Origin: Bacteroidota bacterium
Lineage (GTDB): Bacteria > Bacteroidota > Bacteroidia > Bacteroidales > UBA12481
NCBI GenBank assembly: GCA_018669475.1
Contig: JABHCC010000032.1
Span: 132,058-196,057 of the forward strand
Reading direction: 5' to 3'
Length of the DNA stretch: 64,000 bases
The notes beneath the pieces were generated by a model. That model ran no database searches. It was not told where the DNA came from and was given only the letters and a program-made list of their open reading frames with translations. The position numbers and the translations under genes were made by a program. Within the stretch, counting starts at the first letter, position 1; the number at the start of each line of letters is the position of its first letter. Shown here in pieces: positions 1-64,000 of the stretch.

Positions 1-220
1 CACCATCCAGCCAGATAAGCCCTGAAAGCCAAGCTTCATTCAGGTAGGGACTACCATGAACTTTTTTGTAACGACCTTCAGGTCTGATCATGAAAGCAGA
101 CTCAAAGACGCCTGCAGAACTAATGACCTCAATGCTGCTAAGATTATCATTCTGAGCCTGACTTGGCAGGGACAACATGAAACCGACAAAAATAAATATT
201 AAGGGTCTTGCTCTTTTCAT
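1..220 (-). CDS. N-terminal fragment of a secreted protein of unknown function
   Basis: The start codon is at 218-220 on the minus strand and the reading frame runs open off the left edge, so only about 73 residues are visible. The first ~22 residues look like a Sec signal peptide: basic MKRAR, a hydrophobic stretch, then SLPSQAQ as the likely cleavage region. The visible mature part (NDNLSSIEVIS onward) matches no family I can name. An exported location is inferred from the signal peptide alone. It is transcribed away from the ABC transporter genes. Confidence 0.6.
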   Translation of the reverse strand, partial: MKRARPLIFIFVGFMLSLPSQAQNDNLSSIEVISSAGVFESAFMIRPEGRYKKVHGSPYLNEAWLSGLIWLDG

Positions 221-471
221 ATTTAATTTAGTTATTTCTGGTATTGATTTCTGAGGTGAAAGATATTCATAAATTCACACAATACTCCATCCTTTGAATT
301 CTGAACATCAATGAGTGAAACCATCTGAGTAATGCAATCCGGAGTAATAATTCTATTTCTCATTTAATTGATATGAATGAGAGAATGCTACAGAAATCAA
401 ACTGAGAGCTTAAAAAATACCTGAAAGTTTTTTATACTTTTGATCCCGAAACTATTGGTGGCAAAATCCCC
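221..471. other. Intergenic region without a gene
   Basis: I see no coding frame here. It separates the leftward secreted-protein gene from the rightward ABC importer. A TACTTTTG at 435-442 on the plus strand fits the Bacteroidota -7 consensus TAnnTTTG, but no matching TTTG -33 box is present at the usual distance, so it is only a weak promoter candidate. The rest of the gap up to 671 is occupied by the tandem repeat. Confidence 0.4.
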
Positions 472-570
472 GATGAACCGAGCATGACAAAAGGAAAAAT
501 ATTTTAACACACACGCGATGATTATTTTTGTTATGCGAGCTGCATCCGACAATTAAAATAAATATAAACG
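472..570 (+). repeat. Interspersed ~100-bp repeat, copy A (tandem unit 1)
   Basis: This is the first of two nearly identical head-to-tail units. It begins GATGAACCGAGCATGACA, contains TATTTTTG at 523-530 (a fit to the Bacteroidota -7 promoter consensus) and ends in AAATAAATATAAACG. It differs from unit 2 by a few substitutions and a one-base deletion in the ACGCG-ATGATT segment. Diverged copies in the opposite orientation lie at 56054-56154 and 58550-58648. It encodes no credible protein; a minus-strand frame through both units simply repeats the same peptide twice. Confidence 0.85.
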
Positions 571-670
571 GATGAACCGAGCATGACAAAAGGAAAAATA
601 TTTTAACACACACGCGGATGATTATTTTTGTTGTGCGAGCTCTATCCGACAATTAAAATAAATATAAACG
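571..670 (+). repeat. Interspersed ~100-bp repeat, copy B (tandem unit 2, abuts ABC permease start)
   Basis: This is the second tandem unit, near-identical to copy A. It ends AATATAAACG at 670, one base (G) precedes the ATG at 672. TATTTTTG lies at 623-630, about 40 bases upstream of the ATG, with an imperfect -33 (TTTT at 601-604, 18 bases away). A promoter and leader function is inferred. The same one-base spacing between repeat end and start codon occurs at the fba and tamL copies. Confidence 0.85.
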
Positions 671-671
671 G

Positions 672-1430
672 ATGAAAGCTTTATTTACTCGAAATAATTC
701 TATTACAGCTTTATCAATCCTCATTATATTAGTGATATGGGAATTGCTTGCGCGGAGCATGAATTCATCAGCTATACTGCCAGGCCCCTGGTTGAGCTTC
801 AGAACATTTTTAAGTTTCTGGTATGATGCCAGTTTTTATCAGGCATTGGGTTCAACCTTGATTCGTGGTCTGATGGGTTTTGCATTGGCTTTCCTTGTGA
901 GTCTTTTGGTGGGTATACCCTCAGGTTTATCACCTGCCATTGAAGCATTTTTTGCTCCTATATTGGTAATTATAAGATCTACTCCGGTAATATCCATTAT
1001 TCTGCTGGCCCTGATCTGGTTTAAAGTTGAGCATGTTCCTGTTTTCATCAGTTTCCTGACTATGTTTCCTATTCTAACAACCAATCTCACCGAGGGTATC
1101 AAAGCTGTCGACAAAGGAATCATCACAATGGCCCAGGTGTATAATGTGAAAAACATCAGGATTATCAGGGAAATATATTTACCAGGCCTGCTTCCCTTTA
1201 TATTCAGCGGACTTATCACTGCGGTAGGCTTTGGGTGGAGAGCGATAATAATTGGTGAAGTACTCAGTCAACCAAGATTTGGTATAGGTACCGGCATGCA
1301 AAAAGCCCAAAGCTATTTATTAGTTGCTGACCTCATTGCCTGGACTTTGGTTGCTGTACTGATAGGATTTATCTTTGAGATCCTGATTAAAAAAGCCCTG
1401 AAACCACATACTCATTGGTACACAACATGA
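672..1430 (+). CDS. ABC transporter permease (SsuC/TauC-type)
   Basis: This 252-residue polytopic membrane protein resembles the permeases of nitrate/sulfonate/taurine/thiamine-precursor importers (BPD_transp_1 fold). About six hydrophobic helices are visible; the first is near residues 12-30. The cytoplasmic coupling segment lies near residues 165-185 (VKNIRIIREIYLPGLLPFI), followed by GFGWRAIIIGEVL, typical of the SsuC/TauC branch. The substrate cannot be assigned. The stop overlaps the ATPase start (ATGA at 1427-1430), indicating translational coupling. No periplasmic binding-protein gene lies in the window; where one might be expected upstream, there is only the tandem repeat. Confidence 0.88.
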   Translation: MKALFTRNNSITALSILIILVIWELLARSMNSSAILPGPWLSFRTFLSFWYDASFYQALGSTLIRGLMGFALAFLVSLLVGIPSGLSPAIEAFFAPILVIIRSTPVISIILLALIWFKVEHVPVFISFLTMFPILTTNLTEGIKAVDKGIITMAQVYNVKNIRIIREIYLPGLLPFIFSGLITAVGFGWRAIIIGEVLSQPRFGIGTGMQKAQSYLLVADLIAWTLVAVLIGFIFEILIKKALKPHTHWYTT

Positions 1431-2122
1431 TAAAGCTGAATAACATATCATTCTCCTATGAGGACAAAAAGATTTTCGAGCAACTATCACTGTCTTTACA
1501 TTCAGGCAAAATAAATTGTTTCCTGGGGCCCTCCGGATGTGGAAAAACCAGCCTGCTTAATTTACTGGCAGGAATTACCAAACCTGATGATGGTTATATT
1601 GACGGCCTGAGTGAAGAAATACCTGCTTACATATTTCAGGAGACACGAATTATGCTCTGGAAAAATGTATACCAAAACGTAATACTTCCCTTGAAAGATA
1701 AAATGCCAGATGAAAAGATTGGGCATACTGCTGAACAATATCTACGCTTAGTAAATCTATGGGAGAACCGTTTTTCGTATCCACGTGAGTTAAGCGGCGG
1801 TATGAGACAAAGAGTATCTATTGCAAGAGCTTTTGCTTACCCTTCCACGCTGGTTCTGATGGATGAAGCTTTTCAGGGCCTCGACCTGCTCCTGAAAAAA
1901 GCTCTGATCCAGGCCTTTATTGACAGTTGGAAGTTTGAGCCCCGAACGGTTGCTTTTGTCACCCATGATCTGGATGAGGCATTAATCCTTGGTCAGGAGA
2001 TTTTTATTCTGCCTGATCCACCCATCCGGGAGTTTATTAATATTAGCCTTGATCAGGAGCCAGGGATGGAAAGAAAAGATATGAAAGCAATCAGGGAACA
2101 AATCATTCAGACATTTCACTAA
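1427..2122 (+). CDS. ABC transporter ATP-binding protein (SsuB/TauB-type)
   Basis: This is the ATPase partner of the preceding permease. Walker A is GPSGCGKTSLLN near residues 35-46, the signature is LSGGMRQRVSIARA, Walker B is LVLMDEAF, and the switch histidine lies in THDLDEA. About 231 residues is normal for the family. I chose the ATG at 1427 because it forms an ATGA overlap with the permease stop; an upstream in-frame TTG at 1415 is less likely. The Q-loop reads AYIFQETRIMLWKNV, usual for the nitrate/sulfonate branch. Its stop overlaps the convergent ribF stop by four bases. Confidence 0.9.
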   Translation: MIKLNNISFSYEDKKIFEQLSLSLHSGKINCFLGPSGCGKTSLLNLLAGITKPDDGYIDGLSEEIPAYIFQETRIMLWKNVYQNVILPLKDKMPDEKIGHTAEQYLRLVNLWENRFSYPRELSGGMRQRVSIARAFAYPSTLVLMDEAFQGLDLLLKKALIQAFIDSWKFEPRTVAFVTHDLDEALILGQEIFILPDPPIREFINISLDQEPGMERKDMKAIREQIIQTFH

Positions 2123-3015
2123 TAAATTAGTTCCCGAATAATCTCTACATTTTTTTCCACGCTCTCTGTGCAAGGAAGGCCTTCAACAACTTCGTCTCCT
2201 ATTCTTTTGTGGAACTGCATTCTTAAATCCTCACTAATATTCTTAGATACGCTTACATCAGGATAAAACCATAGTATCCCCTCTTCCCCTTGTTCTTCAA
2301 GCCAAACAACTGCTTTTTGCCTGACTCCTTCATGTAGAAATGAAGCGGCATAGACTGAAGAAGGAGGAATCAACTTATCTACATCACTGATTCTAATACA
2401 AAAAATTTGTTCAGCATTCTCCATCCGGCAGGGCTTACCAAAAAAAGAATATGACCTGTCCAGGTAGGCATTAGCTCTTTGAATATATCCCTCGAATAGT
2501 GCCTTTCTGATTTTTGTTGAACTAACAGACTCATTTTGTATATCCTGCTCAGGTATCTCCTCCACTTCAAATCCACATTCCTTTCCTAATTGGGTCAGAA
2601 TATCAAGATCACCTGAACGATTATGACCAAAATGATGATTAAAACCAATAATGACATGACAGGCATTAAGCCGGTCAACCAGATAGTTCTTTACAAACTG
2701 GCCTGAGCTGATTCTGGAAAAATCCACTGTAAATTCTACAATAATCAGATGGTCGAGCCCTGTCTCCTCCAGGAAAGCAATCTTCTCATTCTGAGAGTTG
2801 ATCATTTTAAGATCTTTGCCCTCTGTGTCAGGGTACAATACTTTTCTGGGATGAGGGTAGAAAGTAATTAATACAGATTCTGCATTTTTTTCAGAAGCGC
2901 GCTGTATCAGTCGGTTCAAAATAACTTTATGTCCTACATGTACACCATCAAATGAACCGGTAGTAATAACCGATTTCGAAATATTTACATTATTGAAAAC
3001 CCTGTGTACTTTCAT
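2119..3015 (-). CDS. ribF: RibF-like FAD synthetase with a degenerate riboflavin kinase half
   Basis: The first ~180 residues match the FMN adenylyltransferase domain of bifunctional RibF: GSFDGVHVGHK (the HxGH nucleotidyltransferase motif), FYPHPRKVL and SSTKIRKAL. This half should convert FMN and ATP to FAD. The C-terminal ~115 residues keep the spacing of a riboflavin kinase (a PPSSVYAASF segment where LPxxGVYA is expected), but the GFPTAN loop and the NIGxRPT motif that bind flavin and ATP are not recognisable. Either the kinase activity is lost or this is a specialised paralogue. Total length 298 is close to the usual ~310. It lies 54 bases downstream of rex on the same strand. Confidence 0.85.
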   Translation of the reverse strand: MKVHRVFNNVNISKSVITTGSFDGVHVGHKVILNRLIQRASEKNAESVLITFYPHPRKVLYPDTEGKDLKMINSQNEKIAFLEETGLDHLIIVEFTVDFSRISSGQFVKNYLVDRLNACHVIIGFNHHFGHNRSGDLDILTQLGKECGFEVEEIPEQDIQNESVSSTKIRKALFEGYIQRANAYLDRSYSFFGKPCRMENAEQIFCIRISDVDKLIPPSSVYAASFLHEGVRQKAVVWLEEQGEEGILWFYPDVSVSKNISEDLRMQFHKRIGDEVVEGLPCTESVEKNVEIIRELIY

Positions 3016-3069
3016 ATTGCAGGCTCACTCTATTAATTAGAATAGAATATGGCCCGCAAAGATAGCCCT

Positions 3070-3711
3070 TTAGCTGAAACTCCTTTTTTCTTCGTCGTAT
3101 TTCTTTACGAAATATGCTACCTTCTCAATTGATGTAATCATATCATACTCTTCAAGATATACTGGGGGGGGCATATTGAGAGGTACGGTTGTAAAATTAA
3201 GTATGCCCTGTATGCCATTTGCAGCTAATAATTCAGCAATACTTTTTGCATGCTCAGGAGGAACTGTGAGGATACCAATACTAATTTTCAGCTTCTTTAT
3301 TATACTGACCAAATCATCTATATGATAGCACTTTACACCGCTTACAACCTTGCCTACCTTATCCTCATTTACATCAAAAGTTGCTACAATGTTAAGTTTC
3401 GATCGTTTACCTCTGAAATATCCAGTTACCGCTTTCCCGAAATTACCTACACCAATAACACCAACATTCAATCCGTTAGTAGTATCAATCAGGTTTCCAA
3501 TTGCACCGATTAGTTCTTTAATATTATAGCCTTTTCGTTGCATACTACTGAAGCCCATTAGCATCATATCCCTCCTCACCTGAACGGCTGTAATATGGTT
3601 TAAATTTGCCAGTTCATGACTGAATATATGTGTTTGACCTTTTGCAAGACAATCAAGCAAGATCCGGCGATACTCACTAAGCCGCGCAACTGTTTTTTCG
3701 GGGATACTCAT
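3070..3711 (-). CDS. rex: Redox-sensing transcriptional repressor Rex
   Basis: This 213-residue protein has the two Rex domains. The N-terminal winged helix spans ~1-80 (TVARLSEYRRIL, ITAVQVRRDMMLMG for DNA recognition). A Rossmann domain follows with GVGNFGKAVTGYF, which binds NAD(H); the C-terminal helix swaps in the dimer. Rex binds operators at low NADH/NAD+ and leaves when NADH rises. Here Rex-type palindromes lie before all four hydrogenase-related units at 11309-22721, so those are its likely local targets. It sits 41 bases after the receiver-kinase gene and may be the last cistron of that unit. An eight-C run (plus-strand G at 3164-3171) interrupts codons ~181-183 in frame. Confidence 0.95.
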   Translation of the reverse strand: MSIPEKTVARLSEYRRILLDCLAKGQTHIFSHELANLNHITAVQVRRDMMLMGFSSMQRKGYNIKELIGAIGNLIDTTNGLNVGVIGVGNFGKAVTGYFRGKRSKLNIVATFDVNEDKVGKVVSGVKCYHIDDLVSIIKKLKISIGILTVPPEHAKSIAELLAANGIQGILNFTTVPLNMPPPVYLEEYDMITSIEKVAYFVKKYDEEKRSFS

Positions 3712-3751
3712 GGTTCAGATTTTTTGCTAACAAAGTATAAACATACGAAAA

Positions 3752-4873
3752 TTATTGCACGGGTAAACTAATGCTGAATGTTGAACCAATATTCTCCTCG
3801 CTTTGCAGTTTAATTTGCCCATCATAATAATCCAGAATCTTCTTAACAATTGATAATCCCAGGCCACTTCCAGCAATATGACGGGTATTGGCATTTTTTA
3901 TCCTGACAAATTCCTGAAAGAGCTTTTCCTGATCATCCTCAGGGATGCCAATACCAGTATCCCGGATAAGGATATCAAAACTATCAGGTGATTTTTCTAG
4001 TCGACAAATCACTTTTCCGCCCGGTTTGTTATACTTTATAGCATTAGAAATTAGATTATTCAGAATAATCTCGATATCATCCTGGTCAAAAGGAACAATT
4101 AAATCTCCTGAGCAATGCAATTCCACTTTCACTTCCATTTGTATAGCAAGTGGGGATAAAGAATCAATCGAGTTATTTGCAATCTGAGCCATATCAAGTG
4201 GTCGGACTTCTCTGGCTTTTTTTCCTGATTCAATCTGAGTAAGATCAAGAAAATCCATAATCAACTTTCGCATTCCCTTTATCCTCTGCATGGCATTGTT
4301 CACCATGTCATCATAATTCTCCAGATTCTCCCCAGCCTGTCTTTCTTTTATGATATTAAGGTAACCCTCAACAGCATTCAATGGTGTTTTCAGTTCATGA
4401 CTCAGAATAGAAAGAAACTGGAAACGGATCTGCCGTCCTTCCCTGTTCATTTTCCTTGTCATTCTTTTGAGAAAGAGATGTTTGGTTATATTCTCTATCG
4501 AAGAGCGAAGTTCCCTTGGTGTGAAAGGCTTTGGCACAAAGTCATAAGCACCAATATTTGTCGCCTTAACAGCCAATTCGAGTGAGGCGAAAGAGGTAAT
4601 CATCATAACCTCAATATCCAACTGATGGTTATTTATATATTGCAATACCTCAATACCATCCATCCCGGGAAGTTTGTTATCAAGGAGAACAATATCAGGC
4701 TTATCCACTTTAAACATTTCAATCGCCTCTTCCCCTGAATTCACTTCAGTGACTGCATAAGCAATATCTTCGTCCATGAAAGGATATCCCACGACAAATC
4801 GTTCCAGGGCTCGGCTAATACCTGAGCGAATGCCAGGTTCATCATCTACTACAAGGACTTTTAATTGTACCAC
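3752..4873 (-). CDS. Receiver-histidine kinase hybrid (REC-HisKA-HATPase)
   Basis: This 373-residue soluble protein has an N-terminal receiver domain (~1-130; acidic DDEPG pocket and phospho-Asp in VLLDNKLPGMDG), a dimerisation/phosphoacceptor helix with SHELKTPLNAVEG near residue 165, and an ATPase domain with N box NNLISNAIKYN, G1 DTGIGIPEDD and G2 GSGLGLSIVKK. No membrane segment is present. The REC-before-kinase order suggests that it receives phosphate from another protein and relays or gates it. It follows the lone receiver gene by two bases and is in one unit with the hydrogenase-like kinase, so it is probably a downstream step of that signalling path. No DNA-binding domain is visible, so the final output is unknown. 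Confidence 0.9.
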   Translation of the reverse strand: MVQLKVLVVDDEPGIRSGISRALERFVVGYPFMDEDIAYAVTEVNSGEEAIEMFKVDKPDIVLLDNKLPGMDGIEVLQYINNHQLDIEVMMITSFASLELAVKATNIGAYDFVPKPFTPRELRSSIENITKHLFLKRMTRKMNREGRQIRFQFLSILSHELKTPLNAVEGYLNIIKERQAGENLENYDDMVNNAMQRIKGMRKLIMDFLDLTQIESGKKAREVRPLDMAQIANNSIDSLSPLAIQMEVKVELHCSGDLIVPFDQDDIEIILNNLISNAIKYNKPGGKVICRLEKSPDSFDILIRDTGIGIPEDDQEKLFQEFVRIKNANTRHIAGSGLGLSIVKKILDYYDGQIKLQSEENIGSTFSISLPVQ

Positions 4874-4875
4874 GA

Positions 4876-5259
4876 TTATAATTTAAGCAATTGTTCGATC
4901 CGGGCAAAAAGAGTTTCCTGATGTAGTCCCTTTTCGATATATTGGTCTGCATTAATCCATTGCTGGCTATCAGATGTTTGCAAGTCAAATGACAGTCCGG
5001 TCTCAGGTGTCACAGCTGTCAGTATTACTACAGGTACATCAGGATATTTATTCTTAAGCCCTCTGCTGAGAATGAATCCGGAATCCTCTGTTTCCATCAT
5101 CAGGTCAATGATAGCCAGATCAGGTTCACTATCCTCCAGCCATTCTTCTGCCAAAAATTGTGACTCAAGTGCTGTAACGGAATATCCCAGATTGCTCATT
5201 TGTAACTTCAACTGAAATAAACAATCCGCATCGTCATCCACAATTAAAATGTGCTTCAT
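4876..5259 (-). CDS. Single-domain response regulator
   Basis: This stand-alone receiver domain has 127 residues: acidic pocket IVDDDAD at the N terminus, phospho-acceptor Asp in LAIIDLMM (about residue 52), the switch Thr in VVILTAVTP, and an expected lysine near EKGLHQE. There is no output domain, so it must act by protein interaction or as a phosphate shuttle. It starts four bases after the hydrogenase-like histidine kinase and ends two bases before the REC-kinase hybrid. The order kinase, REC, REC-kinase suggests a phosphorelay. An insertion between the switch Thr and the lysine (GLSFDLQTSDSQQW) is somewhat longer than usual. Confidence 0.9.
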   Translation of the reverse strand: MKHILIVDDDADCLFQLKLQMSNLGYSVTALESQFLAEEWLEDSEPDLAIIDLMMETEDSGFILSRGLKNKYPDVPVVILTAVTPETGLSFDLQTSDSQQWINADQYIEKGLHQETLFARIEQLLKL

Positions 5260-5263
5260 TTGC

Positions 5264-7207
5264 TTAGTTATTTTTAGGTAAAAAAAGAATAAAACTGGTT
5301 CCTGTTTGTCCCTCAGCTGGAATATTATTTGATTTCACCTCTACTCTTCCCTTATGCATTTTCAAAATACCGTATGTAGTAGCAAGTCCAAGTCCTGTAC
5401 CTTTACCAAACTCCTTCGTGGTAAAGAAAGGAGTGAAAAGTTTATCCATATTTTCTTTACTGATTCCAGTTCCTGTATCCCTGATTGTGATTCTTATTTC
5501 ATCTTGCTCCAAATCAACTTTTACAGTCAGAACTCCACCATCTGACATTGCTTCCACAGCATTTCGATTAAGATTGGTAAAAACCTGCATCATTTGCTCG
5601 CGATCAAGTTCAGCAATGATTTCTTTCTCCTGATGAACAAGCTCAATACTAACCCCATCAGGTACTAAAACAGCATCAAGACTGTCAGACAGCAATTGTA
5701 TCACCTCAACCGGATCCTTCCTGACCTGATTCTTACGAGCAAAATTCAGGAGGTTTCCTACAATTCTTTTACACCGGTCGGCCTGAGTAACAATCATCTC
5801 AATATCCTTTCTCATAGGGCCATCAGGATAATCATCTGCCATTAGATTGGCATACATCATAACTACCCCAAGAGGATTATTCAGCTCATGGGCAATTCCA
5901 GCTGATAATTGTCCCAGATGGGCTAATTTCTCAGTTTGCTTCAGAGCCATTTGAGCATTTGCCAGTTTATCAATCATATGGGGCAAACACATATCTGTTT
6001 CAGCAAAACCCTGGGCAATTGCGATAGCATGGTTTCGGCAAGAGTCATAACCACACGCGCCGCAGTTCAGATGGTCCTTTTCTCCCAATTTGCCTATACT
6101 TTTCAATACCTCAATAATCCTATCTTCTTCGGGTACAGATAAGCAGCAATCATAAGGTGTAAAAACCCTGGACAAATCTATCTTCTTGTATTTCTGCATA
6201 TTAACCCCCCATTGATCAAGATCCAAAGAATCCATCTTCTCTCTCATATAATCACCAACACGCGATCGCCTGAGAAACCTCTTGCCTCCATCTGACATAC
6301 CCGGACCCATAATACAACCATCACAACAGAGTAATTCCATATTTTGATCTGCAATAGATCCATTTTCAAATTCAGCAATCGCTTCTGGAAAATTTGCACG
6401 CCCTTCAGCCACAACCATTTTCCCTTCGAATAGATCTTCAGGAATATTAAGAGTTTGAAGCAGTCCTCTCTTCACCGGAAAGATGCCCCCTTTACCAGCT
6501 ATTGGCGGGTCAAATTCTTTAGGCTTAACTGCATGAAAATCAATACCAGATTCTTCAATCATAGATCGCAGCTCGTGAAAAGTAATTCCTGCATCTATTT
6601 CATTTGATTCGGCTTTTTTCCCAATGCACGGACCGATAAAAACAATATGTGGATCTTTTCCGTATTTTTCCCTGACCACCCGGGTCATTGCCACCATAGG
6701 TGACACAATGGGTGCCAGCTTATTAACAAGTTTAGGATGATACTGCTCAACAAACTGTACTATTGAGGGACAATCTGAACTAATCATGGGCCCCTGCTCT
6801 GGATCAGACAATAATTTACTAAAGGCATGTGCTACCAAATCCGCCCCGAAACCAACCTCACAAACCCGATCAAAACCCAGCTCATACAAGATTCCAACAA
6901 GTACTTTATGGTCATCAAATTCGGTAAATTCTGCAGGAAAACTCGGAGCCAACAGGGCGATTATTGATACATCTGAGGCCAGAAATCCGCGTACCATGTC
7001 TTTTTCGAGCAAATAAGCCTTGGCACTCTGTGAGCAAACTTTCACACAGTTTCCACAAGCAATACAGCGCTCATGCATAACAGCTGCCTGGCCATTTTCT
7101 ATCCGAATAGCTTTTACAGGACATTCTCTAACACAAGTATAGCAAACCCGGCACCGATCTGGAATTGTAAATACGAGCTTTTCTCTTTTCTCTACTGCAC
7201 ACACCAT
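5264..7207 (-). CDS. Ferredoxin/[FeFe]-hydrogenase-like sensor histidine kinase
   Basis: This 647-residue fusion has, in order: two [4Fe-4S] ferredoxin motifs (~17-60; CRVCYTCVRECP and CIACGNCVKVC), a hydrogenase large-subunit-like domain (~75-310), a CxxCGxxxC Fe-S domain (~382-410; CGACGYDSC), and a histidine kinase (H box SAGIAHELNNPLG ~437, N box NLNRNAVEAM, G boxes DTGTGIS and GKGTGLGLATTYG). The hydrogenase loops are altered: SSDCPS where catalytic enzymes have TSCCP (the proton-relay Cys is Asp), GPCIGKKAES, and CCDGCIMGPGM replacing MACPGGCxxGGGQ. Cubane-type Cys ligands are largely kept. It resembles the putative sensory [FeFe] groups. H2 or redox sensing is inferred. Receiver partners follow immediately. 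Confidence 0.88.
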   Translation of the reverse strand: MVCAVEKREKLVFTIPDRCRVCYTCVRECPVKAIRIENGQAAVMHERCIACGNCVKVCSQSAKAYLLEKDMVRGFLASDVSIIALLAPSFPAEFTEFDDHKVLVGILYELGFDRVCEVGFGADLVAHAFSKLLSDPEQGPMISSDCPSIVQFVEQYHPKLVNKLAPIVSPMVAMTRVVREKYGKDPHIVFIGPCIGKKAESNEIDAGITFHELRSMIEESGIDFHAVKPKEFDPPIAGKGGIFPVKRGLLQTLNIPEDLFEGKMVVAEGRANFPEAIAEFENGSIADQNMELLCCDGCIMGPGMSDGGKRFLRRSRVGDYMREKMDSLDLDQWGVNMQKYKKIDLSRVFTPYDCCLSVPEEDRIIEVLKSIGKLGEKDHLNCGACGYDSCRNHAIAIAQGFAETDMCLPHMIDKLANAQMALKQTEKLAHLGQLSAGIAHELNNPLGVVMMYANLMADDYPDGPMRKDIEMIVTQADRCKRIVGNLLNFARKNQVRKDPVEVIQLLSDSLDAVLVPDGVSIELVHQEKEIIAELDREQMMQVFTNLNRNAVEAMSDGGVLTVKVDLEQDEIRITIRDTGTGISKENMDKLFTPFFTTKEFGKGTGLGLATTYGILKMHKGRVEVKSNNIPAEGQTGTSFILFLPKNN

Positions 7208-7210
7208 AAC

Positions 7211-8860
7211 TTAATCTTCCTTTGCTTTCAATTCCAAAACAGGCAATTTTTTTGAGACCTTAGATACCTCTGCATACAGTTGGCTAATTTGCCCTGACAA
7301 TTCACTGTCCTGATCATAAATCTCCTTGATACGTGGTTTATTGACTTTATCTGATTTGTTACCAGGCTGCCCTCCTCCGTTTATGCAGCCCCCAGGGCAT
7401 GCCATAATTTCAAACAATTCAGGATATTTTGATTGCATAGACTGATCAATCAAATTGATCCCTTCATCCAATGTTGAACAAGCTGTCCATTTCTGCTCAA
7501 TGGTATAATGCAACATTATATTTTTCTTGCAGGATTTTGGCCCTCTGAACTTTGCTTTGTTTCCGTCTAATGAATAATTGTCGGGGTCAACAACCGAGAT
7601 AGCTTTCATTAATCCTTCCATGTATCCGCCCGATAAGGAAGATAACAACCTGCTCATTGGAACAGAATTTAAAAGTGAATCCGGTACCTCATTATTGATT
7701 CGGTCAAAGTCAATGCCAAACAACTGGATTAGTTGAATTAATTCCCGGGTACTCATCACTGAATTCAAATATGGAATTCCCTCTTTTTGATGCTCTGCCT
7801 TCTGACTTTCCATCTTGGATCCAACACAAGGTGAAAAATAAACAATGTATGAATTTGTATTTATGTCTTTTATCAATCGGCCAAAGGTTTGGGCCGGACT
7901 TAAGACAGGTAATACACAAGACATCAGATCTGGACGGAGATTTTCAATATATTGCATCCATGATGGGCAAAAGGAAATCAACGAAGGTCCTGGTCCCTTG
8001 GTGGCAGTATGCTTCCAAAGCCTTGCAGCCTGGAACATTGTTATGTCAACAGATTCAGATCCGGAATGCACCTGATCAAATCCAATCTTTCTCAGAGCTG
8101 AAAAAAGCAGGCCTGAAACATCTTTTCCTGATCGAAAGCCTAATTCATCACCAATGGAAACCATAACCGCAGGGTCTACTAAAGCAATAACCTGCTGTTG
8201 CTTTTGATGCAGGTGACTTATCAGTTCGTCAAGATGTCCTTTTTCCTGCAAACTACCTGTCGGACAAACTCTGATACACTGTCCGCATGAGATGCAATCA
8301 CTAGAGCTCAAACCTTTGTCGCCGACAGTACCAACACGCATCTCTGTTCCACGACTTATAAACTCAAGGGCCGACACCCTCTGGTGATCACAAATTCTTA
8401 TACATCGACCACACAGAACACATTTTGAAGCATCATGGATGATAGATGGACTTGAGCGATCAATTTTCCTGGTAAATTGCCGTGTCCGCCCTTTCCTTTC
8501 CATAACATTGAGTTCGGTAGCAAGCTTCTGTAATTCACAATGCTTGTTTTGAAAACAATAAAGGCACTCATCCGGGTGATTTGAAATCAATAACTCAACA
8601 ATTGTCCTTCTGGCCTGAATAACTCGGGCCGAATGAGTATTCACCTTCATCCATTCCTCAACGGGATAACTACAAGCTGGAACAAGGTCTGCCATTCCCT
8701 CCACTTCGACAATACATAAACGGCATGCTCCGGTTGGAGGGAAGCCCTCCATACTGCACAAAGTAGGCACCCGAATACCATTTTGATTAAGAACACTCAA
8801 CAGAATATCGCCTTTTCGGGTTTTAAGTATTTGGCCGTTTACTTCAATCTCTATTTGCAT
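7211..8860 (-). CDS. Divergent HydA-like subunit with altered H-cluster loops
   Basis: About 549 residues with full HydA architecture: an N-terminal plant-type [2Fe-2S] domain (CSMEGFPPTGACRLC), a His-Cys [4Fe-4S] segment (HPDECLYC..KHCELQ), two [4Fe-4S] motifs (CVLCGRCIRIC, CISCGQCIRVCP), then the H-cluster domain. Loop 1 reads ISFCPSW where active enzymes have TSCCPxW, so the proton-relay Cys is Phe. Loop 2 reads SPCVGSKMES, with Ser at the lysine that normally anchors the diiron site. Loop 3 (MACPGGCINGGGQ) is intact. H2 turnover is therefore doubtful; electron transfer or sensing is possible. I start at 8860 because the longer frame would overlap the HydB-like gene; the gap is then ten bases. 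Confidence 0.85.
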   Translation of the reverse strand: MQIEIEVNGQILKTRKGDILLSVLNQNGIRVPTLCSMEGFPPTGACRLCIVEVEGMADLVPACSYPVEEWMKVNTHSARVIQARRTIVELLISNHPDECLYCFQNKHCELQKLATELNVMERKGRTRQFTRKIDRSSPSIIHDASKCVLCGRCIRICDHQRVSALEFISRGTEMRVGTVGDKGLSSSDCISCGQCIRVCPTGSLQEKGHLDELISHLHQKQQQVIALVDPAVMVSIGDELGFRSGKDVSGLLFSALRKIGFDQVHSGSESVDITMFQAARLWKHTATKGPGPSLISFCPSWMQYIENLRPDLMSCVLPVLSPAQTFGRLIKDINTNSYIVYFSPCVGSKMESQKAEHQKEGIPYLNSVMSTRELIQLIQLFGIDFDRINNEVPDSLLNSVPMSRLLSSLSGGYMEGLMKAISVVDPDNYSLDGNKAKFRGPKSCKKNIMLHYTIEQKWTACSTLDEGINLIDQSMQSKYPELFEIMACPGGCINGGGQPGNKSDKVNKPRIKEIYDQDSELSGQISQLYAEVSKVSKKLPVLELKAKED

Positions 8861-8870
8861 AGCTAAATTA

Positions 8871-10829
8871 TTACTGAATAAAGACCGCATTAAATTTGCA
8901 AACTTCATGGCATTTGCCACAGCCAGTACATCGGTCAGGAATGATTGCATGAACTTGCCGTGGTGATCCTATAATTGCTTGTTCAGGACATTTACTGAAA
9001 CAGACATAACAACCGTTGCATATTTCAGCATCAATAACAAATGATCTGAGATCCTGACAAACGCCAGCCGGACACACCCTGTTGAAGAGGTGTTCTTCAA
9101 ATTCTTCTCTGAAATGTTCCAGAGCACTAAGCAGTGGATTAGCTGCTCCTTTACCCAGGCCACATAATGATGTTTCACCTATAACCCTGGCCAGGTCATT
9201 GAGTTGTGTTACTCCTTTAAATCTATGTAAAGTATCATGTTCTTTATCCCTTTCAGGCCGACGTATAACCTTATCAAGGATTTCTGCCATCCGCCGAGTC
9301 CCTTCTCTGCAAGGTATACATTTGCCGCAGCTTTCTTTTTGAATGAACTTCATGAGGTGACTGATCAGATTTACTGAACATGAGCTCTCATCCAATAAGA
9401 CAAGGCTTCCTGATCCAAGAATCAGATTGCTTTTTTCAAAATCTTCGAAGTCGAGAGCAATATCAAAATTCTTACTACTTATGAACTTGCCAGATGGTCC
9501 TCCTGCCAATATGGCTTTGGCCTTCTTACAATTCTTCACTCCCTGGGCATTTAAGTCAGTAAGGTCTTTTAAAATATATCCAAAAGGAACCTCCACTACA
9601 CCATGCTTATTAAATCTTCCTGCCAGACTAAAAAGCTTTGTACCTGACGATTCTTCAGTTCCTACGCTTTTATACCATTGTGGTCCCTTATCGACTATTA
9701 GTGGAATTTGCGATAAGGTTTCTACATTATGCACCAGGGTAGGCATTCCAAATAATCCGGACTTAGCTGGATAGGGAGGTTTTGGCCTGGGCATACCGCG
9801 TTTTCCTTCAAGACTTGCAATAAGGGCAGTTTCTTCACCACAGACATATGCTCCGGGTCCTTTTCTGATTTTAATATCAAATGAAAAGCCACTTCCAAGA
9901 ATATCCTGACCGATCAATCCCAATTCTCTCACCTGATCAACGGCACATTCTAATCTATCAACCACATTGGAGTACCGTGATCGGGTATAAATAATTCCTT
10001 CACTGGCACCTATAGCATATGCGGCAAGCATTAGTCCTTCGATTGCTACATGTGGATTTCCTTCTAATAGCACCCTGTGCATATAAGCGCCAGGGTCACT
10101 TTCATCTGCATTACAAATCACATATCTTTTCCGGGCTGTAGTGGAGATGACTTTCTGCCATTTATCCGCTGCTGGATAGCCTGACCCTGATCTACCCCTG
10201 ACTGAACTGGCTTCTACCAGTTGAACAATTTCCTCATGAGTATAAAACCGGATACTCTTCACAAAAGCATTATAACCGCCCCATGCAATGTAATCCATCA
10301 CATCACATGGATCTATTATCCCATTGAGCCTTAAAACTCTTCTCTCCTGACCAGCAAAAAAGGGATGATCATGAAGATATGGAACACCTTCCCATTCAAT
10401 CTGTCCCCCGACATCCCATTGGCCAAGCAGGTTTTCTTCTGGTACAAAATGCTTCATTACAGCCTCCATCAGATGCGAAACCTGATAATCCTGTACCGGA
10501 CCAAAGAATAATCTGTTTCTGCCAGGCAATTGAATTCCAATTACTGGTTGTCCGCTTAAATAGCCCAGACCTCCTGTTAAAACAACATCCAGATGCAAGG
10601 CCTTGCTTTGCGCCCAGTCTTTAATAGCCTGAAGGGTTTGTACACTCCCGGCAGCTTTGGCACTATTACTGTCTTCAACAAACAGACAGGGGTGCTTGAT
10701 AATTGATCTCTTATGAAAAGCCAGCTCATTGAGAACTCCCTCATCTGTGTCATCCTTTAAACCCTTTGCCATGTAATCCAGAAGGCCCGGTAAAAGATCC
10801 TGACTTATTTGCTTTATATTCCCGTGCAT
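8871..10829 (-). CDS. HydB/NuoF-like subunit with a cysteine-less N-terminal domain
   Basis: This 652-residue flavoprotein-type subunit has an N-terminal thioredoxin-fold region (~1-160), an NuoF-like FMN/NADH core, the C-terminal [4Fe-4S] of NuoF (ESCGKCIPCREG...CGLG) and two ferredoxin motifs (CNGCYVCFSKCP, CTGCGKCHEVC). The N-terminal domain has lost its usual [2Fe-2S] ligands: VEDSNSAKAAG stands where VCxGTxC is expected, and TGGLGYLSG where TGCxGxC is expected. The flavin/NADH loop reads GRSGSGYPAADKW rather than GRGGAGFPTGxKW. It partners the HydC- and HydA-like genes on either side, with one base separating it from the HydC stop. It is probably a redox module that does not bifurcate normally. 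Confidence 0.88.
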   Translation of the reverse strand: MHGNIKQISQDLLPGLLDYMAKGLKDDTDEGVLNELAFHKRSIIKHPCLFVEDSNSAKAAGSVQTLQAIKDWAQSKALHLDVVLTGGLGYLSGQPVIGIQLPGRNRLFFGPVQDYQVSHLMEAVMKHFVPEENLLGQWDVGGQIEWEGVPYLHDHPFFAGQERRVLRLNGIIDPCDVMDYIAWGGYNAFVKSIRFYTHEEIVQLVEASSVRGRSGSGYPAADKWQKVISTTARKRYVICNADESDPGAYMHRVLLEGNPHVAIEGLMLAAYAIGASEGIIYTRSRYSNVVDRLECAVDQVRELGLIGQDILGSGFSFDIKIRKGPGAYVCGEETALIASLEGKRGMPRPKPPYPAKSGLFGMPTLVHNVETLSQIPLIVDKGPQWYKSVGTEESSGTKLFSLAGRFNKHGVVEVPFGYILKDLTDLNAQGVKNCKKAKAILAGGPSGKFISSKNFDIALDFEDFEKSNLILGSGSLVLLDESSCSVNLISHLMKFIQKESCGKCIPCREGTRRMAEILDKVIRRPERDKEHDTLHRFKGVTQLNDLARVIGETSLCGLGKGAANPLLSALEHFREEFEEHLFNRVCPAGVCQDLRSFVIDAEICNGCYVCFSKCPEQAIIGSPRQVHAIIPDRCTGCGKCHEVCKFNAVFIQ

Positions 10830-10830
10830 T

Positions 10831-11289
10831 TCATGTGATCCTTAAATGATCCAATAATTCTGCCAGTTTTCGATTTGTCAATTGTCCGTGAAGAACTCCA
10901 TTCACTCCAAGAACAGGGGATAAGTGACATGCTCCTAAACATGGAACAAGTTCAAGGCTGAATGTGCGATCGATTGTCATCTCTCCATCGCCAATATCCA
11001 GAATACGACTTATCTCACGAAGAATTCCATCACTGCCTTCCAGATGACATCCAGTACCTGCACATACCTGCAAATGGTATTTGCCCCGACTTTCGAAATG
11101 AAACATGTTATAATAGGTAGCTACACTATATATCTTGACGGCAGGCAATTCCAAATGCTCAGACAAGTGAGGGATAGCCTCTTCCGGCAGGTACCCAAAT
11201 TCACTTTGAATATCCTGTAAAACCGGAATAAGATTCTCCCTGATCTTGCGAGGATATCTGTTTACTATTTTTTCAATGCCTGAATCCAT
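10831..11289 (-). CDS. HydC/NuoE-like [2Fe-2S] subunit
   Basis: About 152 residues with the NuoE thioredoxin fold. A helical N-terminal half (RKIRENLIPVLQDIQSEFGY, PEEAI) precedes the [2Fe-2S] site, and all four ligands are present (CAGTGC about 40 residues before CLGAC). It would pass electrons between the HydA- and HydB-like subunits. I prefer the ATG at 11289 because the longer GTG start at 11328 would place the Rex-type palindrome and the -7 box inside the gene. It is the first gene of the leftward divergent-hydrogenase/sensor unit. Promoter and operator lie directly upstream. Confidence 0.88.
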   Translation of the reverse strand: MDSGIEKIVNRYPRKIRENLIPVLQDIQSEFGYLPEEAIPHLSEHLELPAVKIYSVATYYNMFHFESRGKYHLQVCAGTGCHLEGSDGILREISRILDIGDGEMTIDRTFSLELVPCLGACHLSPVLGVNGVLHGQLTNRKLAELLDHLRIT

Positions 11290-11308
11290 ATTTGTTACAC
11301 TACTAACA

Positions 11309-11335
11309 TTGTTATTTAAATAACACACAAAAATA
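11309..11335 (-). promoter_or_regulatory. Rex-type operator next to a -7 box (HydC-like unit)
   Basis: TTGTTATTTAAATAACAC at 11309-11326 contains a perfect 16-bp palindrome and fits the Rex operator arms TTGTTA-N6-TAACAA with one mismatch. On the minus strand a TATTTTTG (11335 to 11328) fits the Bacteroidota -7 box and directly precedes it, so bound Rex would sit at the transcription start. Rex binding is inferred from the motif and the neighbouring rex gene. Confidence 0.7.
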
Positions 11336-11373
11336 CAAATTTATTAATATTTAAAAAGACTAAGAAGAATTTA

Positions 11374-11391
11374 TTGTTAAATTTGGAACAA
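11374..11391 (+). promoter_or_regulatory. Imperfect Rex-type operator overlapping a -7 box (rightward sensor unit)
   Basis: TTGTTAAATTTGGAACAA matches the Rex consensus TTGTTAANNNNTTAACAA at 12 of 14 fixed positions. It contains TAAATTTG (11378-11385), a fit to the -7 consensus, 17 bases before the ATG at 11402. The rightward unit would therefore also be under Rex. The right arm is weaker than at the other sites. Confidence 0.55.
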
Positions 11392-11401
11392 ATAAACCAT
11401 T

Positions 11402-11659
11402 ATGAACCGGATTGAGATCAGCATATGTCTGGGAAGCTCATGTTTTGCACGAGGCAACCAGGTTATTGTTCATCAGATCAAAGAATATCTCAGAAAAAAC
11501 AACTTAGAGGATCGGATTTTTTTTAAAGGAGCTCATTGTTTCAATGCCTGTAAAAGCGGTCCTACTCTGAAGATCAACGAAGAATTTATATACGACATAA
11601 GTGAACTCAATGCAATTCAGCATATAATAAAAGCTTTGGAGGATCAAAATGCCGGGTAA
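11402..11659 (+). CDS. Small thioredoxin-fold [2Fe-2S] ferredoxin
   Basis: This 85-residue protein resembles the isolated C-terminal half of NuoE/HydC. All four cysteines of the thioredoxin-like ferredoxin fold are present: CLGSSC near residue 9 and CFNAC near residue 46, followed by KSGPTLKI. It lacks the helical half of NuoE. The last 11 bases overlap the next gene, the hydrogenase-like PAS protein, so the two are probably translated together and may interact. A role as electron donor or acceptor for that sensor is inferred from position. Confidence 0.85.
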   Translation: MNRIEISICLGSSCFARGNQVIVHQIKEYLRKNNLEDRIFFKGAHCFNACKSGPTLKINEEFIYDISELNAIQHIIKALEDQNAG

Positions 11660-13532
11660 AAGCATCCAGAACAGACTTCCAATCCTTACAGTAAATCCTG
11701 ATGACTGTGTTTTGTGCTATGCCTGTGTACGTGATTGTCCGGCCAGAGCAATCGAAGTTAAACCAAATGCTACTGCAGTAAGAATCATTACTGAAAAATG
11801 CACAGCATGTGGGAGCTGTTACACAGTATGTCCCACAGAAGCGATCAGCTATACATCTGATATCCTGAATGTTGAAAAATACTTGTCATCTGATGTGATT
11901 ACGGCGGCTATTATAGATCCGAGTATCTCTGGGGAATTTCCTGACATTACTGATTACAGAAACTTTGTCGGAATGATTAAGGCCCTGGGATTCAATTATG
12001 TCAACGACATGTCATTCGGAGTAGATCTTATTGCCCGTGAATATGCCCAGATCTTCAATGAATTCAAAGGAAAATATTTCATCTCATCTAAATGTCCGGC
12101 AGTAGTATATCAGGTGACAAAATACTACAACAGTTTAACTGACAATCTTGTACCCATATTATCTCCTCTGGCTGCTATGGCTGCAGTTGTAAGAAAAAAA
12201 TATGGACCCTCTGTTAAAGTCATAGCGATATCTCCTTGTCTGGCATCCAAATTAGAACAGCAGGAACAAAAGGATGAATCTAAAGTTGATACTCATATCA
12301 CCTTTACTGAACTAAGGCAGTTATTCTTAAAAAATGAAATAACAGAAACTAAAGTTGAATTTGAAGAATTTGATCCCCCATTTGGTCGTAAGGGAAGCCT
12401 GTTTCCTCTTACCAGCGGATTAATGCAAACTGCTGGTCAGAATGAGGACCTGCTCACCAGTAACTTTCACAGTTCATCCGGGAGGCATAACATGCTCGAT
12501 GCTATGAACGAATTCGTTCTATCAAATGACATACATAAACACCTGGATCTACTTTATTGTGAAGGTTGCATAATGGGTCCTGGAATGTCACCGGGTGGGC
12601 GTAAATTCATGCGTCAGACTCTAGTTAAAGACTATACCAGAAAAAGGTTAAAGGTGACTTCGGAGAGTGATTGGGAAAAGGAAATGGCAAATTACTCCGA
12701 CCTGGATCTAGGTCACTCATTCAGAGCCGACGACCAGCGCTTACCAACACCTCCGGCTCATAAAATTGAAGAAATTCTTCATTCGATTGGAAAAACGAGT
12801 AACGACAGGGTCGACAGGGGTTGCAGTGCATGCGGATATAGCAGCTGCAATGATTTCGCCACAGCCGTTGCTCATGGTCTGGCTAAAATAGAAATGTGTC
12901 ATTCATTCGGATCAAAAAACCGTCAGGACTATATTCAATCATTACAGGCAAGCAATGAACAGTTGGCAAAAACAAAGCAAGCCCTGGAAGAATCAGAAAA
13001 AACTGCCCGGGAAGAAAAACAAACTGTACAGGCCTTTTCTGACACCATTTCAGCTGTAATGCAGAGAATTCCTTCAGGAGTCATCATTGCTGATCTGAAT
13101 CTGAAAATCGTACAAGCAAATCAGGTTCTAATTGATATTCTTGGAGAGGAAGCTCAGAGTATTCATGAAGTAATTCCAGGATTGCAAGGAGCTGACATTA
13201 GCAGCTTATTACCTCCAAATATTTTCCAATTATTCAATTATGTAGTTCAAAACAATCAGAATCTGAGTAATAAGGATATTAAGCTGAACGAAAGAATACT
13301 GAACCTGTCTATCTTTCCTATCCAGCAGGGCAAAACTATTGGGGCTATCTTCCGTGACATGTCCTCTCCTGAAGTACAAAAAGAAGAAGTCCTGAAACGA
13401 GTAACTGATACTATTGACAACAATCTTCAAATGGTTCAGAAAATAGGATTCTTACTGGGAGAAGGAGCAGCTGAGACTGAGCGAATGCTAAATTCCATCA
13501 TCCAATCCTACCAATCCAAAGATGGCAAGTGA
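11649..13532 (+). CDS. Ferredoxin/[FeFe]-hydrogenase-like protein with C-terminal PAS domain
   Basis: This 627-residue paralogue of the hydrogenase-like kinase has two [4Fe-4S] motifs (CVLCYACVRDCP, CTACGSCYTVCP), a hydrogenase-like domain, a CxxCGxxxC Fe-S domain (CSACGYSSC, ~394), a short coiled segment (~430-460) and a PAS domain (~470-570; MQRIPSGVIIADLNLKIV). No kinase ATPase domain follows; the last ~40 residues are helical. Loop 1 is SSKCPA (Lys at the proton-relay position), loop 2 SPCLASKLE, loop 3 YCEGCIMGPGM. These changes argue for sensing rather than H2 catalysis. The stop overlaps the SpoIIE phosphatase start (GTGA), so output to that phosphatase is likely. It resembles sensory hydrogenase/PP2C gene pairs known from clostridia. 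Confidence 0.88.
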   Translation: MPGKSIQNRLPILTVNPDDCVLCYACVRDCPARAIEVKPNATAVRIITEKCTACGSCYTVCPTEAISYTSDILNVEKYLSSDVITAAIIDPSISGEFPDITDYRNFVGMIKALGFNYVNDMSFGVDLIAREYAQIFNEFKGKYFISSKCPAVVYQVTKYYNSLTDNLVPILSPLAAMAAVVRKKYGPSVKVIAISPCLASKLEQQEQKDESKVDTHITFTELRQLFLKNEITETKVEFEEFDPPFGRKGSLFPLTSGLMQTAGQNEDLLTSNFHSSSGRHNMLDAMNEFVLSNDIHKHLDLLYCEGCIMGPGMSPGGRKFMRQTLVKDYTRKRLKVTSESDWEKEMANYSDLDLGHSFRADDQRLPTPPAHKIEEILHSIGKTSNDRVDRGCSACGYSSCNDFATAVAHGLAKIEMCHSFGSKNRQDYIQSLQASNEQLAKTKQALEESEKTAREEKQTVQAFSDTISAVMQRIPSGVIIADLNLKIVQANQVLIDILGEEAQSIHEVIPGLQGADISSLLPPNIFQLFNYVVQNNQNLSNKDIKLNERILNLSIFPIQQGKTIGAIFRDMSSPEVQKEEVLKRVTDTIDNNLQMVQKIGFLLGEGAAETERMLNSIIQSYQSKDGK

Positions 13533-14716
13533 AAGAAGTTGACTTCCATATAGAGATCAAATGCGAACAAGTTAATCACAGTGGGGAACGGATCTGTGGT
13601 GATGTTTTCATGACTGAAAGGGTTAATGAAGAAGATCGTACAATAATCGTTCTATCTGACGGGATGGGCCATGGTGTAAAAGCCAACATGCTGGCAACAC
13701 TTACAGCAACAATGGCACTGAGTTTTACCCGGGAGCATAAGGAAGTAGAACGCATTGCAGAGATCATCATGAATACACTTCCTGTTTGTTCAGAAAGAAA
13801 AATGAGCTATTCCACTTTTACAATAATTGATATTATTCATGATGAAGAGGTGCAAATTCTTGAGTTTGACAATCCGGCAGCATTAATTCTGAGAGGGAAA
13901 AATGTGTTTCAGCCAGAATGGAAATGCATTATGTTGAGCTCAGAAAGAAATGCTGGTAAAGAAATTGTCACCTGTTCTTTCAAGCCTCAGAAAGAGGATA
14001 GAATAATTGTCTGCTCAGATGGCATTACTCAGTCCGGACTTGGCTCAGCAAAATATCCATTTGGCTGGGGCCGTGAAAAAATGGCCACAGAAGTTGAACA
14101 ACTCATTTACCGTGACCCAGCCATCTCTGCTGACACCATTGCTTCACGTTTGATAAATATTGCAGTGCAAAATGACGGTTATCTACCTAAGGATGATACA
14201 AGTTGTGCATCTGTATATTTCAGAGAGCCACGCAAACTAATGATTTGCAGTGGCCCACCTTACGAACAGGAGAAAGATATGAAACTGGCTGATTCTGTTA
14301 GAAACTTCAAGGGAAAGAAAGTCATTTGCGGGGCAACTACTGCTGATATTATCAGCCGGGAACTGGAACTACCTATCGAAGATAGTTTTGAGTTCCACGA
14401 CAAAGAGCTTCCCCCAATATCCTATATGGCATCAATTGATCTGGTAACAGAAGGGATTCTTACTTTGGGTAAGGTATCCCGTATACTTGAGAAACATAAT
14501 GACCAAACCCGATTAGGGAAAGGGCCTGCGGATGATATCATCCGCTTGATTCTTCAAACTGATGAAGTTCATTTCACTATCGGAACAAGAATAAATATAG
14601 CCCATCAGGATCCGAGCTTACCGGTGGAACTGGAAATCCGGAGGACAGTAATTAAGAGGATTGCCAGTATTCTCAAAAAAAAATTTCTCAAAGAAACACA
14701 CATTCAGTACATATAA
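13529..14716 (+). CDS. SpoIIE/PP2C-family serine phosphatase
   Basis: This 395-residue protein begins with GTG at 13529, overlapping the upstream stop by four bases. Residues ~5-235 form a SpoIIE/PP2C catalytic domain with metal-binding Asp residues in ICGDVFM, LSDGMGHG, VCSDGITQSG and PKDDTSCA. Residues ~235-395 form a separate C-terminal region starting at KLMICSGPPYE that also occurs downstream of PP2C domains in hydrogenase clusters, as far as I recall; its function is unknown. It is soluble. Being coupled to the hydrogenase/PAS gene, it probably dephosphorylates a partner in response to that sensor. No anti-sigma or STAS partner gene lies beside it. Confidence 0.88.
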   Translation: MKEVDFHIEIKCEQVNHSGERICGDVFMTERVNEEDRTIIVLSDGMGHGVKANMLATLTATMALSFTREHKEVERIAEIIMNTLPVCSERKMSYSTFTIIDIIHDEEVQILEFDNPAALILRGKNVFQPEWKCIMLSSERNAGKEIVTCSFKPQKEDRIIVCSDGITQSGLGSAKYPFGWGREKMATEVEQLIYRDPAISADTIASRLINIAVQNDGYLPKDDTSCASVYFREPRKLMICSGPPYEQEKDMKLADSVRNFKGKKVICGATTADIISRELELPIEDSFEFHDKELPPISYMASIDLVTEGILTLGKVSRILEKHNDQTRLGKGPADDIIRLILQTDEVHFTIGTRINIAHQDPSLPVELEIRRTVIKRIASILKKKFLKETHIQYI

Positions 14717-14769
14717 ACCCCCCGTTCCACTAATGGACACAGAGGATAAATCAACTTGGCTGTTTCTGA

Positions 14770-15255
14770 TTATGATAAATATTCAGCAAGAATCTCTTTG
14801 ACACCTTCAGGTGAAACACGGCCATAAGTTTTATCACCAACCAGCACTACTGGTGCTAAGCCACATGCTCCAACACATCTCAGGCAATTAAGCGAAAACT
14901 TACCATCAGATGTAGTTTCACCAACTTCAACCTTTAGTTCTTTTTTGAATTCATCCAGCACATTATCTGCTCCTCTTACGTAGCAGGCTGTACCCATGCA
15001 AATAGAAATTGGATGCTCCCCTCTCGGAACCATTGTGAAGAATGAATAAAATGTAACCACTCCATAAACCTTAGCCACTGAAACATTCATCTCTATGGCG
15101 ATAATCTCTTGTATCTCAGCTGGCAGATAGCCAAACATTTCCTGTGTTTTATGCAAGACATTAATTAACTCGTGTGGATTATTCTCAAATGATTTACAAA
15201 TATCCTTCAGGGCAATTACCTGATTCTCGTGCAATTCGACTTTTATCCTTGACAT
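14770..15255 (-). CDS. hndA: HndA/HydC [2Fe-2S] subunit of the tetrameric hydrogenase
   Basis: 161 residues, NuoE family. The helical N-terminal half includes NPHELINVLHKTQEMFGYLP. The [2Fe-2S] ligands are CMGTAC and CLRCVGAC. It carries electrons in an NAD(P)-linked [FeFe]-hydrogenase and is the last gene of the leftward hndB-hndC-hndD-hndA operon, 21 bases after hndD. Its end faces the convergent SpoIIE phosphatase gene with a 53-base gap holding no clear terminator hairpin. Confidence 0.93.
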   Translation of the reverse strand: MSRIKVELHENQVIALKDICKSFENNPHELINVLHKTQEMFGYLPAEIQEIIAIEMNVSVAKVYGVVTFYSFFTMVPRGEHPISICMGTACYVRGADNVLDEFKKELKVEVGETTSDGKFSLNCLRCVGACGLAPVVLVGDKTYGRVSPEGVKEILAEYLS

Positions 15256-15276
15256 GATCTTGTTCTTCTAAAATTA

Positions 15277-17055
15277 CTAGTCCTTTTTAATAACAATGTC
15301 AGACCCACTCCTATCAAAATAGTGAGTATGCAGGAGATGATGCGCCTTCTCGCTCATTGGTTTTCCCAGGAATTTATCATATAGCTCCTGAATGTACTTG
15401 TTCTCATGAGATTTTCTTATTGGTTTGGCACTATCTTCAGCATAAATTGCTTTTTGACGTGCAAGCAATATCGACGATTTACCATGATGAAGCGGCTGAC
15501 CACCTCCCCCTATACAACCACCTGGACAAGCCATGATTTCAATAGCATGAAATTCACAGCTCCCATCCTGAATAGACTCAAGGAGTTTTCGTGCATTACC
15601 AAGACCATGTGCAATTCCAATTTTTATTGGTAGTCCGTCGAAATCCAAAGTTGCCTGCCGAATTCCATCAAATCCCCTCAGCTCTTCAAAACTAATTCTT
15701 TCATGCTTTTTCTTTGTAAATAATTCATAGGCTGTTCGTGAAGCTGCTTCAATAACACCCCCTGTTGTACCAAATATAACACCAGCACCAGACGATTCGC
15801 CCATAGGCTGGTCAAAATCTGAATCTTCCAGTGAATCAAAATCGATATTTGCCTGTTTGATTAATGCTGCCAGTTCACGGGTTGAAATAGAATAATCCAC
15901 GTCCGGATTCCCATCTACTGAAAATTCATCGCGTTGACACTCATACTTCTTTGCCAGACAAGGCATGATTGACACCACTACCAAATCTTCGCGTTTTGTC
16001 TCAATCATATCAGCAAAATAGGTCTTTGCAATAGATCCGAACATTTGCTGTGGTGAGCGCGCTGTTGATGGTATATCCCTCATCTCAGGGAAATAATGTT
16101 CAAAGAAATTCACCCAGGCCGGACAGCAAGAAGTCAGTATTGGCAAGGCAACATTCTCTTCACCATTCAAATGACGTGTCAATCGATCGAGCAACTCTGT
16201 ACCTTCTTCCATGATTGTCAGGTCGGCAGCAAAGTCTGTATCGAAAACATAATCAAAACCTAATTGACGAAGAGCTGTAACCATTTTTCCTGTAACCAAA
16301 GTACCTGGCTCTTCGCCAAAAGACTCACCCAAAGCTGCCCTGACGGCCGGTGCTGTCTGGACGATAACTTTTTTTCTTGGATTTGCCAAGGCACGAATAA
16401 CTTGGTTGGTATGATCTACCTCGGTGAGAGCTCCGGTAGGACAAACAGCAACACATTGACCACAGAAAGTACAGGGGGATTTAACTAAATCCTGCTCAAA
16501 AGCTGGAGCTACAACAGCCTGAAACCCTCTGTGTACACCTGACAATGCGCCAACGGTTTGGAAATCATTACACATTGTCTCACAACGGCGACACATAATG
16601 CACTTATCCATCTCCCTGATTATGGAAGGTGAAAAATCTTCTTTGTAATGAGACTGCTCTCCCTGATAATGAATCTCTCTAACGCCCATATCCTGAGCCA
16701 TAGACTGTAAATCGCAATTTCCATTCTTGGCACAAACCAGACAATCAGAGGGATGGTCAGAAAGGATTAGTTCAAGAACTGTTTTCCTTGCATTCAGCAC
16801 TCTCATTGAGTTAGATTTCACAATCATCCCCTCAGCACAATTAGTAGCACAGGCAGGAGCAAGGTTTCGACGCCCCTCTACCTCAACTACACATATTCTG
16901 CAACCCCCAGGTTTATTCTCCACACCCAGATCATCCAGACCTAGATAACAAAGTGTTGGAATTTTGATTCCAACTTTACTAGCAGCTTTCAGTATGGTGG
17001 TTCCATTCTCAACCTTGACTGCTTTATTATCTATCGTTAGATTTATTAATTCCAT
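15277..17055 (-). CDS. hndD: Catalytic [FeFe]-hydrogenase subunit HndD/HydA (canonical H-cluster)
   Basis: About 592 residues: [2Fe-2S] domain (CRICVVEVEGRRNLAPAC), His-Cys [4Fe-4S] (HPSDCLVC..GNCDLQ), two [4Fe-4S] motifs (CIMCRRCETMC, CTFCGQCVAVCP), H-cluster domain and C-terminal small-subunit-like domain. All three H-cluster loops are canonical: TSCCPAW, MPCLAKKYE, MACPGGCIGGGGQP. This is the H2-producing or -oxidising site. I start at 17055 (MELINL) because the longer frame would run into hndC; the gap is then seven bases. Maturases HydE/F/G needed for H-cluster assembly are not in this window. Confidence 0.95.
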   Translation of the reverse strand: MELINLTIDNKAVKVENGTTILKAASKVGIKIPTLCYLGLDDLGVENKPGGCRICVVEVEGRRNLAPACATNCAEGMIVKSNSMRVLNARKTVLELILSDHPSDCLVCAKNGNCDLQSMAQDMGVREIHYQGEQSHYKEDFSPSIIREMDKCIMCRRCETMCNDFQTVGALSGVHRGFQAVVAPAFEQDLVKSPCTFCGQCVAVCPTGALTEVDHTNQVIRALANPRKKVIVQTAPAVRAALGESFGEEPGTLVTGKMVTALRQLGFDYVFDTDFAADLTIMEEGTELLDRLTRHLNGEENVALPILTSCCPAWVNFFEHYFPEMRDIPSTARSPQQMFGSIAKTYFADMIETKREDLVVVSIMPCLAKKYECQRDEFSVDGNPDVDYSISTRELAALIKQANIDFDSLEDSDFDQPMGESSGAGVIFGTTGGVIEAASRTAYELFTKKKHERISFEELRGFDGIRQATLDFDGLPIKIGIAHGLGNARKLLESIQDGSCEFHAIEIMACPGGCIGGGGQPLHHGKSSILLARQKAIYAEDSAKPIRKSHENKYIQELYDKFLGKPMSEKAHHLLHTHYFDRSGSDIVIKKD

Positions 17056-17062
17056 TTTCAAT

Positions 17063-18532
17063 TTATTTAACGCTGATTGCATTGAACTTACATTTTTCTT
17101 CACATGCTCCACATTTGATACAAATTGCAGTATCAATGCTATGAATCTCTTTCTTTTCTCCAGTAATTGCTCCAACCGGACAAACCCTTCCGCAAGCAGT
17201 ACATCCCACACAATTCTCAGGATCAATTACATAATTCATCAGATCTTTACACTGTCCTGAGGGACATCTCTTATCCGACAGGTGAGCAATGTATTCCTCA
17301 TGAAAATTGTCCATTGTGGATAAAATGGGATTCGGTGATGTTTGACCCAATCCGCATAAAGAGGTATCCTTTACCACCTCGCACAGATTTCTTAATCGAT
17401 CAAGATCTTCAAGCGATCCCTTCCCTTTTGTTATGGTATCGAGCATTTCGTAAAGGCGCTTATTGCCTATCCGGCAGGGGGAACATTTACCGCATGACTC
17501 TTCAACTGTGAAATCCAGATAAAATTTCGCCATGGAAACCATGCAATCATCCTCATCCATTACAATCATACCACCCGAACCCATCATTGATCCACTCTCA
17601 ATTAGATTATCATAATCAATAGGGATATCAAGATGTTTTTCAGTCAGGCACCCTCCGGATGGTCCTCCTGTTTGAACAGCCTTGAATTTCTTTCCGTCTA
17701 TGATTCCGCCGCCAATTTCAAAGATCACTTCCCTGAGAGTAGTTCCCATGGGGACTTCTATCAAACCTACATTATTGATTTTCCCTGCGAGAGCAAATAC
17801 TTTTGTGCCCTTTGATTTTCCAGTACCAATTGAATGAAACCAATCAGCACCTTTGAGATATATTACCGGGATATTAGCATATGACTCAACATTATTTACA
17901 TTGGTTGGCTTTCCCAGGAATCCCGATTCTGCAGGGAATGGGGGTTTGAAGGTTGGTTCACCACGCTCACCCTCCATCGAATGAATAAGAGCGGTTTCTT
18001 CACCACAAACAAAAGCTCCTGCTCCATAACGAAGTTCAATGTCAAAATCAAAACCTGATCCGAAGATATCTTTACCGAGAAGTCCATATTCCCGGGCCTG
18101 CCTGATCGCAATTTTCAATCTTTCAATTGCCAATGGATACTCGGCCCGGATATAGATCAATCCTTTTGATGCACCGATACAATATCCATTGATTGCCATT
18201 GCCTCCAAAACGGTATGGGGATCACCTTCGAGAATTGACCGATCCATAAAAGCACCAGGATCACCTTCATCAGCATTACAAACAACATATTTTTGATCAG
18301 CTTCATTCTTTGAAGCAATCTCCCACTTCAAACCTGTTGGAAATCCTCCTCCTCCTCTTCCTCTCAGACCTGATTCCTTCAATATTTCAATAGCCTCTGC
18401 AGGCTTCAACTCAACCAATACCTTAGCCAAGGCTGCATATGCATCTCTTGCAATAGCATCATCTATGCTTTCGGGATCGATAAATCCGCAATTACGCAGA
18501 GCAACTCTTAACTGCATTTTACTTTTCAACAT
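17063..18532 (-). CDS. hndC: HndC/HydB flavoprotein subunit with C-terminal ferredoxin domain
   Basis: 489 residues. An NuoF-like FMN/NADH core carries GRGGGGFPTGLKWE and NADEGDPGAFMDRS, followed by an SLBB region, a [4Fe-4S] site (ESCGKCSPCRIG...CGLG) and two C-terminal ferredoxin motifs (CVGCTACGRVCP, CIKCGACEEKC). The N-terminal [2Fe-2S] domain found in longer HydB proteins is supplied separately by the preceding HndB gene, two bases upstream. With HndB, HndD and HndA it has every module of the known NAD(H)/ferredoxin bifurcating hydrogenases; bifurcation itself is inferred. Confidence 0.94.
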   Translation of the reverse strand: MLKSKMQLRVALRNCGFIDPESIDDAIARDAYAALAKVLVELKPAEAIEILKESGLRGRGGGGFPTGLKWEIASKNEADQKYVVCNADEGDPGAFMDRSILEGDPHTVLEAMAINGYCIGASKGLIYIRAEYPLAIERLKIAIRQAREYGLLGKDIFGSGFDFDIELRYGAGAFVCGEETALIHSMEGERGEPTFKPPFPAESGFLGKPTNVNNVESYANIPVIYLKGADWFHSIGTGKSKGTKVFALAGKINNVGLIEVPMGTTLREVIFEIGGGIIDGKKFKAVQTGGPSGGCLTEKHLDIPIDYDNLIESGSMMGSGGMIVMDEDDCMVSMAKFYLDFTVEESCGKCSPCRIGNKRLYEMLDTITKGKGSLEDLDRLRNLCEVVKDTSLCGLGQTSPNPILSTMDNFHEEYIAHLSDKRCPSGQCKDLMNYVIDPENCVGCTACGRVCPVGAITGEKKEIHSIDTAICIKCGACEEKCKFNAISVK

Positions 18533-18534
18533 AA

Positions 18535-18939
18535 CTAGTCCTCCTCATTATCTATAGTTCGATAGCCTACCGGAATAATTCCATCAACCTGCTCCTGTCT
18601 GCGAATGTATCTTTCGATTATCTCATCCGCCTTTTGAATATCAACATATCCAAAAACCACCGGTTCATCACCAGGAACATGAACCTCAATCGTTGGCTCT
18701 GCATAGCAATATCCCATGCAACCAGTCTGGGTAACAAGAGCTTCAATCCGACGTTTCTCCAATTCATCACTGAAGAAATTCATTACATCTCTTGCTCCGG
18801 ATGCAATACCACAGGTTGCCATTGCGACTTTAACCTGCACCACAGACTGATTATGATCGCGGGTTTCACGGATTTTATTCCTGCTTTGCAGACTTTCCCG
18901 CCTTGCTTTTAATTCACTTAATGAATTGACCTTTGTCAT
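18535..18939 (-). CDS. hndB: HndB-like thioredoxin-fold [2Fe-2S] subunit
   Basis: 134 residues. A charged helical N-terminus (~1-35) is followed by a thioredoxin-like ferredoxin domain with ligands ATCGIASGA and TQTGCMGYCYAEP, giving three clear cysteines in the expected places; the second position of the first pair is Ala/Ser-rich, as is common in the HndB group. It corresponds to the N-terminal domain of longer HydB subunits encoded as a separate gene. It is the first gene of the hndBCDA operon. Rex-type sites lie 93-127 bases upstream. Confidence 0.88.
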   Translation of the reverse strand: MTKVNSLSELKARRESLQSRNKIRETRDHNQSVVQVKVAMATCGIASGARDVMNFFSDELEKRRIEALVTQTGCMGYCYAEPTIEVHVPGDEPVVFGYVDIQKADEIIERYIRRQEQVDGIIPVGYRTIDNEED

Positions 18940-19031
18940 GTTCCTTGAAATTTATAATTCAGTTATCTGATCCGCATAACACCTGCCCGAAGGCTAATCC
19001 TATGACCCAAATACACTTAAACTTCTATATT

Positions 19032-19073
19032 TTGTTATTACTATAACAGTGTTATTATTTTAACGCAAAAGTA
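19032..19073 (-). promoter_or_regulatory. Tandem Rex-type operators and -7 box upstream of hndBCDA
   Basis: Two overlapping inverted repeats are present: TTGTTATTACTATAACAG at 19032-19049 (TGTTA-N6-TAACA, perfect arms) and GTGTTATTATTTTAACGC at 19049-19066 (one mismatch). On the minus strand TACTTTTG (19073 to 19066) is a full -7 match, and TGTG lies 19 bases further upstream as a near -33 box. Bound Rex would block the start region. Rex binding is inferred from motif and context. Confidence 0.7.
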
Positions 19074-19114
19074 CAGTTCAAATCAACAGTAGCACATGAT
19101 TTTTGTTAGTTTTT

Positions 19115-19150
19115 CAAAAAAAGGGGCAATCCTCACGGATTGCCCCTTTT
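19115..19150 (-). terminator. Rho-independent terminator after hydA (19172)
   Basis: A 12-bp perfect stem (AAGGGGCAATCC with GGATTGCCCCTT, loop TCAC) is followed on the minus strand by a run of seven T. It ends the hydC-hydB-hydA operon just before the hnd promoter region. T-rich sequence on both sides could allow weaker termination on the other strand. Confidence 0.9.
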
Positions 19151-19171
19151 GCCAACAAAAGCTTCTAATTA

Positions 19172-20962
19172 CTAGTATTTGTTACGAGCAGTGTAATGTG
19201 TATGCAGCAAGTCATGTGACTTATGCCCATTAGGAGCTCCCAGGAATTCTTCATAGATCTGTTTTACTTCCGGGTTCTCGTGTGACTTCCGGATTTGCAT
19301 ATTTTCATCTTCCTGATAGATTGCTGATGCTCTTTTATCGCGTATCTCTTTGCTGGTTGGAATAGGTTGTCCGCCTCCTCCCAGGCAGCCTCCAGGACAA
19401 GCCATAACCTCAATAAAATGATAATTCACTTTACCCGACTTCACAGCGTTCATGAGCCTTCTGGCGTTTGCCAGGCCATGAGCAATTGCACATGACACTT
19501 CAACACCTTCTAAGAAAGACCATTCAGCCAAACATCCCTCGAGCTTCACCTTAGCTTCTCTAATGCCTTCCATTCCACGAACTGGCAGAATATTGATATT
19601 ATCAAAAGGCACTTCTCTTCCCGTGACAATTTCATAAGCTGTTCTTAAAGCAGCTTCCATAACTCCACCTGTAGCACCAAAGATTACACCAGCACCAGTT
19701 GAATCACCCATGATGCTGTCATAATTCGTTTCGGGCAGATTTTTAAAATTGATACCAGCCTGTTTGATCATATCGCCCAGTTCACGTGTGGTCAGAACAT
19801 AATCTACATCCTTATAACCACTTGAGCGCATCTCAGGACGATCAGCTTCATACTTTTTGGCGGTACATGGCATGATAGAGATACTCACAATATCCTGTGC
19901 CTTCAGTCCCTTTTTACGTGCATAGTATGTTTTAGCAAGCGCCCCAAACATTTGCTGTGGAGATTTACAGGTTGATACATTTGGCAGATATTCAGGAAAT
20001 GTATGTTCGATGAACTTTATCCAGCCAGGTGAGCATGATGTAGTCATAGGAATCCTGACATCAGGATCCTTATCTACCAAAGCTCTTTTCAACCTGCTTA
20101 ACAATTCTGTGCCCTCTTCCATAATGGTAAGGTCAGCAGTAAAATCTGTATCCAAAACAGAATCAAAGCCAAGACGTTTCAGAGCTCCAACCATTTTTCC
20201 AGTAAGTCTGTTACCCGGGTCATAACCCAATTCTTCGCCAATTGCTACTCTTACAGCAGGAGCTGTTTGAACAACGGTATGCTTTGTTGGGTCATTGATA
20301 GCATCCCATACCTGCTCCAGGTAGGTTTTTTCAATAAGTGCTCCCACAGGACAGCGATTAATGCACTGTCCACAATTGGTACATACAACTTCTACCAATG
20401 GATGATCAAGGAAGGTTGAGATTTTCTGTTTGTCACCCTTATATGCTACAGCCAGTGCAGACACTGATTGTAGTTCCGTACAAGTTCTGACGCATCTCTG
20501 ACATCTGATACATTTACTGTCGTCTTTGATAATTGAAGGTGAATAGTTATCAATTGTGTGCTTACCTGTCACCAGATCAGCAAAAACATGATCTCCTACC
20601 CTATATTCATGAGCCAGGCTCTGAAGTTCACAATTACCATTCTTATAACACTTTGTACAATCAGAATTATGCTCTGACAATAAAAGTTCAATAATATGCT
20701 TCCTTGCTGAACGTACCTTGGCACTGTTCGTATGAATTTCCATTCCTTCTGAGACTGGCACTGCACAAGCTGCTACAAGTGCCTTTGATCCTGTTTGCTC
20801 AACAACGCAAACACGGCAATTCCCAGCTACACACAAATCTTCATGGTAGCATAGAGTTGGTACACGAAAATCAAGCTCTTTTGCAGCCTTCAGTATGGTT
20901 GTACCCTCCTCTACAGAAATGGGAATCTCATTTATTTTAAGGTTAACTGTATATTTACTCAT
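19172..20962 (-). CDS. hydA: Catalytic [FeFe]-hydrogenase subunit HydA (TSCSP variant)
   Basis: 596 residues with the same modules as HndD: [2Fe-2S] (CYHEDLCVAGNCRVC), His-Cys [4Fe-4S] (HNSDCTKC..GNCELQ), two [4Fe-4S] motifs (CIRCQRCVRTC, CTNCGQCINRCP), H-cluster domain and small-subunit-like C-terminus ending SHDLLHTHY. Loops 2 and 3 are canonical (MPCTAKKYE, MACPGGCLGGGGQP). Loop 1 is TSCSPGW: the proton-relay Cys is kept, but the adjacent cubane ligand position is Ser. This variant is allowed in published [FeFe] signatures, as I recall. It is the last gene of the hydCBA operon, 21 bases after hydB, with a strong terminator downstream. Confidence 0.95.
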   Translation of the reverse strand: MSKYTVNLKINEIPISVEEGTTILKAAKELDFRVPTLCYHEDLCVAGNCRVCVVEQTGSKALVAACAVPVSEGMEIHTNSAKVRSARKHIIELLLSEHNSDCTKCYKNGNCELQSLAHEYRVGDHVFADLVTGKHTIDNYSPSIIKDDSKCIRCQRCVRTCTELQSVSALAVAYKGDKQKISTFLDHPLVEVVCTNCGQCINRCPVGALIEKTYLEQVWDAINDPTKHTVVQTAPAVRVAIGEELGYDPGNRLTGKMVGALKRLGFDSVLDTDFTADLTIMEEGTELLSRLKRALVDKDPDVRIPMTTSCSPGWIKFIEHTFPEYLPNVSTCKSPQQMFGALAKTYYARKKGLKAQDIVSISIMPCTAKKYEADRPEMRSSGYKDVDYVLTTRELGDMIKQAGINFKNLPETNYDSIMGDSTGAGVIFGATGGVMEAALRTAYEIVTGREVPFDNINILPVRGMEGIREAKVKLEGCLAEWSFLEGVEVSCAIAHGLANARRLMNAVKSGKVNYHFIEVMACPGGCLGGGGQPIPTSKEIRDKRASAIYQEDENMQIRKSHENPEVKQIYEEFLGAPNGHKSHDLLHTHYTARNKY

Positions 20963-20983
20963 AATTTTCAGATTTTGAGATCT

Positions 20984-22165
20984 TTAATAAATAATCTCCT
21001 CTTTGAAATTGTTAACAATTGAAACAAAAGGATTGGCAACTGATTGACCCAGTCCACATTTTGCTGATATCTTCATGGTTTTTGCAAGTTTCTTCAGGTC
21101 TTCAAGGTATGCTGGAGTTCTCTCTCCTCGTTTAATCATTTCAATACCCATAAGTAATTGCTGACATCCCACGCGGCATGGAGTACATTGCTCACATGAT
21201 TCTTCAGTGAAGAATTCAAGATAATCATGTAATACATTATACATAGATCTGGTGCTGTTAAACAACATCATTGAACCTCCGGTAGGAATACCTTCGTATC
21301 CAATAACAGTGTCAGTAAATTGTTTTCTGGGTACACACCCGCCAGCAGCTCCACCAACCTGAACAGCTTTCGTGTCACCATCACCAAATTCCTGTACAAA
21401 ACTATCTACAGTCATTCCAAGTTCCAGTTCATAAATTCCAGCATTTGGTGTATCTCCTGATATTGAAAATACTTTGGATCCACGTGAGTCTTTTGTTCCC
21501 AATGCTTTGAATTCTTCGGCACCCAGACGATTAATCATACATGCATAAACCAGAGTTTCAACGTTATTGATAACTGTTGGTTTTCCGAGGTATCCGGATA
21601 CTGTTGGATAAGGAGGCTTATTTCGTGGTTCTCCTCTTTTCCCCTCCATAGATTCAAATAAAGCGCTCTCCTCTCCACAAATATAAGCTCCGCTACCTGA
21701 ACAAATCTCAATTACAAAATCCAGTCCCAGCTTTTTCATAGCTGCATTAAAAACACTGAGCTTTTGGTTTAGTTTCTTCAACAAGAAGTTATACTCACCT
21801 CGCAGATAAATGAAACCTTCCCTTGCTCCAATAGTATATCCACAAATAGCCATTCCGGCAAAAACCTTTTCAGAAACTCTATCCAGAATCTCCCGATCCT
21901 TGAAAGTCCCTGGTTCACCTTCATCAGCATTGCATATAACATACTTTTCAAGGCTATCTTCATTACGTGTAAACTTCCATTTCAAGCCAGTTGGGAATCC
22001 TGCCCCACCGCGGCCTTTGAGTCCTGAATCAATCATATCCAGGATTATATCGTCTTGATCTCGCTTAATGGCATTCTCGACCACTTTGACTGGGTCTACA
22101 CCTTCCATCGCGAAAATTATATCAACTCTTTTCATTGTCTTGATTTCCATAGTTGAATTTTTCAT
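20984..22165 (-). CDS. hydB: Minimal HydB/NuoF-like subunit lacking flanking Fe-S domains
   Basis: 393 residues containing only the NuoF core: GRGGAGFPTGLKW, NADEGEPGTFKDRE for FMN/NADH binding, an SLBB region and one [4Fe-4S] site (ESCEQCTPCRVG...CGLG). It has neither the N-terminal [2Fe-2S] domain nor the two C-terminal ferredoxin motifs of bifurcating HydB. A minimal HydB of this kind is known from Syntrophomonas-type NADH-dependent hydrogenases, which work without ferredoxin. A direct NADH/H2 reaction is therefore inferred here, in contrast to the neighbouring hnd operon. It lies ten bases after hydC. Start ATG at 22165; an internal ATG at 22150 is possible. Confidence 0.93.
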   Translation of the reverse strand: MKNSTMEIKTMKRVDIIFAMEGVDPVKVVENAIKRDQDDIILDMIDSGLKGRGGAGFPTGLKWKFTRNEDSLEKYVICNADEGEPGTFKDREILDRVSEKVFAGMAICGYTIGAREGFIYLRGEYNFLLKKLNQKLSVFNAAMKKLGLDFVIEICSGSGAYICGEESALFESMEGKRGEPRNKPPYPTVSGYLGKPTVINNVETLVYACMINRLGAEEFKALGTKDSRGSKVFSISGDTPNAGIYELELGMTVDSFVQEFGDGDTKAVQVGGAAGGCVPRKQFTDTVIGYEGIPTGGSMMLFNSTRSMYNVLHDYLEFFTEESCEQCTPCRVGCQQLLMGIEMIKRGERTPAYLEDLKKLAKTMKISAKCGLGQSVANPFVSIVNNFKEEIIY

Positions 22166-22175
22166 GTTGTTACCA

Positions 22176-22640
22176 CTACCTATTTTTATGCTCCTGAATT
22201 ATTTCCACTGCTTTTTGTGGAGTTAGCTCAGGATAAACCTCATCATTGACTAACATAACCGGTCCCTTGTGGCACCAACCCAAACAATTTGCAGTAAGCA
22301 AAGTGAATTTCTTGTCAACTGTGGTCTCCCCAGCTTTTATTTTCAGGTTCTTCTCCAGTGCATTAATTACTTCATCTTTCCCAGCCATATGGCAGGAGAT
22401 AGTTTTACAAACACGCACTACATATTCCCCTCGCTCTTCGGTATCCAGAAAAGTGTAAAAACTTGCTGTACCAAATACCTCAGCGCTTGAAAGGTCAAGC
22501 ACATTTGCAACAGAAATCATATCCTCATCACTGAGATAATTTTTCTCTTGCACAATTGCCTGTAGAATAGGCATCAGGGCTTTTCGCTCAGTTCCATGAA
22601 CCTTTACAGCATCCCCGATAATCTTTTGTACATCAGCCAT
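22176..22640 (-). CDS. hydC: HydC/NuoE-like [2Fe-2S] subunit
   Basis: 154 residues. A helical N-terminal half (RKALMPILQAIVQEKNYL) precedes the thioredoxin-like [2Fe-2S] domain with ligands CKTISC and CLGWC. It is the first gene of the hydC-hydB-hydA operon. A Rex-type operator lies 64-81 bases upstream of its ATG. It transfers electrons between the flavin subunit and HydA. Confidence 0.93.
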   Translation of the reverse strand: MADVQKIIGDAVKVHGTERKALMPILQAIVQEKNYLSDEDMISVANVLDLSSAEVFGTASFYTFLDTEERGEYVVRVCKTISCHMAGKDEVINALEKNLKIKAGETTVDKKFTLLTANCLGWCHKGPVMLVNDEVYPELTPQKAVEIIQEHKNR

Positions 22641-22703
22641 TTTTGATTTGTTTTTGAGAGTTATTCCTTGTCAGTTATTGTTATTGTAATCACAATCAAT
22701 TAG

Positions 22704-22721
22704 CTGTTAAAATTATAACAG
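22704..22721 (-). promoter_or_regulatory. Rex-type operator upstream of hydCBA
   Basis: CTGTTAAAATTATAACAG has the TGTTA-N6-TAACA arms found at the other hydrogenase promoters; including flanking bases the arms extend to GCTGTTA/TAACAGC. On the minus strand the centre contains TAATTTTA, one base off the -7 consensus, so the operator would overlap the promoter. Rex binding is inferred. Confidence 0.65.
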
Positions 22722-22790
22722 CACGAATAACTGAAACATGACTATTGGCAGTCAGAAACATGATTTAAGTCAAGAAATAATTGATGGAAG

Positions 22791-24902
22791 CTATCCGGCG
22801 TTAGCTTGAGACTTTGCCGAATCAGAGCCGTTGGCTTTTGTCGCGGTATTTGTCAGGTCAAAAGTTGGAACCTGAACACTTGAAGGTAAGGTGAAGTAGA
22901 AGCATGAGCCAGATCCAAGTTCGGTTTCAACCCATATATCACCACCCATTTGTTGTATTAGTATCTTGGCTAAGGTTAAACCCAAACCCATTCCACGATA
23001 AAGTTCCTGTGAAGCTTTATTCCCTTGCCTGAACCATTCGAAGATTTTAATAGTTTCCTCAGCATCCATTCCAATACCCGTGTCCCTGATTGAAAATTGA
23101 ATTCTTGAACGATCAAATTGCCTCACACCCAATTCAATTCCACCCTCTTCAGTGAACTTAATTGCATTCTCGAGCAAACAACTCATAACCTGCCTGTACC
23201 TGTCTGGGTCAGCAACAAAATTCAGGTCTGAAGATCCTGTCTCAAAATCGGTTCTGAAATACAAATGATCCTTCCTCAAAGTCTTGAGTTTACTTTTTAT
23301 TGATGGAAGCATTTCATTAACAGCGACACTAACCTGCCGGATCTCAGGTTTAAGGAATATTTCACCAGACTGGATTTTAGATAATTCAATAATATTAGAA
23401 ATGAGGGTAAGCAAGAACGTAGAGTTTTCGACCACCTGGTCTGAATAATATTCCCGGTCTTTTTCTGAAAGTTCAGGAAGTCCAATCAATTCAGCAAAGC
23501 CCATTATCGCATTCATTGGGGTACGAATCTCATGTGAGAGATTGGCCAGAAAGGCTGATTTCAATCGATCTGACTCCTCCGCCTTTTCCTTTGCACTAAT
23601 AAGCTTTGTCTCAGCCTGATTTCTTGCAATAGCTGAAGCAAGGTGCTCAGAAACATATTCAAGAAGCTCCTGATCTGTTTTATCATAAACTAAACTGGGT
23701 TTGTAACTCTGAACAATCAAAATCCCAACAACTTTGGCTTCAACCAATAAAGGAACTCCCAACCAACTACTTGCCGGAATTCCTCCTAACTCCACTTCTC
23801 CTCTGTCAGCTAAAGCCAGCACTTCTGAATGATCCAATAGTACAGCACGTTGATGTCTGATTACATATGAACTTAATGAGTGTCCAATACGGTACCTTTC
23901 AAACTTCTCCTGACTATTCAGCTGGAAAACTGGCTCTATCTCAGCACTAGTTTTGTGATATAGTCCAACGAAAAAATTCGTTACATCCATTATTGATGAC
24001 AACTGCTGATGAACAAACTCCAATACCTCTGGAAGATCAAAATTCCGATTTACGAAAGTGGAAATGCGATACAGAATTCCTCTTACCTTATCTGCATATC
24101 TGCGTTCAGCAATTTCCTCACTTAGTCTCTGATTTGCATCTCTTAAATGACGTGTTTGCTGATGAACTTTACGGTCGAGTCCCTGTCTTATATCCTCTAA
24201 CTCTTCCGTTGTCTTCAAGTGCATATTCACTTCCTGCTTCAGGGTTGCATTTATCCTGGAAATATTTTCCCAATTGAGATAATTATGGATTCTTGCATAA
24301 TAAATGATCCTGGATACACAAAAAGCGACACCAAGTATTCCGAGATAAATAATCCTTCCTGGTGATGAACTAAAGCCAAGGCCGGAAGCCAGCTGAGGCA
24401 TCAGGTATTGTGAGATTATCAGCATACCCGACAAAATCATTAATTCCTTGAATGAAAGATATAGCACCCCAAAAACTAAAAATACCGTTCCGAAAAAGAA
24501 CCAGTCTTCCATCTCATGAAAGGGCTTGGTTATTGCCATCCAGTCAGACCATGAGATAAGAAGGAATGCGTATATAATAATTATAGAGCGTGATAAGGCA
24601 GCTGGAATAAAACCAATTCGTCTTGAGAACCACATTCCACAAATCAATGCTATAACAGATAGAAACAAAAGGAGGGCTTGCAGATAATAATACAAGCGAT
24701 TGCTTGCTTGTAACTGATACATTTCCTGACTTGGTCGTATAATAAACAATACGAGTGCAGCAGCTACAAAAGCACTACTCAGAAACACCAAACGTTTCAG
24801 ATTGATCGTCTGTGTATCCAGCCCGTATGTATGAATCAACGCATCCGGTATTAGCGGAAACGTTTTATCATACCACTTCTTAATGTCCAACCAAATTGCC
24901 AT
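22791..24902 (-). CDS. Membrane-bound GAF-domain sensor histidine kinase
   Basis: 703 residues. The first ~220 residues hold about six or seven hydrophobic helices, then a coiled region (~225-265), a GAF domain (~285-430), a coiled linker, and a kinase core: H box NLSHEIRTPMNAIMG near residue 465, N box CLLENAIKFTEE, DTGIGMDAEE and GMGLGLTLAKIL. The C-terminal ~25 residues (TKANGSDSAKSQ) are low complexity. No receiver or regulator gene adjoins it, so the partner and signal are unknown. It lies upstream of the hydCBA promoter region on the same strand with a 150-base gap, so it is probably a separate transcript. Confidence 0.9.
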   Translation of the reverse strand: MAIWLDIKKWYDKTFPLIPDALIHTYGLDTQTINLKRLVFLSSAFVAAALVLFIIRPSQEMYQLQASNRLYYYLQALLLFLSVIALICGMWFSRRIGFIPAALSRSIIIIYAFLLISWSDWMAITKPFHEMEDWFFFGTVFLVFGVLYLSFKELMILSGMLIISQYLMPQLASGLGFSSSPGRIIYLGILGVAFCVSRIIYYARIHNYLNWENISRINATLKQEVNMHLKTTEELEDIRQGLDRKVHQQTRHLRDANQRLSEEIAERRYADKVRGILYRISTFVNRNFDLPEVLEFVHQQLSSIMDVTNFFVGLYHKTSAEIEPVFQLNSQEKFERYRIGHSLSSYVIRHQRAVLLDHSEVLALADRGEVELGGIPASSWLGVPLLVEAKVVGILIVQSYKPSLVYDKTDQELLEYVSEHLASAIARNQAETKLISAKEKAEESDRLKSAFLANLSHEIRTPMNAIMGFAELIGLPELSEKDREYYSDQVVENSTFLLTLISNIIELSKIQSGEIFLKPEIRQVSVAVNEMLPSIKSKLKTLRKDHLYFRTDFETGSSDLNFVADPDRYRQVMSCLLENAIKFTEEGGIELGVRQFDRSRIQFSIRDTGIGMDAEETIKIFEWFRQGNKASQELYRGMGLGLTLAKILIQQMGGDIWVETELGSGSCFYFTLPSSVQVPTFDLTNTATKANGSDSAKSQANAG

Positions 24903-25034
24903 TTTGCACGAGAGCTAAAAAAAAACACTTCTAAGGGTTACCTTTTTACCTTTTACAGGATTAACAAGTGTAGAATTGTTGCGCCATGGCGTAAAACTAT
25001 CGAAACAAATCTATTACAATTTTGACAAAATGCA

Positions 25035-25064
25035 AAAAACGGCTGGTTAACCAGCCGTTTTTTT
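25035..25064 (-). terminator. Bidirectional-looking terminator after the S46 peptidase gene
   Basis: A perfect palindrome, CGGCTGGTTAACCAGCCG, is flanked by A-runs and T-runs on both sides. It lies 47 bases downstream of the S46 peptidase stop and upstream of the histidine kinase start. It should terminate leftward transcripts; the T-runs on both strands would allow function either way. Confidence 0.9.
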
Positions 25065-25110
25065 TGACCAAATGAACAGGCATTTGTTAATAAGTATCTG
25101 TAAACCTTCT

Positions 25111-27285
25111 CTATTCTGCCCCCATTAATTGCATTTCCTTGATCAGATGGCCTGCTCCGGCAAATTTATCAATGATAAAAAGGGCATATCTTATATCAAT
25201 TGATATATTTCGACACATTTCCGGATCATACATGGTATCGCTCATTGTTCCTTCCCAGTTTCTATCGAAATTTATTCCTATTAAGTGCCCGTCTGCATTA
25301 ATCACAGGGCTACCAGAATTTCCACCTGATGTATGATTTGAAGCAATAAAGCATACAGGCATCTCTCCGTTTTTACCATATATACCAAAATCACTCTTTT
25401 TATATAAATCCTTTAGTTTCTGCGGTACCCGATAATCATAAATATTCGGATTATCTTTCTCAACAATTCCTTTGAGAGTGGAATAATGCTTATACTTTAT
25501 ACCGTCTCTAGGAATAAAATCATCTACTTTTCCATAGCTTATCCTGAGGGTGAAATTTGCATCAGGATAAAATAATTTATCCTTATCCATCTCCATTTGG
25601 GCTGCCATATATAAACGATCTAATACGGGAAGTTGCCCCCTCCCGGTAGCCAGTCCTGGAGTAATTTTATCTCTTATCAGAGAGCTTAACCCCTGACTCA
25701 TTTTATAGGCAGGATCCCGAGAGAGTTTCATGGCACTACTTCCTTTCACCCTTGTCAGAAATTTTGTCAACTTTTCCTTACTTGCAAAAATGGAAGAATC
25801 AAATACATCAGCTGCATAAGCCTTAAAATCTCCTTTGTACTTTAATTTAACCTCCCTGAGCAGATCAGGTTGAAACTCCGGATCAGCGCCATTGGCCCAG
25901 GCCTCATACATAGCAGCAAGTATTTTTTGATCAGTAGGCCCGTGGTAATCTTTGAAATGTCTTTCTGCTGTACGGAGCAAGCCATCAACTGTTTTTTGAA
26001 TAGCATCCTTATCAGCTTTACTTTCCAACAAAGTCAATAATGATTTGTACCGGCCTGCCAAAGAAATTATCTCGGGTGCCCTACCTGCCTCGTTCGCATA
26101 GGTACTGGCGACGGCAAAAGGAGACTGAGCCTCAGTAATACTGGCATAAGTATTTAAAATATGACCATATTTCAATTTTCTTTTAGAATCCTGATTCACC
26201 CAATTAGTGAAATCCTCTTCAAATGCCAGTTTCTTGTTGACTGCATCCAGGCGCTTGAGACCTCGTAAAATTCCCTGATTCTTTTTCCAACTATTAGCAA
26301 TTCCCGACTTCTTAGCCGAATACTGTATCCTTATCTTTGGACTAATCTCCATTGCGGCAAGGATAATATTGAGCCTTTTAGTTCGCAAATCAATCATCAC
26401 CGGAATAGTATTACTTATCTGGTCCTGTATTCGGCTAGCTGGTGCATATTCCGAAGTTCTACCAGGATAACCGAAAACCATGGTAAAATCACCTTTGTCA
26501 ACGCCTTCCACTGAAATCGGAAGAAATTTCTTAGGTGAATAAGGCACATTATCCGGAGAATAATCAGCTGGTTGATTATCCTTATTGGCATAAATTCTGA
26601 AAAGAGAGAAGTCTCCGGTATGTCTTGGCCACATCCAGTTATCTGTTTCACCACCAAACTTTCCTATTGCTGAAGGTGGAGCCCCAACAAGTCTGACATC
26701 CCGGTAATCTTCATAAATAAACATGAAATATTGATTTCCTGAGAAAAACGAAGCAACTCTGGCAGTATAATGGGTTCCGTTTATTGCTTCATTTCTAATT
26801 TGATTCATATTTTGTCCAAGGATCTTAGATCTGTCTCCTTCAGTCATTTCATCAGTAACTCCTTTTAAAACATCATCTGTTACGTCCTCCATCCGAACAA
26901 GAAAAGTGACACGTAGACCTGCATTAGGCAACTCTTCGTCTCGTGACATTGCCCAGAAGCCATTTGTCAGATAATCATTCTCTACTGTACTGTGTCTTTG
27001 GATAGCTCCGTAGCCACAGTGATGATTTGTGATCAGCAAACCATCGGGTGAGATTAGTTCTCCGGTACAACCCCCGCCAAAAATAACTATGGCATCCTTA
27101 AGTGAGGCCTGGTTTATGGAATAAACATCCTCTGCAGTCAGTTTGAAACCCTTGGCCTGCATATCACTTATATTGTATTTCTTCAACAGCATAGGAATCC
27201 ACATTCCTTCATCAGATCGAGCCTGAGGAGCAACAAGAATACTGACAAGCAGTATAAAACTAAAGAAACGTAATCGTTGGTTCAT
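25111..27285 (-). CDS. S46-family dipeptidyl-peptidase, DPP11-like
   Basis: 724 residues with an N-terminal signal peptide (~1-24, ending APQARS), so periplasmic or surface exposed. It is a chymotrypsin-fold S46 serine peptidase: catalytic His in LLITNHHCGYGA (~84) and catalytic Ser in SGGNSGSPV (~657). It removes dipeptides from peptide N termini. Arg at ~675 in NFDRNWEG matches the residue that gives DPP11 its Asp/Glu specificity; DPP7 has Gly there. Specificity is inferred from that residue. It suits an organism feeding on peptides. It is followed by a strong terminator and preceded by maf four bases upstream. Confidence 0.93.
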   Translation of the reverse strand: MNQRLRFFSFILLVSILVAPQARSDEGMWIPMLLKKYNISDMQAKGFKLTAEDVYSINQASLKDAIVIFGGGCTGELISPDGLLITNHHCGYGAIQRHSTVENDYLTNGFWAMSRDEELPNAGLRVTFLVRMEDVTDDVLKGVTDEMTEGDRSKILGQNMNQIRNEAINGTHYTARVASFFSGNQYFMFIYEDYRDVRLVGAPPSAIGKFGGETDNWMWPRHTGDFSLFRIYANKDNQPADYSPDNVPYSPKKFLPISVEGVDKGDFTMVFGYPGRTSEYAPASRIQDQISNTIPVMIDLRTKRLNIILAAMEISPKIRIQYSAKKSGIANSWKKNQGILRGLKRLDAVNKKLAFEEDFTNWVNQDSKRKLKYGHILNTYASITEAQSPFAVASTYANEAGRAPEIISLAGRYKSLLTLLESKADKDAIQKTVDGLLRTAERHFKDYHGPTDQKILAAMYEAWANGADPEFQPDLLREVKLKYKGDFKAYAADVFDSSIFASKEKLTKFLTRVKGSSAMKLSRDPAYKMSQGLSSLIRDKITPGLATGRGQLPVLDRLYMAAQMEMDKDKLFYPDANFTLRISYGKVDDFIPRDGIKYKHYSTLKGIVEKDNPNIYDYRVPQKLKDLYKKSDFGIYGKNGEMPVCFIASNHTSGGNSGSPVINADGHLIGINFDRNWEGTMSDTMYDPEMCRNISIDIRYALFIIDKFAGAGHLIKEMQLMGAE

Positions 27286-27288
27286 GGT

Positions 27289-27897
27289 TTATTTGTTTTG
27301 AAAATTTGTAAAACTCTTAATCTCAAGATAAAGTCTTTGGACTGGCAGCCCCATTACATTAAAGTATGATCCCTCAATAGATCTTACACCTACTAATCCT
27401 ATCCATTCCTGAATACCATAGGATCCTGCCTTGTCCATAGGTTTGAATTTCTTAATATAGTATTCAATATCCTCAATTGTAATGGCTGCAAAATCCACTT
27501 TTGTCATAACATAAAAACAGTGTTGCCTCCATTTTGATTTGAGGCAAACCCCTGTGATCACCTTGTGCCGTTTATCTGATAAGGAAAGGAGCATATCTTT
27601 TGCCTCCTTCTTTGAAGCCGGTTTTCCAAGAATATCCTGATCATTGAGAACAATCGTATCTGCTGTTATTAGAATATCATCTTCTTTAAGATCATTCTCG
27701 TATGGATCAGCTTTCTGTGCGGCAAGAAAGCAGGCAGCCTTCTCTCCTGTGTATCCGTCAGGAATAATCTCAGGATTATCCTCTTTTAACCACAATTCAA
27801 ATGGGATTCCTAATTGCTTTAGTAATTCCGACCTTCTTGGTGATCTTGATCCAAGAAATATCCGGTAAGTTTCAAGATGAGACAAAAAACTTTCCAT
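27289..27897 (-). CDS. maf: Maf-family nucleoside triphosphate pyrophosphatase
   Basis: 202 residues. The N-terminal motif GSRSPRRSELLKQLG is the Maf P-loop-like substrate site; downstream are TADTIVLN, KPASKKEAKDML and DKAGSYGIQE. The family hydrolyses dTTP, UTP and modified nucleotides to monophosphates, either for housecleaning or in septum-related control. It is the last of four tightly packed genes (DUF2520, HAD, prenyltransferase, maf), separated from the prenyltransferase by two bases. Confidence 0.93.
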   Translation of the reverse strand: MESFLSHLETYRIFLGSRSPRRSELLKQLGIPFELWLKEDNPEIIPDGYTGEKAACFLAAQKADPYENDLKEDDILITADTIVLNDQDILGKPASKKEAKDMLLSLSDKRHKVITGVCLKSKWRQHCFYVMTKVDFAAITIEDIEYYIKKFKPMDKAGSYGIQEWIGLVGVRSIEGSYFNVMGLPVQRLYLEIKSFTNFQNK

Positions 27898-27899
27898 AA

Positions 27900-28862
27900 T
27901 TAAGCGATAAAGCTTTGCATAATAAAATAGGCTATAGGAGCATATAATATGCCAAAGAACATAATCAACTTAACAAGAGAACTAACTGGTTTAAAATCTG
28001 CTGAACTATTTACTTTTACTAACTTAAAAAGCAGCACTATAAAGGGCAAAGCCAGAAAGACAATAAAATAGACCAGGCTGATCCAATCCGGCAGGAATAG
28101 TAAAAAAATAAGTCCTAAAAGAATGACAGTTAGAAAAGACAAAATAATAATTAACCATTTCAGAGCTCCAATACCCATTTTTATAGCTATTGTTTTGCTT
28201 CCAACTTCACTATCACCAGGAATATCCTGACCATCTTTGATCAACTCCCGGATTAAATTTGTTAAAAAGGCAAAAATTGAAAATGCGATTATCCAATACA
28301 ACACCGGGCTGAATAGTTGGGGCTCCAGGATTAGGGCATCGGCATGAGCTCGTGTCAAAAGTGGATATTCAAACAAGAGCACCAGTAGTGGAACAGTTCC
28401 AGTGAGTATACTAATGGTAAGATTGCCCAACAGGGGCAAATGCTTTAGAGTAAGCGAATATGACCAAAGTAAAACAGGGACAGCTAAGAATATCAGGGAC
28501 AGCCATTCAATTTTGTGAAAAAAGGATACAAAAACACCAATCACCACACCAATGGAGTTAAGCATAAAATGGGCAAAAATAGCCTGTCGTCGTGACACAA
28601 GACTATCGATTACCACACGGCCGGGATTATTCACCCTGTCAGCTCTCACATCATGAAAATCATTGATTACATTTCCTGCAGCAGTGATCAGTAAGGTAGA
28701 CAATACCAATAGTGCAAAGCTCCATTCAGGCATTTCAGGTTCAAATCCCATCAAATCAAGGATAGGTCTTACAATAGACCATCTCATGATATACATGGTT
28801 AACACAACCATAATAAGGTTTGGCAAACGAATTAATCGTGATATTCCTTTTATTATGCTCAT
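27900..28862 (-). CDS. UbiA-family prenyltransferase
   Basis: 320 residues, about eight to nine hydrophobic helices. The first Asp-rich motif is NDFHDVRADRVNNP (~66) and the second is KDGQDIPGDSEVG (~210); both bind Mg-prenyl-diphosphate. Annotated Bacteroidota homologues are often called geranylgeranylglycerol-phosphate geranylgeranyltransferase-like, but the acceptor cannot be told from sequence. It overlaps the HAD phosphatase gene by four bases, in a cluster with DUF2520 and maf. Confidence 0.88.
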   Translation of the reverse strand: MSIIKGISRLIRLPNLIMVVLTMYIMRWSIVRPILDLMGFEPEMPEWSFALLVLSTLLITAAGNVINDFHDVRADRVNNPGRVVIDSLVSRRQAIFAHFMLNSIGVVIGVFVSFFHKIEWLSLIFLAVPVLLWSYSLTLKHLPLLGNLTISILTGTVPLLVLLFEYPLLTRAHADALILEPQLFSPVLYWIIAFSIFAFLTNLIRELIKDGQDIPGDSEVGSKTIAIKMGIGALKWLIIILSFLTVILLGLIFLLFLPDWISLVYFIVFLALPFIVLLFKLVKVNSSADFKPVSSLVKLIMFFGILYAPIAYFIMQSFIA

Positions 28863-29374
28863 GCTTTATTTCTGATCTGCCATTTTTTTTGTGCTCTTAA
28901 GACCTGCTCAATTACATCCCTGACACATCCCTCTCCCCCTGGTAAATCAGAAATATAATTACAAGTAGCTTGTATTTCCTCCACTGCATCATTAGGACAG
29001 GTTGCCAGACCCACGTACCTCATTGCTTCAGCATCAGGAATATCATCCCCCATATACAAGAGCTCTTCAGGCTTCAGATCATGGTGTTGAATAAACTCCT
29101 TCAGGTCAGATAGTTTATCCATAGAATTCAGACAAATCCAATCTACACCCAATTCGCTAAATCGTGTCCGGATTGATTCAGATTTTGCTCCTGAAATAAT
29201 TGCAAGCTTATAGCCTTGCTCCAAAGCCCTGTAAATGGCATATCCATCCTTAGTGTTCATCGTTCGCATGAGATCTCCACTGGGATGTAATACTGTTTTT
29301 GCAGAAGCTAACACACCATCAACATCGAAAACGAATCCCCTGATTCCAACTAATTGTTCCTTAAAAAATGGCAT
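28859..29374 (-). CDS. KdsC-type HAD phosphatase
   Basis: 171 residues with the small cap-less HAD fold of KdsC: nucleophile motif FVFDVDGVLA, AIISGAKSE, then MGDDIPDAEAM as the metal-binding motif. KdsC removes phosphate from KDO-8-phosphate in lipopolysaccharide synthesis; the cap-less tetrameric form is typical. Other small-molecule phosphatase activity is possible because no kds gene is adjacent. It overlaps the prenyltransferase start by four bases and is 13 bases after the DUF2520 gene. Confidence 0.85.
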   Translation of the reverse strand: MPFFKEQLVGIRGFVFDVDGVLASAKTVLHPSGDLMRTMNTKDGYAIYRALEQGYKLAIISGAKSESIRTRFSELGVDWICLNSMDKLSDLKEFIQHHDLKPEELLYMGDDIPDAEAMRYVGLATCPNDAVEEIQATCNYISDLPGGEGCVRDVIEQVLRAQKKWQIRNKA

Positions 29375-29387
29375 AAGTCCTTACCCT

Positions 29388-30170
29388 CTATAGTTCATGA
29401 CCGTATCTAGCCAAGATGGCTTTGGTCAGGATCTGATATATATGTTTTTCTTCAGGACAACAAGATAGCAAATCTAAATGCTTTTTTATAGTTTCGAAAT
29501 CACCTCTGCGGGCAGGGCCTGTTTGAGCATCTGCTGATCCCATACTTACAGATTTATCCATTGTTTCCATAATCAGAGGAATGAGGGTTTCACGGCTAAC
29601 TCCTGCTTTAAAAGCAATTAATTCGCCGCACCCTACCAAATAATTAACAAAATTACAGACAAAGATTGCCGCCACATGTAGTTGTCGACGATCAGAGCTG
29701 GATATGATTTGCACATTTGTAGATAATTGCTCCCCCAAATTAAGCAGTGTCTGACAAACACCATCGTTACAGGCTTCTACCAGCAGTGGCAGCTTGCTAA
29801 AGTCCAGCTTCCTGTCTTTGCTGAATGTTTGCAATGGATAAAAAACTCCGTATTGCTCAGATGCTACAGCCAATTTTTCTATCGGGAAAGAACCACTGGT
29901 ATGAACTAATATTGATTTATGATCCGGAAAACTGGCCAGGAGCTGAGGTAATACACTATCAGGAACAGTAAGAAAAACTAAATCTGCATTCTGGTCCAGA
30001 TCTGCAACATTAGTCGAAGCAACAGATCCAAAGTGCTGTGCCAATGACTCAGCGGATTTATATTGTCGGCTAATTACCTGTACTATCTGATGACCAGCAT
30101 CGAAAAGGGCCATTCCCAATCTCGTTCCAACTGCACCAGCCCCAATAATGACGATTTTATAATTAGTCAT
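29388..30170 (-). CDS. Rossmann-fold DUF2520 oxidoreductase-like protein
   Basis: 260 residues. The N-terminal NAD(P)-binding loop is IIGAGAVGTRLGMAL, followed by VFLTVPDSVLPQL and HTSGSFP. The C-terminal DUF2520 helical domain (~130-255) contains DRRQLHVAAIFVCNFVNYL. The fold resembles 6-phosphogluconate or pyrroline-5-carboxylate reductases, but the substrate is not established. It is the first gene of the DUF2520-HAD-prenyltransferase-maf cluster, a gene order commonly seen in Bacteroidota. Confidence 0.88.
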   Translation of the reverse strand: MTNYKIVIIGAGAVGTRLGMALFDAGHQIVQVISRQYKSAESLAQHFGSVASTNVADLDQNADLVFLTVPDSVLPQLLASFPDHKSILVHTSGSFPIEKLAVASEQYGVFYPLQTFSKDRKLDFSKLPLLVEACNDGVCQTLLNLGEQLSTNVQIISSSDRRQLHVAAIFVCNFVNYLVGCGELIAFKAGVSRETLIPLIMETMDKSVSMGSADAQTGPARRGDFETIKKHLDLLSCCPEEKHIYQILTKAILARYGHEL

Positions 30171-30199
30171 ACTTCCTGACTTAGGTATATGCTAATGTA

Positions 30200-30230
30200 C
30201 AAAAAAAGGGGCCGATAGCCCCTTTTTTTT
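30200..30230 (-). terminator. Rho-independent terminator after the acyl-CoA dehydrogenase
   Basis: The stem GGGGC/GCCCC with loop CGATA is flanked by seven A and eight T, so both strands have a T-run. It lies just downstream of the leftward acyl-CoA dehydrogenase stop at 30245 and before the DUF2520 gene. Confidence 0.88.
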
Positions 30231-30244
30231 ATTCAATCAGTCTT

Positions 30245-32026
30245 TTAGAATGAATACTTGTTATCATCAATCAGATGATCAGCAATTCTGCGTCGCGCAT
30301 CTTTGACATTAATTCTCTCAGCATCTGTATATACAGAAATCGCCTTATGAAAACGACCTAATTCTTCTCCTTCTGAGAAACTATTCACAACATCTCTGGC
30401 TGATTTAGCCGCTGAAACAACCGCCTCATATACACAAATATCCAGTATGTCTTTTTGAAGGGAAATAGCATCAGCACCTTTCATTCCTTCAAGTTTCTGA
30501 ACTCTCAACATAGTAGATTCCGCAACATAAATATTCATAATAATATCTGAAAGGCCGTTCAACAATTCTTGTTCAAACATCAATTTCCTTCCATACTTCT
30601 GCGATACTGAATGTATCATTGCCAATGAAAGTGATTTCAGGTTATCAATATGATACTTTTTGCGACCATAATAATCTGCAGGGATATCTTCCTTGGACGG
30701 CAGACTATTCAGGTTTTCAAAAACCTCAGCAGCCTTTTCAAAAAGTGGGATATCTTTTTTCTGTCCACGTTTCAGCAGTGTATCAACTACCAGAATTCTG
30801 TTTATTTCATTTGTTCCCTCAAAGATTCTGTTTATTCTGGAATCACGATAGCCCCTGTCAACAGGCATTTCAGCAGAATAACCCATACCACCAAATATCT
30901 GCACTGCCTCGTCTGCGATATAATCCAGGGCTTCAGAACTGTATACTTTCAGAATAGCCGCTTCAATAGCCATCTGATTAAACGCAACCATAGTTGGATT
31001 TTCTCTGGTTGACATCTCTTTGAAGTCCTCAATTAGCTGATCAATATTCATCGCAGCACGATATACGGCAGATTCAGTAGCATATGTTTTGACTACCTGC
31101 TGACCAAGTTTATGCTTTATTGATCCGAAGTTATTAATCAACATTCCGAATTGCTTACGCTCATTGGAATAATTAACTGACTGATTAATAGCGATTTTCG
31201 CCGCTCCAATTATATTTCCGCCAAGTTTCACTCGTCCCATATGAAGGATATTCAGAGCAATACGGAATCCCTGACCACGTCCAGCCAGTAGATTTTCGAC
31301 AGGAACCTTTAAGTCGTTGAAGAAAATCTGGCGGGTTGAAGACCCCTTAATTCCCATTTTTTTCTCCTCCGGATTAAAGGTTATGCCGTCCATTGTACGT
31401 TCAACAATAAATGCACTCAAAACCCGGTCATTGTCAATTTTAGCGAACACAGTCATTACATCGGCAAAACCCGCGTTTGTAATCCACATCTTCTGTCCGT
31501 TAAGGATATAATGCTTGCCATCCTCAGATAAAACAGCCTTGGTCTTTCCACTGTTAGCATCAGATCCGGCACCAGGTTCAGTTAGGCAATATGCACCTTT
31601 CCATTCTCCGGTAGCCAGCTTAGTAAGATATTTTTCTTTTTGTTCATGATTCCCATAATATGCAATGGGTAATGAGCCAATACCAGTATGACATGAATAT
31701 GCAACGGCAAATGAATAACCGGCCCCAATAATTTCTGAAGCCACCATTGAGGTAACAAAAGACTGTCCAAAACCCTCATATTCCTCTGGTACCGAAATAC
31801 CAAGTAAACCAAGCTCTCCCGCTTTTGCAAGCAATTCTGGCATTAAGCCTTCTTGTTGGCTGTCCACTTCATCAAGAACAGGTAAAACCTCCGTATCGAG
31901 AAAATCCTGGCACGTTTGAGCTATCATTTGTTGCTCTTCATCTAATTCCTCAGGGATAAATACATCTTTTGGATCTGTATCCTGGATCATAAATGATCCG
32001 CCCTTAACTGATAATTCTTTTTCCAT
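30245..32026 (-). CDS. Acyl-CoA dehydrogenase with C-terminal extension
   Basis: 593 residues, longer than the ~380 of short/medium-chain enzymes because of a ~170-residue C-terminal extension like that of VLCAD-type proteins. FAD and substrate motifs are YCLTEPGAGSDA, WITNAG and QIFGGMGY; the catalytic Glu lies in RIFEGTNEINR. It oxidises acyl-CoA and passes electrons to ETF. It sits downstream of etfB, etfA and the membrane Fe-S oxidoreductase on the same strand, which together form a route from acyl-CoA to the quinone pool. Chain-length preference cannot be read from the sequence. Confidence 0.92.
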   Translation of the reverse strand: MEKELSVKGGSFMIQDTDPKDVFIPEELDEEQQMIAQTCQDFLDTEVLPVLDEVDSQQEGLMPELLAKAGELGLLGISVPEEYEGFGQSFVTSMVASEIIGAGYSFAVAYSCHTGIGSLPIAYYGNHEQKEKYLTKLATGEWKGAYCLTEPGAGSDANSGKTKAVLSEDGKHYILNGQKMWITNAGFADVMTVFAKIDNDRVLSAFIVERTMDGITFNPEEKKMGIKGSSTRQIFFNDLKVPVENLLAGRGQGFRIALNILHMGRVKLGGNIIGAAKIAINQSVNYSNERKQFGMLINNFGSIKHKLGQQVVKTYATESAVYRAAMNIDQLIEDFKEMSTRENPTMVAFNQMAIEAAILKVYSSEALDYIADEAVQIFGGMGYSAEMPVDRGYRDSRINRIFEGTNEINRILVVDTLLKRGQKKDIPLFEKAAEVFENLNSLPSKEDIPADYYGRKKYHIDNLKSLSLAMIHSVSQKYGRKLMFEQELLNGLSDIIMNIYVAESTMLRVQKLEGMKGADAISLQKDILDICVYEAVVSAAKSARDVVNSFSEGEELGRFHKAISVYTDAERINVKDARRRIADHLIDDNKYSF

Positions 32027-32059
32027 ACTTATTGAGTTAAATCGATCTCAAATTTGAAA

Positions 32060-34144
32060 TTATATATCTAACGAATCAGCTACAAGTTCAGCCAAATCGT
32101 AATTTTTCACCTCAGTTTCTTTATTCGAATACTTCAAACCATCTGTTATCATTACCATACAGTAGGGACAAGCTGTAGCAATAATATCCGCACCAGTTTC
32201 TAATGCTTCTTCTGTTCTGGCCATGAATACTTCTCTATCTCCTTTTTCAGCTTCTTTAAACATTTGTGCACCACCAGCACCACAACACAAAGCGAAGCTT
32301 TTATTCCTTTTCATTTCTGTGAAAGTAGCACCCATATTATTTATTACCTGACGTGGTGCTTGGTACTCGCCGTTGCCACGTCCAAGATAGCATGGATCAT
32401 GAAAAGTAATAGTTTTCCCATCAAAACTCTTATTGCTCAAATCAAGACCTTCTTCTGAGATAAGTTTACTCAAAAACTGGCTGTGATGGATTACTTCATA
32501 TTCTCCCCCCAGAACAGGATACTCATTTTTGAAGGTATTGTATGCATGTGGATCGCAGGTGAGAATTTTCTTCACTTCATATCCATTAAACAATTCAATA
32601 TTCATCATTGCCTGCATTTGGAAGAGCATCTCATTTCCTCCTCTTCGGGCAACGTCACCAGATGAGCTCTCTTCAGTACCCAAAACAGCATAATCTATCT
32701 TCAAATGGTTAAGTACCTTGATAAAAGCTCTTGTCACTTTCTTATAGCGATCATCAAATGCTCCGGAACTACCAATCCATAATAAGAATTCAGGTCTTTT
32801 ATCCTGATTAAATAAATCAGCAAGCACAGGAACCTCAGCATCATCATTCCAAAGCATCCTGTCCTCCTGTGAAAACTGCCAGGGTGCTCCGTTGTTTTCA
32901 ATATTTGTAAAGATTGAATTGAGTTCTGCCGGAGCTCCTGACTCCTCCATCACAATATACCGACGCATATCAACTATCAGAGATGGATGATTGATATTAA
33001 TCGGACACTCTTGAGCACAAGCATTACATGTTGTGCAGGCCCAAATTTCTTCTGCTGAGATATAATCTTTGATCAGAGACTTTCCATCTGAATAATCTGT
33101 TCCATCTAAAAGTAAACCCTTGCTTTTTTCATCCATCCGCTCTCTCAGATCCATCATAATTTTCCTGGGAGAAAGCATTTTACCAGTTTGATTTGCCGGA
33201 CAGACTTCGGTACAACGGCCACATTGGGTACAAGCCAGAGAATCAAAATAATTCTTCCAGCTTACATCCTCACAATCTAATACCCCAAAGCGTTGAATAT
33301 CCTCATCCGGGGAATCATCAAAACTCGCATTAGGATCCAGCATCATCTTAACCTCCCTGGTTACATGATCCATGTTATCCAATTTCCCAAGAGGCTCCAG
33401 TCGGCTCAGGAAAACATTGGGAACAGACAAAAAAACGTGAAAGTGCTTGGAATAAGGCAAATAGTTTGCAAAGAAGAATATTAAAAGTATATGAACCCAC
33501 CAATTTATTTCATGCAGATTGGATAGAGTTGATATTGACATTTCAGGTAGCCAATCTGCAATTATGCTACTGACAGGATATACCCCTGTAACAGAATGGC
33601 CGTTGATGATGGTATGCTGAACATAGAAAATATTCATCCCTAACAGAGTCAACATCAAAAGAAAGATCAGGCTGAGAGCAACATTAGCATCAACATGTGA
33701 CTTATGTTTCATTTCGATTCCCTGGAAACGACTAATCCGCATGAATACTCTACGAAAAATAAAGGCTGCAATAAAAATCAGGATCAGAAAGGCAAAAACA
33801 TCTCCCGATCCAAAAATGATATCGTACACCACACCCAGAAATCCAAGAATACGTTCCGTACCAGCAAGTCCATCAATCAGCATTTCTACACTGCCAATCA
33901 GAATCACACAAAAACCCCAAAAGACCAAAGCATGCATTAACCCGATTACTGGTTTTCGCATGATCTTTGTTTGCCCCATTGCTACACGTAAAGTAATCCC
34001 AATTCGTTTTCCAATATTGTTTATCGGAAACCCCTTCTTGGTGAGACTGAATATCTTAATCAGACGCTTAAGAGTATAAAACATCACACCAAGGGTAAGC
34101 AGCAGTGCACCAGCAAATAATAATTGCTTAATCATATATCCCAA
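32060..34144 (-). CDS. Membrane Fe-S oxidoreductase, putative ETF:menaquinone oxidoreductase
   Basis: 694 residues. The N-terminal ~260 residues hold about six membrane helices with several His (NarI/HdrE-like, probable haem b). Two [4Fe-4S] motifs follow (CTQCGRCTEVCP near 311, CTTCNACAQECP near 376), then two CCG regions. The second CCG is intact (DPCYLGRGN, CCGAGGAQMF, TACPYCM). The first has lost cysteines: IGSSGAFDDR and EESSSGDVARR, with LTCDPH remaining. Proteins of this layout next to etfAB act as ETF:menaquinone oxidoreductases in syntrophs and other anaerobes; that function is inferred from layout and neighbours (etfA 42 bases upstream, acyl-CoA dehydrogenase downstream). Confidence 0.85.
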   Translation of the reverse strand: MGYMIKQLLFAGALLLTLGVMFYTLKRLIKIFSLTKKGFPINNIGKRIGITLRVAMGQTKIMRKPVIGLMHALVFWGFCVILIGSVEMLIDGLAGTERILGFLGVVYDIIFGSGDVFAFLILIFIAAFIFRRVFMRISRFQGIEMKHKSHVDANVALSLIFLLMLTLLGMNIFYVQHTIINGHSVTGVYPVSSIIADWLPEMSISTLSNLHEINWWVHILLIFFFANYLPYSKHFHVFLSVPNVFLSRLEPLGKLDNMDHVTREVKMMLDPNASFDDSPDEDIQRFGVLDCEDVSWKNYFDSLACTQCGRCTEVCPANQTGKMLSPRKIMMDLRERMDEKSKGLLLDGTDYSDGKSLIKDYISAEEIWACTTCNACAQECPININHPSLIVDMRRYIVMEESGAPAELNSIFTNIENNGAPWQFSQEDRMLWNDDAEVPVLADLFNQDKRPEFLLWIGSSGAFDDRYKKVTRAFIKVLNHLKIDYAVLGTEESSSGDVARRGGNEMLFQMQAMMNIELFNGYEVKKILTCDPHAYNTFKNEYPVLGGEYEVIHHSQFLSKLISEEGLDLSNKSFDGKTITFHDPCYLGRGNGEYQAPRQVINNMGATFTEMKRNKSFALCCGAGGAQMFKEAEKGDREVFMARTEEALETGADIIATACPYCMVMITDGLKYSNKETEVKNYDLAELVADSLDI

Positions 34145-34186
34145 TTTATTAACAATCAGACCAAATTACTGGTCTTCCAAGCTCGG

Positions 34187-35152
34187 CTAAGATTTCATTT
34201 TCTTAAACGCACTTACCAGTTCAGGCAATACTTTTTGTGCATCTCCTATTATCCCATAATCAGCGGCTTCGAAAATCGGTGCATCAGGATCAGTATTCAC
34301 TGCAACGATGCATTTTGATGAGCTAACTCCTGCCAGGTGTTGAATTGCTCCTGAGATTCCAAAAGCAAAGTATAGATTTGGAGCAATAATTTTTCCTGTT
34401 TGACCTGTATGTTCAGAATGAGGACGCCATCCTTCATCGGAGACAGGTCGTGAGCAGGCTGTACCAGCTTTCAGTATCTCTGCCAGTTCCTCAATGGGAT
34501 CCCAATTTTCTTTTCCACGCATACCTCTGCCTCCCGATACCACAATTTCAGCATCAGCCAGCAGGATTTTACCAGTCTGCTTATTAGTTGAGCGAACCTC
34601 TGTTGCAGCTTTTGGCAAAGCAGCTGGTGACAATGATTCGGTATTAAATTCCTTTTTGTTTTCCACAAGTTCGAAGGAATTCTGAGCCAGAGTAAGAACC
34701 TTTACAGGAGTTTTAACATTGACATGGGTGAAAGCTTTTCCCGAAAAAACTTTTTTCCTGATAACAAAAGGTTCAACTGTTACGGGAACCTGGTTGACAC
34801 CCGTTGCCAATCCGGCCTTCAATCGTACGGATAAACGAGGTGCCAAAGCTTTACCGGTATTGCTATGGGCCAGAATAACAACTGACGCATTTTCATTTGC
34901 TACTGCCTCTCCGATCACTTGTGTGAAAATTTGGTTATCCAGAGTATTAACCTGATCATTTTCCACTTTCAACACTTTATCAGCTCCATAATTTGAAAGC
35001 TTTAAAAGCTCTTCCTCCTTAACCTCGCCAATAGACAAAGCTATAACTGGTACATTGAGCATTTCAGCAATTGCATTTGCATATGAAACAAGCTCAAAAC
35101 TTTGCTTTTTAAAAGCACCATCCCAATTTTCTGTATATACTAAAACGGCCAT
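34187..35152 (-). CDS. etfA: Electron transfer flavoprotein alpha subunit
   Basis: About 321 residues. The C-terminal FAD-binding domain carries VSGGRGMRG, GTACSRPVSDEGW, QTGKIIAPNLYFAFGISG and AIQHLAGVSSSKCIVAVN, the ETF-alpha signature. I start at 35152 (MAVLVYTENW); the longer frame would overlap etfB. With EtfB it accepts electrons from acyl-CoA dehydrogenase. The gap to etfB is 25 bases. Whether this ETF is classical or bifurcating cannot be decided safely; the FixC/FixX partners of Fix-type bifurcation are absent here. Confidence 0.94.
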   Translation of the reverse strand: MAVLVYTENWDGAFKKQSFELVSYANAIAEMLNVPVIALSIGEVKEEELLKLSNYGADKVLKVENDQVNTLDNQIFTQVIGEAVANENASVVILAHSNTGKALAPRLSVRLKAGLATGVNQVPVTVEPFVIRKKVFSGKAFTHVNVKTPVKVLTLAQNSFELVENKKEFNTESLSPAALPKAATEVRSTNKQTGKILLADAEIVVSGGRGMRGKENWDPIEELAEILKAGTACSRPVSDEGWRPHSEHTGQTGKIIAPNLYFAFGISGAIQHLAGVSSSKCIVAVNTDPDAPIFEAADYGIIGDAQKVLPELVSAFKKMKS

Positions 35153-35177
35153 TTCCGTGATTTTTTTAAGATTCGTA

Positions 35178-35927
35178 TTATAAAACTTTCGCCTCATTCT
35201 GTAGCAGATCAACCAACTCTGCAACATTCTCAGCTTCTATCATCTTGCATGGAGGCTTAGGCTTTGGCATTTCAAATTCTGTCATATTTGTCAGAGTCTC
35301 AGCTTCAGCTACTTCAACAACCTTCAGTGGCTTCTTCCTTGCCATCATTATACCACGCATTGCAGGGATTCTTGGCTCCTTGGCAATACCCTTCTGTACA
35401 ACAGCTACAAAAGGGGCAGGAAGACTTACTTCTTCAATTCCACCGTCAATTTCTCTCGACAGGATTATATCAGCTCCCTCGAATGTCATACCTGTTACTG
35501 CCGAAACTGATGGTAGATCAAGATACTCTGACAACATACCTCCAACCGCGGCTCCATTATAATCACTACTTTCAATACCGCACAAAACCAACTGATAGTC
35601 TTCATTCTTAATAACTTCAGCTAATTGATAGGCCACAAATGATGAATCCTCAGGATCAGTATCAATTCTTATCGCATCGTCAGCTCCTATTGCCAAGGCT
35701 TTCCGCATAGTTGGCTCAGCACCAGCTCTTCCAACTGTAGCAACTGTTACATGAACAACAGGATTACTACTATCTTCTTTCAACTCGAGAGCCCTGGTTA
35801 GTGCTAACTCATCCCAAGGATTTATTACCCACTGAACTCCGTTTGTATCAAATTTTGTATTTTTCTCGGCAAACCTGACTTTGGTAGTCGTATCAGGTAC
35901 ATTACCTACACAAACCAATATCTTCAT
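35178..35927 (-). CDS. etfB: Electron transfer flavoprotein beta subunit
   Basis: 249 residues. Start region MKILVCVGNVPDTTTKVRF; WVINPWDELALTRALEL and the signature region LDLPSVSAVTGM...SREIDGGIEEV identify EtfB. The RIPAMRGIMMARKKPL segment near the C terminus is the conserved EtfB motif. It heads the leftward etfB-etfA-oxidoreductase-acyl-CoA dehydrogenase set. The 137 bases upstream, before cstA, show no clear terminator or Rex-type site. Confidence 0.94.
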   Translation of the reverse strand: MKILVCVGNVPDTTTKVRFAEKNTKFDTNGVQWVINPWDELALTRALELKEDSSNPVVHVTVATVGRAGAEPTMRKALAIGADDAIRIDTDPEDSSFVAYQLAEVIKNEDYQLVLCGIESSDYNGAAVGGMLSEYLDLPSVSAVTGMTFEGADIILSREIDGGIEEVSLPAPFVAVVQKGIAKEPRIPAMRGIMMARKKPLKVVEVAEAETLTNMTEFEMPKPKPPCKMIEAENVAELVDLLQNEAKVL

Positions 35928-36064
35928 ACCCCTATTATTTTGATAACTAATTATTTTGAATTTCCAAGATCGACAAATATAGAAAATAATTGACAGTCAT
36001 ACCCCTTAAAACATATTTTTTAAACCGAATCTACATACAATAATCCCCAGCCAGATCATACTGA

Positions 36065-37777
36065 CTACAAGTTATTTACCTTCACAAAGCGAATCAGACC
36101 CTCAGCTGTTATCCAAACAACAATAATTAATACTATTAGGTTAACTGTAGCAAGCAAAATATTGCCTTCCTGCATGAAGTTTATTTGATTAATTGTCGTT
36201 GCCCAAAGTGTAACGACAATCATGAAAATTGCAGGTATACCACTTACTAACCATTTTAATTTTCCTTTGGGTTTTAAATATATTGTGATGATAATAAGTG
36301 CCAATGCAGCCAAGGTCTGATTTACTGCCCCAAAAAGTGGCCATAGTTTCAAAGCTCCTTTTCCATCAGCACCAGTTGCAAAAGCCAGGATGGCGGCTGA
36401 TGCAACAGCGATAAAAGTTGTGAAATAAATATTGTGCAAAATAGGCTTACGTATACCTGCAAATATTTCACCAATTACATAGCGTTGGATTCTGGTTGCT
36501 GTATCAAGAGTTGTACCAGCAAATGATGCCACAAAAACACCCATAATAACTACTGCAATTTCAACAGGTATACCTATAGTTCCGATCATATTGGCTGAAC
36601 CTTCAACAAAAGCTCCGATTTTTTTACCAAGGCCGCCAGCTTCTGCCCAGGAGGAATAGTGTTCAGACCAGGCCTCGATTCCGAACAGCATGGATCCATC
36701 ACCCGATTTATGTCCAAGGCCAATTCCGGCTCCAACTGCAATAATAACAAGAATTGCCAAGGCTCCCTCTGTTAACATACTTCCATAACCAACAAATAAG
36801 CTGTCTTTCTCTGATCTGATTTGTTTTGCGGTCGTACCGGATGAAACGAGAGAGTGAAATCCGGAAATTGCCCCGCATGCAATCGTGATAAACAGAAATG
36901 GAATCACTGGAGGTGCCCCTGAGGGATGAACCTGAATCGCCGGAGCAACCATCTCAAGATCCCCCATGATGCCTGAGATTAAAACACCCAACACTATGAT
37001 GCCCATTGCAACAACTAGCTGATAGGCATTGATGAAATCCCGTGGCTGCAATAAAGTTGTTACTGGTAATACTGAAGCAATGAAAGCATATATTAACAGC
37101 AAAATTGTCCATAGTCCTGTACTTGGAATACCCCACAAATCAGGCATTTCCAAAGGCAGGAATCTACCAACTACTACAGTCAGATACATAACGGCAACTG
37201 CAATAATTGTACTTACTGTTAGATTAACTTTCTTCTTCTTAAGCGCAAAACCCAGAGCTATCGCAATCGGTATTTGAAACCAAACCGGAATAACGGATGA
37301 TGGAAAGATTTTGAATATACTTGCTATAACCAGACCAAAAACGGAAATAACAATCCATAGCTCCAGAAAAACGATAAGAAAAAAAAGGAATCTGGTACGA
37401 TTATTAATGTATTTGGCTGTATAATCAGATATGGATTTCCCCTTATTTCGGAGAGATATTACAAGTGATCCAAAATCATGTACTGCTCCCATGACAAGAC
37501 TACCGAGAAATACCCACAGAATTGCCGGAACCCAACCCCAAATAATTGCAATTGCTGGTCCGACTATTGGTCCTGTACCTGCAATTGAAGTAAAATGATG
37601 ACCAAATATCACCTGCTTTTTTGTTGGGACATAATCCCTGCCATCCTCCATCTCGACAGCAGGAGTTATTCTTTCTGAACTGATTTTGAATATCCTTCTT
37701 GCTAGAAACTTCCCATATAAGTGGTACATCCCAAGGTAACCAAGAAATAATAGTGACAACAATCCGATAGCTAACAT
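36065..37777 (-). CDS. cstA: CstA-family peptide/pyruvate transporter
   Basis: 570 residues and about 16 hydrophobic helices. Family motifs are HHFTSIAGTGPIVGPAIA, DFGSLVISLRNKG and GTTLDTATRIQRY. CstA proteins import peptides or pyruvate during carbon limitation; the substrate here is not decidable. This is the shorter family form (E. coli CstA is ~700), common in Bacteroidota and Firmicutes. It stands alone, with the DUF3467 terminator upstream and the etfB promoter region downstream. Confidence 0.9.
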   Translation of the reverse strand: MLAIGLLSLLFLGYLGMYHLYGKFLARRIFKISSERITPAVEMEDGRDYVPTKKQVIFGHHFTSIAGTGPIVGPAIAIIWGWVPAILWVFLGSLVMGAVHDFGSLVISLRNKGKSISDYTAKYINNRTRFLFFLIVFLELWIVISVFGLVIASIFKIFPSSVIPVWFQIPIAIALGFALKKKKVNLTVSTIIAVAVMYLTVVVGRFLPLEMPDLWGIPSTGLWTILLLIYAFIASVLPVTTLLQPRDFINAYQLVVAMGIIVLGVLISGIMGDLEMVAPAIQVHPSGAPPVIPFLFITIACGAISGFHSLVSSGTTAKQIRSEKDSLFVGYGSMLTEGALAILVIIAVGAGIGLGHKSGDGSMLFGIEAWSEHYSSWAEAGGLGKKIGAFVEGSANMIGTIGIPVEIAVVIMGVFVASFAGTTLDTATRIQRYVIGEIFAGIRKPILHNIYFTTFIAVASAAILAFATGADGKGALKLWPLFGAVNQTLAALALIIITIYLKPKGKLKWLVSGIPAIFMIVVTLWATTINQINFMQEGNILLATVNLIVLIIVVWITAEGLIRFVKVNNL

Positions 37778-37825
37778 ATGATTAAGAGTTTAGACTATTA
37801 GATGCAAAATAGTCAAACAATTGTA

Positions 37826-37858
37826 CAAAAAAAAGGGTGTTCATTTCTGACACCCTTT
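37826..37858 (-). terminator. Terminator after the rpoC-DUF3467 unit
   Basis: The stem AGGGTGT/ACACCCT with a nine-base loop is followed on the minus strand by a run of eight T. It lies seven bases after the DUF3467 stop and ends the long ribosomal/RNA polymerase transcription unit. Confidence 0.88.
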
Positions 37859-37864
37859 AATTTC

Positions 37865-38188
37865 TTAAGCCTCTGCAGTTGGCCCCCCAAAATTCATTGG
37901 GATGACTGGCCCTCCCGGCTTATCTGTATGCCTGATAGGACCGTGCATTGACTCATATTTCTTAACATTATCCTGTAATGCCAATAACAAGCGCTTGGCA
38001 TGCTCTGGAGTAAGAACAACCCTGCTTTTCACTTTGGCTTTCGGAACTCCAGGCATAATCCTCACAAAGTCTACTACAAATTCAGAACTTGAATGTGTGA
38101 TGATGGCCAGGTTTGAATAGACACCCTGGGCAATATCTTCTGGAAGTTCAATATTTAACTGATTCCCTTTTTTTGGATTTTCTGCCAT
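37865..38188 (-). CDS. DUF3467 protein linked to rpoC
   Basis: 107 residues, predicted cytosolic. Conserved features include NLAIITHSSSEFVVDFVRIMPG and ARVVLTPEHAKRLLLAL-like segments (here SRVVLTPEHAKRLLLALQ). The family has no established function that I know of. It sits 18 bases after rpoC and before the operon terminator, so it is almost certainly co-transcribed with RNA polymerase genes. The same adjacency occurs widely in Bacteroidota, suggesting a role tied to transcription, which remains inference. Confidence 0.85.
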   Translation of the reverse strand: MAENPKKGNQLNIELPEDIAQGVYSNLAIITHSSSEFVVDFVRIMPGVPKAKVKSRVVLTPEHAKRLLLALQDNVKKYESMHGPIRHTDKPGGPVIPMNFGGPTAEA

Positions 38189-38206
38189 TATATTATTTTT
38201 AATAAT

Positions 38207-41200
38207 CTATAATTCAGCTTCTTTAGCCTGCATAAGAGCTTGATATTCATCCATTGAACCAACAACTATCTTGTCAAACTCTCTATTTCCTGTTCCTGCT
38301 GGAATCTGGTGACCAACAATAACATTCTCTTTCAATCCATCAAGCCCGTCTACCTTACCCAATATAGCTGCTTCATTAAGCACCTTGGTTGTTTCCTGGA
38401 AAGAAGCTGCTGAAAGCCAACTATTCGTCTGCAAAGCAGCTTTTGTGATACCCTGCAAAATCTGATTTGATGTTGCTGGTAAAGCATCCCTTGCTTCAAC
38501 AGGTTTCAGGTCACGACGTTTCAACATTGAACTCTCATCACGGAGCTTCCGCAAGGTTACCATTTGACCTGCCTTGAGGTTTTGTGAGTCTCCAGCATCA
38601 ATAACCACCTTCTTACCATAAATCCAGTCATTCTCTTTGCTTATATTCTGCTTGTCGACCACCTGTTTTTCCAGAAACTTTGTATCACCAGGATCTTCAA
38701 TAACAACTTTCCTCATCATCTGGCGAACAATTACTTCAAAGTGCTTGTCATTAATCTTCACACCCTGCATTCGGTAAACTTCCTGAACTTCATTTACAAT
38801 ATACTCTTGAACCGCTGTTGGTCCTTTAATTGCCAGAATATCAGCTGGAGTAATTGCTCCATCCGATAAGGATGTACCAGCTCTGACATAGTCATTCGGC
38901 TGTACCAGAATTTGTTTACTTAAAGAAACCAGATATTTCTTGATCTCACCAGTTTTCGATGTAATTAAAATCTCCCTGTTACCTCTTTTAATTTTTCCAT
39001 ATGTAACGGTACCATCAATCTCAGCTACCACTGCAGGATTTGAAGGATTACGAGCCTCAAACAGCTCTGTAACTCGTGGCAGGCCTCCAGTAATATCACC
39101 TGATTTACTAACTGATCTTGGAATCTTAACGAGGATCTGCCCGGCCTTTACACTGTCCTTTTCACTTACAGAAATGTGCGATCCAACCGGAAGGTTATAT
39201 ATCTTGAGTGGATCCTTCTTTTTATCAACAATCTTGATCTCCGGGTTCTTGGTTTTATCCTTTGTTTCAATAATTACCTTTTCACGGAAACCTGTTTGTT
39301 CATCTGATTCCTCACGACATGTAATACCATCAATAACACTTTCAAAACTTACCTGTCCGGAGGCTTCTGAAATAATAACAGCATTAAATGGATCCCAATC
39401 ACAAATTAGATCACCCTGGGCAACTTTTGCTCCATCCTGAATATAGAGTTTTGCTCCATATGGGATACTGTGAGTAGAAAGTGTAATTCCAGTATTCGGA
39501 TCAACAATACGCAACTCAGCCAATCGTCCAATTACCACATCAACTGAATTTCCTTCATCTTCATATCTAACGGTACGTAGTTCATCTATCTCAAGTAATC
39601 CTTTGTAGCGCGCAGAAATGCTTGATTCTGCAGCAATATTAGATGCAGTACCCCCGACGTGGAATGTACGCAGAGTAAGCTGTGTTCCTGGTTCACCAAT
39701 TGATTGTGCTGCTATTACTCCAACTGAATCGCCTGATTGTGCCATACGACCAGTAGCCAAACTGCGTCCATAGCATTTTGCACAAGCTCCCCGCTTTGAT
39801 TCACAAGTTAGAACTGAGCGTATCTCAACTTGTTCAACAGGCGAATCTTCAATAGCACGACTAATGACTTCATTAATTTCTTCGCCAGCCTCAATTATGA
39901 TTTCTCCAGAAAGAGGGTGATAGACATCATGCAGTGCAGTCCGTCCTAAAATTCTATCATGTAAACTCTCAACTATTTCTTCATTGTTCTTCAAAGCTGT
40001 TGCCACAAGTCCTCTCAATGTTCCACAATCATTCTCAGATACAACAACATCCTGAGCAACATCAACAAGCCGTCTGGTAAGGTAGCCAGCATCCGCTGTT
40101 TTTAAAGCAGTATCAGCCAAACCTTTACGAGCACCGTGAGTTGAAATAAAGTACTCTAAAACCGACAGGCCTTCTTTGAAATTTGATAGAATTGGGTTTT
40201 CAATAATCTCCGATCCACTAGCTCCTGATTTCTGAGGTTTTGCCATCAAGCCCCTCATACCACATAACTGACGAATCTGCTCCTTTGATCCCCTGGCACC
40301 TGAATCCAGCATCATATAGACTGAGTTGAATCCCTGGTTATCAGTACTCAATTGCTGCATCACAGTTTGAGTCAGTCTGGCATTAGTATGTGTCCAGACA
40401 TCAATAATCTGGTTATATCTCTCATTATTAGTGATGAAACCCATATTATAGTTATTCATCACTTCATCTACCTGGTCATATCCATCCTTAATCATCGGAT
40501 CCTTTTTCTCAGGAATGATCACATCATCAAGGTTGAAAGACAACCCTCCCTTAAAGGCGGTAATAAAACCAAGACTCTTAATTTCATCAAGGAATTTTGC
40601 TGTAGCAGCTGTACCGCATTTCTTCAGCACTGAACCAATAATATCACGTAAAGCTTTCTTAGTCAATAAAACATTAAGGAAACCTGCTTCTTCAGGTACA
40701 ACTTCATTAAAGAGTATTCTACCTACAGTCGTTTCAATGAGATGATTTACTGCTTCACCATCAACGATATCATCTACCCTCACCTTCACAACAGCGTGAA
40801 GTTCAACTGCAGCTTCATTGTATGCAATAATTGCCTCTTCAGGTGAATAAAAGGCTAAACCTTCGCCTTTTACAGTTCTATTACGATCACCTTTTCTGGC
40901 CTTTGTAATATAATAAAGACCTAAAACCATATCCTGTGAAGGAACAGTAATTGGGGCACCATTAGCAGGATTCAGAATATTATGAGAAGCCAGCATCAGC
41001 ATTTGAGCTTCAAGAACGGCTGCATTACCTAAAGGAAGATGCACTGCCATTTGGTCACCGTCGAAGTCAGCATTAAATGCAGTACATACCAAAGGGTGAA
41101 GCTGAATAGCTTTACCTTCAATCATTTTTGGCTGGAATGCCTGAATACCCAAACGGTGCAAGGTTGGTGCACGGTTTAGTAAAACCGGGTGTCCTCTTAA

Positions 41201-42481
41201 AACGTTCTCAAGAATATCCCAAACTACAGGATCCCTGCGATCAACAATCTTTTTGGCCGATTTTACTGTTTTCACAATTCCTCGCTCAATAAGCTTCCTG
41301 ATAACAAATGGTTTATACAGCTCAGCCGCCATATCTTTTGGCAAACCACATTCGTGAAGCTGCAATTCAGGGCCAACAACAATTACCGAACGTGCCGAAT
41401 AATCTACCCGTTTACCTAAAAGATTCTGACGAAAACGTCCTTGCTTACCTTTTAAACTGTCGCTTAAAGACTTCAAGGGACGATTTGCATCAGTCTTAAC
41501 TGCATTTGACTTCCGACTATTATCAAAGAGGCTGTCCACAGCCTCCTGTAACATTCGTTTTTCATTGCGCAGAATAACTTCTGGTGCCTTAATTTCAATT
41601 AATCTCTTCAAACGATTATTCCGGATTATTACTCTCCGGTACAAATCATTCAGGTCTGAGGTTGCAAATCGTCCTCCATCCAAAGGGACAAGAGGGCGAA
41701 GTTCAGGAGGGATAACAGGAACAACCTTTACTATCATCCATTCAGGGCGATTGATACCTTTACTGGTACGAAAAGCTTCAACTACCTGAAGCCTTTTCAG
41801 AGCTTCGTTCTTTCTTTGTTGTGAAGTTTCGGTATTTGCTTTATGTCGCAAATCATAGGACATTGCATCAAGGTCAAGTCGTCCAAGCAATCTGTTCAAA
41901 GCATCAGCACCCATTCCGGCGATGAACTTTGCAGGATCACTATCATCCAACATTTGATTCTCCTTAGGCAAGCTGTCCAGAATATCCAGGTATTCTTCTT
42001 CAGTAAGGAAGTCCAGATATTTAGTACCATCTACTTCCCTAATCCCTGGATTAATCACCACATATCTCTCGTAATAAATTATAGAGTCAAGTTTCTTCGT
42101 TGGAAGACCTAACAAATAACCTATCTTATTAGGAAGGGATTTGAAATACCAGATATGTGCTACCGGAACAGTTAGGGAAATATGTCCCATACGTTCTCTT
42201 CGCACCTTCTTCTCTGTGACCTCTACTCCACATCGGTCACAAATAATCCCCTTATACCGAATGCGTTTATATTTACCGCAATGACACTCATAATCCTTAA
42301 CAGGGCCGAAGATTCTTTCGCAGAAAAGTCCGTCTCTTTCTGGTTTATAAGTACGATAATTGATGGTTTCAGGTTTTAGCACTTCACCGCTGGACCGTTC
42401 CAGGATTTCTTCGGGAGAAGCTAAACCGAGTGCAATCTTTGTAAAACTGCTTTTAACCTTGGTTTCTTTTCTGAACGCCAT
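38207..42481 (-). CDS. rpoC: DNA-directed RNA polymerase subunit beta'
   Basis: 1424 residues, usual for Bacteroidota. Zinc-ribbon cysteines lie in [20 protein letters not shown] near residue 70, the catalytic Mg-binding triad in NADFDGDQM near residue 470, the bridge-helix/trigger-loop region contains [19 protein letters not shown], and the second zinc site contains CAKCYGRSL. It forms the active centre with RpoB. It follows rpoB by 58 bases. Confidence 0.98.
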
Positions 42482-42539
42482 ATTGATTTAATCTGATTAA
42501 TTACTAATTAAAAAAAAACAATGGTCGTGTCAAGCCGGA

Positions 42540-45500
42540 TTACACCAACTTAACACTAAGACCAAGACCACGTAATTCATGCAGAAGCACGTTGAGAGAC
42601 TCTGGAATACCAGGTGTTGGCAATGGCTCTCCCTTAACAATAGCTTCATATGCCTTTGCCCGACCCATAACATCATCTGATTTCACTGTCAAGATCTCTT
42701 GTAATATATTAGCTGCACCAAAAGCTTCAAGTGCCCAAACTTCCATCTCACCAAAACGCTGACCACCAAATTGAGCTTTACCTCCAAGTGGCTGTTGTGT
42801 TATCAATGAATATGGTCCGATTGAACGTGCATGCATTTTGTCCTCAACCATGTGGCCAAGTTTCAGCATATAAATTACCCCTACAGTTGCAGGTTGATCA
42901 AATCGCTGTCCTGTACCTCCATCATATAGGTAGGTTTTACCATATCTGGGCAGACCTGATTTGTCAGTGTATTCAGATATTTCCTCTAAACTAGCTCCAT
43001 CAAAAATAGGGGTTGCAAACTTCAATCCCAATTTTAATCCAGCCCATCCGAGAACCGTTTCATAGATCTGTCCAAGATTCATCCTTGAAGGCACACCAAG
43101 AGGATTCAAAACTATATCAACAGGAGTACCATCTTCAAGAAATGGCATATCCTCCTGGCGAACAATCTTGGCAACGATTCCTTTGTTACCATGACGACCC
43201 GCCATTTTATCCCCAACAGTAAGTTTACGCTTCTTAGCAATATAGACCTTGGCCAATTGTACAATCCCGGTTGGTAATTCATCACCAATGGTAATATTGT
43301 ATTTTTGCCTTCTGAATTCACCCTCAATCTCCTTATACTTAACCAGGTAATTGTTTAACAACTCCTTTATAGTATCATTCTTCTTCTTATCAGTTGTCCA
43401 CTTATTTGGATTAACTGACATATAATCCAGATTCTGAAGGATTCGTTGTGTGAATTTTGTTCCCTTTGGTACAACATCCTCATTGAGATTATTTTTAACT
43501 CCCTGTGATGTTTTACCATTCACCAGAGTAAAAAGCTTATCAACCAATACTCTGGATAATTCAGCTATGTCTTTCTCAAATTCAATGTCGAATTTCTCAA
43601 CCAGTGCTTTATCAGCAGCTCGCATTTTACGATCTTTCACACTTCTCGAGAACAAATTCTTATTGATAACAACACCATTCAATGATGGTCCTGCCTTCAA
43701 ACTTGCATCTTTAACATCTCCAGCCTTATCACCGAAGATTGCTCTAAGTAATTTCTCCTCAGGGGAAGGATCTGATTCTCCTTTTGGTGTAATCTTTCCA
43801 ATAAGGATATCGCCAGGCTTCACTTCAGCACCAATGCGGATAAGACCATTTTCATCAAGATTCCTTGTAGCTTCCTCGCTAACATTTGGAATATCCGATG
43901 TTAACTCTTCCAATCCCCTCTTAGTATCCCTTACTTCAAGAATGTATTCATCAATATGAATGGAAGTAAATAAATCTTCACGAACCACTCTTTCAGAAAT
44001 AACGATTGCATCCTCAAAATTATATCCCTTCCAAGGCATGAAGGCAACCATAAGGTTACGTCCAAGCGCTAACTCACCATTTTGAGTAGCATATCCTTCA
44101 GTAAGAATTTGCCCCTTTTCAACCCGTTGGCCAACCTTGACCACTGGTCTCAGGTTTATAGTAGTATTTTGATTAGTCTTCCTGAACTTCTGCAGATGAT
44201 AAGTCCTGATATCATTATCAAAACTTACAAACTTCTGTTCATCAGAGAACTCATATCTAACTACAATATCCTCAGCATCTACTGATTCCACAACGCCACC
44301 TGCCTCAGCTACAAATTGAATACGAGAATCTGCAATTACATCACGTTCAATTCCAGTACCTACTATCGGACTTTCCGGATTAATCAGGGGAACTGCCTGA
44401 CGCATCATGTTAGATCCCATCAAAGCCCTGTTGGCATCATCATGCTCCAGAAATGGGATTAATGATGCAGCAATTGATGCTATCTGGTTTGGTGCTACGT
44501 CCATCAAATCCACCTCATTAATGGGTGATAATGGATAATCAGCCTCAAAACGAGCTTTTACCTTCGGATTCTTGAATCGACCATCATCATGAATTGGCGC
44601 ATTTGCCTGGGCAATAATCTGATTTTCTTCCTCTTCAGCACTATAATATATAATACCTTCGGATGATAAATCTACCTGTCCCTCGTTCACCTTTCTATAT
44701 GGCGTTTCAATGAATCCAAGATTATTAACCTTGGCAAAAACGCAAAGCGATGATATCAGACCAATATTCGGTCCTTCGGGAGTTTCAATAGGACATAATC
44801 GGCCATAATGTGTATAATGAACGTCCCTGACTTCAAAACCAGCTCTCTCTCTGGATAATCCACCTGGTCCGAGTGCTGACATTCTACGTTTATGCGTCAT
44901 TTCGGCCAATGGATTCGTCTGATCCATAAACTGGCTCAAGGCATTGGTACCGAAAAACGAATTTATTACAGATGAAAGAGTTTTAGAATTAATCAGATCA
45001 ATAGGTGTGAACACCTCATTGTCTCTAACATTCATTCTCTCACGGATTGTTCTGGCCATTCTGGCTAAACCAACTCCAAACTGATTGTATAATTGCTCAC
45101 CAACAGTTCTTACTCTCCTGTTACTCAAGTGATCAATATCATCAACATCAGCTTTTGAATTAATCAGCTCAATGAGATACTTAATAATACTGATGATATC
45201 TTGTTTTGTCAGGACTTTAGTATCCATTGCAAAATCAAGACCCAACTTTTTGTTGATTCTGTATCGGCCAACATCACCCAGATCATATCTTTTGTCAGAG
45301 AAGAATAACTTGTCAATCACATCTCTGGCGGTTGCTTCATCTGGTGGTTCAGCATTTCTCAGCTGGCGATAGATATGCAATACTGCTTCTTTTTCAGAAT
45401 TACAAGGATCCTTTTGAAGAGTATTATAAATAATAGCATAATCAGCCAGATTCTGATCTTCCTTGTGAAGCAATATGGTTTTTGAACCTGAATCAACTAT

Positions 45501-46349
45501 ATCATCGATATGCTCTACTTCAATAGTGGTCTCACGATCAATGATAACTTCATTCCTTTCGATTGACACAACCTCACCGGTGTCTTCATCGACGAAGTCC
45601 TCAATCCATGATTTCAATACCCGTGCTGCTAACTTCCTGCCAATGACTTTCTTAAGCCCTGTCTTAGAGACTTTTATCTCATCTGCCAGTCCGAATATCT
45701 CCAAAATATCTTTATCTCCTTCGAAGCCAATAGCACGAAGAAGAGTAGTAACTGGTAATTTTTTCTTCCTATCAATATAGGCATACATTACCGAGTTAAT
45801 ATCCGTAGCGAATTCAATCCATGATCCCCGGAAAGGTATCACACGCGCCGAATACAACTTTGTACCATTAGCGTGGAGACTTTGTCCAAAAAATACACCA
45901 GGGGACCGATGTAACTGACTCACTACTACCCGCTCAGCACCATTTATTACAAATGTGCCTCTGGGTGTCATGTAAGGTACTGTACCTAAATAGACATCCT
46001 GAACAACCATGTCGAAATCTTCATGATCAGGGTCAGTACAATACAATTTCAATTTTGCCTTCAGCGGTATGCTGTAGGTTAATCCCCTCGCTACACACTC
46101 TTCAATAGTGTATCTGGGGGGATCAATAAAATAATCAATAAACTCCAGGACAAAATTATTTCGGGTGTCCGTAATAGGGTAATTTTCCTGGAACACTTTA
46201 AACAATCCTTCATCTTTTCTTTGTTCAGGTGTAGTCTCTAATTGGAAGAAATCCCAAAATGACTTTAACTGAACTTCTAAAAAGTCAGGATAGTTAAGTT
46301 GATTGTTTGTGGAACCAAATATGATTCGCTCATGTTTCTGATCTGCCAT
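42540..46349 (-). CDS. rpoB: DNA-directed RNA polymerase subunit beta
   Basis: 1269 residues. Rifampicin-region motifs are present ([20 protein letters not shown], then [19 protein letters not shown]), as are [15 protein letters not shown] and the nucleotide-binding [10 protein letters not shown]. The rifampicin-pocket residues QFMDQ, HKR and SALGPGG look wild type. It lies 106 bases after rplL with a hairpin attenuator between, and upstream of rpoC. Confidence 0.98.
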
Positions 46350-46390
46350 CGACCCTGGGTTAGGATTAATGATAACTTTAAAAAGGACAA

Positions 46391-46427
46391 CAAAAAGGTT
46401 TAGAACCCCTTATTGGAGTCCCAAACC
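46391..46427 (-). terminator. Attenuator-type hairpin between rplL and rpoB
   Basis: On the minus strand a 13-bp stem (GGTTTGGGACTCC paired with GGGGTTCTAAACC, with two or three G-U pairs, loop AATAA) is followed by TTTTTG. It sits between rplL and rpoB where many bacteria have a partial terminator that sets the ribosomal-protein to polymerase ratio. Confidence 0.75.
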
Positions 46428-46455
46428 TCAAAAATAATGCTATGTAAGAGCCGAC

Positions 46456-46833
46456 TTACTTAATTTCAACTTCTGCTCCTGCTTCTTCTAGTTGCTTCTT
46501 CAATGCTTCAGCTTCTTCCTTAGATACTTTCTCCTTAATTTCTTTTGGAGATGCGTCTACAACAGCTTTAGCTTCTTTTAATCCAAGACCTGTTAATTCC
46601 TTGACCAGTTTAACGATTTGTAATTTCGCTCCACCAGGTGCTTTAAGAATTACGTCAAATTCAGTTTGCTCTTCAGCAGCGCCAGCGTCGGCACCAGCTG
46701 CAGGGCCAGCAACTGCAACAGCAGCAGCGGCGGGTTCAATACCGTACTCTTCCTTTAAAATCTCAGCCAATTCATTCACATCTTTGACTGTGAGATTAAC
46801 TAGTTCTTCTGCAAGCTTCTTTAAGTCTGCCAT
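46456..46833 (-). CDS. rplL: 50S ribosomal protein bL12 (L7/L12)
   Basis: 125 residues. The N-terminal dimerisation helices (~1-35), an Ala/Gly-rich hinge ([19 protein letters not shown]) and the C-terminal factor-binding domain ([40 protein letters not shown]) are all present. It recruits translation GTPases to the ribosome stalk and binds L10. It lies 38 bases after rplJ. Confidence 0.98.
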
Positions 46834-46871
46834 TTTTTATTATTTTAAAAAAGTAAGTTCAACAAATTTTA

Positions 46872-47396
46872 TTAGTTTTCTTTCTCTGACAGTGTTTTCA
46901 CAACACCTGCCAAAATGTTTTTACCGGAATCCAATGATGACATTACGTTCCGGATTGGTGACTGCAGTAATGCAATCAAGTCGGCAATTAATTCTTCCTT
47001 AGACTTAATAGTCGACAGTAGATCCAATTGATCAACACCAACATAAACAGATTCTTCAGCAAAAGCAGCTTTCAGTTCAGGCTTAGGGAATTTCTTTTTC
47101 TTAAATTCCTGTATAAGTCTGGCTGGGGAGCTTGCATTTTCGGTGAACATCAAAGATGTCGGACCGGCCAATGCTGAATACATTTCCTCAAAATCTCCTT
47201 TTGCATTCTCCAATGCTTTTTTCAGAAGAGTATTTTTCACAACTGTGAGTTCAATCGCTTCTTTATAACATTGACGACGCAGGTCGGAAGTTTGCTCAGC
47301 ATCCAGACCACCAATATCAGTGATATAGAAATGCTTAGCGGAATCAATCCGTTCTGTGAGTTGGTCAATTATGGCGGTTTTGTCTTCGCGTTTCAT
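46872..47396 (-). CDS. rplJ: 50S ribosomal protein uL10
   Basis: 174 residues. It forms the stalk base and anchors L7/L12 dimers through its C-terminal helix. The N-terminal segment (KTAIIDQLTERIDSAKHFYI) and VVKNTLLKKALE are typical. In many bacteria L10 represses its own operon; no clear L10-binding leader is visible in the 25-base gap to rplA. Confidence 0.97.
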   Translation of the reverse strand: MKREDKTAIIDQLTERIDSAKHFYITDIGGLDAEQTSDLRRQCYKEAIELTVVKNTLLKKALENAKGDFEEMYSALAGPTSLMFTENASSPARLIQEFKKKKFPKPELKAAFAEESVYVGVDQLDLLSTIKSKEELIADLIALLQSPIRNVMSSLDSGKNILAGVVKTLSEKEN

Positions 47397-47421
47397 AATT
47401 TAAACAACCGTTTTTAAACGT

Positions 47422-48117
47422 TTAAGCTTCAATGGATTTAGGATCAATAGCAATACTCGGACTCTGGGTACTCGACATGTAAATACTCTTCACATAAGTT
47501 CCTTTCGCCGATGAGGGTTTCAACTTAATAACAGTATTAAGCAATTCCCTTGCATTATCATTGATTTTATCCGCATCAAAAGATACTTTACCAACAGCAG
47601 CATGAATAATTCCGAATTTATCGACTTTAAAATCGATCTTACCTTTTTTAACTTCGGTTATTGCTTTGCTTACTTCCATGGTAACTGTACCACTCTTCGG
47701 GTTTGGCATCAAACCCCGCGGACCCAAAATCCGGCCAAGAGGACCAACTTTCCCCATACAGGGAGGCATGGTAATGATTACATCCACATCGGTCCATCCA
47801 CCCTTGATTTTCTCAACATATTCATCAAGACCTGCAAAATCAGCACCGGCTTCTTTAGCTTCAGCTTCTTTATCAGGAGTTACAAGGGCTAAAACCCGGA
47901 TTTCTTTTCCGGTTCCATGCGGAAGAGTCACAACACCACGAACCATTTGGTTGGCTTTCCTGGGGTCTACTCCTAATCGAATATCCAAATCAACTGAAGC
48001 GTTGAATTTTGCTGTGGTAACATCTTTTACCAACTTGGATGCTTCGACCAGGGTATACATCTTATCGTGCTCAACTTTGTCAAGCACAATCTTCCTATTC
48101 TTGGTTAACTTAGCCAT
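47422..48117 (-). CDS. rplA: 50S ribosomal protein uL1
   Basis: 231 residues. L1 signatures include [20 protein letters not shown] and [20 protein letters not shown] followed by [11 protein letters not shown]. It binds 23S rRNA at the L1 stalk and often acts as translational repressor of the L11-L1 operon. It is 17 bases after rplK. Confidence 0.98.
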
Positions 48118-48134
48118 GATTTTTCATCAAATAA

Positions 48135-48572
48135 TTAAGAGGGTTTATCACCTTTAATGGTTATTCCCATACTTCGCGCAGTTCCTGCAATCATATTCAT
48201 TGCTGATTCAATTTTGAAAGCATTTAAGTCATCCATTTTATCCTCAGCGATAACTCGAACCTGATCCCAGGTTACAACACCTACTTTTTCTCTGTTAGAC
48301 TCTGGTGAACCTTTTTTCAGGTTAGCAGCTTCGAGTAACTGAACAGAAGCGGGTGGTGTTTTTGTAACAAAGTCGAAGGATTTATCACTATAAACAGTGA
48401 TTACCACGGGAATAACTTTTCCGGCTTTGTCCTGTGTACGCCCATTGAATTGCTTACAGAAGTCCATAATATTGACTCCCTTGGCACCCAACGCCGGGCC
48501 AACAGGTGGTGAGGGATTAGCCGCTCCTCCCCGTATTTGTAACTTGATGATTCCCGTTACTTGTTTAGCCAT
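48135..48572 (-). CDS. rplK: 50S ribosomal protein uL11
   Basis: 145 residues. The N-terminal domain has [20 protein letters not shown] with the conserved prolines; the C-terminal rRNA-binding domain has GTARSMGI. It forms the GTPase-associated centre with 23S rRNA and is needed for RelA-type signalling in many bacteria. It is 132 bases downstream of nusG, with a weak hairpin between. Confidence 0.98.
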
Positions 48573-48641
48573 AATCTAGTGTACAATGATGGTTAGTACT
48601 TATATAGTTTACAGGTTACCTTTTGCATCAATGGCAAAAAT

Positions 48642-48662
48642 AAGTAAGTGACAATTTTACTT
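48642..48662 (-). terminator. Weak hairpin between nusG and rplK
   Basis: On the minus strand the short stem AAGTAA/TTACTT with a nine-base loop is followed by ATTTTTG. Six A-T-rich pairs make it a poor terminator; it may be partial or without function. A second short repeat (GCAATCC/GGATTGC) lies just upstream. Confidence 0.3.
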
Positions 48663-48704
48663 GTCTGCAATCCGCCTGGAAGCATAGGATTGCATTTTAC
48701 TTTC

Positions 48705-49253
48705 CTATTCTTTTTCTACCTGCATAAAACTCAATTCCAAAGGGGTTTTACGCCCAAATATTTTCACAATTACCTTAAGCTTCTTCTTTTCGTTATTAAC
48801 TTCCTCGATCACACCAGTAAAGCTGTTAAATGGTCCATCAACAACTTTCACGGCTTCTCCAACAAAGAAAGGAATATTCAATTCCTCTTCAGATTCTGAA
48901 AGTTCATCAACCTTACCCAAAATCCTGTTAACCTCAGCCTGACGAATCGGAACAGCCTCTCCTCCACGTTCAGTACCCAGAAAACCAATAACATTAGGCA
49001 CGTTTTTGAGTATATGTGGAATTTCACCTGTAAGAATGGATTCAATCAATACATAGCCAGGGAAGAAGTTTCTCTCCTTCGAAATTTTCTTTCCATTTCG
49101 AATTTGGTAAACCTTTTCAGTAGGAATAAGAACCTGAAAGATATAATCCTGCAATTCTCGATGAGCAATTTCACTCTCGATATACTCCTTCACCTTCTTT
49201 TCCTTGCCTCCAATGGCCCGGATGACATACCACTTCTTCTCTGTTTGGCTCAT
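48705..49253 (-). CDS. nusG: Transcription termination/antitermination factor NusG
   Basis: About 182 residues. The start [18 protein letters not shown] at 49253 matches the family; the longer open frame would run through secE in another frame. The NGN domain (~8-110) includes FPGYVLIE and [11 protein letters not shown], and the KOW motif is [20 protein letters not shown]. It binds RNA polymerase near the clamp and links transcription to translation or Rho. It follows secE by 14 bases. Confidence 0.96.
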
Positions 49254-49267
49254 TGCTGTGCCTGGGT

Positions 49268-49459
49268 TTAATAAAACATACTGTAAATGAACTCCATCAG
49301 ATTCCTGAATGAAGCATCCATTGCTAAAATTATTAAGGCAATAATTACTGAAGCTACCATTACCAGAATGGCAGAACTCTGTAAATCGCCCCATGTTGGC
49401 CAAGACACTTTGTGTACCAGCTCCTCGTATGCATCTTTCAGATAGCGTATAATTCTCAT
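49268..49459 (-). CDS. secE: Preprotein translocase subunit SecE
   Basis: About 63 residues in the single-helix form. Start [14 protein letters not shown] at 49459, just after tRNA-Trp. The amphipathic segment [15 protein letters not shown] is the SecE signature and is followed by one membrane helix ([17 protein letters not shown]). It clamps SecY in the Sec translocon. Confidence 0.95.
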
Positions 49460-49475
49460 TGCGAAAAACTCTTTG

Positions 49476-49548
49476 CACGGATGGAGAGACTCGAACTCCC
49501 AGCCTGCGGTTTTGGAGACCGCTGCTCTACCAATTGAGCTACATCCGT
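49476..49548 (-). tRNA. tRNA-Trp (CCA anticodon)
   Basis: A complete 73-base cloverleaf reads on the minus strand: acceptor ACGGATG/CATCCGT with discriminator G, D-arm TAGCTCAATTGGTAGAGC, anticodon stem GCGGT/ACCGC around CTCCAAA, and T-arm GGGAGTTCGAGTCTC. CCA is not encoded. It lies between tuf and secE in the same direction, 16 bases before secE. Confidence 0.97.
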
Positions 49549-49555
49549 TTAACAT

Positions 49556-49594
49556 GAAAAATAATCCGGCATGCAATGAAGCAATCCGGATTAT
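49556..49594 (-). terminator. Terminator hairpin after tuf
   Basis: On the minus strand the stem ATAATCCGG/CCGGATTAT with a 16-base loop is followed by TTTTTC. It lies 20 bases after the tuf stop and before tRNA-Trp, so it may reduce read-through from the tRNA-tuf unit into secE-nusG. Confidence 0.75.
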
Positions 49595-49614
49595 CTTCCT
49601 TATTTAATGTATTA

Positions 49615-50802
49615 CTATTCTACAATATCAGTTACCTGACCAGCACCGACAGTTCTTCCGCCTTCACGAATCGCGAAACGGAGTCCTTTGTCAATAGCAA
49701 CCGGAGTAATCAGCTCAACTGTAATAGAGACATCATCACCTGGCATGACCATTTCAGTTCCTTCAGGAAGTAAAATTTCACCAGTGACATCGAGGGTACG
49801 AAGATAAAACTGAGGACGATACTTGTTATGAAACGGAGTATGACGTCCACCTTCTTCTTTCTTCAATACATAAATTGAAGCCTTAAATTTAGTGTGAGGA
49901 GTAATAGTCCCAGCGTGAGCAATAACTTGTCCACGACGGATCTCATTCTTATCAACACCACGTAGCAGCAGACCAACATTATCACCAGCTTCACCACGAT
50001 CCAGAATCTTCCGGAACATTTCAACACCAGTAACAACAGTTTTGCGACCTTCAGCGCCCAAACCAATAATCTGTACATCTTCACTGGTATTAATTACACC
50101 AGCTTCAATACGACCTGTAGCAACAGTTCCACGTCCAGTAATACTGAAAACGTCTTCAACTGGCATCAGGAATGGCTTGTCAACATCACGTGGAGGTAGA
50201 GGAATAAATTCATCTACAGCTGTCATAAGTTCTTCAATCTTGGCTTCCCACTCAGGCTCACCATTCAATCCGCCTAGTGCAGATCCGCGAATAACAGGAG
50301 TGTTATCACCGTCAAATTTGTAGAAATCCAGTAATTCACGAACTTCCATTTCAACGAGGTCTAACAATTCTTCGTCATCAACGAGGTCAACTTTGTTTAA
50401 GAATACAACGATTTTAGGAACATTTACCTGACGTGCAAGCAAAATGTGCTCACGTGTCTGTGGCATTGGTCCGTCAGTTCCGGCAACAACCAAAATAGCA
50501 CCGTCCATCTGTGCTGCACCAGTAACCATGTTCTTAACATAGTCAGCGTGACCTGGACAGTCAACGTGCGCATAGTGACGATTCACTGTTTCGTATTCAA
50601 CATGAGCCGTGTTAATTGTAATACCCCTTTCCTTCTCTTCAGGTGCGTTATCAATTGAGTCGAAATCCATTACACTAGCAAGACCTTGTTTACTCAACAC
50701 CATTGTAATGGCTGAAGTCAACGTGGTCTTACCATGATCTACGTGGCCAATAGTACCAATGTTTACATGAGGTTTCGTCCTCTGAAATTTTTCCTTAGCC
50801 AT
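49615..50802 (-). CDS. tuf: Elongation factor Tu
   Basis: 395 residues. GTPase motifs are [10 protein letters not shown] (G1), [12 protein letters not shown] (G3) and NKVDL (G4). Domain 2 and 3 features ([43 protein letters not shown]) are complete. It delivers aminoacyl-tRNA to the ribosome. It is preceded by a four-tRNA cluster, as in the thrU-tyrU-glyT-thrT-tufB order of E. coli. Confidence 0.99.
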
Positions 50803-50861
50803 GGTAACTTTGTTTAAATTCTGTAATTTGTATTAAATATCTGATAAATGAATAATGTTCG

Positions 50862-50933
<72 letters not shown>

Positions 50934-50941
50934 TTTCTCTG

Positions 50942-51013
50942 AGCGGGAAACGAGATTCGAACCCGCGACCCTCAGCTTGGAAGGCTGATGCTCTACCGCT
51001 GAGCTACTCCCGC
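50942..51013 (-). tRNA. tRNA-Gly (TCC anticodon)
   Basis: The cloverleaf on the minus strand has acceptor GCGGGAG with TTCCCGC (one G-U pair), anticodon loop CTTCCAA with TCC, and T-arm GCGGGTTCGAATCTCGT. It is third in the four-tRNA cluster. Confidence 0.96.
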
Positions 51014-51027
51014 TTAAAAAAAAAATG

Positions 51028-51110
51028 TGGGGAGAGCAGGATTCGAACCTACGAAGGCGTACGCCAGCAGAGTTACAGTCTGCCCCAGTTGGCCACTTTG
51101 GTATCTCCCC
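51028..51110 (-). tRNA. tRNA-Tyr (GTA anticodon)
   Basis: A class II tRNA of 83 bases with a long variable arm (GGCGTACGCC). Acceptor GGGGAGA/TCTCCCC with discriminator A, and anticodon loop CTGTAAC with GTA. It is second in the cluster. Confidence 0.97.
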
Positions 51111-51128
51111 AAACAATAATATAAAAAG

Positions 51129-51202
51129 AGCCAATGGAGGGATTCGAACCCACGGCCTGCTGATTACAAATCAGCTGCTCTGACCAACTGAGCTACATTG
51201 GC
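51129..51202 (-). tRNA. tRNA-Thr (TGT anticodon)
   Basis: The cloverleaf on the minus strand has acceptor GCCAATG/CATTGGC, anticodon loop TTTGTAA with TGT, and T-arm GTGGGTTCGAATCCC. It is first in the four-tRNA cluster leading to tuf. Confidence 0.97.
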
Positions 51203-51313
51203 AATTCTATTACGATAACAAGCTTGAAAAAGAACTCAACTATTCTCCAAATTTGGTCTGCAAATGTATAATTAATATCACAGAACTCAAAATAAAAAAT
51301 ATGAGTTTTTTTA

Positions 51314-51613
51314 CTACCGTCCTAATTTTTTTTGCTTTTGCTTTACCAACTGACGGCGAAGTGCGTCAACTGTCTGATCTATTGCCTCTTCGAAAGATCT
51401 ACATTGCTTCTTTGCAAAAACTTCACCTTTGGCAATTGCTACCTTTATCTCTGCAACCTTGTTGTTAGTATCTGCAGATTTTTCTAGTCGGAGAAAAACT
51501 TCAGCACTTATTATCTTATCCTCATACTGAGAAAGCTTGCTAATCTTATTATCCGCAAAGTCTAAAAGTCTCTGATCAGCGTCAAAATGCAGTGAATGAA
51601 CCTTAATATTCAT
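51314..51613 (-). CDS. hpf: Short-form ribosome hibernation promoting factor
   Basis: 99 residues, a single S30AE/YfiA domain: MNIKVHSLHFDADQRLLDFA at the N terminus, RLEKSADTNNKVAEIKVAI, and a basic tail. The short form inactivates ribosomes in stationary phase by binding the 30S decoding region. It is the last gene of rpsU-xerC-hpf. Unlike its neighbours it has a perfect AGGAGG six bases before the ATG, which is unusual in this phylum. Confidence 0.93.
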   Translation of the reverse strand: MNIKVHSLHFDADQRLLDFADNKISKLSQYEDKIISAEVFLRLEKSADTNNKVAEIKVAIAKGEVFAKKQCRSFEEAIDQTVDALRRQLVKQKQKKLGR

Positions 51614-51619
51614 ATTGAT

Positions 51620-51625
51620 CCTCCT
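51620..51625 (-). promoter_or_regulatory. Perfect Shine-Dalgarno of hpf
   Basis: AGGAGG on the minus strand lies six bases before the hpf ATG. The other protein genes whose start regions I checked (rex, hydC, tuf, rplK, rpoC, xerC, etfA, nusG) lack such a match, as expected where the anti-SD is sequestered. rpsU has only AGGAAA. Confidence 0.75.
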
Positions 51626-51640
51626 ATATATATATTATTA

Positions 51641-52534
51641 CTATTCGGTAGCCCTTGGGTGAGCCTGCCGATGAATTTGTTTTAGCTTCTCTAAACTAGT
51701 ATGTGTATAAACTTGTGTAGCTGACAAATTAGTATGTCCTAGTAGTTCCTTAATAGCATTCAGATCAGCCCCTTTACTTAACAAATGAGTCGCAAAACTA
51801 TGCCTAATGACATGGGGACTCTTTTTTTTGACTGATGTAACATAACTAAGATATTTATTTACCAGACGATATACAAATTTTGGATAGAGCTTTTTACCTT
51901 TATTGGTCAAAAAGAATCTCGGGTGTGTATTTGTACCGAAGAATTCATCTCGTAAAATACAATATTCCAGCATCATCGGGATAATTGAATGAGTTAAAGG
52001 AACCAGCCTGTGCTTTGAACCTTTACCCATTACCTTAATAACACCAGCAGACTCATCAAAATCTGAATCCGTGAGATTCACCAACTCCATAAGCCGGATC
52101 CCTGTTCCATATAATACTTCCAATATCAAGCGATCCTGTAAACCCGGGAAACCTGAACCAAATGGGTATTGATCAAGTAAATTATCAAAAGCTTCAGCCT
52201 CCACAAATACGGGCAAAGGCTTGCTCATCTTTGGAAGCACCATGGAATCCATAGGATTGAGCTCGCAATACCCATTGCGAATGCAAAACCTGAAATAATG
52301 ACGTAAAGCTGATGCTTTTCTGTGTACCGAACGTGACACCAAACCCTGATCCATTAGTGAAATGATCCAGGATCGAATACTCGACGATTCAATCTCATGG
52401 ATATCCACTGACTCACCTTGCTCTACACAGAATTGTTGAAATTGCTTTAAATCGGTTTTGTACGACTGTAGCGTATTTACCGACAAGCGTTTTTCGAATT
52501 GGAGATGCTTAAAAAATTGATTGAGAACCGGCAT
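51641..52534 (-). CDS. xerC: XerC/XerD-type tyrosine recombinase
   Basis: 297 residues, normal for Xer proteins. The N-terminal SAM-like DNA-binding domain (~1-90) is followed by the catalytic domain with Arg in GTGIRLMELVNL, HVIRHSFATHLL (HxxR), LLGHTNLSATQVYTH, and the nucleophile Tyr in VYTH. It resolves chromosome dimers at dif. XerC and XerD cannot be told apart safely, and no dif-like site was recognised nearby. A phage-integrase role is unlikely because it sits between rpsU and hpf. Confidence 0.9.
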   Translation of the reverse strand: MPVLNQFFKHLQFEKRLSVNTLQSYKTDLKQFQQFCVEQGESVDIHEIESSSIRSWIISLMDQGLVSRSVHRKASALRHYFRFCIRNGYCELNPMDSMVLPKMSKPLPVFVEAEAFDNLLDQYPFGSGFPGLQDRLILEVLYGTGIRLMELVNLTDSDFDESAGVIKVMGKGSKHRLVPLTHSIIPMMLEYCILRDEFFGTNTHPRFFLTNKGKKLYPKFVYRLVNKYLSYVTSVKKKSPHVIRHSFATHLLSKGADLNAIKELLGHTNLSATQVYTHTSLEKLKQIHRQAHPRATE

Positions 52535-52604
52535 ACGAAGACAGGCTGCTTTACATTATATAACGCAAAATCCGTCTTTTTGTTTCGGCGACAATACAGT
52601 CTGC

Positions 52605-52802
52605 CTATTCGTTCTCCTCCTTGGCCTGAAGCTGCTGTATATATACAGCCTTCAAATACTCCATACGGCGCCTTACAGAAGGTTTTTGATAAGCTTGACG
52701 GCTTCTGAGTTCTTTTACAGTACCTGTTTTCTCAAACTTTCGCTTGAATTTCTTCAAAGCTCTTTCAATGTTTTCACCCTCTTTTACCGGAATAATTATC
52801 AT
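52605..52802 (-). CDS. rpsU: 30S ribosomal protein bS21
   Basis: 65 residues: MIIIPVKEGENIERALKKFK followed by a basic C-terminus with RRRMEYLKAVYIQQ. I start at 52802; the longer frame is not conserved-looking. In Bacteroidota S21 helps sequester the anti-SD of 16S rRNA. An AGGAAA lies six to seven bases upstream. It is the first gene of rpsU-xerC-hpf. Confidence 0.95.
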   Translation of the reverse strand: MIIIPVKEGENIERALKKFKRKFEKTGTVKELRSRQAYQKPSVRRRMEYLKAVYIQQLQAKEENE

Positions 52803-52898
52803 TTGATTTCCTGTTTTTATTCGATCTAACTCATTTTGGGAGTGCAAAGAAAGGAATTTTTTCACAAAACTCAAAAATAGAATTAAAGAATTCACCTG

Positions 52899-53495
52899 CT
52901 AATCACAAAATAAATACGGTCTGAGTCGATACTGAATGCTATCAGGCCAAACTCTGTTTTCCCAAATATCATCCACTTGCGCAGGAGGCCCGTTCTGGTC
53001 ACGGTACCTGATAAAAGATTTCACAAGCTCATAGTCAATATATGGATGTCTGAGCAATTCCTTGAAGCCAACTACCCCCATGTTAACTTTTTTAATTTTC
53101 AGACTATCCACATAAATCATTCTTTGAAAACCTGTATACCGACTTGAATCCATTCCATATACCTCATATAATTGCTCTTTGCAAAAGAACCCACCCAGAA
53201 GGTTCCTGTATTTAATTATACGTTTTGCATACACCGGACCGATACCGTACAATGCAATTAATGCAACGCTATCTGCATCATTTAGCTCCAAAAGTTTTGG
53301 CTGCACCTTGTCTTGAGCCGTCGGTGTATGATAAATGTGTTCAGATTGAAAAACAAAAGTGGATTTGATCTCTCTGGCTGCAATATGCCTTTTAAATAAT
53401 CTTCCCGAAAAGTTAAAACCCAACACCAGAACCAATAAAAGAACAAGAGTTCTTCTTTCTGTGCGGGTATACCAAAATCTTGAATTTATACTCAT
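52899..53495 (-). CDS. Membrane-anchored helix-hairpin-helix (ComEA-like) protein
   Basis: About 198 residues. One N-terminal membrane helix (~15-35; TLVLLLVLVLGFNF) is followed by two HhH regions: DADSVALIALYGIGPVYAKRI with KYRNLLGGFFCKEQL, and FKELLRHPYIDYELVKSFIR later. This layout resembles ComEA-type periplasmic DNA-binding proteins, but DNA uptake here is unproven. I start at 53495. A 12-bp perfect inverted repeat lies three bases upstream of this ATG. Confidence 0.8.
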   Translation of the reverse strand: MSINSRFWYTRTERRTLVLLLVLVLGFNFSGRLFKRHIAAREIKSTFVFQSEHIYHTPTAQDKVQPKLLELNDADSVALIALYGIGPVYAKRIIKYRNLLGGFFCKEQLYEVYGMDSSRYTGFQRMIYVDSLKIKKVNMGVVGFKELLRHPYIDYELVKSFIRYRDQNGPPAQVDDIWENRVWPDSIQYRLRPYLFCD

Positions 53496-53497
53496 AA

Positions 53498-53527
53498 GAA
53501 TGCATCTATATAAACATAGATGCATTC
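53498..53527. repeat. Perfect 12-bp inverted repeat at the start of the HhH gene
   Basis: GAATGCATCTAT and ATAGATGCATTC flank a six-base loop (53510-53515). No T-run follows on the minus strand, so it is a poor intrinsic terminator for the NSS transporter upstream. In mRNA of the HhH gene it would form a hairpin ending two bases from the ATG. Confidence 0.7.
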
Positions 53528-53568
53528 ATTGAAGTACAATGGAAAATAATTGAACCTTTTTTTTGAAA

Positions 53569-54939
53569 TTACCCGAAGTTTAACAGCCCAATAATATTTA
53601 AAAAGACCAGGGCAATACCAATAGGGGCTATAAATCTGACAAGAAACATCAGAAGGGGAATTAGTTTCCCTTTAAATGTACCCTGACTTGTTAGTTCCTC
53701 TTTTACCCTTTTACTGCCCATAGCAAAGCCAACAAAAATCACAATAAACAATCCTCCTAATGGCAATAGAATATCTGCACTGGTGAATTCTAACAAACCC
53801 CAGATATTACGTCCAAAAATCTTAAACTCAGCAAGAACACCTCCATTAGATAATGTACAAAGTACACCAAGCACCAGAATAATCAGAGAAGAATACAAAG
53901 TCGCTTTCTTTCGACTTATTTTGTACTCCTCTGAGAAATAAGCTACAATCACTTCAAGTAATGAAATAGTAGAGGTAAGGGCAGCAACAGCCAGGAGAAT
54001 AAAAAAGATTAATGTGAAAAAATAGCCACCCGGCATCTGCTGGAAAATATTAGGAATTGTGACAAACACCAGACCTTCACCCTGTGAGGGATTGATTCCA
54101 AAAGCAAAAACTGCGGGAAAAATAGCTACCCCGGCCAATATTGCTATTAATGTATCGGCAATTGAGACCTGAATAGCAGTGGATCCCAAATTATTCTTCT
54201 TATTGATGTAACTACCGTATGTAATTATTGTACCCATACCCAGACTCAGCGAGAAAAATGCCTGACCGAGAGCACTTAGAATTACCGATCCAGTGATTTT
54301 ACTGAAATCCGGCTTAAAAAGAAACTTAAGGCCTTCACCTGCACCTGGTAAGGTTACCGAGCGAATAATCAGAATCAGGATGATAACTAGTAATAAAGGC
54401 ATGAGGATTTTTGTATACTTCTCAATACCATTTTTGACTCCAGCTAAAACTACACCTGCAGTTAAAGCAATGAAAATAACCTGCCAGATGACAGGTCTCA
54501 AAGGATGAGAGACAAATGTGTCAAACTGATCAGTTAGTTCAGCAGGAGATTTTTCGGCAAATCCATTTTTCACAGCCTGAAAAATATACTCTAAAGTCCA
54601 ACCGGCAACAGATCCATAAAATGCAAAAATCATAAATGCCGCACCTATCCCCATTATTCCAATCAGGAACCATGGTTTACCAGGCTTGATAAATTTAAAA
54701 CTTCCAATTGCATTTCTTTGTGCATTTCGTCCGATGATAAACTCAGAAGTCATGACGGGTATACCGATTAGAATCACAAAAATCAGGTAAAATACCAGAA
54801 ATGCTCCCCCTCCGTTATTCCCAACTTCGTAAGGGAATTTCCAGATGTTACCTAGCCCCACCGCTGATCCTGCGGCGGCTGCAATAACACCAAATTTACT
54901 ACCAAAACTATCACGCTTATTGGGTGTAATCCCTGCCAT
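53569..54939 (-). CDS. Sodium-dependent NSS-family transporter
   Basis: 456 residues, about 11-12 hydrophobic helices. The start of TM1 carries GSAVGLGNIWKFPYEVGNNG, the NSS sodium/substrate site; FSLSLGMGTIITYGSY is a second family motif. It imports an amino acid or a related solute with Na+; substrate not decidable. It is alone on its transcript as far as visible, downstream of fba by 39 bases. Confidence 0.93.
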   Translation of the reverse strand: MAGITPNKRDSFGSKFGVIAAAAGSAVGLGNIWKFPYEVGNNGGGAFLVFYLIFVILIGIPVMTSEFIIGRNAQRNAIGSFKFIKPGKPWFLIGIMGIGAAFMIFAFYGSVAGWTLEYIFQAVKNGFAEKSPAELTDQFDTFVSHPLRPVIWQVIFIALTAGVVLAGVKNGIEKYTKILMPLLLVIILILIIRSVTLPGAGEGLKFLFKPDFSKITGSVILSALGQAFFSLSLGMGTIITYGSYINKKNNLGSTAIQVSIADTLIAILAGVAIFPAVFAFGINPSQGEGLVFVTIPNIFQQMPGGYFFTLIFFILLAVAALTSTISLLEVIVAYFSEEYKISRKKATLYSSLIILVLGVLCTLSNGGVLAEFKIFGRNIWGLLEFTSADILLPLGGLFIVIFVGFAMGSKRVKEELTSQGTFKGKLIPLLMFLVRFIAPIGIALVFLNIIGLLNFG

Positions 54940-54978
54940 GTCCTTTTGTGTTAATTGATTGCTTTAGAAAAGAGACAA

Positions 54979-56052
54979 TTAAAATCTGTTAATACAATTT
55001 AAATCATCAAAAGCATTTTTGAGCCTGTCAACCATGGTTATTTCACCTGCACGTAGCCAAACTCTAGGATCGTACTTCTTCTTATTCGGTTTATCATCAC
55101 CGTCAGGGTTACCAATCTGAGATTGCAGATAAGCCTCATTAGCTTTGTAATAATCCCTGATACCAAGCCAGTAGGCCCACTGAGTATCAGTATCAATATT
55201 CATTTTAACTACTCCGTATGATATTGCCTCCTTAATCTCGTTCTTGCTTGACCCTGATCCTCCGTGAAAAACAAAATTCACAGGATTGACGCCTGTACCA
55301 TAGTTCTTCTGGATATACTCTTGAGAGTTCTTCAGGATTTTTGGTTGCAAAACAACATTTCCTGGCTTATAAACACCATGTACATTACCAAAAGCAGCTG
55401 CAATAGTGAAGTTGTCAGAAACCTTCTTCAATTCCTCATATGAGTATGCTACATGCTCAGGCTGAGTATAAAGAAGAGAATTATCAATATTAGTATTATC
55501 AACTCCATCTTCCTCTCCACCTGTCACACCCAGTTCAATTTCCAGAGTCATACCCATCTTACTCATTCTCTCCAGATACCTCTTACATATCTCAATGTTT
55601 TCTTCAAGACTCTCTTCAGACAAATCAAGCATGTGAGAGCTGTACAAAGGTTTACCATATTTTTCGAAATGCTTCTCTCCAGCATCTAACAAACCATCAA
55701 TCCATGGCAATAATTTTTTTGCTGCATGATCAGTGTGCAAAATGACCGGTACTCCGTAGTGCTCAGCCATAATATGAATATGCTTTGCTCCGGCAACACC
55801 ACCCAAAATAGCGGCCTTATGGCCTTCAAGAGAGACACCTTTTCCTGCCCAGAATGCAGCACCTCCATTTGAGAACTGCACAACAACTGGTGAGTTCACA
55901 ACTTTTGCAGCCTCCATGATGGCATTGACTGAATCCGTTCCAACGGCATTCACAGCCGGCAAGGCAAACTGATTATCCTTCGCGTTTTGAAAAATATCAT
56001 TTAACTCCGATCCAGTAACAACTCCTGGCTTAATTTTTTCTGAGATTTTCAT
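54979..56052 (-). CDS. fbaA: Class II fructose-bisphosphate aldolase
   Basis: 357 residues. Zinc-binding and catalytic motifs include VILHTDHAAKKL, LEIELGVTGGEEDG, AAFGNVHGVYKPG, FVFHGGSGSS and MNIDTDTQWAYW. It cleaves fructose-1,6-bisphosphate in glycolysis and gluconeogenesis. I start at 56052 (MKISEKIKPG); the longer frame runs into the interspersed repeat at 56054-56154, whose end lies one base before this ATG and may supply the promoter. Confidence 0.96.
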   Translation of the reverse strand: MKISEKIKPGVVTGSELNDIFQNAKDNQFALPAVNAVGTDSVNAIMEAAKVVNSPVVVQFSNGGAAFWAGKGVSLEGHKAAILGGVAGAKHIHIMAEHYGVPVILHTDHAAKKLLPWIDGLLDAGEKHFEKYGKPLYSSHMLDLSEESLEENIEICKRYLERMSKMGMTLEIELGVTGGEEDGVDNTNIDNSLLYTQPEHVAYSYEELKKVSDNFTIAAAFGNVHGVYKPGNVVLQPKILKNSQEYIQKNYGTGVNPVNFVFHGGSGSSKNEIKEAISYGVVKMNIDTDTQWAYWLGIRDYYKANEAYLQSQIGNPDGDDKPNKKKYDPRVWLRAGEITMVDRLKNAFDDLNCINRF

Positions 56053-56053
56053 T

Positions 56054-56154
56054 CGTATATATTTAATTTTATTTGTCGGATGGAGCTCGCACAACAAAAA
56101 CAATCATCCGCATGTGTGTCAAAATATTTTTCCTTTTGTCATGCTGGGCTCATA
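56054..56154 (-). repeat. Interspersed ~100-bp repeat, copy C (abuts fbaA start)
   Basis: On the minus strand this copy closely matches copies A and B from ATGAGCCCAGCATGACAAAA to the end ATATATACG, roughly 90% identical by eye. The -7-like box reads TGTTTTTG (one base off TAnnTTTG), with a TTTG 17 bases upstream. One base (A) separates its end from the fbaA ATG at 56052. Confidence 0.85.
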
Positions 56155-56223
56155 GTATTGAAATATTATATCACGATAATTATTTGCCCACAAGGCTATT
56201 AATTTCTGGCAAATATAGTTAAA

Positions 56224-58548
56224 TCAGAAGGGATAACCAATGGCAAAGTTTAGCACAAAATCCTTCCTGGAATACGGCCTTTTAAAAGGAATCCAAGAAG
56301 GACCACCTAATACTCCCGGGTCTTTTAATTTCATCCCCAGATCGAGCCTGAGAACAAAAAATGAAAAATCAAGTCGCATTCCTGCTCCGGTACCAACAGC
56401 TATTTCATTGTAGAAATTATTGAACTCAAAGGTAGAACCAGGCTGATCCGCGGCTGGCCGGATAGACCAAATATTACCAGCATCAAGGAAAACCGCACCT
56501 TTTAATGACCAAAACAAATCAAACCTGTACTCAAAATTTGCCTCCAGCTTAACATCGCCCAATTGGTTGGGATATAAATCAGCCTGTTCTTCAGATTGCA
56601 CATACGATCCTGGTCCGAGTGACCTAACCTGCCATGCCCTGATTCCATTTGATCCTCCAGAGAAATATTTTTTCTCAAAGGGAAGAACATCAGCATTGCC
56701 ATATGGATATCCAGCTCCGGCGAAAAACCTGAAAGCAAACCTGTTAGCCGGGTTAAGCACTTTATGATACCTGAAATCAATATCCGCCATGATGTACTGT
56801 GCATATGGAGTATCAAAAAAATAGTACCCCTCATCCGGCATTTCAACCCTGGCGGTTTTATAAGCTAAAGTGAAAAAATTGCCGGCTATCTCAGGATGGA
56901 AACTTATAAAATAAATATCCTTTCTAAGAGTCTGATTACTATATGTTAATGTGTAATTGAATGCTGGAATAACATGTGAACGGTAACTATCCTCAAAATA
57001 TGTACCGGCAATTACTTGTTTGAATCGCTCAGACATCTCCTTCACATTCACATAATTGAGATCAATAATCTTAAGCTGATGCCTGAAAAGATTTGATACT
57101 TTCCATTCATATCCAAAACTTGCTGCAGCAACAGTTCTCGTGATTTCTGGTCGTGAACGATAATTATAATTCAGGCTTAAGAAAGTTCTGGGGTTATATT
57201 TCTGCTGCAATTCGTCCAGACGAATAGGCAACCAGAATTGGGGGACTCTTAGCTTAGAATCTATACCAAACTCCAACATGCGGTTGAAATCATTATTTGC
57301 ATTAGTCAGAAACTCCACCGCTCCCTTAAACTTCAACTCAAAATTCTCAGCTCCCCTGAATAAATTTCTGTGATTATACAAAACATTACCGGCAACCCCA
57401 AGATTACCAGACGAATGTGTACCTTCCACACTCACATCATATGACTGACTGGTCAGGGGTGTAAGTTCAATCTGACAGTCCATTGGAAAAATAGAATCAG
57501 ATGATATTGAAACCGCTGGTTCAAATTTCAGATTAATAGGGCTGAAATTCTTCAGTTCGGCAAGACTTCTGTAAGTCTTATCCACATCACTCTGTGCAAA
57601 TAGTTTGCCTTCCTCCAAATATATTGAAGAGTATAACAGATTTTTGCGAACGGTCATACCTCTCGTTGTAATGAATTCCAAATCATTGTATAAAGAAGTA
57701 TCCGCATGATTAAAATACTGTCCGGAATTGCGCATATATGATCGTGGATCAAAATCACCAATAATTCGAATATCACGAATACTATATCGCTTATGATCTG
57801 CTACACTATCTTGTTCTGATCCAATAAGTTCCGGATTCTTTATTCCCAATTCCAGATTTACAGTATGAGTGGATGGAAAGGTATCTGCCCTGAAAAATAT
57901 ATACTCTTTTGAAAAGGCATAGTAACCGAAATTCCTTAATTCGCTGGTGATCCTTTTACGCTCCAGATGAAGCAAGTCTTTATCAAAAGCTCCACCACTT
58001 GAAACAAGATGATTCATTGAGTCATTCCTCACCAAACTTCTGATTTTTGCATCACTTATCAGCTCGGCAGAACTCCAATCGATCTCATCAAGCAAATATG
58101 GTTCACCCGGAATTATTGAATAATACACATCAGCTTTGTGTCTGAAATACTCTATACTATCGCTAACACTTGCCTCATGGTAACCTTTATGGTTCATAAA
58201 TGCCTTTAACTCTGATCTTGACTTAGAAACCAACAAGGGGTCATGAACCACAGGTTGCTCTCCTATCTTTCTGAGCCAAAGTTGAAAAGCAGATTCTTTA
58301 TCGGGGCTGGATAAATTAAAGAGCCCCATATGAAACCTGAAAAATCCAAAAATCTTCTTATTTGGCTTCTGCCGGATATAACGTTGAAGTTCCTTTTGGC
58401 TGAACAGATCTCCTTCGATTTCAAGCTTGTTTTTATTTAACAAATAGTCCCCTTCAGGAATATGCCGGTTCACACTACACGATAAAATGAACATACTGAT
58501 CAGAATCAGTACACCACATCTAGTCATCAACTTATTGTGACTTTGCAT
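56224..58548 (-). CDS. tamL: TamL-type outer-membrane lipoprotein of the Omp85 superfamily
   Basis: About 774 residues. The N terminus is a lipoprotein signal (LILISMFILSC, Cys ~25), followed by POTRA-like repeats (~35-400) and a C-terminal Omp85 barrel with a GGSNGIRAW motif (GGxxxxRG-like) near residue 645 and a final Phe. Lipidated TamA homologues (TamL) are typical of Bacteroidota and work with TamB in outer-membrane biogenesis; no tamB is nearby. I start at 58548 because it is the first Met directly before the signal peptide; the longer frame enters the interspersed repeat. Confidence 0.88.
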   Translation of the reverse strand: MQSHNKLMTRCGVLILISMFILSCSVNRHIPEGDYLLNKNKLEIEGDLFSQKELQRYIRQKPNKKIFGFFRFHMGLFNLSSPDKESAFQLWLRKIGEQPVVHDPLLVSKSRSELKAFMNHKGYHEASVSDSIEYFRHKADVYYSIIPGEPYLLDEIDWSSAELISDAKIRSLVRNDSMNHLVSSGGAFDKDLLHLERKRITSELRNFGYYAFSKEYIFFRADTFPSTHTVNLELGIKNPELIGSEQDSVADHKRYSIRDIRIIGDFDPRSYMRNSGQYFNHADTSLYNDLEFITTRGMTVRKNLLYSSIYLEEGKLFAQSDVDKTYRSLAELKNFSPINLKFEPAVSISSDSIFPMDCQIELTPLTSQSYDVSVEGTHSSGNLGVAGNVLYNHRNLFRGAENFELKFKGAVEFLTNANNDFNRMLEFGIDSKLRVPQFWLPIRLDELQQKYNPRTFLSLNYNYRSRPEITRTVAAASFGYEWKVSNLFRHQLKIIDLNYVNVKEMSERFKQVIAGTYFEDSYRSHVIPAFNYTLTYSNQTLRKDIYFISFHPEIAGNFFTLAYKTARVEMPDEGYYFFDTPYAQYIMADIDFRYHKVLNPANRFAFRFFAGAGYPYGNADVLPFEKKYFSGGSNGIRAWQVRSLGPGSYVQSEEQADLYPNQLGDVKLEANFEYRFDLFWSLKGAVFLDAGNIWSIRPAADQPGSTFEFNNFYNEIAVGTGAGMRLDFSFFVLRLDLGMKLKDPGVLGGPSWIPFKRPYSRKDFVLNFAIGYPF

Positions 58549-58549
58549 C

Positions 58550-58648
58550 CGTTTATATTTATTTAATTTATCGGATGGAGCTTGCATAACAATAAATGTT
58601 AATCCCTGTGTGTGCCAAAATGCCTTGTTTTGTCATGCTCAGTTCATC
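58550..58648 (-). repeat. Interspersed ~100-bp repeat, copy D (abuts tamL start)
   Basis: On the minus strand this more diverged copy runs GATGAACTGAGCATGACA to AAATAAATATAAACG. The ends match copies A and B almost exactly while the middle has several changes (GGATTAACATTTATTG). One base (G) separates its end from the tamL ATG at 58548. It also lies in the upstream region of the divergent rRNA methyltransferase gene. Confidence 0.82.
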
Positions 58649-58693
58649 AGGGTCGAATTGTTCGTATATTGCAAAGAAACTGAAATCTATCGT

Positions 58694-59473
58694 ATGCTTA
58701 GTCATTCCAGGGTGAAATTCTTAAGAAGTTTACAAACAAAGAAACACCGTGATCAGGAAAAAGCCTTTCTGGTGGAAGGGGAAAAACTAGTTAATGAGAT
58801 TCTCCTGCCGGATAATAACAGTAATTATTATGCCACTGAGGTTTTCGGATTAGAGAGTTGGGAAGAAGCAAATCAGGATTGGATCAGGTCAAAAACAGTC
58901 ACATTCACCAGAATCAATTCTAAACAGCTGAACCAGATTAGTTCCCAAACAAGTCCAAACAAGGTGATTGCCCTGGTAAAACAAAATACCACAAATATCA
59001 CAGCAAGTCCAGGATACGATGGATTAATACTGGCATTTGACAAACTACAGGATCCAGGGAATCTGGGGACCATTATCAGGCTGGCCGATTGGTTTGGTGT
59101 TTCACGCATTGTTCTGTCAAAAGATTCAGTTGATCACCTTAATTCAAAAGTAATTCAAGCCAGCATGGGATCCTTTTTCAGAATTCCGGTTATAAAATGT
59201 GAATTATTGAATTGGCTGAAATCCAAGCCCAAAGACCTAAAAGTTTTTGGAGCGATTCTGGATGCTCCCAGTCTTTATACAACAGAGCTGAATAAGGATG
59301 GAGTTATCCTCCTGGGAAATGAATCATCCGGCATCCGGGAGGAAATAATGCCCTTATTGACACAAGCAATCAGCATTCCTAAATACTCTATTTACCCACC
59401 AGGACCTGAGTCACTCAATGTGGGGACGGCGACGGGTATAATTCTTAGTGAATTTAAACGGCGGCTTGCTTAG
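58694..59473 (+). CDS. TrmH/SpoU-family RNA methyltransferase
   Basis: About 259 residues. The N-terminal substrate-binding domain (~1-95; EKAFLVEGEKLV) precedes the SPOUT knot with motif 1 DKLQDPGNLGTIIRLADWFG, motif 2 LLGNESSGI and motif 3 ESLNVGTATGIIL. It methylates ribose 2'-OH in rRNA or tRNA (RlmB/TrmH-like); the target is not decidable. I start at 58694 (MLSHSRVKFL); an earlier in-frame Met would lie inside repeat copy D. The 3' end overlaps the convergent FAD dehydrogenase by 20 bases. Confidence 0.9.
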   Translation: MLSHSRVKFLRSLQTKKHRDQEKAFLVEGEKLVNEILLPDNNSNYYATEVFGLESWEEANQDWIRSKTVTFTRINSKQLNQISSQTSPNKVIALVKQNTTNITASPGYDGLILAFDKLQDPGNLGTIIRLADWFGVSRIVLSKDSVDHLNSKVIQASMGSFFRIPVIKCELLNWLKSKPKDLKVFGAILDAPSLYTTELNKDGVILLGNESSGIREEIMPLLTQAISIPKYSIYPPGPESLNVGTATGIILSEFKRRLA

Positions 59474-61028
59474 CTATGCCCTCAGCAGTCAATAGGCCAT
59501 CAACAGCTGATGAAACTATTCCACCTGCATATCCTGCTCCCTCACCGCAGGGAAATAATCCTTTTAACTGAACATGTTCCATGGTAACAGGATCTCTTGG
59601 AATTCTCACCGGGGAGGATGTACGGGTCTCAACCCCAACTAAAACACCCTCACGGCTTGTATATCCATTCATTCGATAATTAAAGCTGATAAAAGCTTGT
59701 CTTAACCGGGTTCTGATTCCCTCGGGAAGCCAAAAATGAAGAGGTGCAGAAAGTAAGCCCGGGTTATAAGAACTTTGTGGCAGGCTACCTGATATTCGCC
59801 CCTTAATAAAGTCACTTATTCGCTGAGCCGGGGCAACAAATCCCTTACCTCCATTAAGATATGCAAGTTTCTCCAGCTCTTCCTGGAAATTTAATCCTGC
59901 CAATACAGCATCTGTTTCTGATGTTGCGAAATCGGCTTGCTGTAATTCAACTACAATACCACTATTAGCCCATTTTGAACCACGACTGGAATTTGACATC
60001 CCATTTACAACCAACTCATTATCAGCCGTCATAGATGGGACAATTGTTCCACCCGGACACATACAGAAACTGTAGACACCTCGATTATTAACTTGTGTCT
60101 TCAGATTGTATTCAGCAGGTGGAAGATAATCTCCACGCCCATAATGTGAATGATATTGAATCTGATCGATCATTTCCTGAGGATGTTCAACTCTTACTCC
60201 CATGGCAAAAGCTTTAGCCTCCATATGAATTCCCTGATCATAAAGCATTCTGTAAATATCTCTTGCTGAATGACCTGTCGCCAATATCACAGGCATAGCT
60301 TTAAAAGTTTCACCTCCACTGGTCGAAACGGCAATAATCTTATTATTATTTGTTTGAATTGCATTCAATCTGGAGTTGAAAATAAAAGTCCCTCCACATT
60401 CAATGATTGCCTGCCGGATATTAACTATTATCCCTGGCAGCTTATTCGAACCTATATGAGGATGAGCATCAATTAGGATTTCGGGATCTGCTCCAAACTG
60501 AACCAACAATTCAAGGACACGATTTGTTTCACCTCTTTTTTTGGATCGGGTATATAGCTTTCCATCTGAAAATGCTCCGGCCCCACCCTCTCCAAAACAG
60601 TAGTTTGACTCCGGATTTATTCCTTTATTTCGGTTTACCAAAGCCACATCAGGTTTGCGATCATTAACCATCTTCCCTCTTTCAAGAATGAGCGGCCTAA
60701 ATCCCAGCTCGATTAAGCGCATAGCCGCAAAAAGTCCGGCTGGTCCTGCACCTACAACAAGGACCTCTTGTTTTCCTGATACTTGTTGAGGCCGAAAGGG
60801 AGACGACAGAGGTTTCTCTGTGTCACATTTTTGTGACAATACTTCAATGCGAAGGTTTACTCTTACGGGTTTCTTTCTGGCATCAATAGAACGGCGAATA
60901 ATCCGAAAATGCTTTATCTCGGAAGCTTTCTTCCCGGTTTTTTGTGCAGTAGCCTGGCGTATAGCATCGGAATCCTGAGCTTGTTTAGGGCTTAAGAATA
61001 TTTCAATAATGGAATTGGTATCTGGCAT
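59454..61028 (-). CDS. COG2509-type FAD-dependent dehydrogenase
   Basis: 524 residues. The FAD-binding GAGPAGLFAAMRL loop (~102) is preceded by an N-terminal α/β region. Later motifs are RDIYRMLYDQGI, FCMCPGGTIVPS and the C-terminal FPCGEGAGYAGG. The family (uncharacterised NAD(FAD)-utilising dehydrogenases) has no firmly established substrate that I know of. It is followed by porT three bases upstream on the same strand, and its end overlaps the rRNA methyltransferase. Confidence 0.87.
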   Translation of the reverse strand: MPDTNSIIEIFLSPKQAQDSDAIRQATAQKTGKKASEIKHFRIIRRSIDARKKPVRVNLRIEVLSQKCDTEKPLSSPFRPQQVSGKQEVLVVGAGPAGLFAAMRLIELGFRPLILERGKMVNDRKPDVALVNRNKGINPESNYCFGEGGAGAFSDGKLYTRSKKRGETNRVLELLVQFGADPEILIDAHPHIGSNKLPGIIVNIRQAIIECGGTFIFNSRLNAIQTNNNKIIAVSTSGGETFKAMPVILATGHSARDIYRMLYDQGIHMEAKAFAMGVRVEHPQEMIDQIQYHSHYGRGDYLPPAEYNLKTQVNNRGVYSFCMCPGGTIVPSMTADNELVVNGMSNSSRGSKWANSGIVVELQQADFATSETDAVLAGLNFQEELEKLAYLNGGKGFVAPAQRISDFIKGRISGSLPQSSYNPGLLSAPLHFWLPEGIRTRLRQAFISFNYRMNGYTSREGVLVGVETRTSSPVRIPRDPVTMEHVQLKGLFPCGEGAGYAGGIVSSAVDGLLTAEGIAKQAAV

Positions 61029-61031
61029 GGT

Positions 61032-61727
61032 TCATTCAATATGAACCGCAAAAATAATCATTTTAGACAGCATTCTATCCATTGCCCTGTCAAACAGATC
61101 ATATTCGGGCTCATCAGGAGGTGAATTGTAAATATTGAGCATGCCAATAGAAAATTTAAGTTCTGTTGACACCTTTACTTTATCCAGATAGAAATCAATT
61201 CCCACACCAAGTTCGGGGAAAACATCAAAAGCTTTCACCAGGCGTTGAACAGGCTTCCAGTTTTCTATCTCTCCTCCGGTAAGATCAAACCTTGGACTGA
61301 CTCCTCCCACCACATAGGGAGCAAAATTATTGACGCGTTGAGCCCGGTACTTAAGTAGAATTGGAAAATCAAGATAAACACTTTCGATCCGTGCATCCCA
61401 TTCACCCCCACCAATACTGTCGGATATATGTAGATCACGCTGACTGAATTGTATCCCCGGAAGAACTCTAAGGTCAAGAAAATTTCCCAATCTGAAATTA
61501 GTCACCAGATTAATGTTGATCCCTGGGTTCGTCTTGGTAGTCACCATCATGCTATCGTTAACATTAATCGGTATGGTTGTAAATCCCATGGTATTTAAGC
61601 CTACCGAGTATCCAAAATGGAATTGCTCCCTGTCAAAGGTTGTAAGGTTCATGGGCTTTGACTTTTGTGCCTGTAAGGATAATCCCAATAGGCATAGGAC
61701 TGCAAATATTGTTACTTTCTTAAACAT
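61032..61727 (-). CDS. porT: PorT, outer-membrane protein of the type IX secretion system
   Basis: 231 residues. A signal peptide (~1-20; CLLGLSLQAQ) is followed by a beta-rich body with FHFGYSVGLN, LRVLPGIQFSQRD, LDFPILLKYRAQR and PYVVGGVSPRFDLTGG, matching the PorT family. PorT is needed for T9SS assembly and gliding in Bacteroidota. Its neighbour ubiE/menG is also the neighbour seen in Porphyromonas and relatives. Three bases separate it from the FAD dehydrogenase. Confidence 0.85.
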   Translation of the reverse strand: MFKKVTIFAVLCLLGLSLQAQKSKPMNLTTFDREQFHFGYSVGLNTMGFTTIPINVNDSMMVTTKTNPGININLVTNFRLGNFLDLRVLPGIQFSQRDLHISDSIGGGEWDARIESVYLDFPILLKYRAQRVNNFAPYVVGGVSPRFDLTGGEIENWKPVQRLVKAFDVFPELGVGIDFYLDKVKVSTELKFSIGMLNIYNSPPDEPEYDLFDRAMDRMLSKMIIFAVHIE

Positions 61728-61798
61728 GATTCAATGCTGTACTTTAGTAAAAATAACTGTTTTTCCTGAGAAATAGTATTCTATTTCTTTCAAAAACC

Positions 61799-62518
61799 TT
61801 ACCTGGTGGCAACATATAAACCTGCAATTCCTGCAGAAAGGCTTTTATAGCTGGCATCTTTGTATCCAGCCTGAGTTAATAACTGAAGAAAATCATTACG
61901 CTGCGGAAAAGCTTTAACTGAATCCGGCAGGTACTTGTAAGCTGAGAAATCTTTTGATATTACTTTACCCACCATTGGTATTATTCGCCTGAAATAGAAC
62001 CGGTAAAGAGGTTCTATAAGCTTCCCTTTGGGTAGCATAAATTCCAGAACAACTATCATCCCCCCAGGACGGGTTACCCGGTGCATTTCCTTCAGACCTT
62101 TCACTGGATTTTCAAAATTCCGGACTCCAAAAGCGACCGTCACTGCATCAAAGGATTTTTCTGCAAAAGGTAAATCTTCAGAATCACCGACTATAAGGTC
62201 GATCTTCTTATCCAATCCCTTATTTTTAATTTTCTTTAACCCGATCTCAATCATTCCGGCAGAAAGGTCGATCCCTATGATTTTATCAGGATTAGCCTTT
62301 ATTGTTGCAATGGCAAGGTCACCAGTTCCTGTAGCAACATCCAATACAGTTTTTGCCTGGCTCAGTTTTACCAGTTTGATAGCCTTCCTTCGCCAAATAC
62401 GATCAATATTCATTGATAATGCATGGTTTAACAGGTCATATGTCGGGGCAATATTATCAAACATCTGCCTGACCTCTTCCTTCTTGGAACCTTCTGTACC
62501 ATATGGCTTAACACTCAT
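61799..62518 (-). CDS. ubiE: Demethylmenaquinone methyltransferase
   Basis: 239 residues. MenG/UbiE signatures: VRQMFDNIAPTYDLLNHALS at the N terminus, the SAM-binding VLDVATGTGDLA (~59), and GVRNFENPVKGLKEMHRVTR near the middle. It makes the last methylation of menaquinone, in keeping with the ETF:menaquinone route and other anaerobic respiratory links in this window. Confidence 0.94.
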   Translation of the reverse strand: MSVKPYGTEGSKKEEVRQMFDNIAPTYDLLNHALSMNIDRIWRRKAIKLVKLSQAKTVLDVATGTGDLAIATIKANPDKIIGIDLSAGMIEIGLKKIKNKGLDKKIDLIVGDSEDLPFAEKSFDAVTVAFGVRNFENPVKGLKEMHRVTRPGGMIVVLEFMLPKGKLIEPLYRFYFRRIIPMVGKVISKDFSAYKYLPDSVKAFPQRNDFLQLLTQAGYKDASYKSLSAGIAGLYVATR

Positions 62519-62542
62519 AAACTTATCCTCTTGTGGCTTTTA

Positions 62543-63310
62543 TTATCCTTTTTTGCGGTGTATCTGAGTAGCACATGCCTGTGCTGTTGGCATAATCAAC
62601 AGATCATTGATATTAACGTGTGCAGGCCGATCAATGGCAAAAAGAACTGCCTCTGCAATATCATGACCAGTGAGGGGTGAAAATCCGTCATAAACTTTGT
62701 CAGCTTTTTCCTGATCCCCTTTAAATCGTACAACAGAAAATTCTGTTTCCACTGCTCCCGGATTAATGGCAGTCACCTTTATACCGTGCTTCAATAAATC
62801 CATACGAATAGCTTTAGTAAAAGCATCAACGGCATGTTTTGTTGCACAATAAACCGAGGCATTAGGATAGGCTTCTTTGCCGGCAATTGACCCTATATTA
62901 ACAATGTGCCCCATCCCTCGGTCGACCATCCCTGGTGCGATCATACGGGTCATATATAACAATCCTTTTATATTAGTATCAATCATTTGCTCCCAGTCAT
63001 CCATATTGGCAGAATGCACAGGATCCAGGCCTGCTGCAAGACCAGCATTGTTGATCAGAACATCAATACCAGACCATTCAGGAGCCAAGGATTCAAGTTT
63101 AGCGCTTACTGCAGATTTATCTCTCACATCAAAATTCAATGTCAGACAATCAATATTGTAAGATTCTACTAATTCCGTTGACATCTTTTTTAGCCTGTCA
63201 TCTCTACGGCCTGTAATAATTAAACGGTGACCTTTCCGGGCAAGTAAATTTGCTGTCGCTTCACCTATTCCGGATGTGGCTCCTGTAATACAAATTGTTT
63301 TATTATTCAT
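62543..63310 (-). CDS. Classical SDR oxidoreductase (YdfG-like)
   Basis: About 255 residues. Cofactor loop TGATSGIGEATA, VLINNAGLA, catalytic Ser in IVNIGSIAG and YxxxK in YCATKHAV. The family includes NADP-dependent serine/3-hydroxy acid dehydrogenases such as YdfG; the substrate is not decidable. I start at 63310 (MNNKTICI), the Met directly before the cofactor-binding strand. The 24-base gap to ubiE suggests co-transcription. Confidence 0.9.
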   Translation of the reverse strand: MNNKTICITGATSGIGEATANLLARKGHRLIITGRRDDRLKKMSTELVESYNIDCLTLNFDVRDKSAVSAKLESLAPEWSGIDVLINNAGLAAGLDPVHSANMDDWEQMIDTNIKGLLYMTRMIAPGMVDRGMGHIVNIGSIAGKEAYPNASVYCATKHAVDAFTKAIRMDLLKHGIKVTAINPGAVETEFSVVRFKGDQEKADKVYDGFSPLTGHDIAEAVLFAIDRPAHVNINDLLIMPTAQACATQIHRKKG

Positions 63311-63336
63311 GATCATACATAAATTATGGGGCAAAA

Positions 63337-64000
63337 TTAGAAAATGCTTTGGATACCCATATGGATTAGTCCATTTTGAATAGAAAATGCTTGTTCTGCA
63401 CTGGTTCCAATTGCATAATCAAGCTTCAGTATGCCAGCCCGGGTTTGCAGTTGTAATCCTGCTCCGAAACTATATGGAAACAATTGCTTTAATCCTTCAT
63501 CACTCCTGTTGCTTATCCAGGCAAAATCTGAGAAAACATGGAGATTGGATGCATCAGAAAGATAAATCCGAAATTCTGCGCTACAAACGGTGAATATATC
63601 TGCCAAAATACTTTCTTCCTGAAAACCCCGCAGAATTGTATAACCTCCCAAACGATACTTCTCATTATCAGCCCTGTGTAATCCTGACTGGTATCCTCCT
63701 TTGCCAAGCAATGAGATCCCAAATTGCTGACCCAAGGGGAAAATAGCTCCCAAATCTATATCAGCTTCCAGGTGGTTTGAATTGGTCTCATTCTCTCCAT
63801 CGGCAACGAACTGCTTCTTTCCCACTGCCAGGCCAGGTTCAATAAACCAAGCTCTTCTGGGATGCAATCTGGGTTGAGTACTGTTCATTCTATACGAGAT
63901 TCTGGCCAAACTCAGATCAAACTCCTGGATATCAGAATCACCAATCCCTGCAAGAGTATTTGATGATCGGCGTACCATTTGGAGATCTAAGAAGTGGCCA
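63337..64000 (-). CDS. C-terminal part of an Omp85/TamA-like outer-membrane barrel (truncated by window edge)
   Basis: About 221 residues visible; the frame is open to the right edge, and the first in-frame Met is at 63978, but the frame extends upstream of it (HFLDLQ). The sequence is beta-rich with aromatic ends and a GGYTILRGF motif, the Omp85 GGxxxxRGf hairpin, and ends in Phe as outer-membrane barrels do. It could be a BamA/TamA or two-partner-secretion barrel; the POTRA part is outside the window. Confidence 0.75.
   Translation of the reverse strand, partial: GHFLDLQMVRRSSNTLAGIGDSDIQEFDLSLARISYRMNSTQPRLHPRRAWFIEPGLAVGKKQFVADGENETNSNHLEADIDLGAIFPLGQQFGISLLGKGGYQSGLHRADNEKYRLGGYTILRGFQEESILADIFTVCSAEFRIYLSDASNLHVFSDFAWISNRSDEGLKQLFPYSFGAGLQLQTRAGILKLDYAIGTSAEQAFSIQNGLIHMGIQSIF

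Follow-up and report, generated by a model that had tools for sequence, protein, structure and literature searches.

Fusion of an [FeFe]-hydrogenase H-domain to a histidine kinase has been described before. The kinase-type BfuT, group C3 in HydDB terms and part of BfuABC sub-type V, is found in Hydrogenedentota, Calditrichota (Caldithrix) and Bacteroidota (PMC11406978, mSystems 2024), and HydDB includes a 'histidine kinase-linked' class, C1 (PMC5037454). TmHydS of Thermotoga maritima (group C, M2f) combines two [4Fe-4S] clusters, an H-domain and a C-terminal [4Fe-4S] domain, has Ala and Gly in place of C299 and M353, and ends in a PAS domain (PMC10055695). TamHydS of Thermoanaerobacter mathranii (group D, M2e) has a Cx2Cx4Cx16C C-terminal cluster motif, Ser at M353 and no fused kinase, and its gene lies close to those for a bifurcating HydABC and a stand-alone histidine kinase-like ATPase (PMC8163306). 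The PAS-type RaHydS and TsHfsB, with Ser/Thr kinase or phosphatase partners, each share an operon with hydrogenase genes, and their proposed output uses PAS and Ser/Thr signalling in place of a His-Asp route (PMC5707799), and a Rex site has been predicted upstream of hfsABCD (PMC5886521). The regulatory [NiFe]-hydrogenase HoxBCJA offers an analogy, in that a hydrogenase-type sensor signals to a histidine kinase (as summarised in PMC5707799), although its metal centre is unrelated, its kinase is a separate subunit and HoxA regulates transcription directly.

The window, the whole 64,000-nucleotide stretch of contig JABHCC010000032.1 analysed here, encodes a kinase-bearing protein of this kind, hereafter HK-hyd, with the following features:

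5264..7207, minus strand: HK-hyd, ferredoxin / H-domain / FeS / histidine kinase fusion, 647 aa (ORF and Pfam)
7025..7165, minus strand: two [4Fe-4S] ferredoxin motifs, aa 15-61 (Pfam Fer4)
6302..6964, minus strand: [FeFe]-hydrogenase H-domain, aa 82-302 (Fe_hyd_lg_C PF02906, 8e-45)
5981..6070, minus strand: C-terminal [4Fe-4S] domain, aa 380-409 (FeS PF04060, 1e-8)
5729..5917, minus strand: HisKA dimerisation / phosphoacceptor domain, aa 431-493, H440 (PF00512, 5e-14)
5270..5605, minus strand: HATPase_c catalytic domain, aa 535-646, N545 D577 G579 (PF02518, 2e-23)

An AlphaFold2 model of HK-hyd (pLDDT 74) matched T. kivui HydA (8a6t_A, E 4e-19) and the kinase ZraS (9jfj, 2e-18) in Foldseek. 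Open reading frames, Pfam domains and fold matches together confirm the composition that an earlier note had read from this DNA; the direct wiring of an H-cluster-like fold to a kinase to which the note drew attention had already been described as BfuT (PMC11406978) and HydDB C1 (PMC5037454). Orthologues with the same domain order recur in 21 other genomes among 60 Bacteroidales relatives, on at least 80 Bacteroidota contigs and in 26 of a further 394 genomes drawn from across the phylum, and the fusion is therefore not due to chance.

Across 118 orthologues, all 12 accessory cysteines were fully conserved, comprising the eight ferredoxin ligands (C19, C22, C25, C29 and C48, C51, C54, C58) and the Cx2Cx4Cx16C set C382, C385, C390 and C407, a motif form given in PMC8163306. 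Equally invariant were C146 of loop L1 (SSDC146P), C194, K197 and E200 of L2 (GPC194xxK197xxE200), and C295 and C298 of L3 (C295xGC298), the last being one residue shorter than the CxxxC of CpI. Judged from sequence, C146, C194, C295 and C298 would correspond to the [4Fe-4S]H ligands of CpI. The altered H-cluster loops proposed earlier were evident throughout: the equivalent of the proton-relay C299 (position 145) was D, P, A, S or N and in no orthologue Cys, and the M353 equivalent (position 192) was Gly in 118/118. HK-hyd therefore shares the features of group C ('sensory') enzymes, namely two ferredoxin motifs, four H-domain cysteines, loss of C299 with a small residue at M353, and a C-terminal FeS motif. 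Both positions are replaced in TmHydS too, and the C-terminal motif is that of TamHydS, which differs in having Ser rather than Gly at M353. No PAS domain was detected in HK-hyd by Pfam scan; HisKA-HATPase stands in its place, and we consequently file the protein as a kinase variant, not an M2f enzyme. The HisKA-type kinase features were all present (phosphoacceptor His, N box and G1 box), with H440, N545, D577, G579 and G605 invariant in 118 distinct kinases.

Two further genes follow HK-hyd:

4876..5259, minus strand: single-domain receiver (REC), 127 aa, acidic pocket D8-D10, phosphoacceptor D52 (Response_reg PF00072, 7e-15)
3752..4873, minus strand: receiver-histidine kinase (REC-HisKA-HATPase; RECHK), 373 aa, H159 (Pfam)

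The gaps were 4 bp between HK-hyd and REC and 2 bp between REC and RECHK, in agreement with the close spacing noted before. RECHK gave Pfam matches to Response_reg (6e-27), HisKA (8e-14) and HATPase_c (3e-27), and no DNA-binding domain was found in it by Pfam. D52 was kept in 116/116 REC orthologues and H159 in 111/111 RECHK orthologues. The order HKhyd-REC-RECHK held in all 70 Bacteroidota loci whose sequence reaches far enough downstream, which answers the linkage check suggested in the earlier note, and extended to distant families at ~41% identity, the trio sitting after HydC-HydB-HydA; the exception was one genome (G046) in which the kinase stands alone with no linked receivers. The phosphorelay is not 'built-in' as had been described, the receivers being separate genes outside the fusion protein. 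Inter-protein mutual information between the DHp helices of the two kinases and the two receivers was not enriched at the interface (p 0.36-0.67, Neff 91) and singled out neither receiver as the partner of HK-hyd.

BfuT resembles HK-hyd in combining an H-domain with a histidine kinase domain and in being encoded downstream of bfuA/HydA, a match made with the description given in PMC11406978; the main text of that paper names no response regulator or receiver. New here are the receivers, the REC-kinase and the maturase-less genomes, together with the conservation of the trio, the invariant residues, the HydG changes on the kinase tree and the enrichment of Rex operators. The neighbouring genes upstream of HK-hyd are:

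7211..8950, minus strand: HydA-like subunit with degenerate H-cluster loops (ORF, Pfam, loop comparison)
8871..10829, minus strand: HydB-like (NuoF + ferredoxin) subunit (TIGR01959, 1.7e-126)
10831..11328, minus strand: HydC-like (NuoE) subunit, first gene of the operon (TIGR01958, 1.5e-40)
11402..11659, plus strand: 85-aa NuoE-type ferredoxin, divergent operon (PF01257, 9e-9)
11649..13532, plus strand: paralogous sensory hydrogenase, 627 aa, no kinase domain, L3 YCEGC (Pfam)
13529..14716, plus strand: putative SpoIIE/PP2C-type phosphatase, partner gene of the paralogous sensor (family inferred from sequence)

The paralogue is ~35% identical to HK-hyd and resembles the RaHydS/TsHfsB kind, with its phosphatase gene at the same position in relatives; three Bacteroidota likewise have a second bfuT upstream of bfuC (PMC11406978), and the same paper names Tenuifilum and Williamwhitmania as having two bfuT genes. 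The adjoining HydA has L1 ISFCPSW and L2 SPCVGSK, with C299 changed to F, M353 to S and K358 to S, and the HydA beside the kinase is degenerate in several lineages. A rule that this HydA always degenerates upon HydG loss was rejected, as it is canonical without HydG in another class of the phylum, and so was TSCSPGW as a broken L1 denoting inactivity, since the same sequence occurs in A. woodii HydA1 (7q4v). The adjacency of HydA and HK-hyd, near universal in the loci examined and with a 3 bp gap in the window, would suit a structural adaptor, in which the H-domain docks HK-hyd on HydABC as a fourth subunit and the kinase reads complex assembly or electron flow rather than free carriers. We consider this improbable, as at least five genomes hold the trio without HydABC directly upstream, though at least four of these carry a HydABC set further on.

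HydE, HydF and HydG are required to build the H-cluster. None of the three was detected in the window's genome (95% complete) or in the 11 other genomes of its family (12 in all, seven with ≥90% completeness and ≤5% contamination), whereas the T. maritima genome, used as positive control, exceeded the HydF and HydG cut-offs. HydG exceeded its cut-off in 22 of 60 relatives. Among the 26 kinase-bearing phylum genomes, 15 had HydG and 11 did not, HydF also being missing from nine of the latter (one a closed genome); in five of those nine the trio is retained although HydABC does not immediately precede the kinase. One cluster type carries HydG and HydF immediately after the trio.

The alternative that HK-hyd is an H2 sensor with a complete H-cluster, whose kinase answers H2 and regulates the neighbouring HydABC as proposed for T. 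maritima HydS, draws on these maturase-bearing genomes, on the conservation of all Cys ligands and the K358 equivalent, and on the finding that group C and D enzymes with like changes do incorporate the 2Fe subsite and catalyse H2 turnover (PMC10055695, PMC8163306). Set against the maturase-less window genome and family, the degenerate adjoining HydA and the nine kinase-bearing genomes missing both HydG and HydF, we regard it as rather unlikely. H2 or CO, raised earlier as possible signals, are doubtful in the window organism because HydE/F/G are absent from its genome and family; the observation made in the earlier note is confirmed, and its interpretation is partly supported. The kinase tree implies at least four changes in HydG status (seven by parsimony), and these repeated changes, with the degenerate HydA of several lineages, could also indicate a decaying relic, the sensor being lost as the lineage gave up H2 metabolism. 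This is very unlikely given that ligands, phosphoacceptors and gene order were all kept in HydG-negative genomes across at least four independent changes and that the reading frame of the window copy is intact. No difference in H-domain pocket residues was found between HydG-positive and HydG-negative genomes.

The earlier note had described a receiver-kinase with no DNA-binding output and advised looking for the missing regulator. None was indeed found among the three genes, but a regulator is not wholly missing:

3070..3711, minus strand: Rex, NADH/NAD+-sensing repressor, 40 bp downstream of RECHK and in the same direction (NCBIfam NF003995)
11374..11391, unstranded: Rex-operator-like palindrome TTGTTAAATTTGGAACAA (TTGTT-N8-AACAA) in the divergent promoter (motif search)

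By its profile match (189 bits against a cut-off of 126), this local DNA-binding regulator is Rex, which lay at the equivalent place in 37 of the 61 loci whose sequence extends far enough. The palindrome has the form used for clostridial Rex (PMC5886521), and predicted Rex-type operators preceded HydC in 30 of 37 Rex loci compared with 4 of 32 others (Fisher p 8e-9). The TTGTGA-N6-TCACAA consensus alone showed no excess in the window (4 matches against 5.5 expected from shuffles). With both a Rex gene and a predicted promoter operator present, the cluster is assigned to the putative Rex regulon.

Sequence establishes the architecture, the invariant ligands and phosphoacceptors, the conservation of gene order, the lack of maturases and the enrichment of Rex sites; from these data we infer cluster content, signal, phosphotransfer partners and output as follows. 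It is reasonably probable that HK-hyd is a sensor of cytosolic electron supply that passes its signal to a relay of REC and REC-kinase, with Rex alongside. HK-hyd would be a soluble cytosolic sensor kinase whose input is an [FeFe]-hydrogenase-derived Fe-S wire, receiving electrons from the upstream-encoded HydABC-type complex or directly from ferredoxin or NADH, or else from H2 in organisms able to assemble an H-cluster. These electrons would change how the ferredoxin clusters and the [4Fe-4S] clusters of the H-domain and C-terminal domain are charged, and thereby set autophosphorylation of H440, from which phosphate may pass to D52 of the lone REC, to the RECHK receiver or to both. The two kinases would converge on the single-domain REC, which might signal by protein contact, with Rex setting cluster transcription in parallel according to NADH/NAD+.

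The H-domain of the window organism most likely holds only the [4Fe-4S] cluster, which points to redox or electron supply as the signal; because the whole family is without the genes that build the H-cluster, HK-hyd here probably reads redox state, not hydrogen. In relatives with maturases, the signal is perhaps H2. Against the redox reading, K197 (K358 in CpI, where it is in contact with the ligands of the 2Fe subsite) is conserved in maturase-less genomes together with the entire 2Fe pocket, and a 2Fe subsite could still be needed and obtained another way. Two more HydA subunits in the window have fully canonical motifs in a genome without maturases, so that a genome lacking HydE/F/G may nevertheless contain H-clusters.

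Sensory [FeFe]-hydrogenases are called H2 sensors mainly from their domains. To our knowledge, their signalling mechanism has not yet been demonstrated. With the sensor fused to its kinase and the receivers encoded by the next two genes, signal, kinase and output become assayable with three purified proteins, and because kinase-bearing genomes fall naturally into those that have HydE/F/G and those that do not, the question of H2 or redox can be tested directly on matched orthologues with the same pocket. Ultimately, and more tentatively, the [FeFe]-hydrogenase fold may have been converted on several independent occasions into a sensor that works without the organometallic 2Fe subsite: with only its bare [4Fe-4S] cluster, the H-domain would gate a fused histidine kinase by redox state in genomes that have lost the ability to make an H-cluster.

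Open reading frames and a domain scan of the window bore out the earlier note's description of a hydrogenase-like histidine kinase (HK-hyd) followed closely by a lone receiver and a receiver-histidine kinase (REC-kinase), together the trio. Its genes and surroundings are as follows (window positions).

Rex-related, sensor and hydrogenase features of the window
3070-3711, minus strand: Rex repressor (NCBIfam, above cut-off), 40 bp downstream of the REC-kinase
2 bp beyond the receiver gene, minus strand: REC-HisKA-HATPase protein, 373 aa
starting 4 bp after the HK-hyd gene, minus strand: receiver, 127 aa
5264-7207, minus strand: HK-hyd, 647 aa, with ferredoxin motifs (aa 15-61), Fe_hyd_lg_C (aa 82-302), PF04060 Fe-S domain (aa 380-409), HisKA (aa 431-493) and HATPase_c (aa 535-646)
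7211-11328, minus strand, upstream of HK-hyd: HydA-, HydB- and HydC-like genes
11374-11391: Rex-operator-like site in the divergent promoter
11402-14716, divergent operon (away from HydC): 85-aa NuoE-type ferredoxin, kinase-less second sensory hydrogenase (the PAS-type paralogue) and SpoIIE-type phosphatase
14770-22640: two more HydABC sets
22678-22695: Rex-operator-like site, 38 bp upstream of the third HydC

The best PDB matches of the HK-hyd AlphaFold2 model (pLDDT 74) were HydA structures and the ZraS kinase. Its conserved residues are the published hallmarks of group C sensory hydrogenases (PMC8163306, PMC10055695), with a kinase in place of the PAS domain. HydDB labels class C1 'histidine kinase-linked (putative)' (PMC5037454), and BfuT, found beside bfuABC in Hydrogenedentota, Caldithrix and three Bacteroidota, in some cases carries a histidine kinase domain (PMC11406978). 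Those Bacteroidota possess two bfuT genes, the first lying upstream of bfuC and the second downstream of bfuA, as in the window, and the main text of that study names no receiver or response regulator. The locus is real and conserved and the H-domain-kinase fusion is already described; what is new is that the receiver pair is obligate, that the system has repeatedly persisted without maturases, and that it is linked to Rex in Bacteroidales.

HK-hyd orthologues were detected in 22 of 60 sampled Bacteroidales genomes, including the window's own, and on at least 80 Bacteroidota contigs. Linkage of the three genes in relatives, on which the earlier note had staked its reading, held throughout the 70 of 80 loci with at least 2 kb of further sequence, where receiver and then REC-kinase followed HK-hyd; the remaining loci are contig ends, with both receiver genes still visible in five. 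The order HydC-HydB-HydA-HKhyd-REC-RECHK was also kept in most of the distant families (~41% identity). The exception, HydG-positive genome G046, encodes a solitary orthologue (locus L285, 9903-11894), with no receivers or HydABC within the 19.6 kb examined. Across 118 distinct HK-hyd sequences, the eight ferredoxin cysteines, C146 (L1), C194, K197 and E200 (L2), C295 and C298 (L3), all four cysteines of Cx2Cx4Cx16C and kinase residues H440, N545 and D577 were invariant. The position of proton-relay C299 (CpI numbering) held D, P, A, S or N and that of M353 Gly in all 118, whilst L3 reads CxGC, one residue less than CpI's CxxxC; C294, which would preserve CpI spacing, was not conserved in this set. 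L3 of the kinase-less paralogue is YCEGC. Receiver D52 (116/116) and REC-kinase H159 (111/111) were also conserved.

Of the 61 loci that extend 4.5 kb or more past the kinase, 37 had Rex just downstream of the trio and 12 others had a NarL-type response regulator, called from its LuxR-like C-terminus, near it; none of the 61 had both. Rex accompanied the PAS-type paralogue and divergent operon in 33 of the 35 loci long enough to show it, and the NarL type was seen only where this paralogue was absent. The thermoanaerobe Rex palindrome TTGTT-N8-AACAA (PMC5886521), accepted at up to two mismatches, occurred upstream of HydC in 30 of 37 Rex loci versus 4 of 32 others (Fisher 8e-9), three of these four being contigs that end before the Rex position; 27 of the 37 lay at or under the 5% mark of shuffled sequences. 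In Caldithrix, too, Rex has been reported next to a HydABC cluster (PMC5317091). The site at 22678-22695 has a membrane histidine kinase of 703 aa (22791-24902) as its neighbour. The search for a missing DNA-binding regulator, proposed in the earlier note, yielded Rex beside the trio; as Rex is not known to be phosphorylated, it would represent transcriptional control of the cluster and not the output of the relay. A second cluster type (loci L061, 1281-4159; L088, 2076-4824; L075, 2344-5098), without Rex or the PAS-type paralogue, has a membrane kinase and NarL-type DNA-binding response regulator upstream; in L061 and L088, HydG and HydF come after the trio.

Profile searches of the window's genome for the H-cluster maturases scored at best 19 bits for HydG (cut-off 312), 84 for HydF (326) and 32 for HydE (255), and none of the three was found in the 11 other genomes of its family; of these twelve genomes, seven have a completeness of at least 90% and a contamination of no more than 5%. 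With this HydG profile, 22 of 60 relatives scored above cut-off. Among the 40 relatives with PF02906 genes, 19 had no HydG above cut-off, 14 of which (the window's own included) are 91-100% complete; all five PF02906 genes of the window's genome lie inside the window. An independent phylum sample, searched for HydG and HydF, contained HK-hyd in 26 further genomes, 15 with HydG and 11 without. HydF exceeded its cut-off in the same 15 plus G191 and G353 (agreement, Fisher p 2e-5), leaving nine, including closed genome G183, in which neither was found. In G191 and G353, single-contig genomes in which HydG was not found, the cluster retains a HydF-like gene (loci L270 and L271; 428 and 350 bits). 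In the G183 locus (L272, 3076-12738) the trio is accompanied by another lone receiver and by two HydABC sets. In five of the nine (G215, G243, G275, G322 and G432), HKhyd-REC-RECHK is retained although HydABC does not immediately precede HK-hyd. A tree of 44 HK-hyd proteins requires seven changes in HydG status, at least four of them forced by well-supported branches, and we infer that loss is likelier than repeated gain.

The HydA beside HK-hyd in the window bears the motifs ISFCPSW and SPCVGSK, and has therefore lost the equivalents of C299, M353 and K358. The same positions are altered in several other lineages, whilst many relatives retain TSCCPGW and MPCTAKKFE. In loci L066, L098, L100, L105-L109, L113 and L115, which span several lineages, this HydA was altered recurrently at the positions of C299 and K358 (K358 to M). 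HydA degeneration as a strict rule of HydG absence was ruled out, as in another class the HydA beside HK-hyd is canonical without HydG. The H-cluster motifs of both HydABC sets at 14770-22640 are entirely canonical (TSCCPAW; TSCSPGW with CKSPQ), in a genome and family without HydE, HydF or HydG. That the sensor is conserved while the adjoining enzyme degenerates suggests a sensor function independent of the neighbouring HydA's hydrogenase activity.

From these sequence features, phosphorylation of H440 would be set by electron supply to the HK-hyd Fe-S wire, with phosphate then passing to the lone receiver, the REC-kinase or both, and the lone receiver acting via protein contact; covariation analysis singled out neither receiver as HK-hyd's addressee. 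The H-domain pocket did not differ between HydG-positive and HydG-negative genomes. The main argument against a redox input is that genomes lacking maturases still keep the lysine of the pocket and HydA subunits with canonical motifs, so that a maturation route of an unrecognised kind possibly supplies the 2Fe subsite in these genomes. Because the known route to this subsite is not available to the window's family, redox is nevertheless the most likely input of HK-hyd there, and in relatives with HydEFG the input may be H2.
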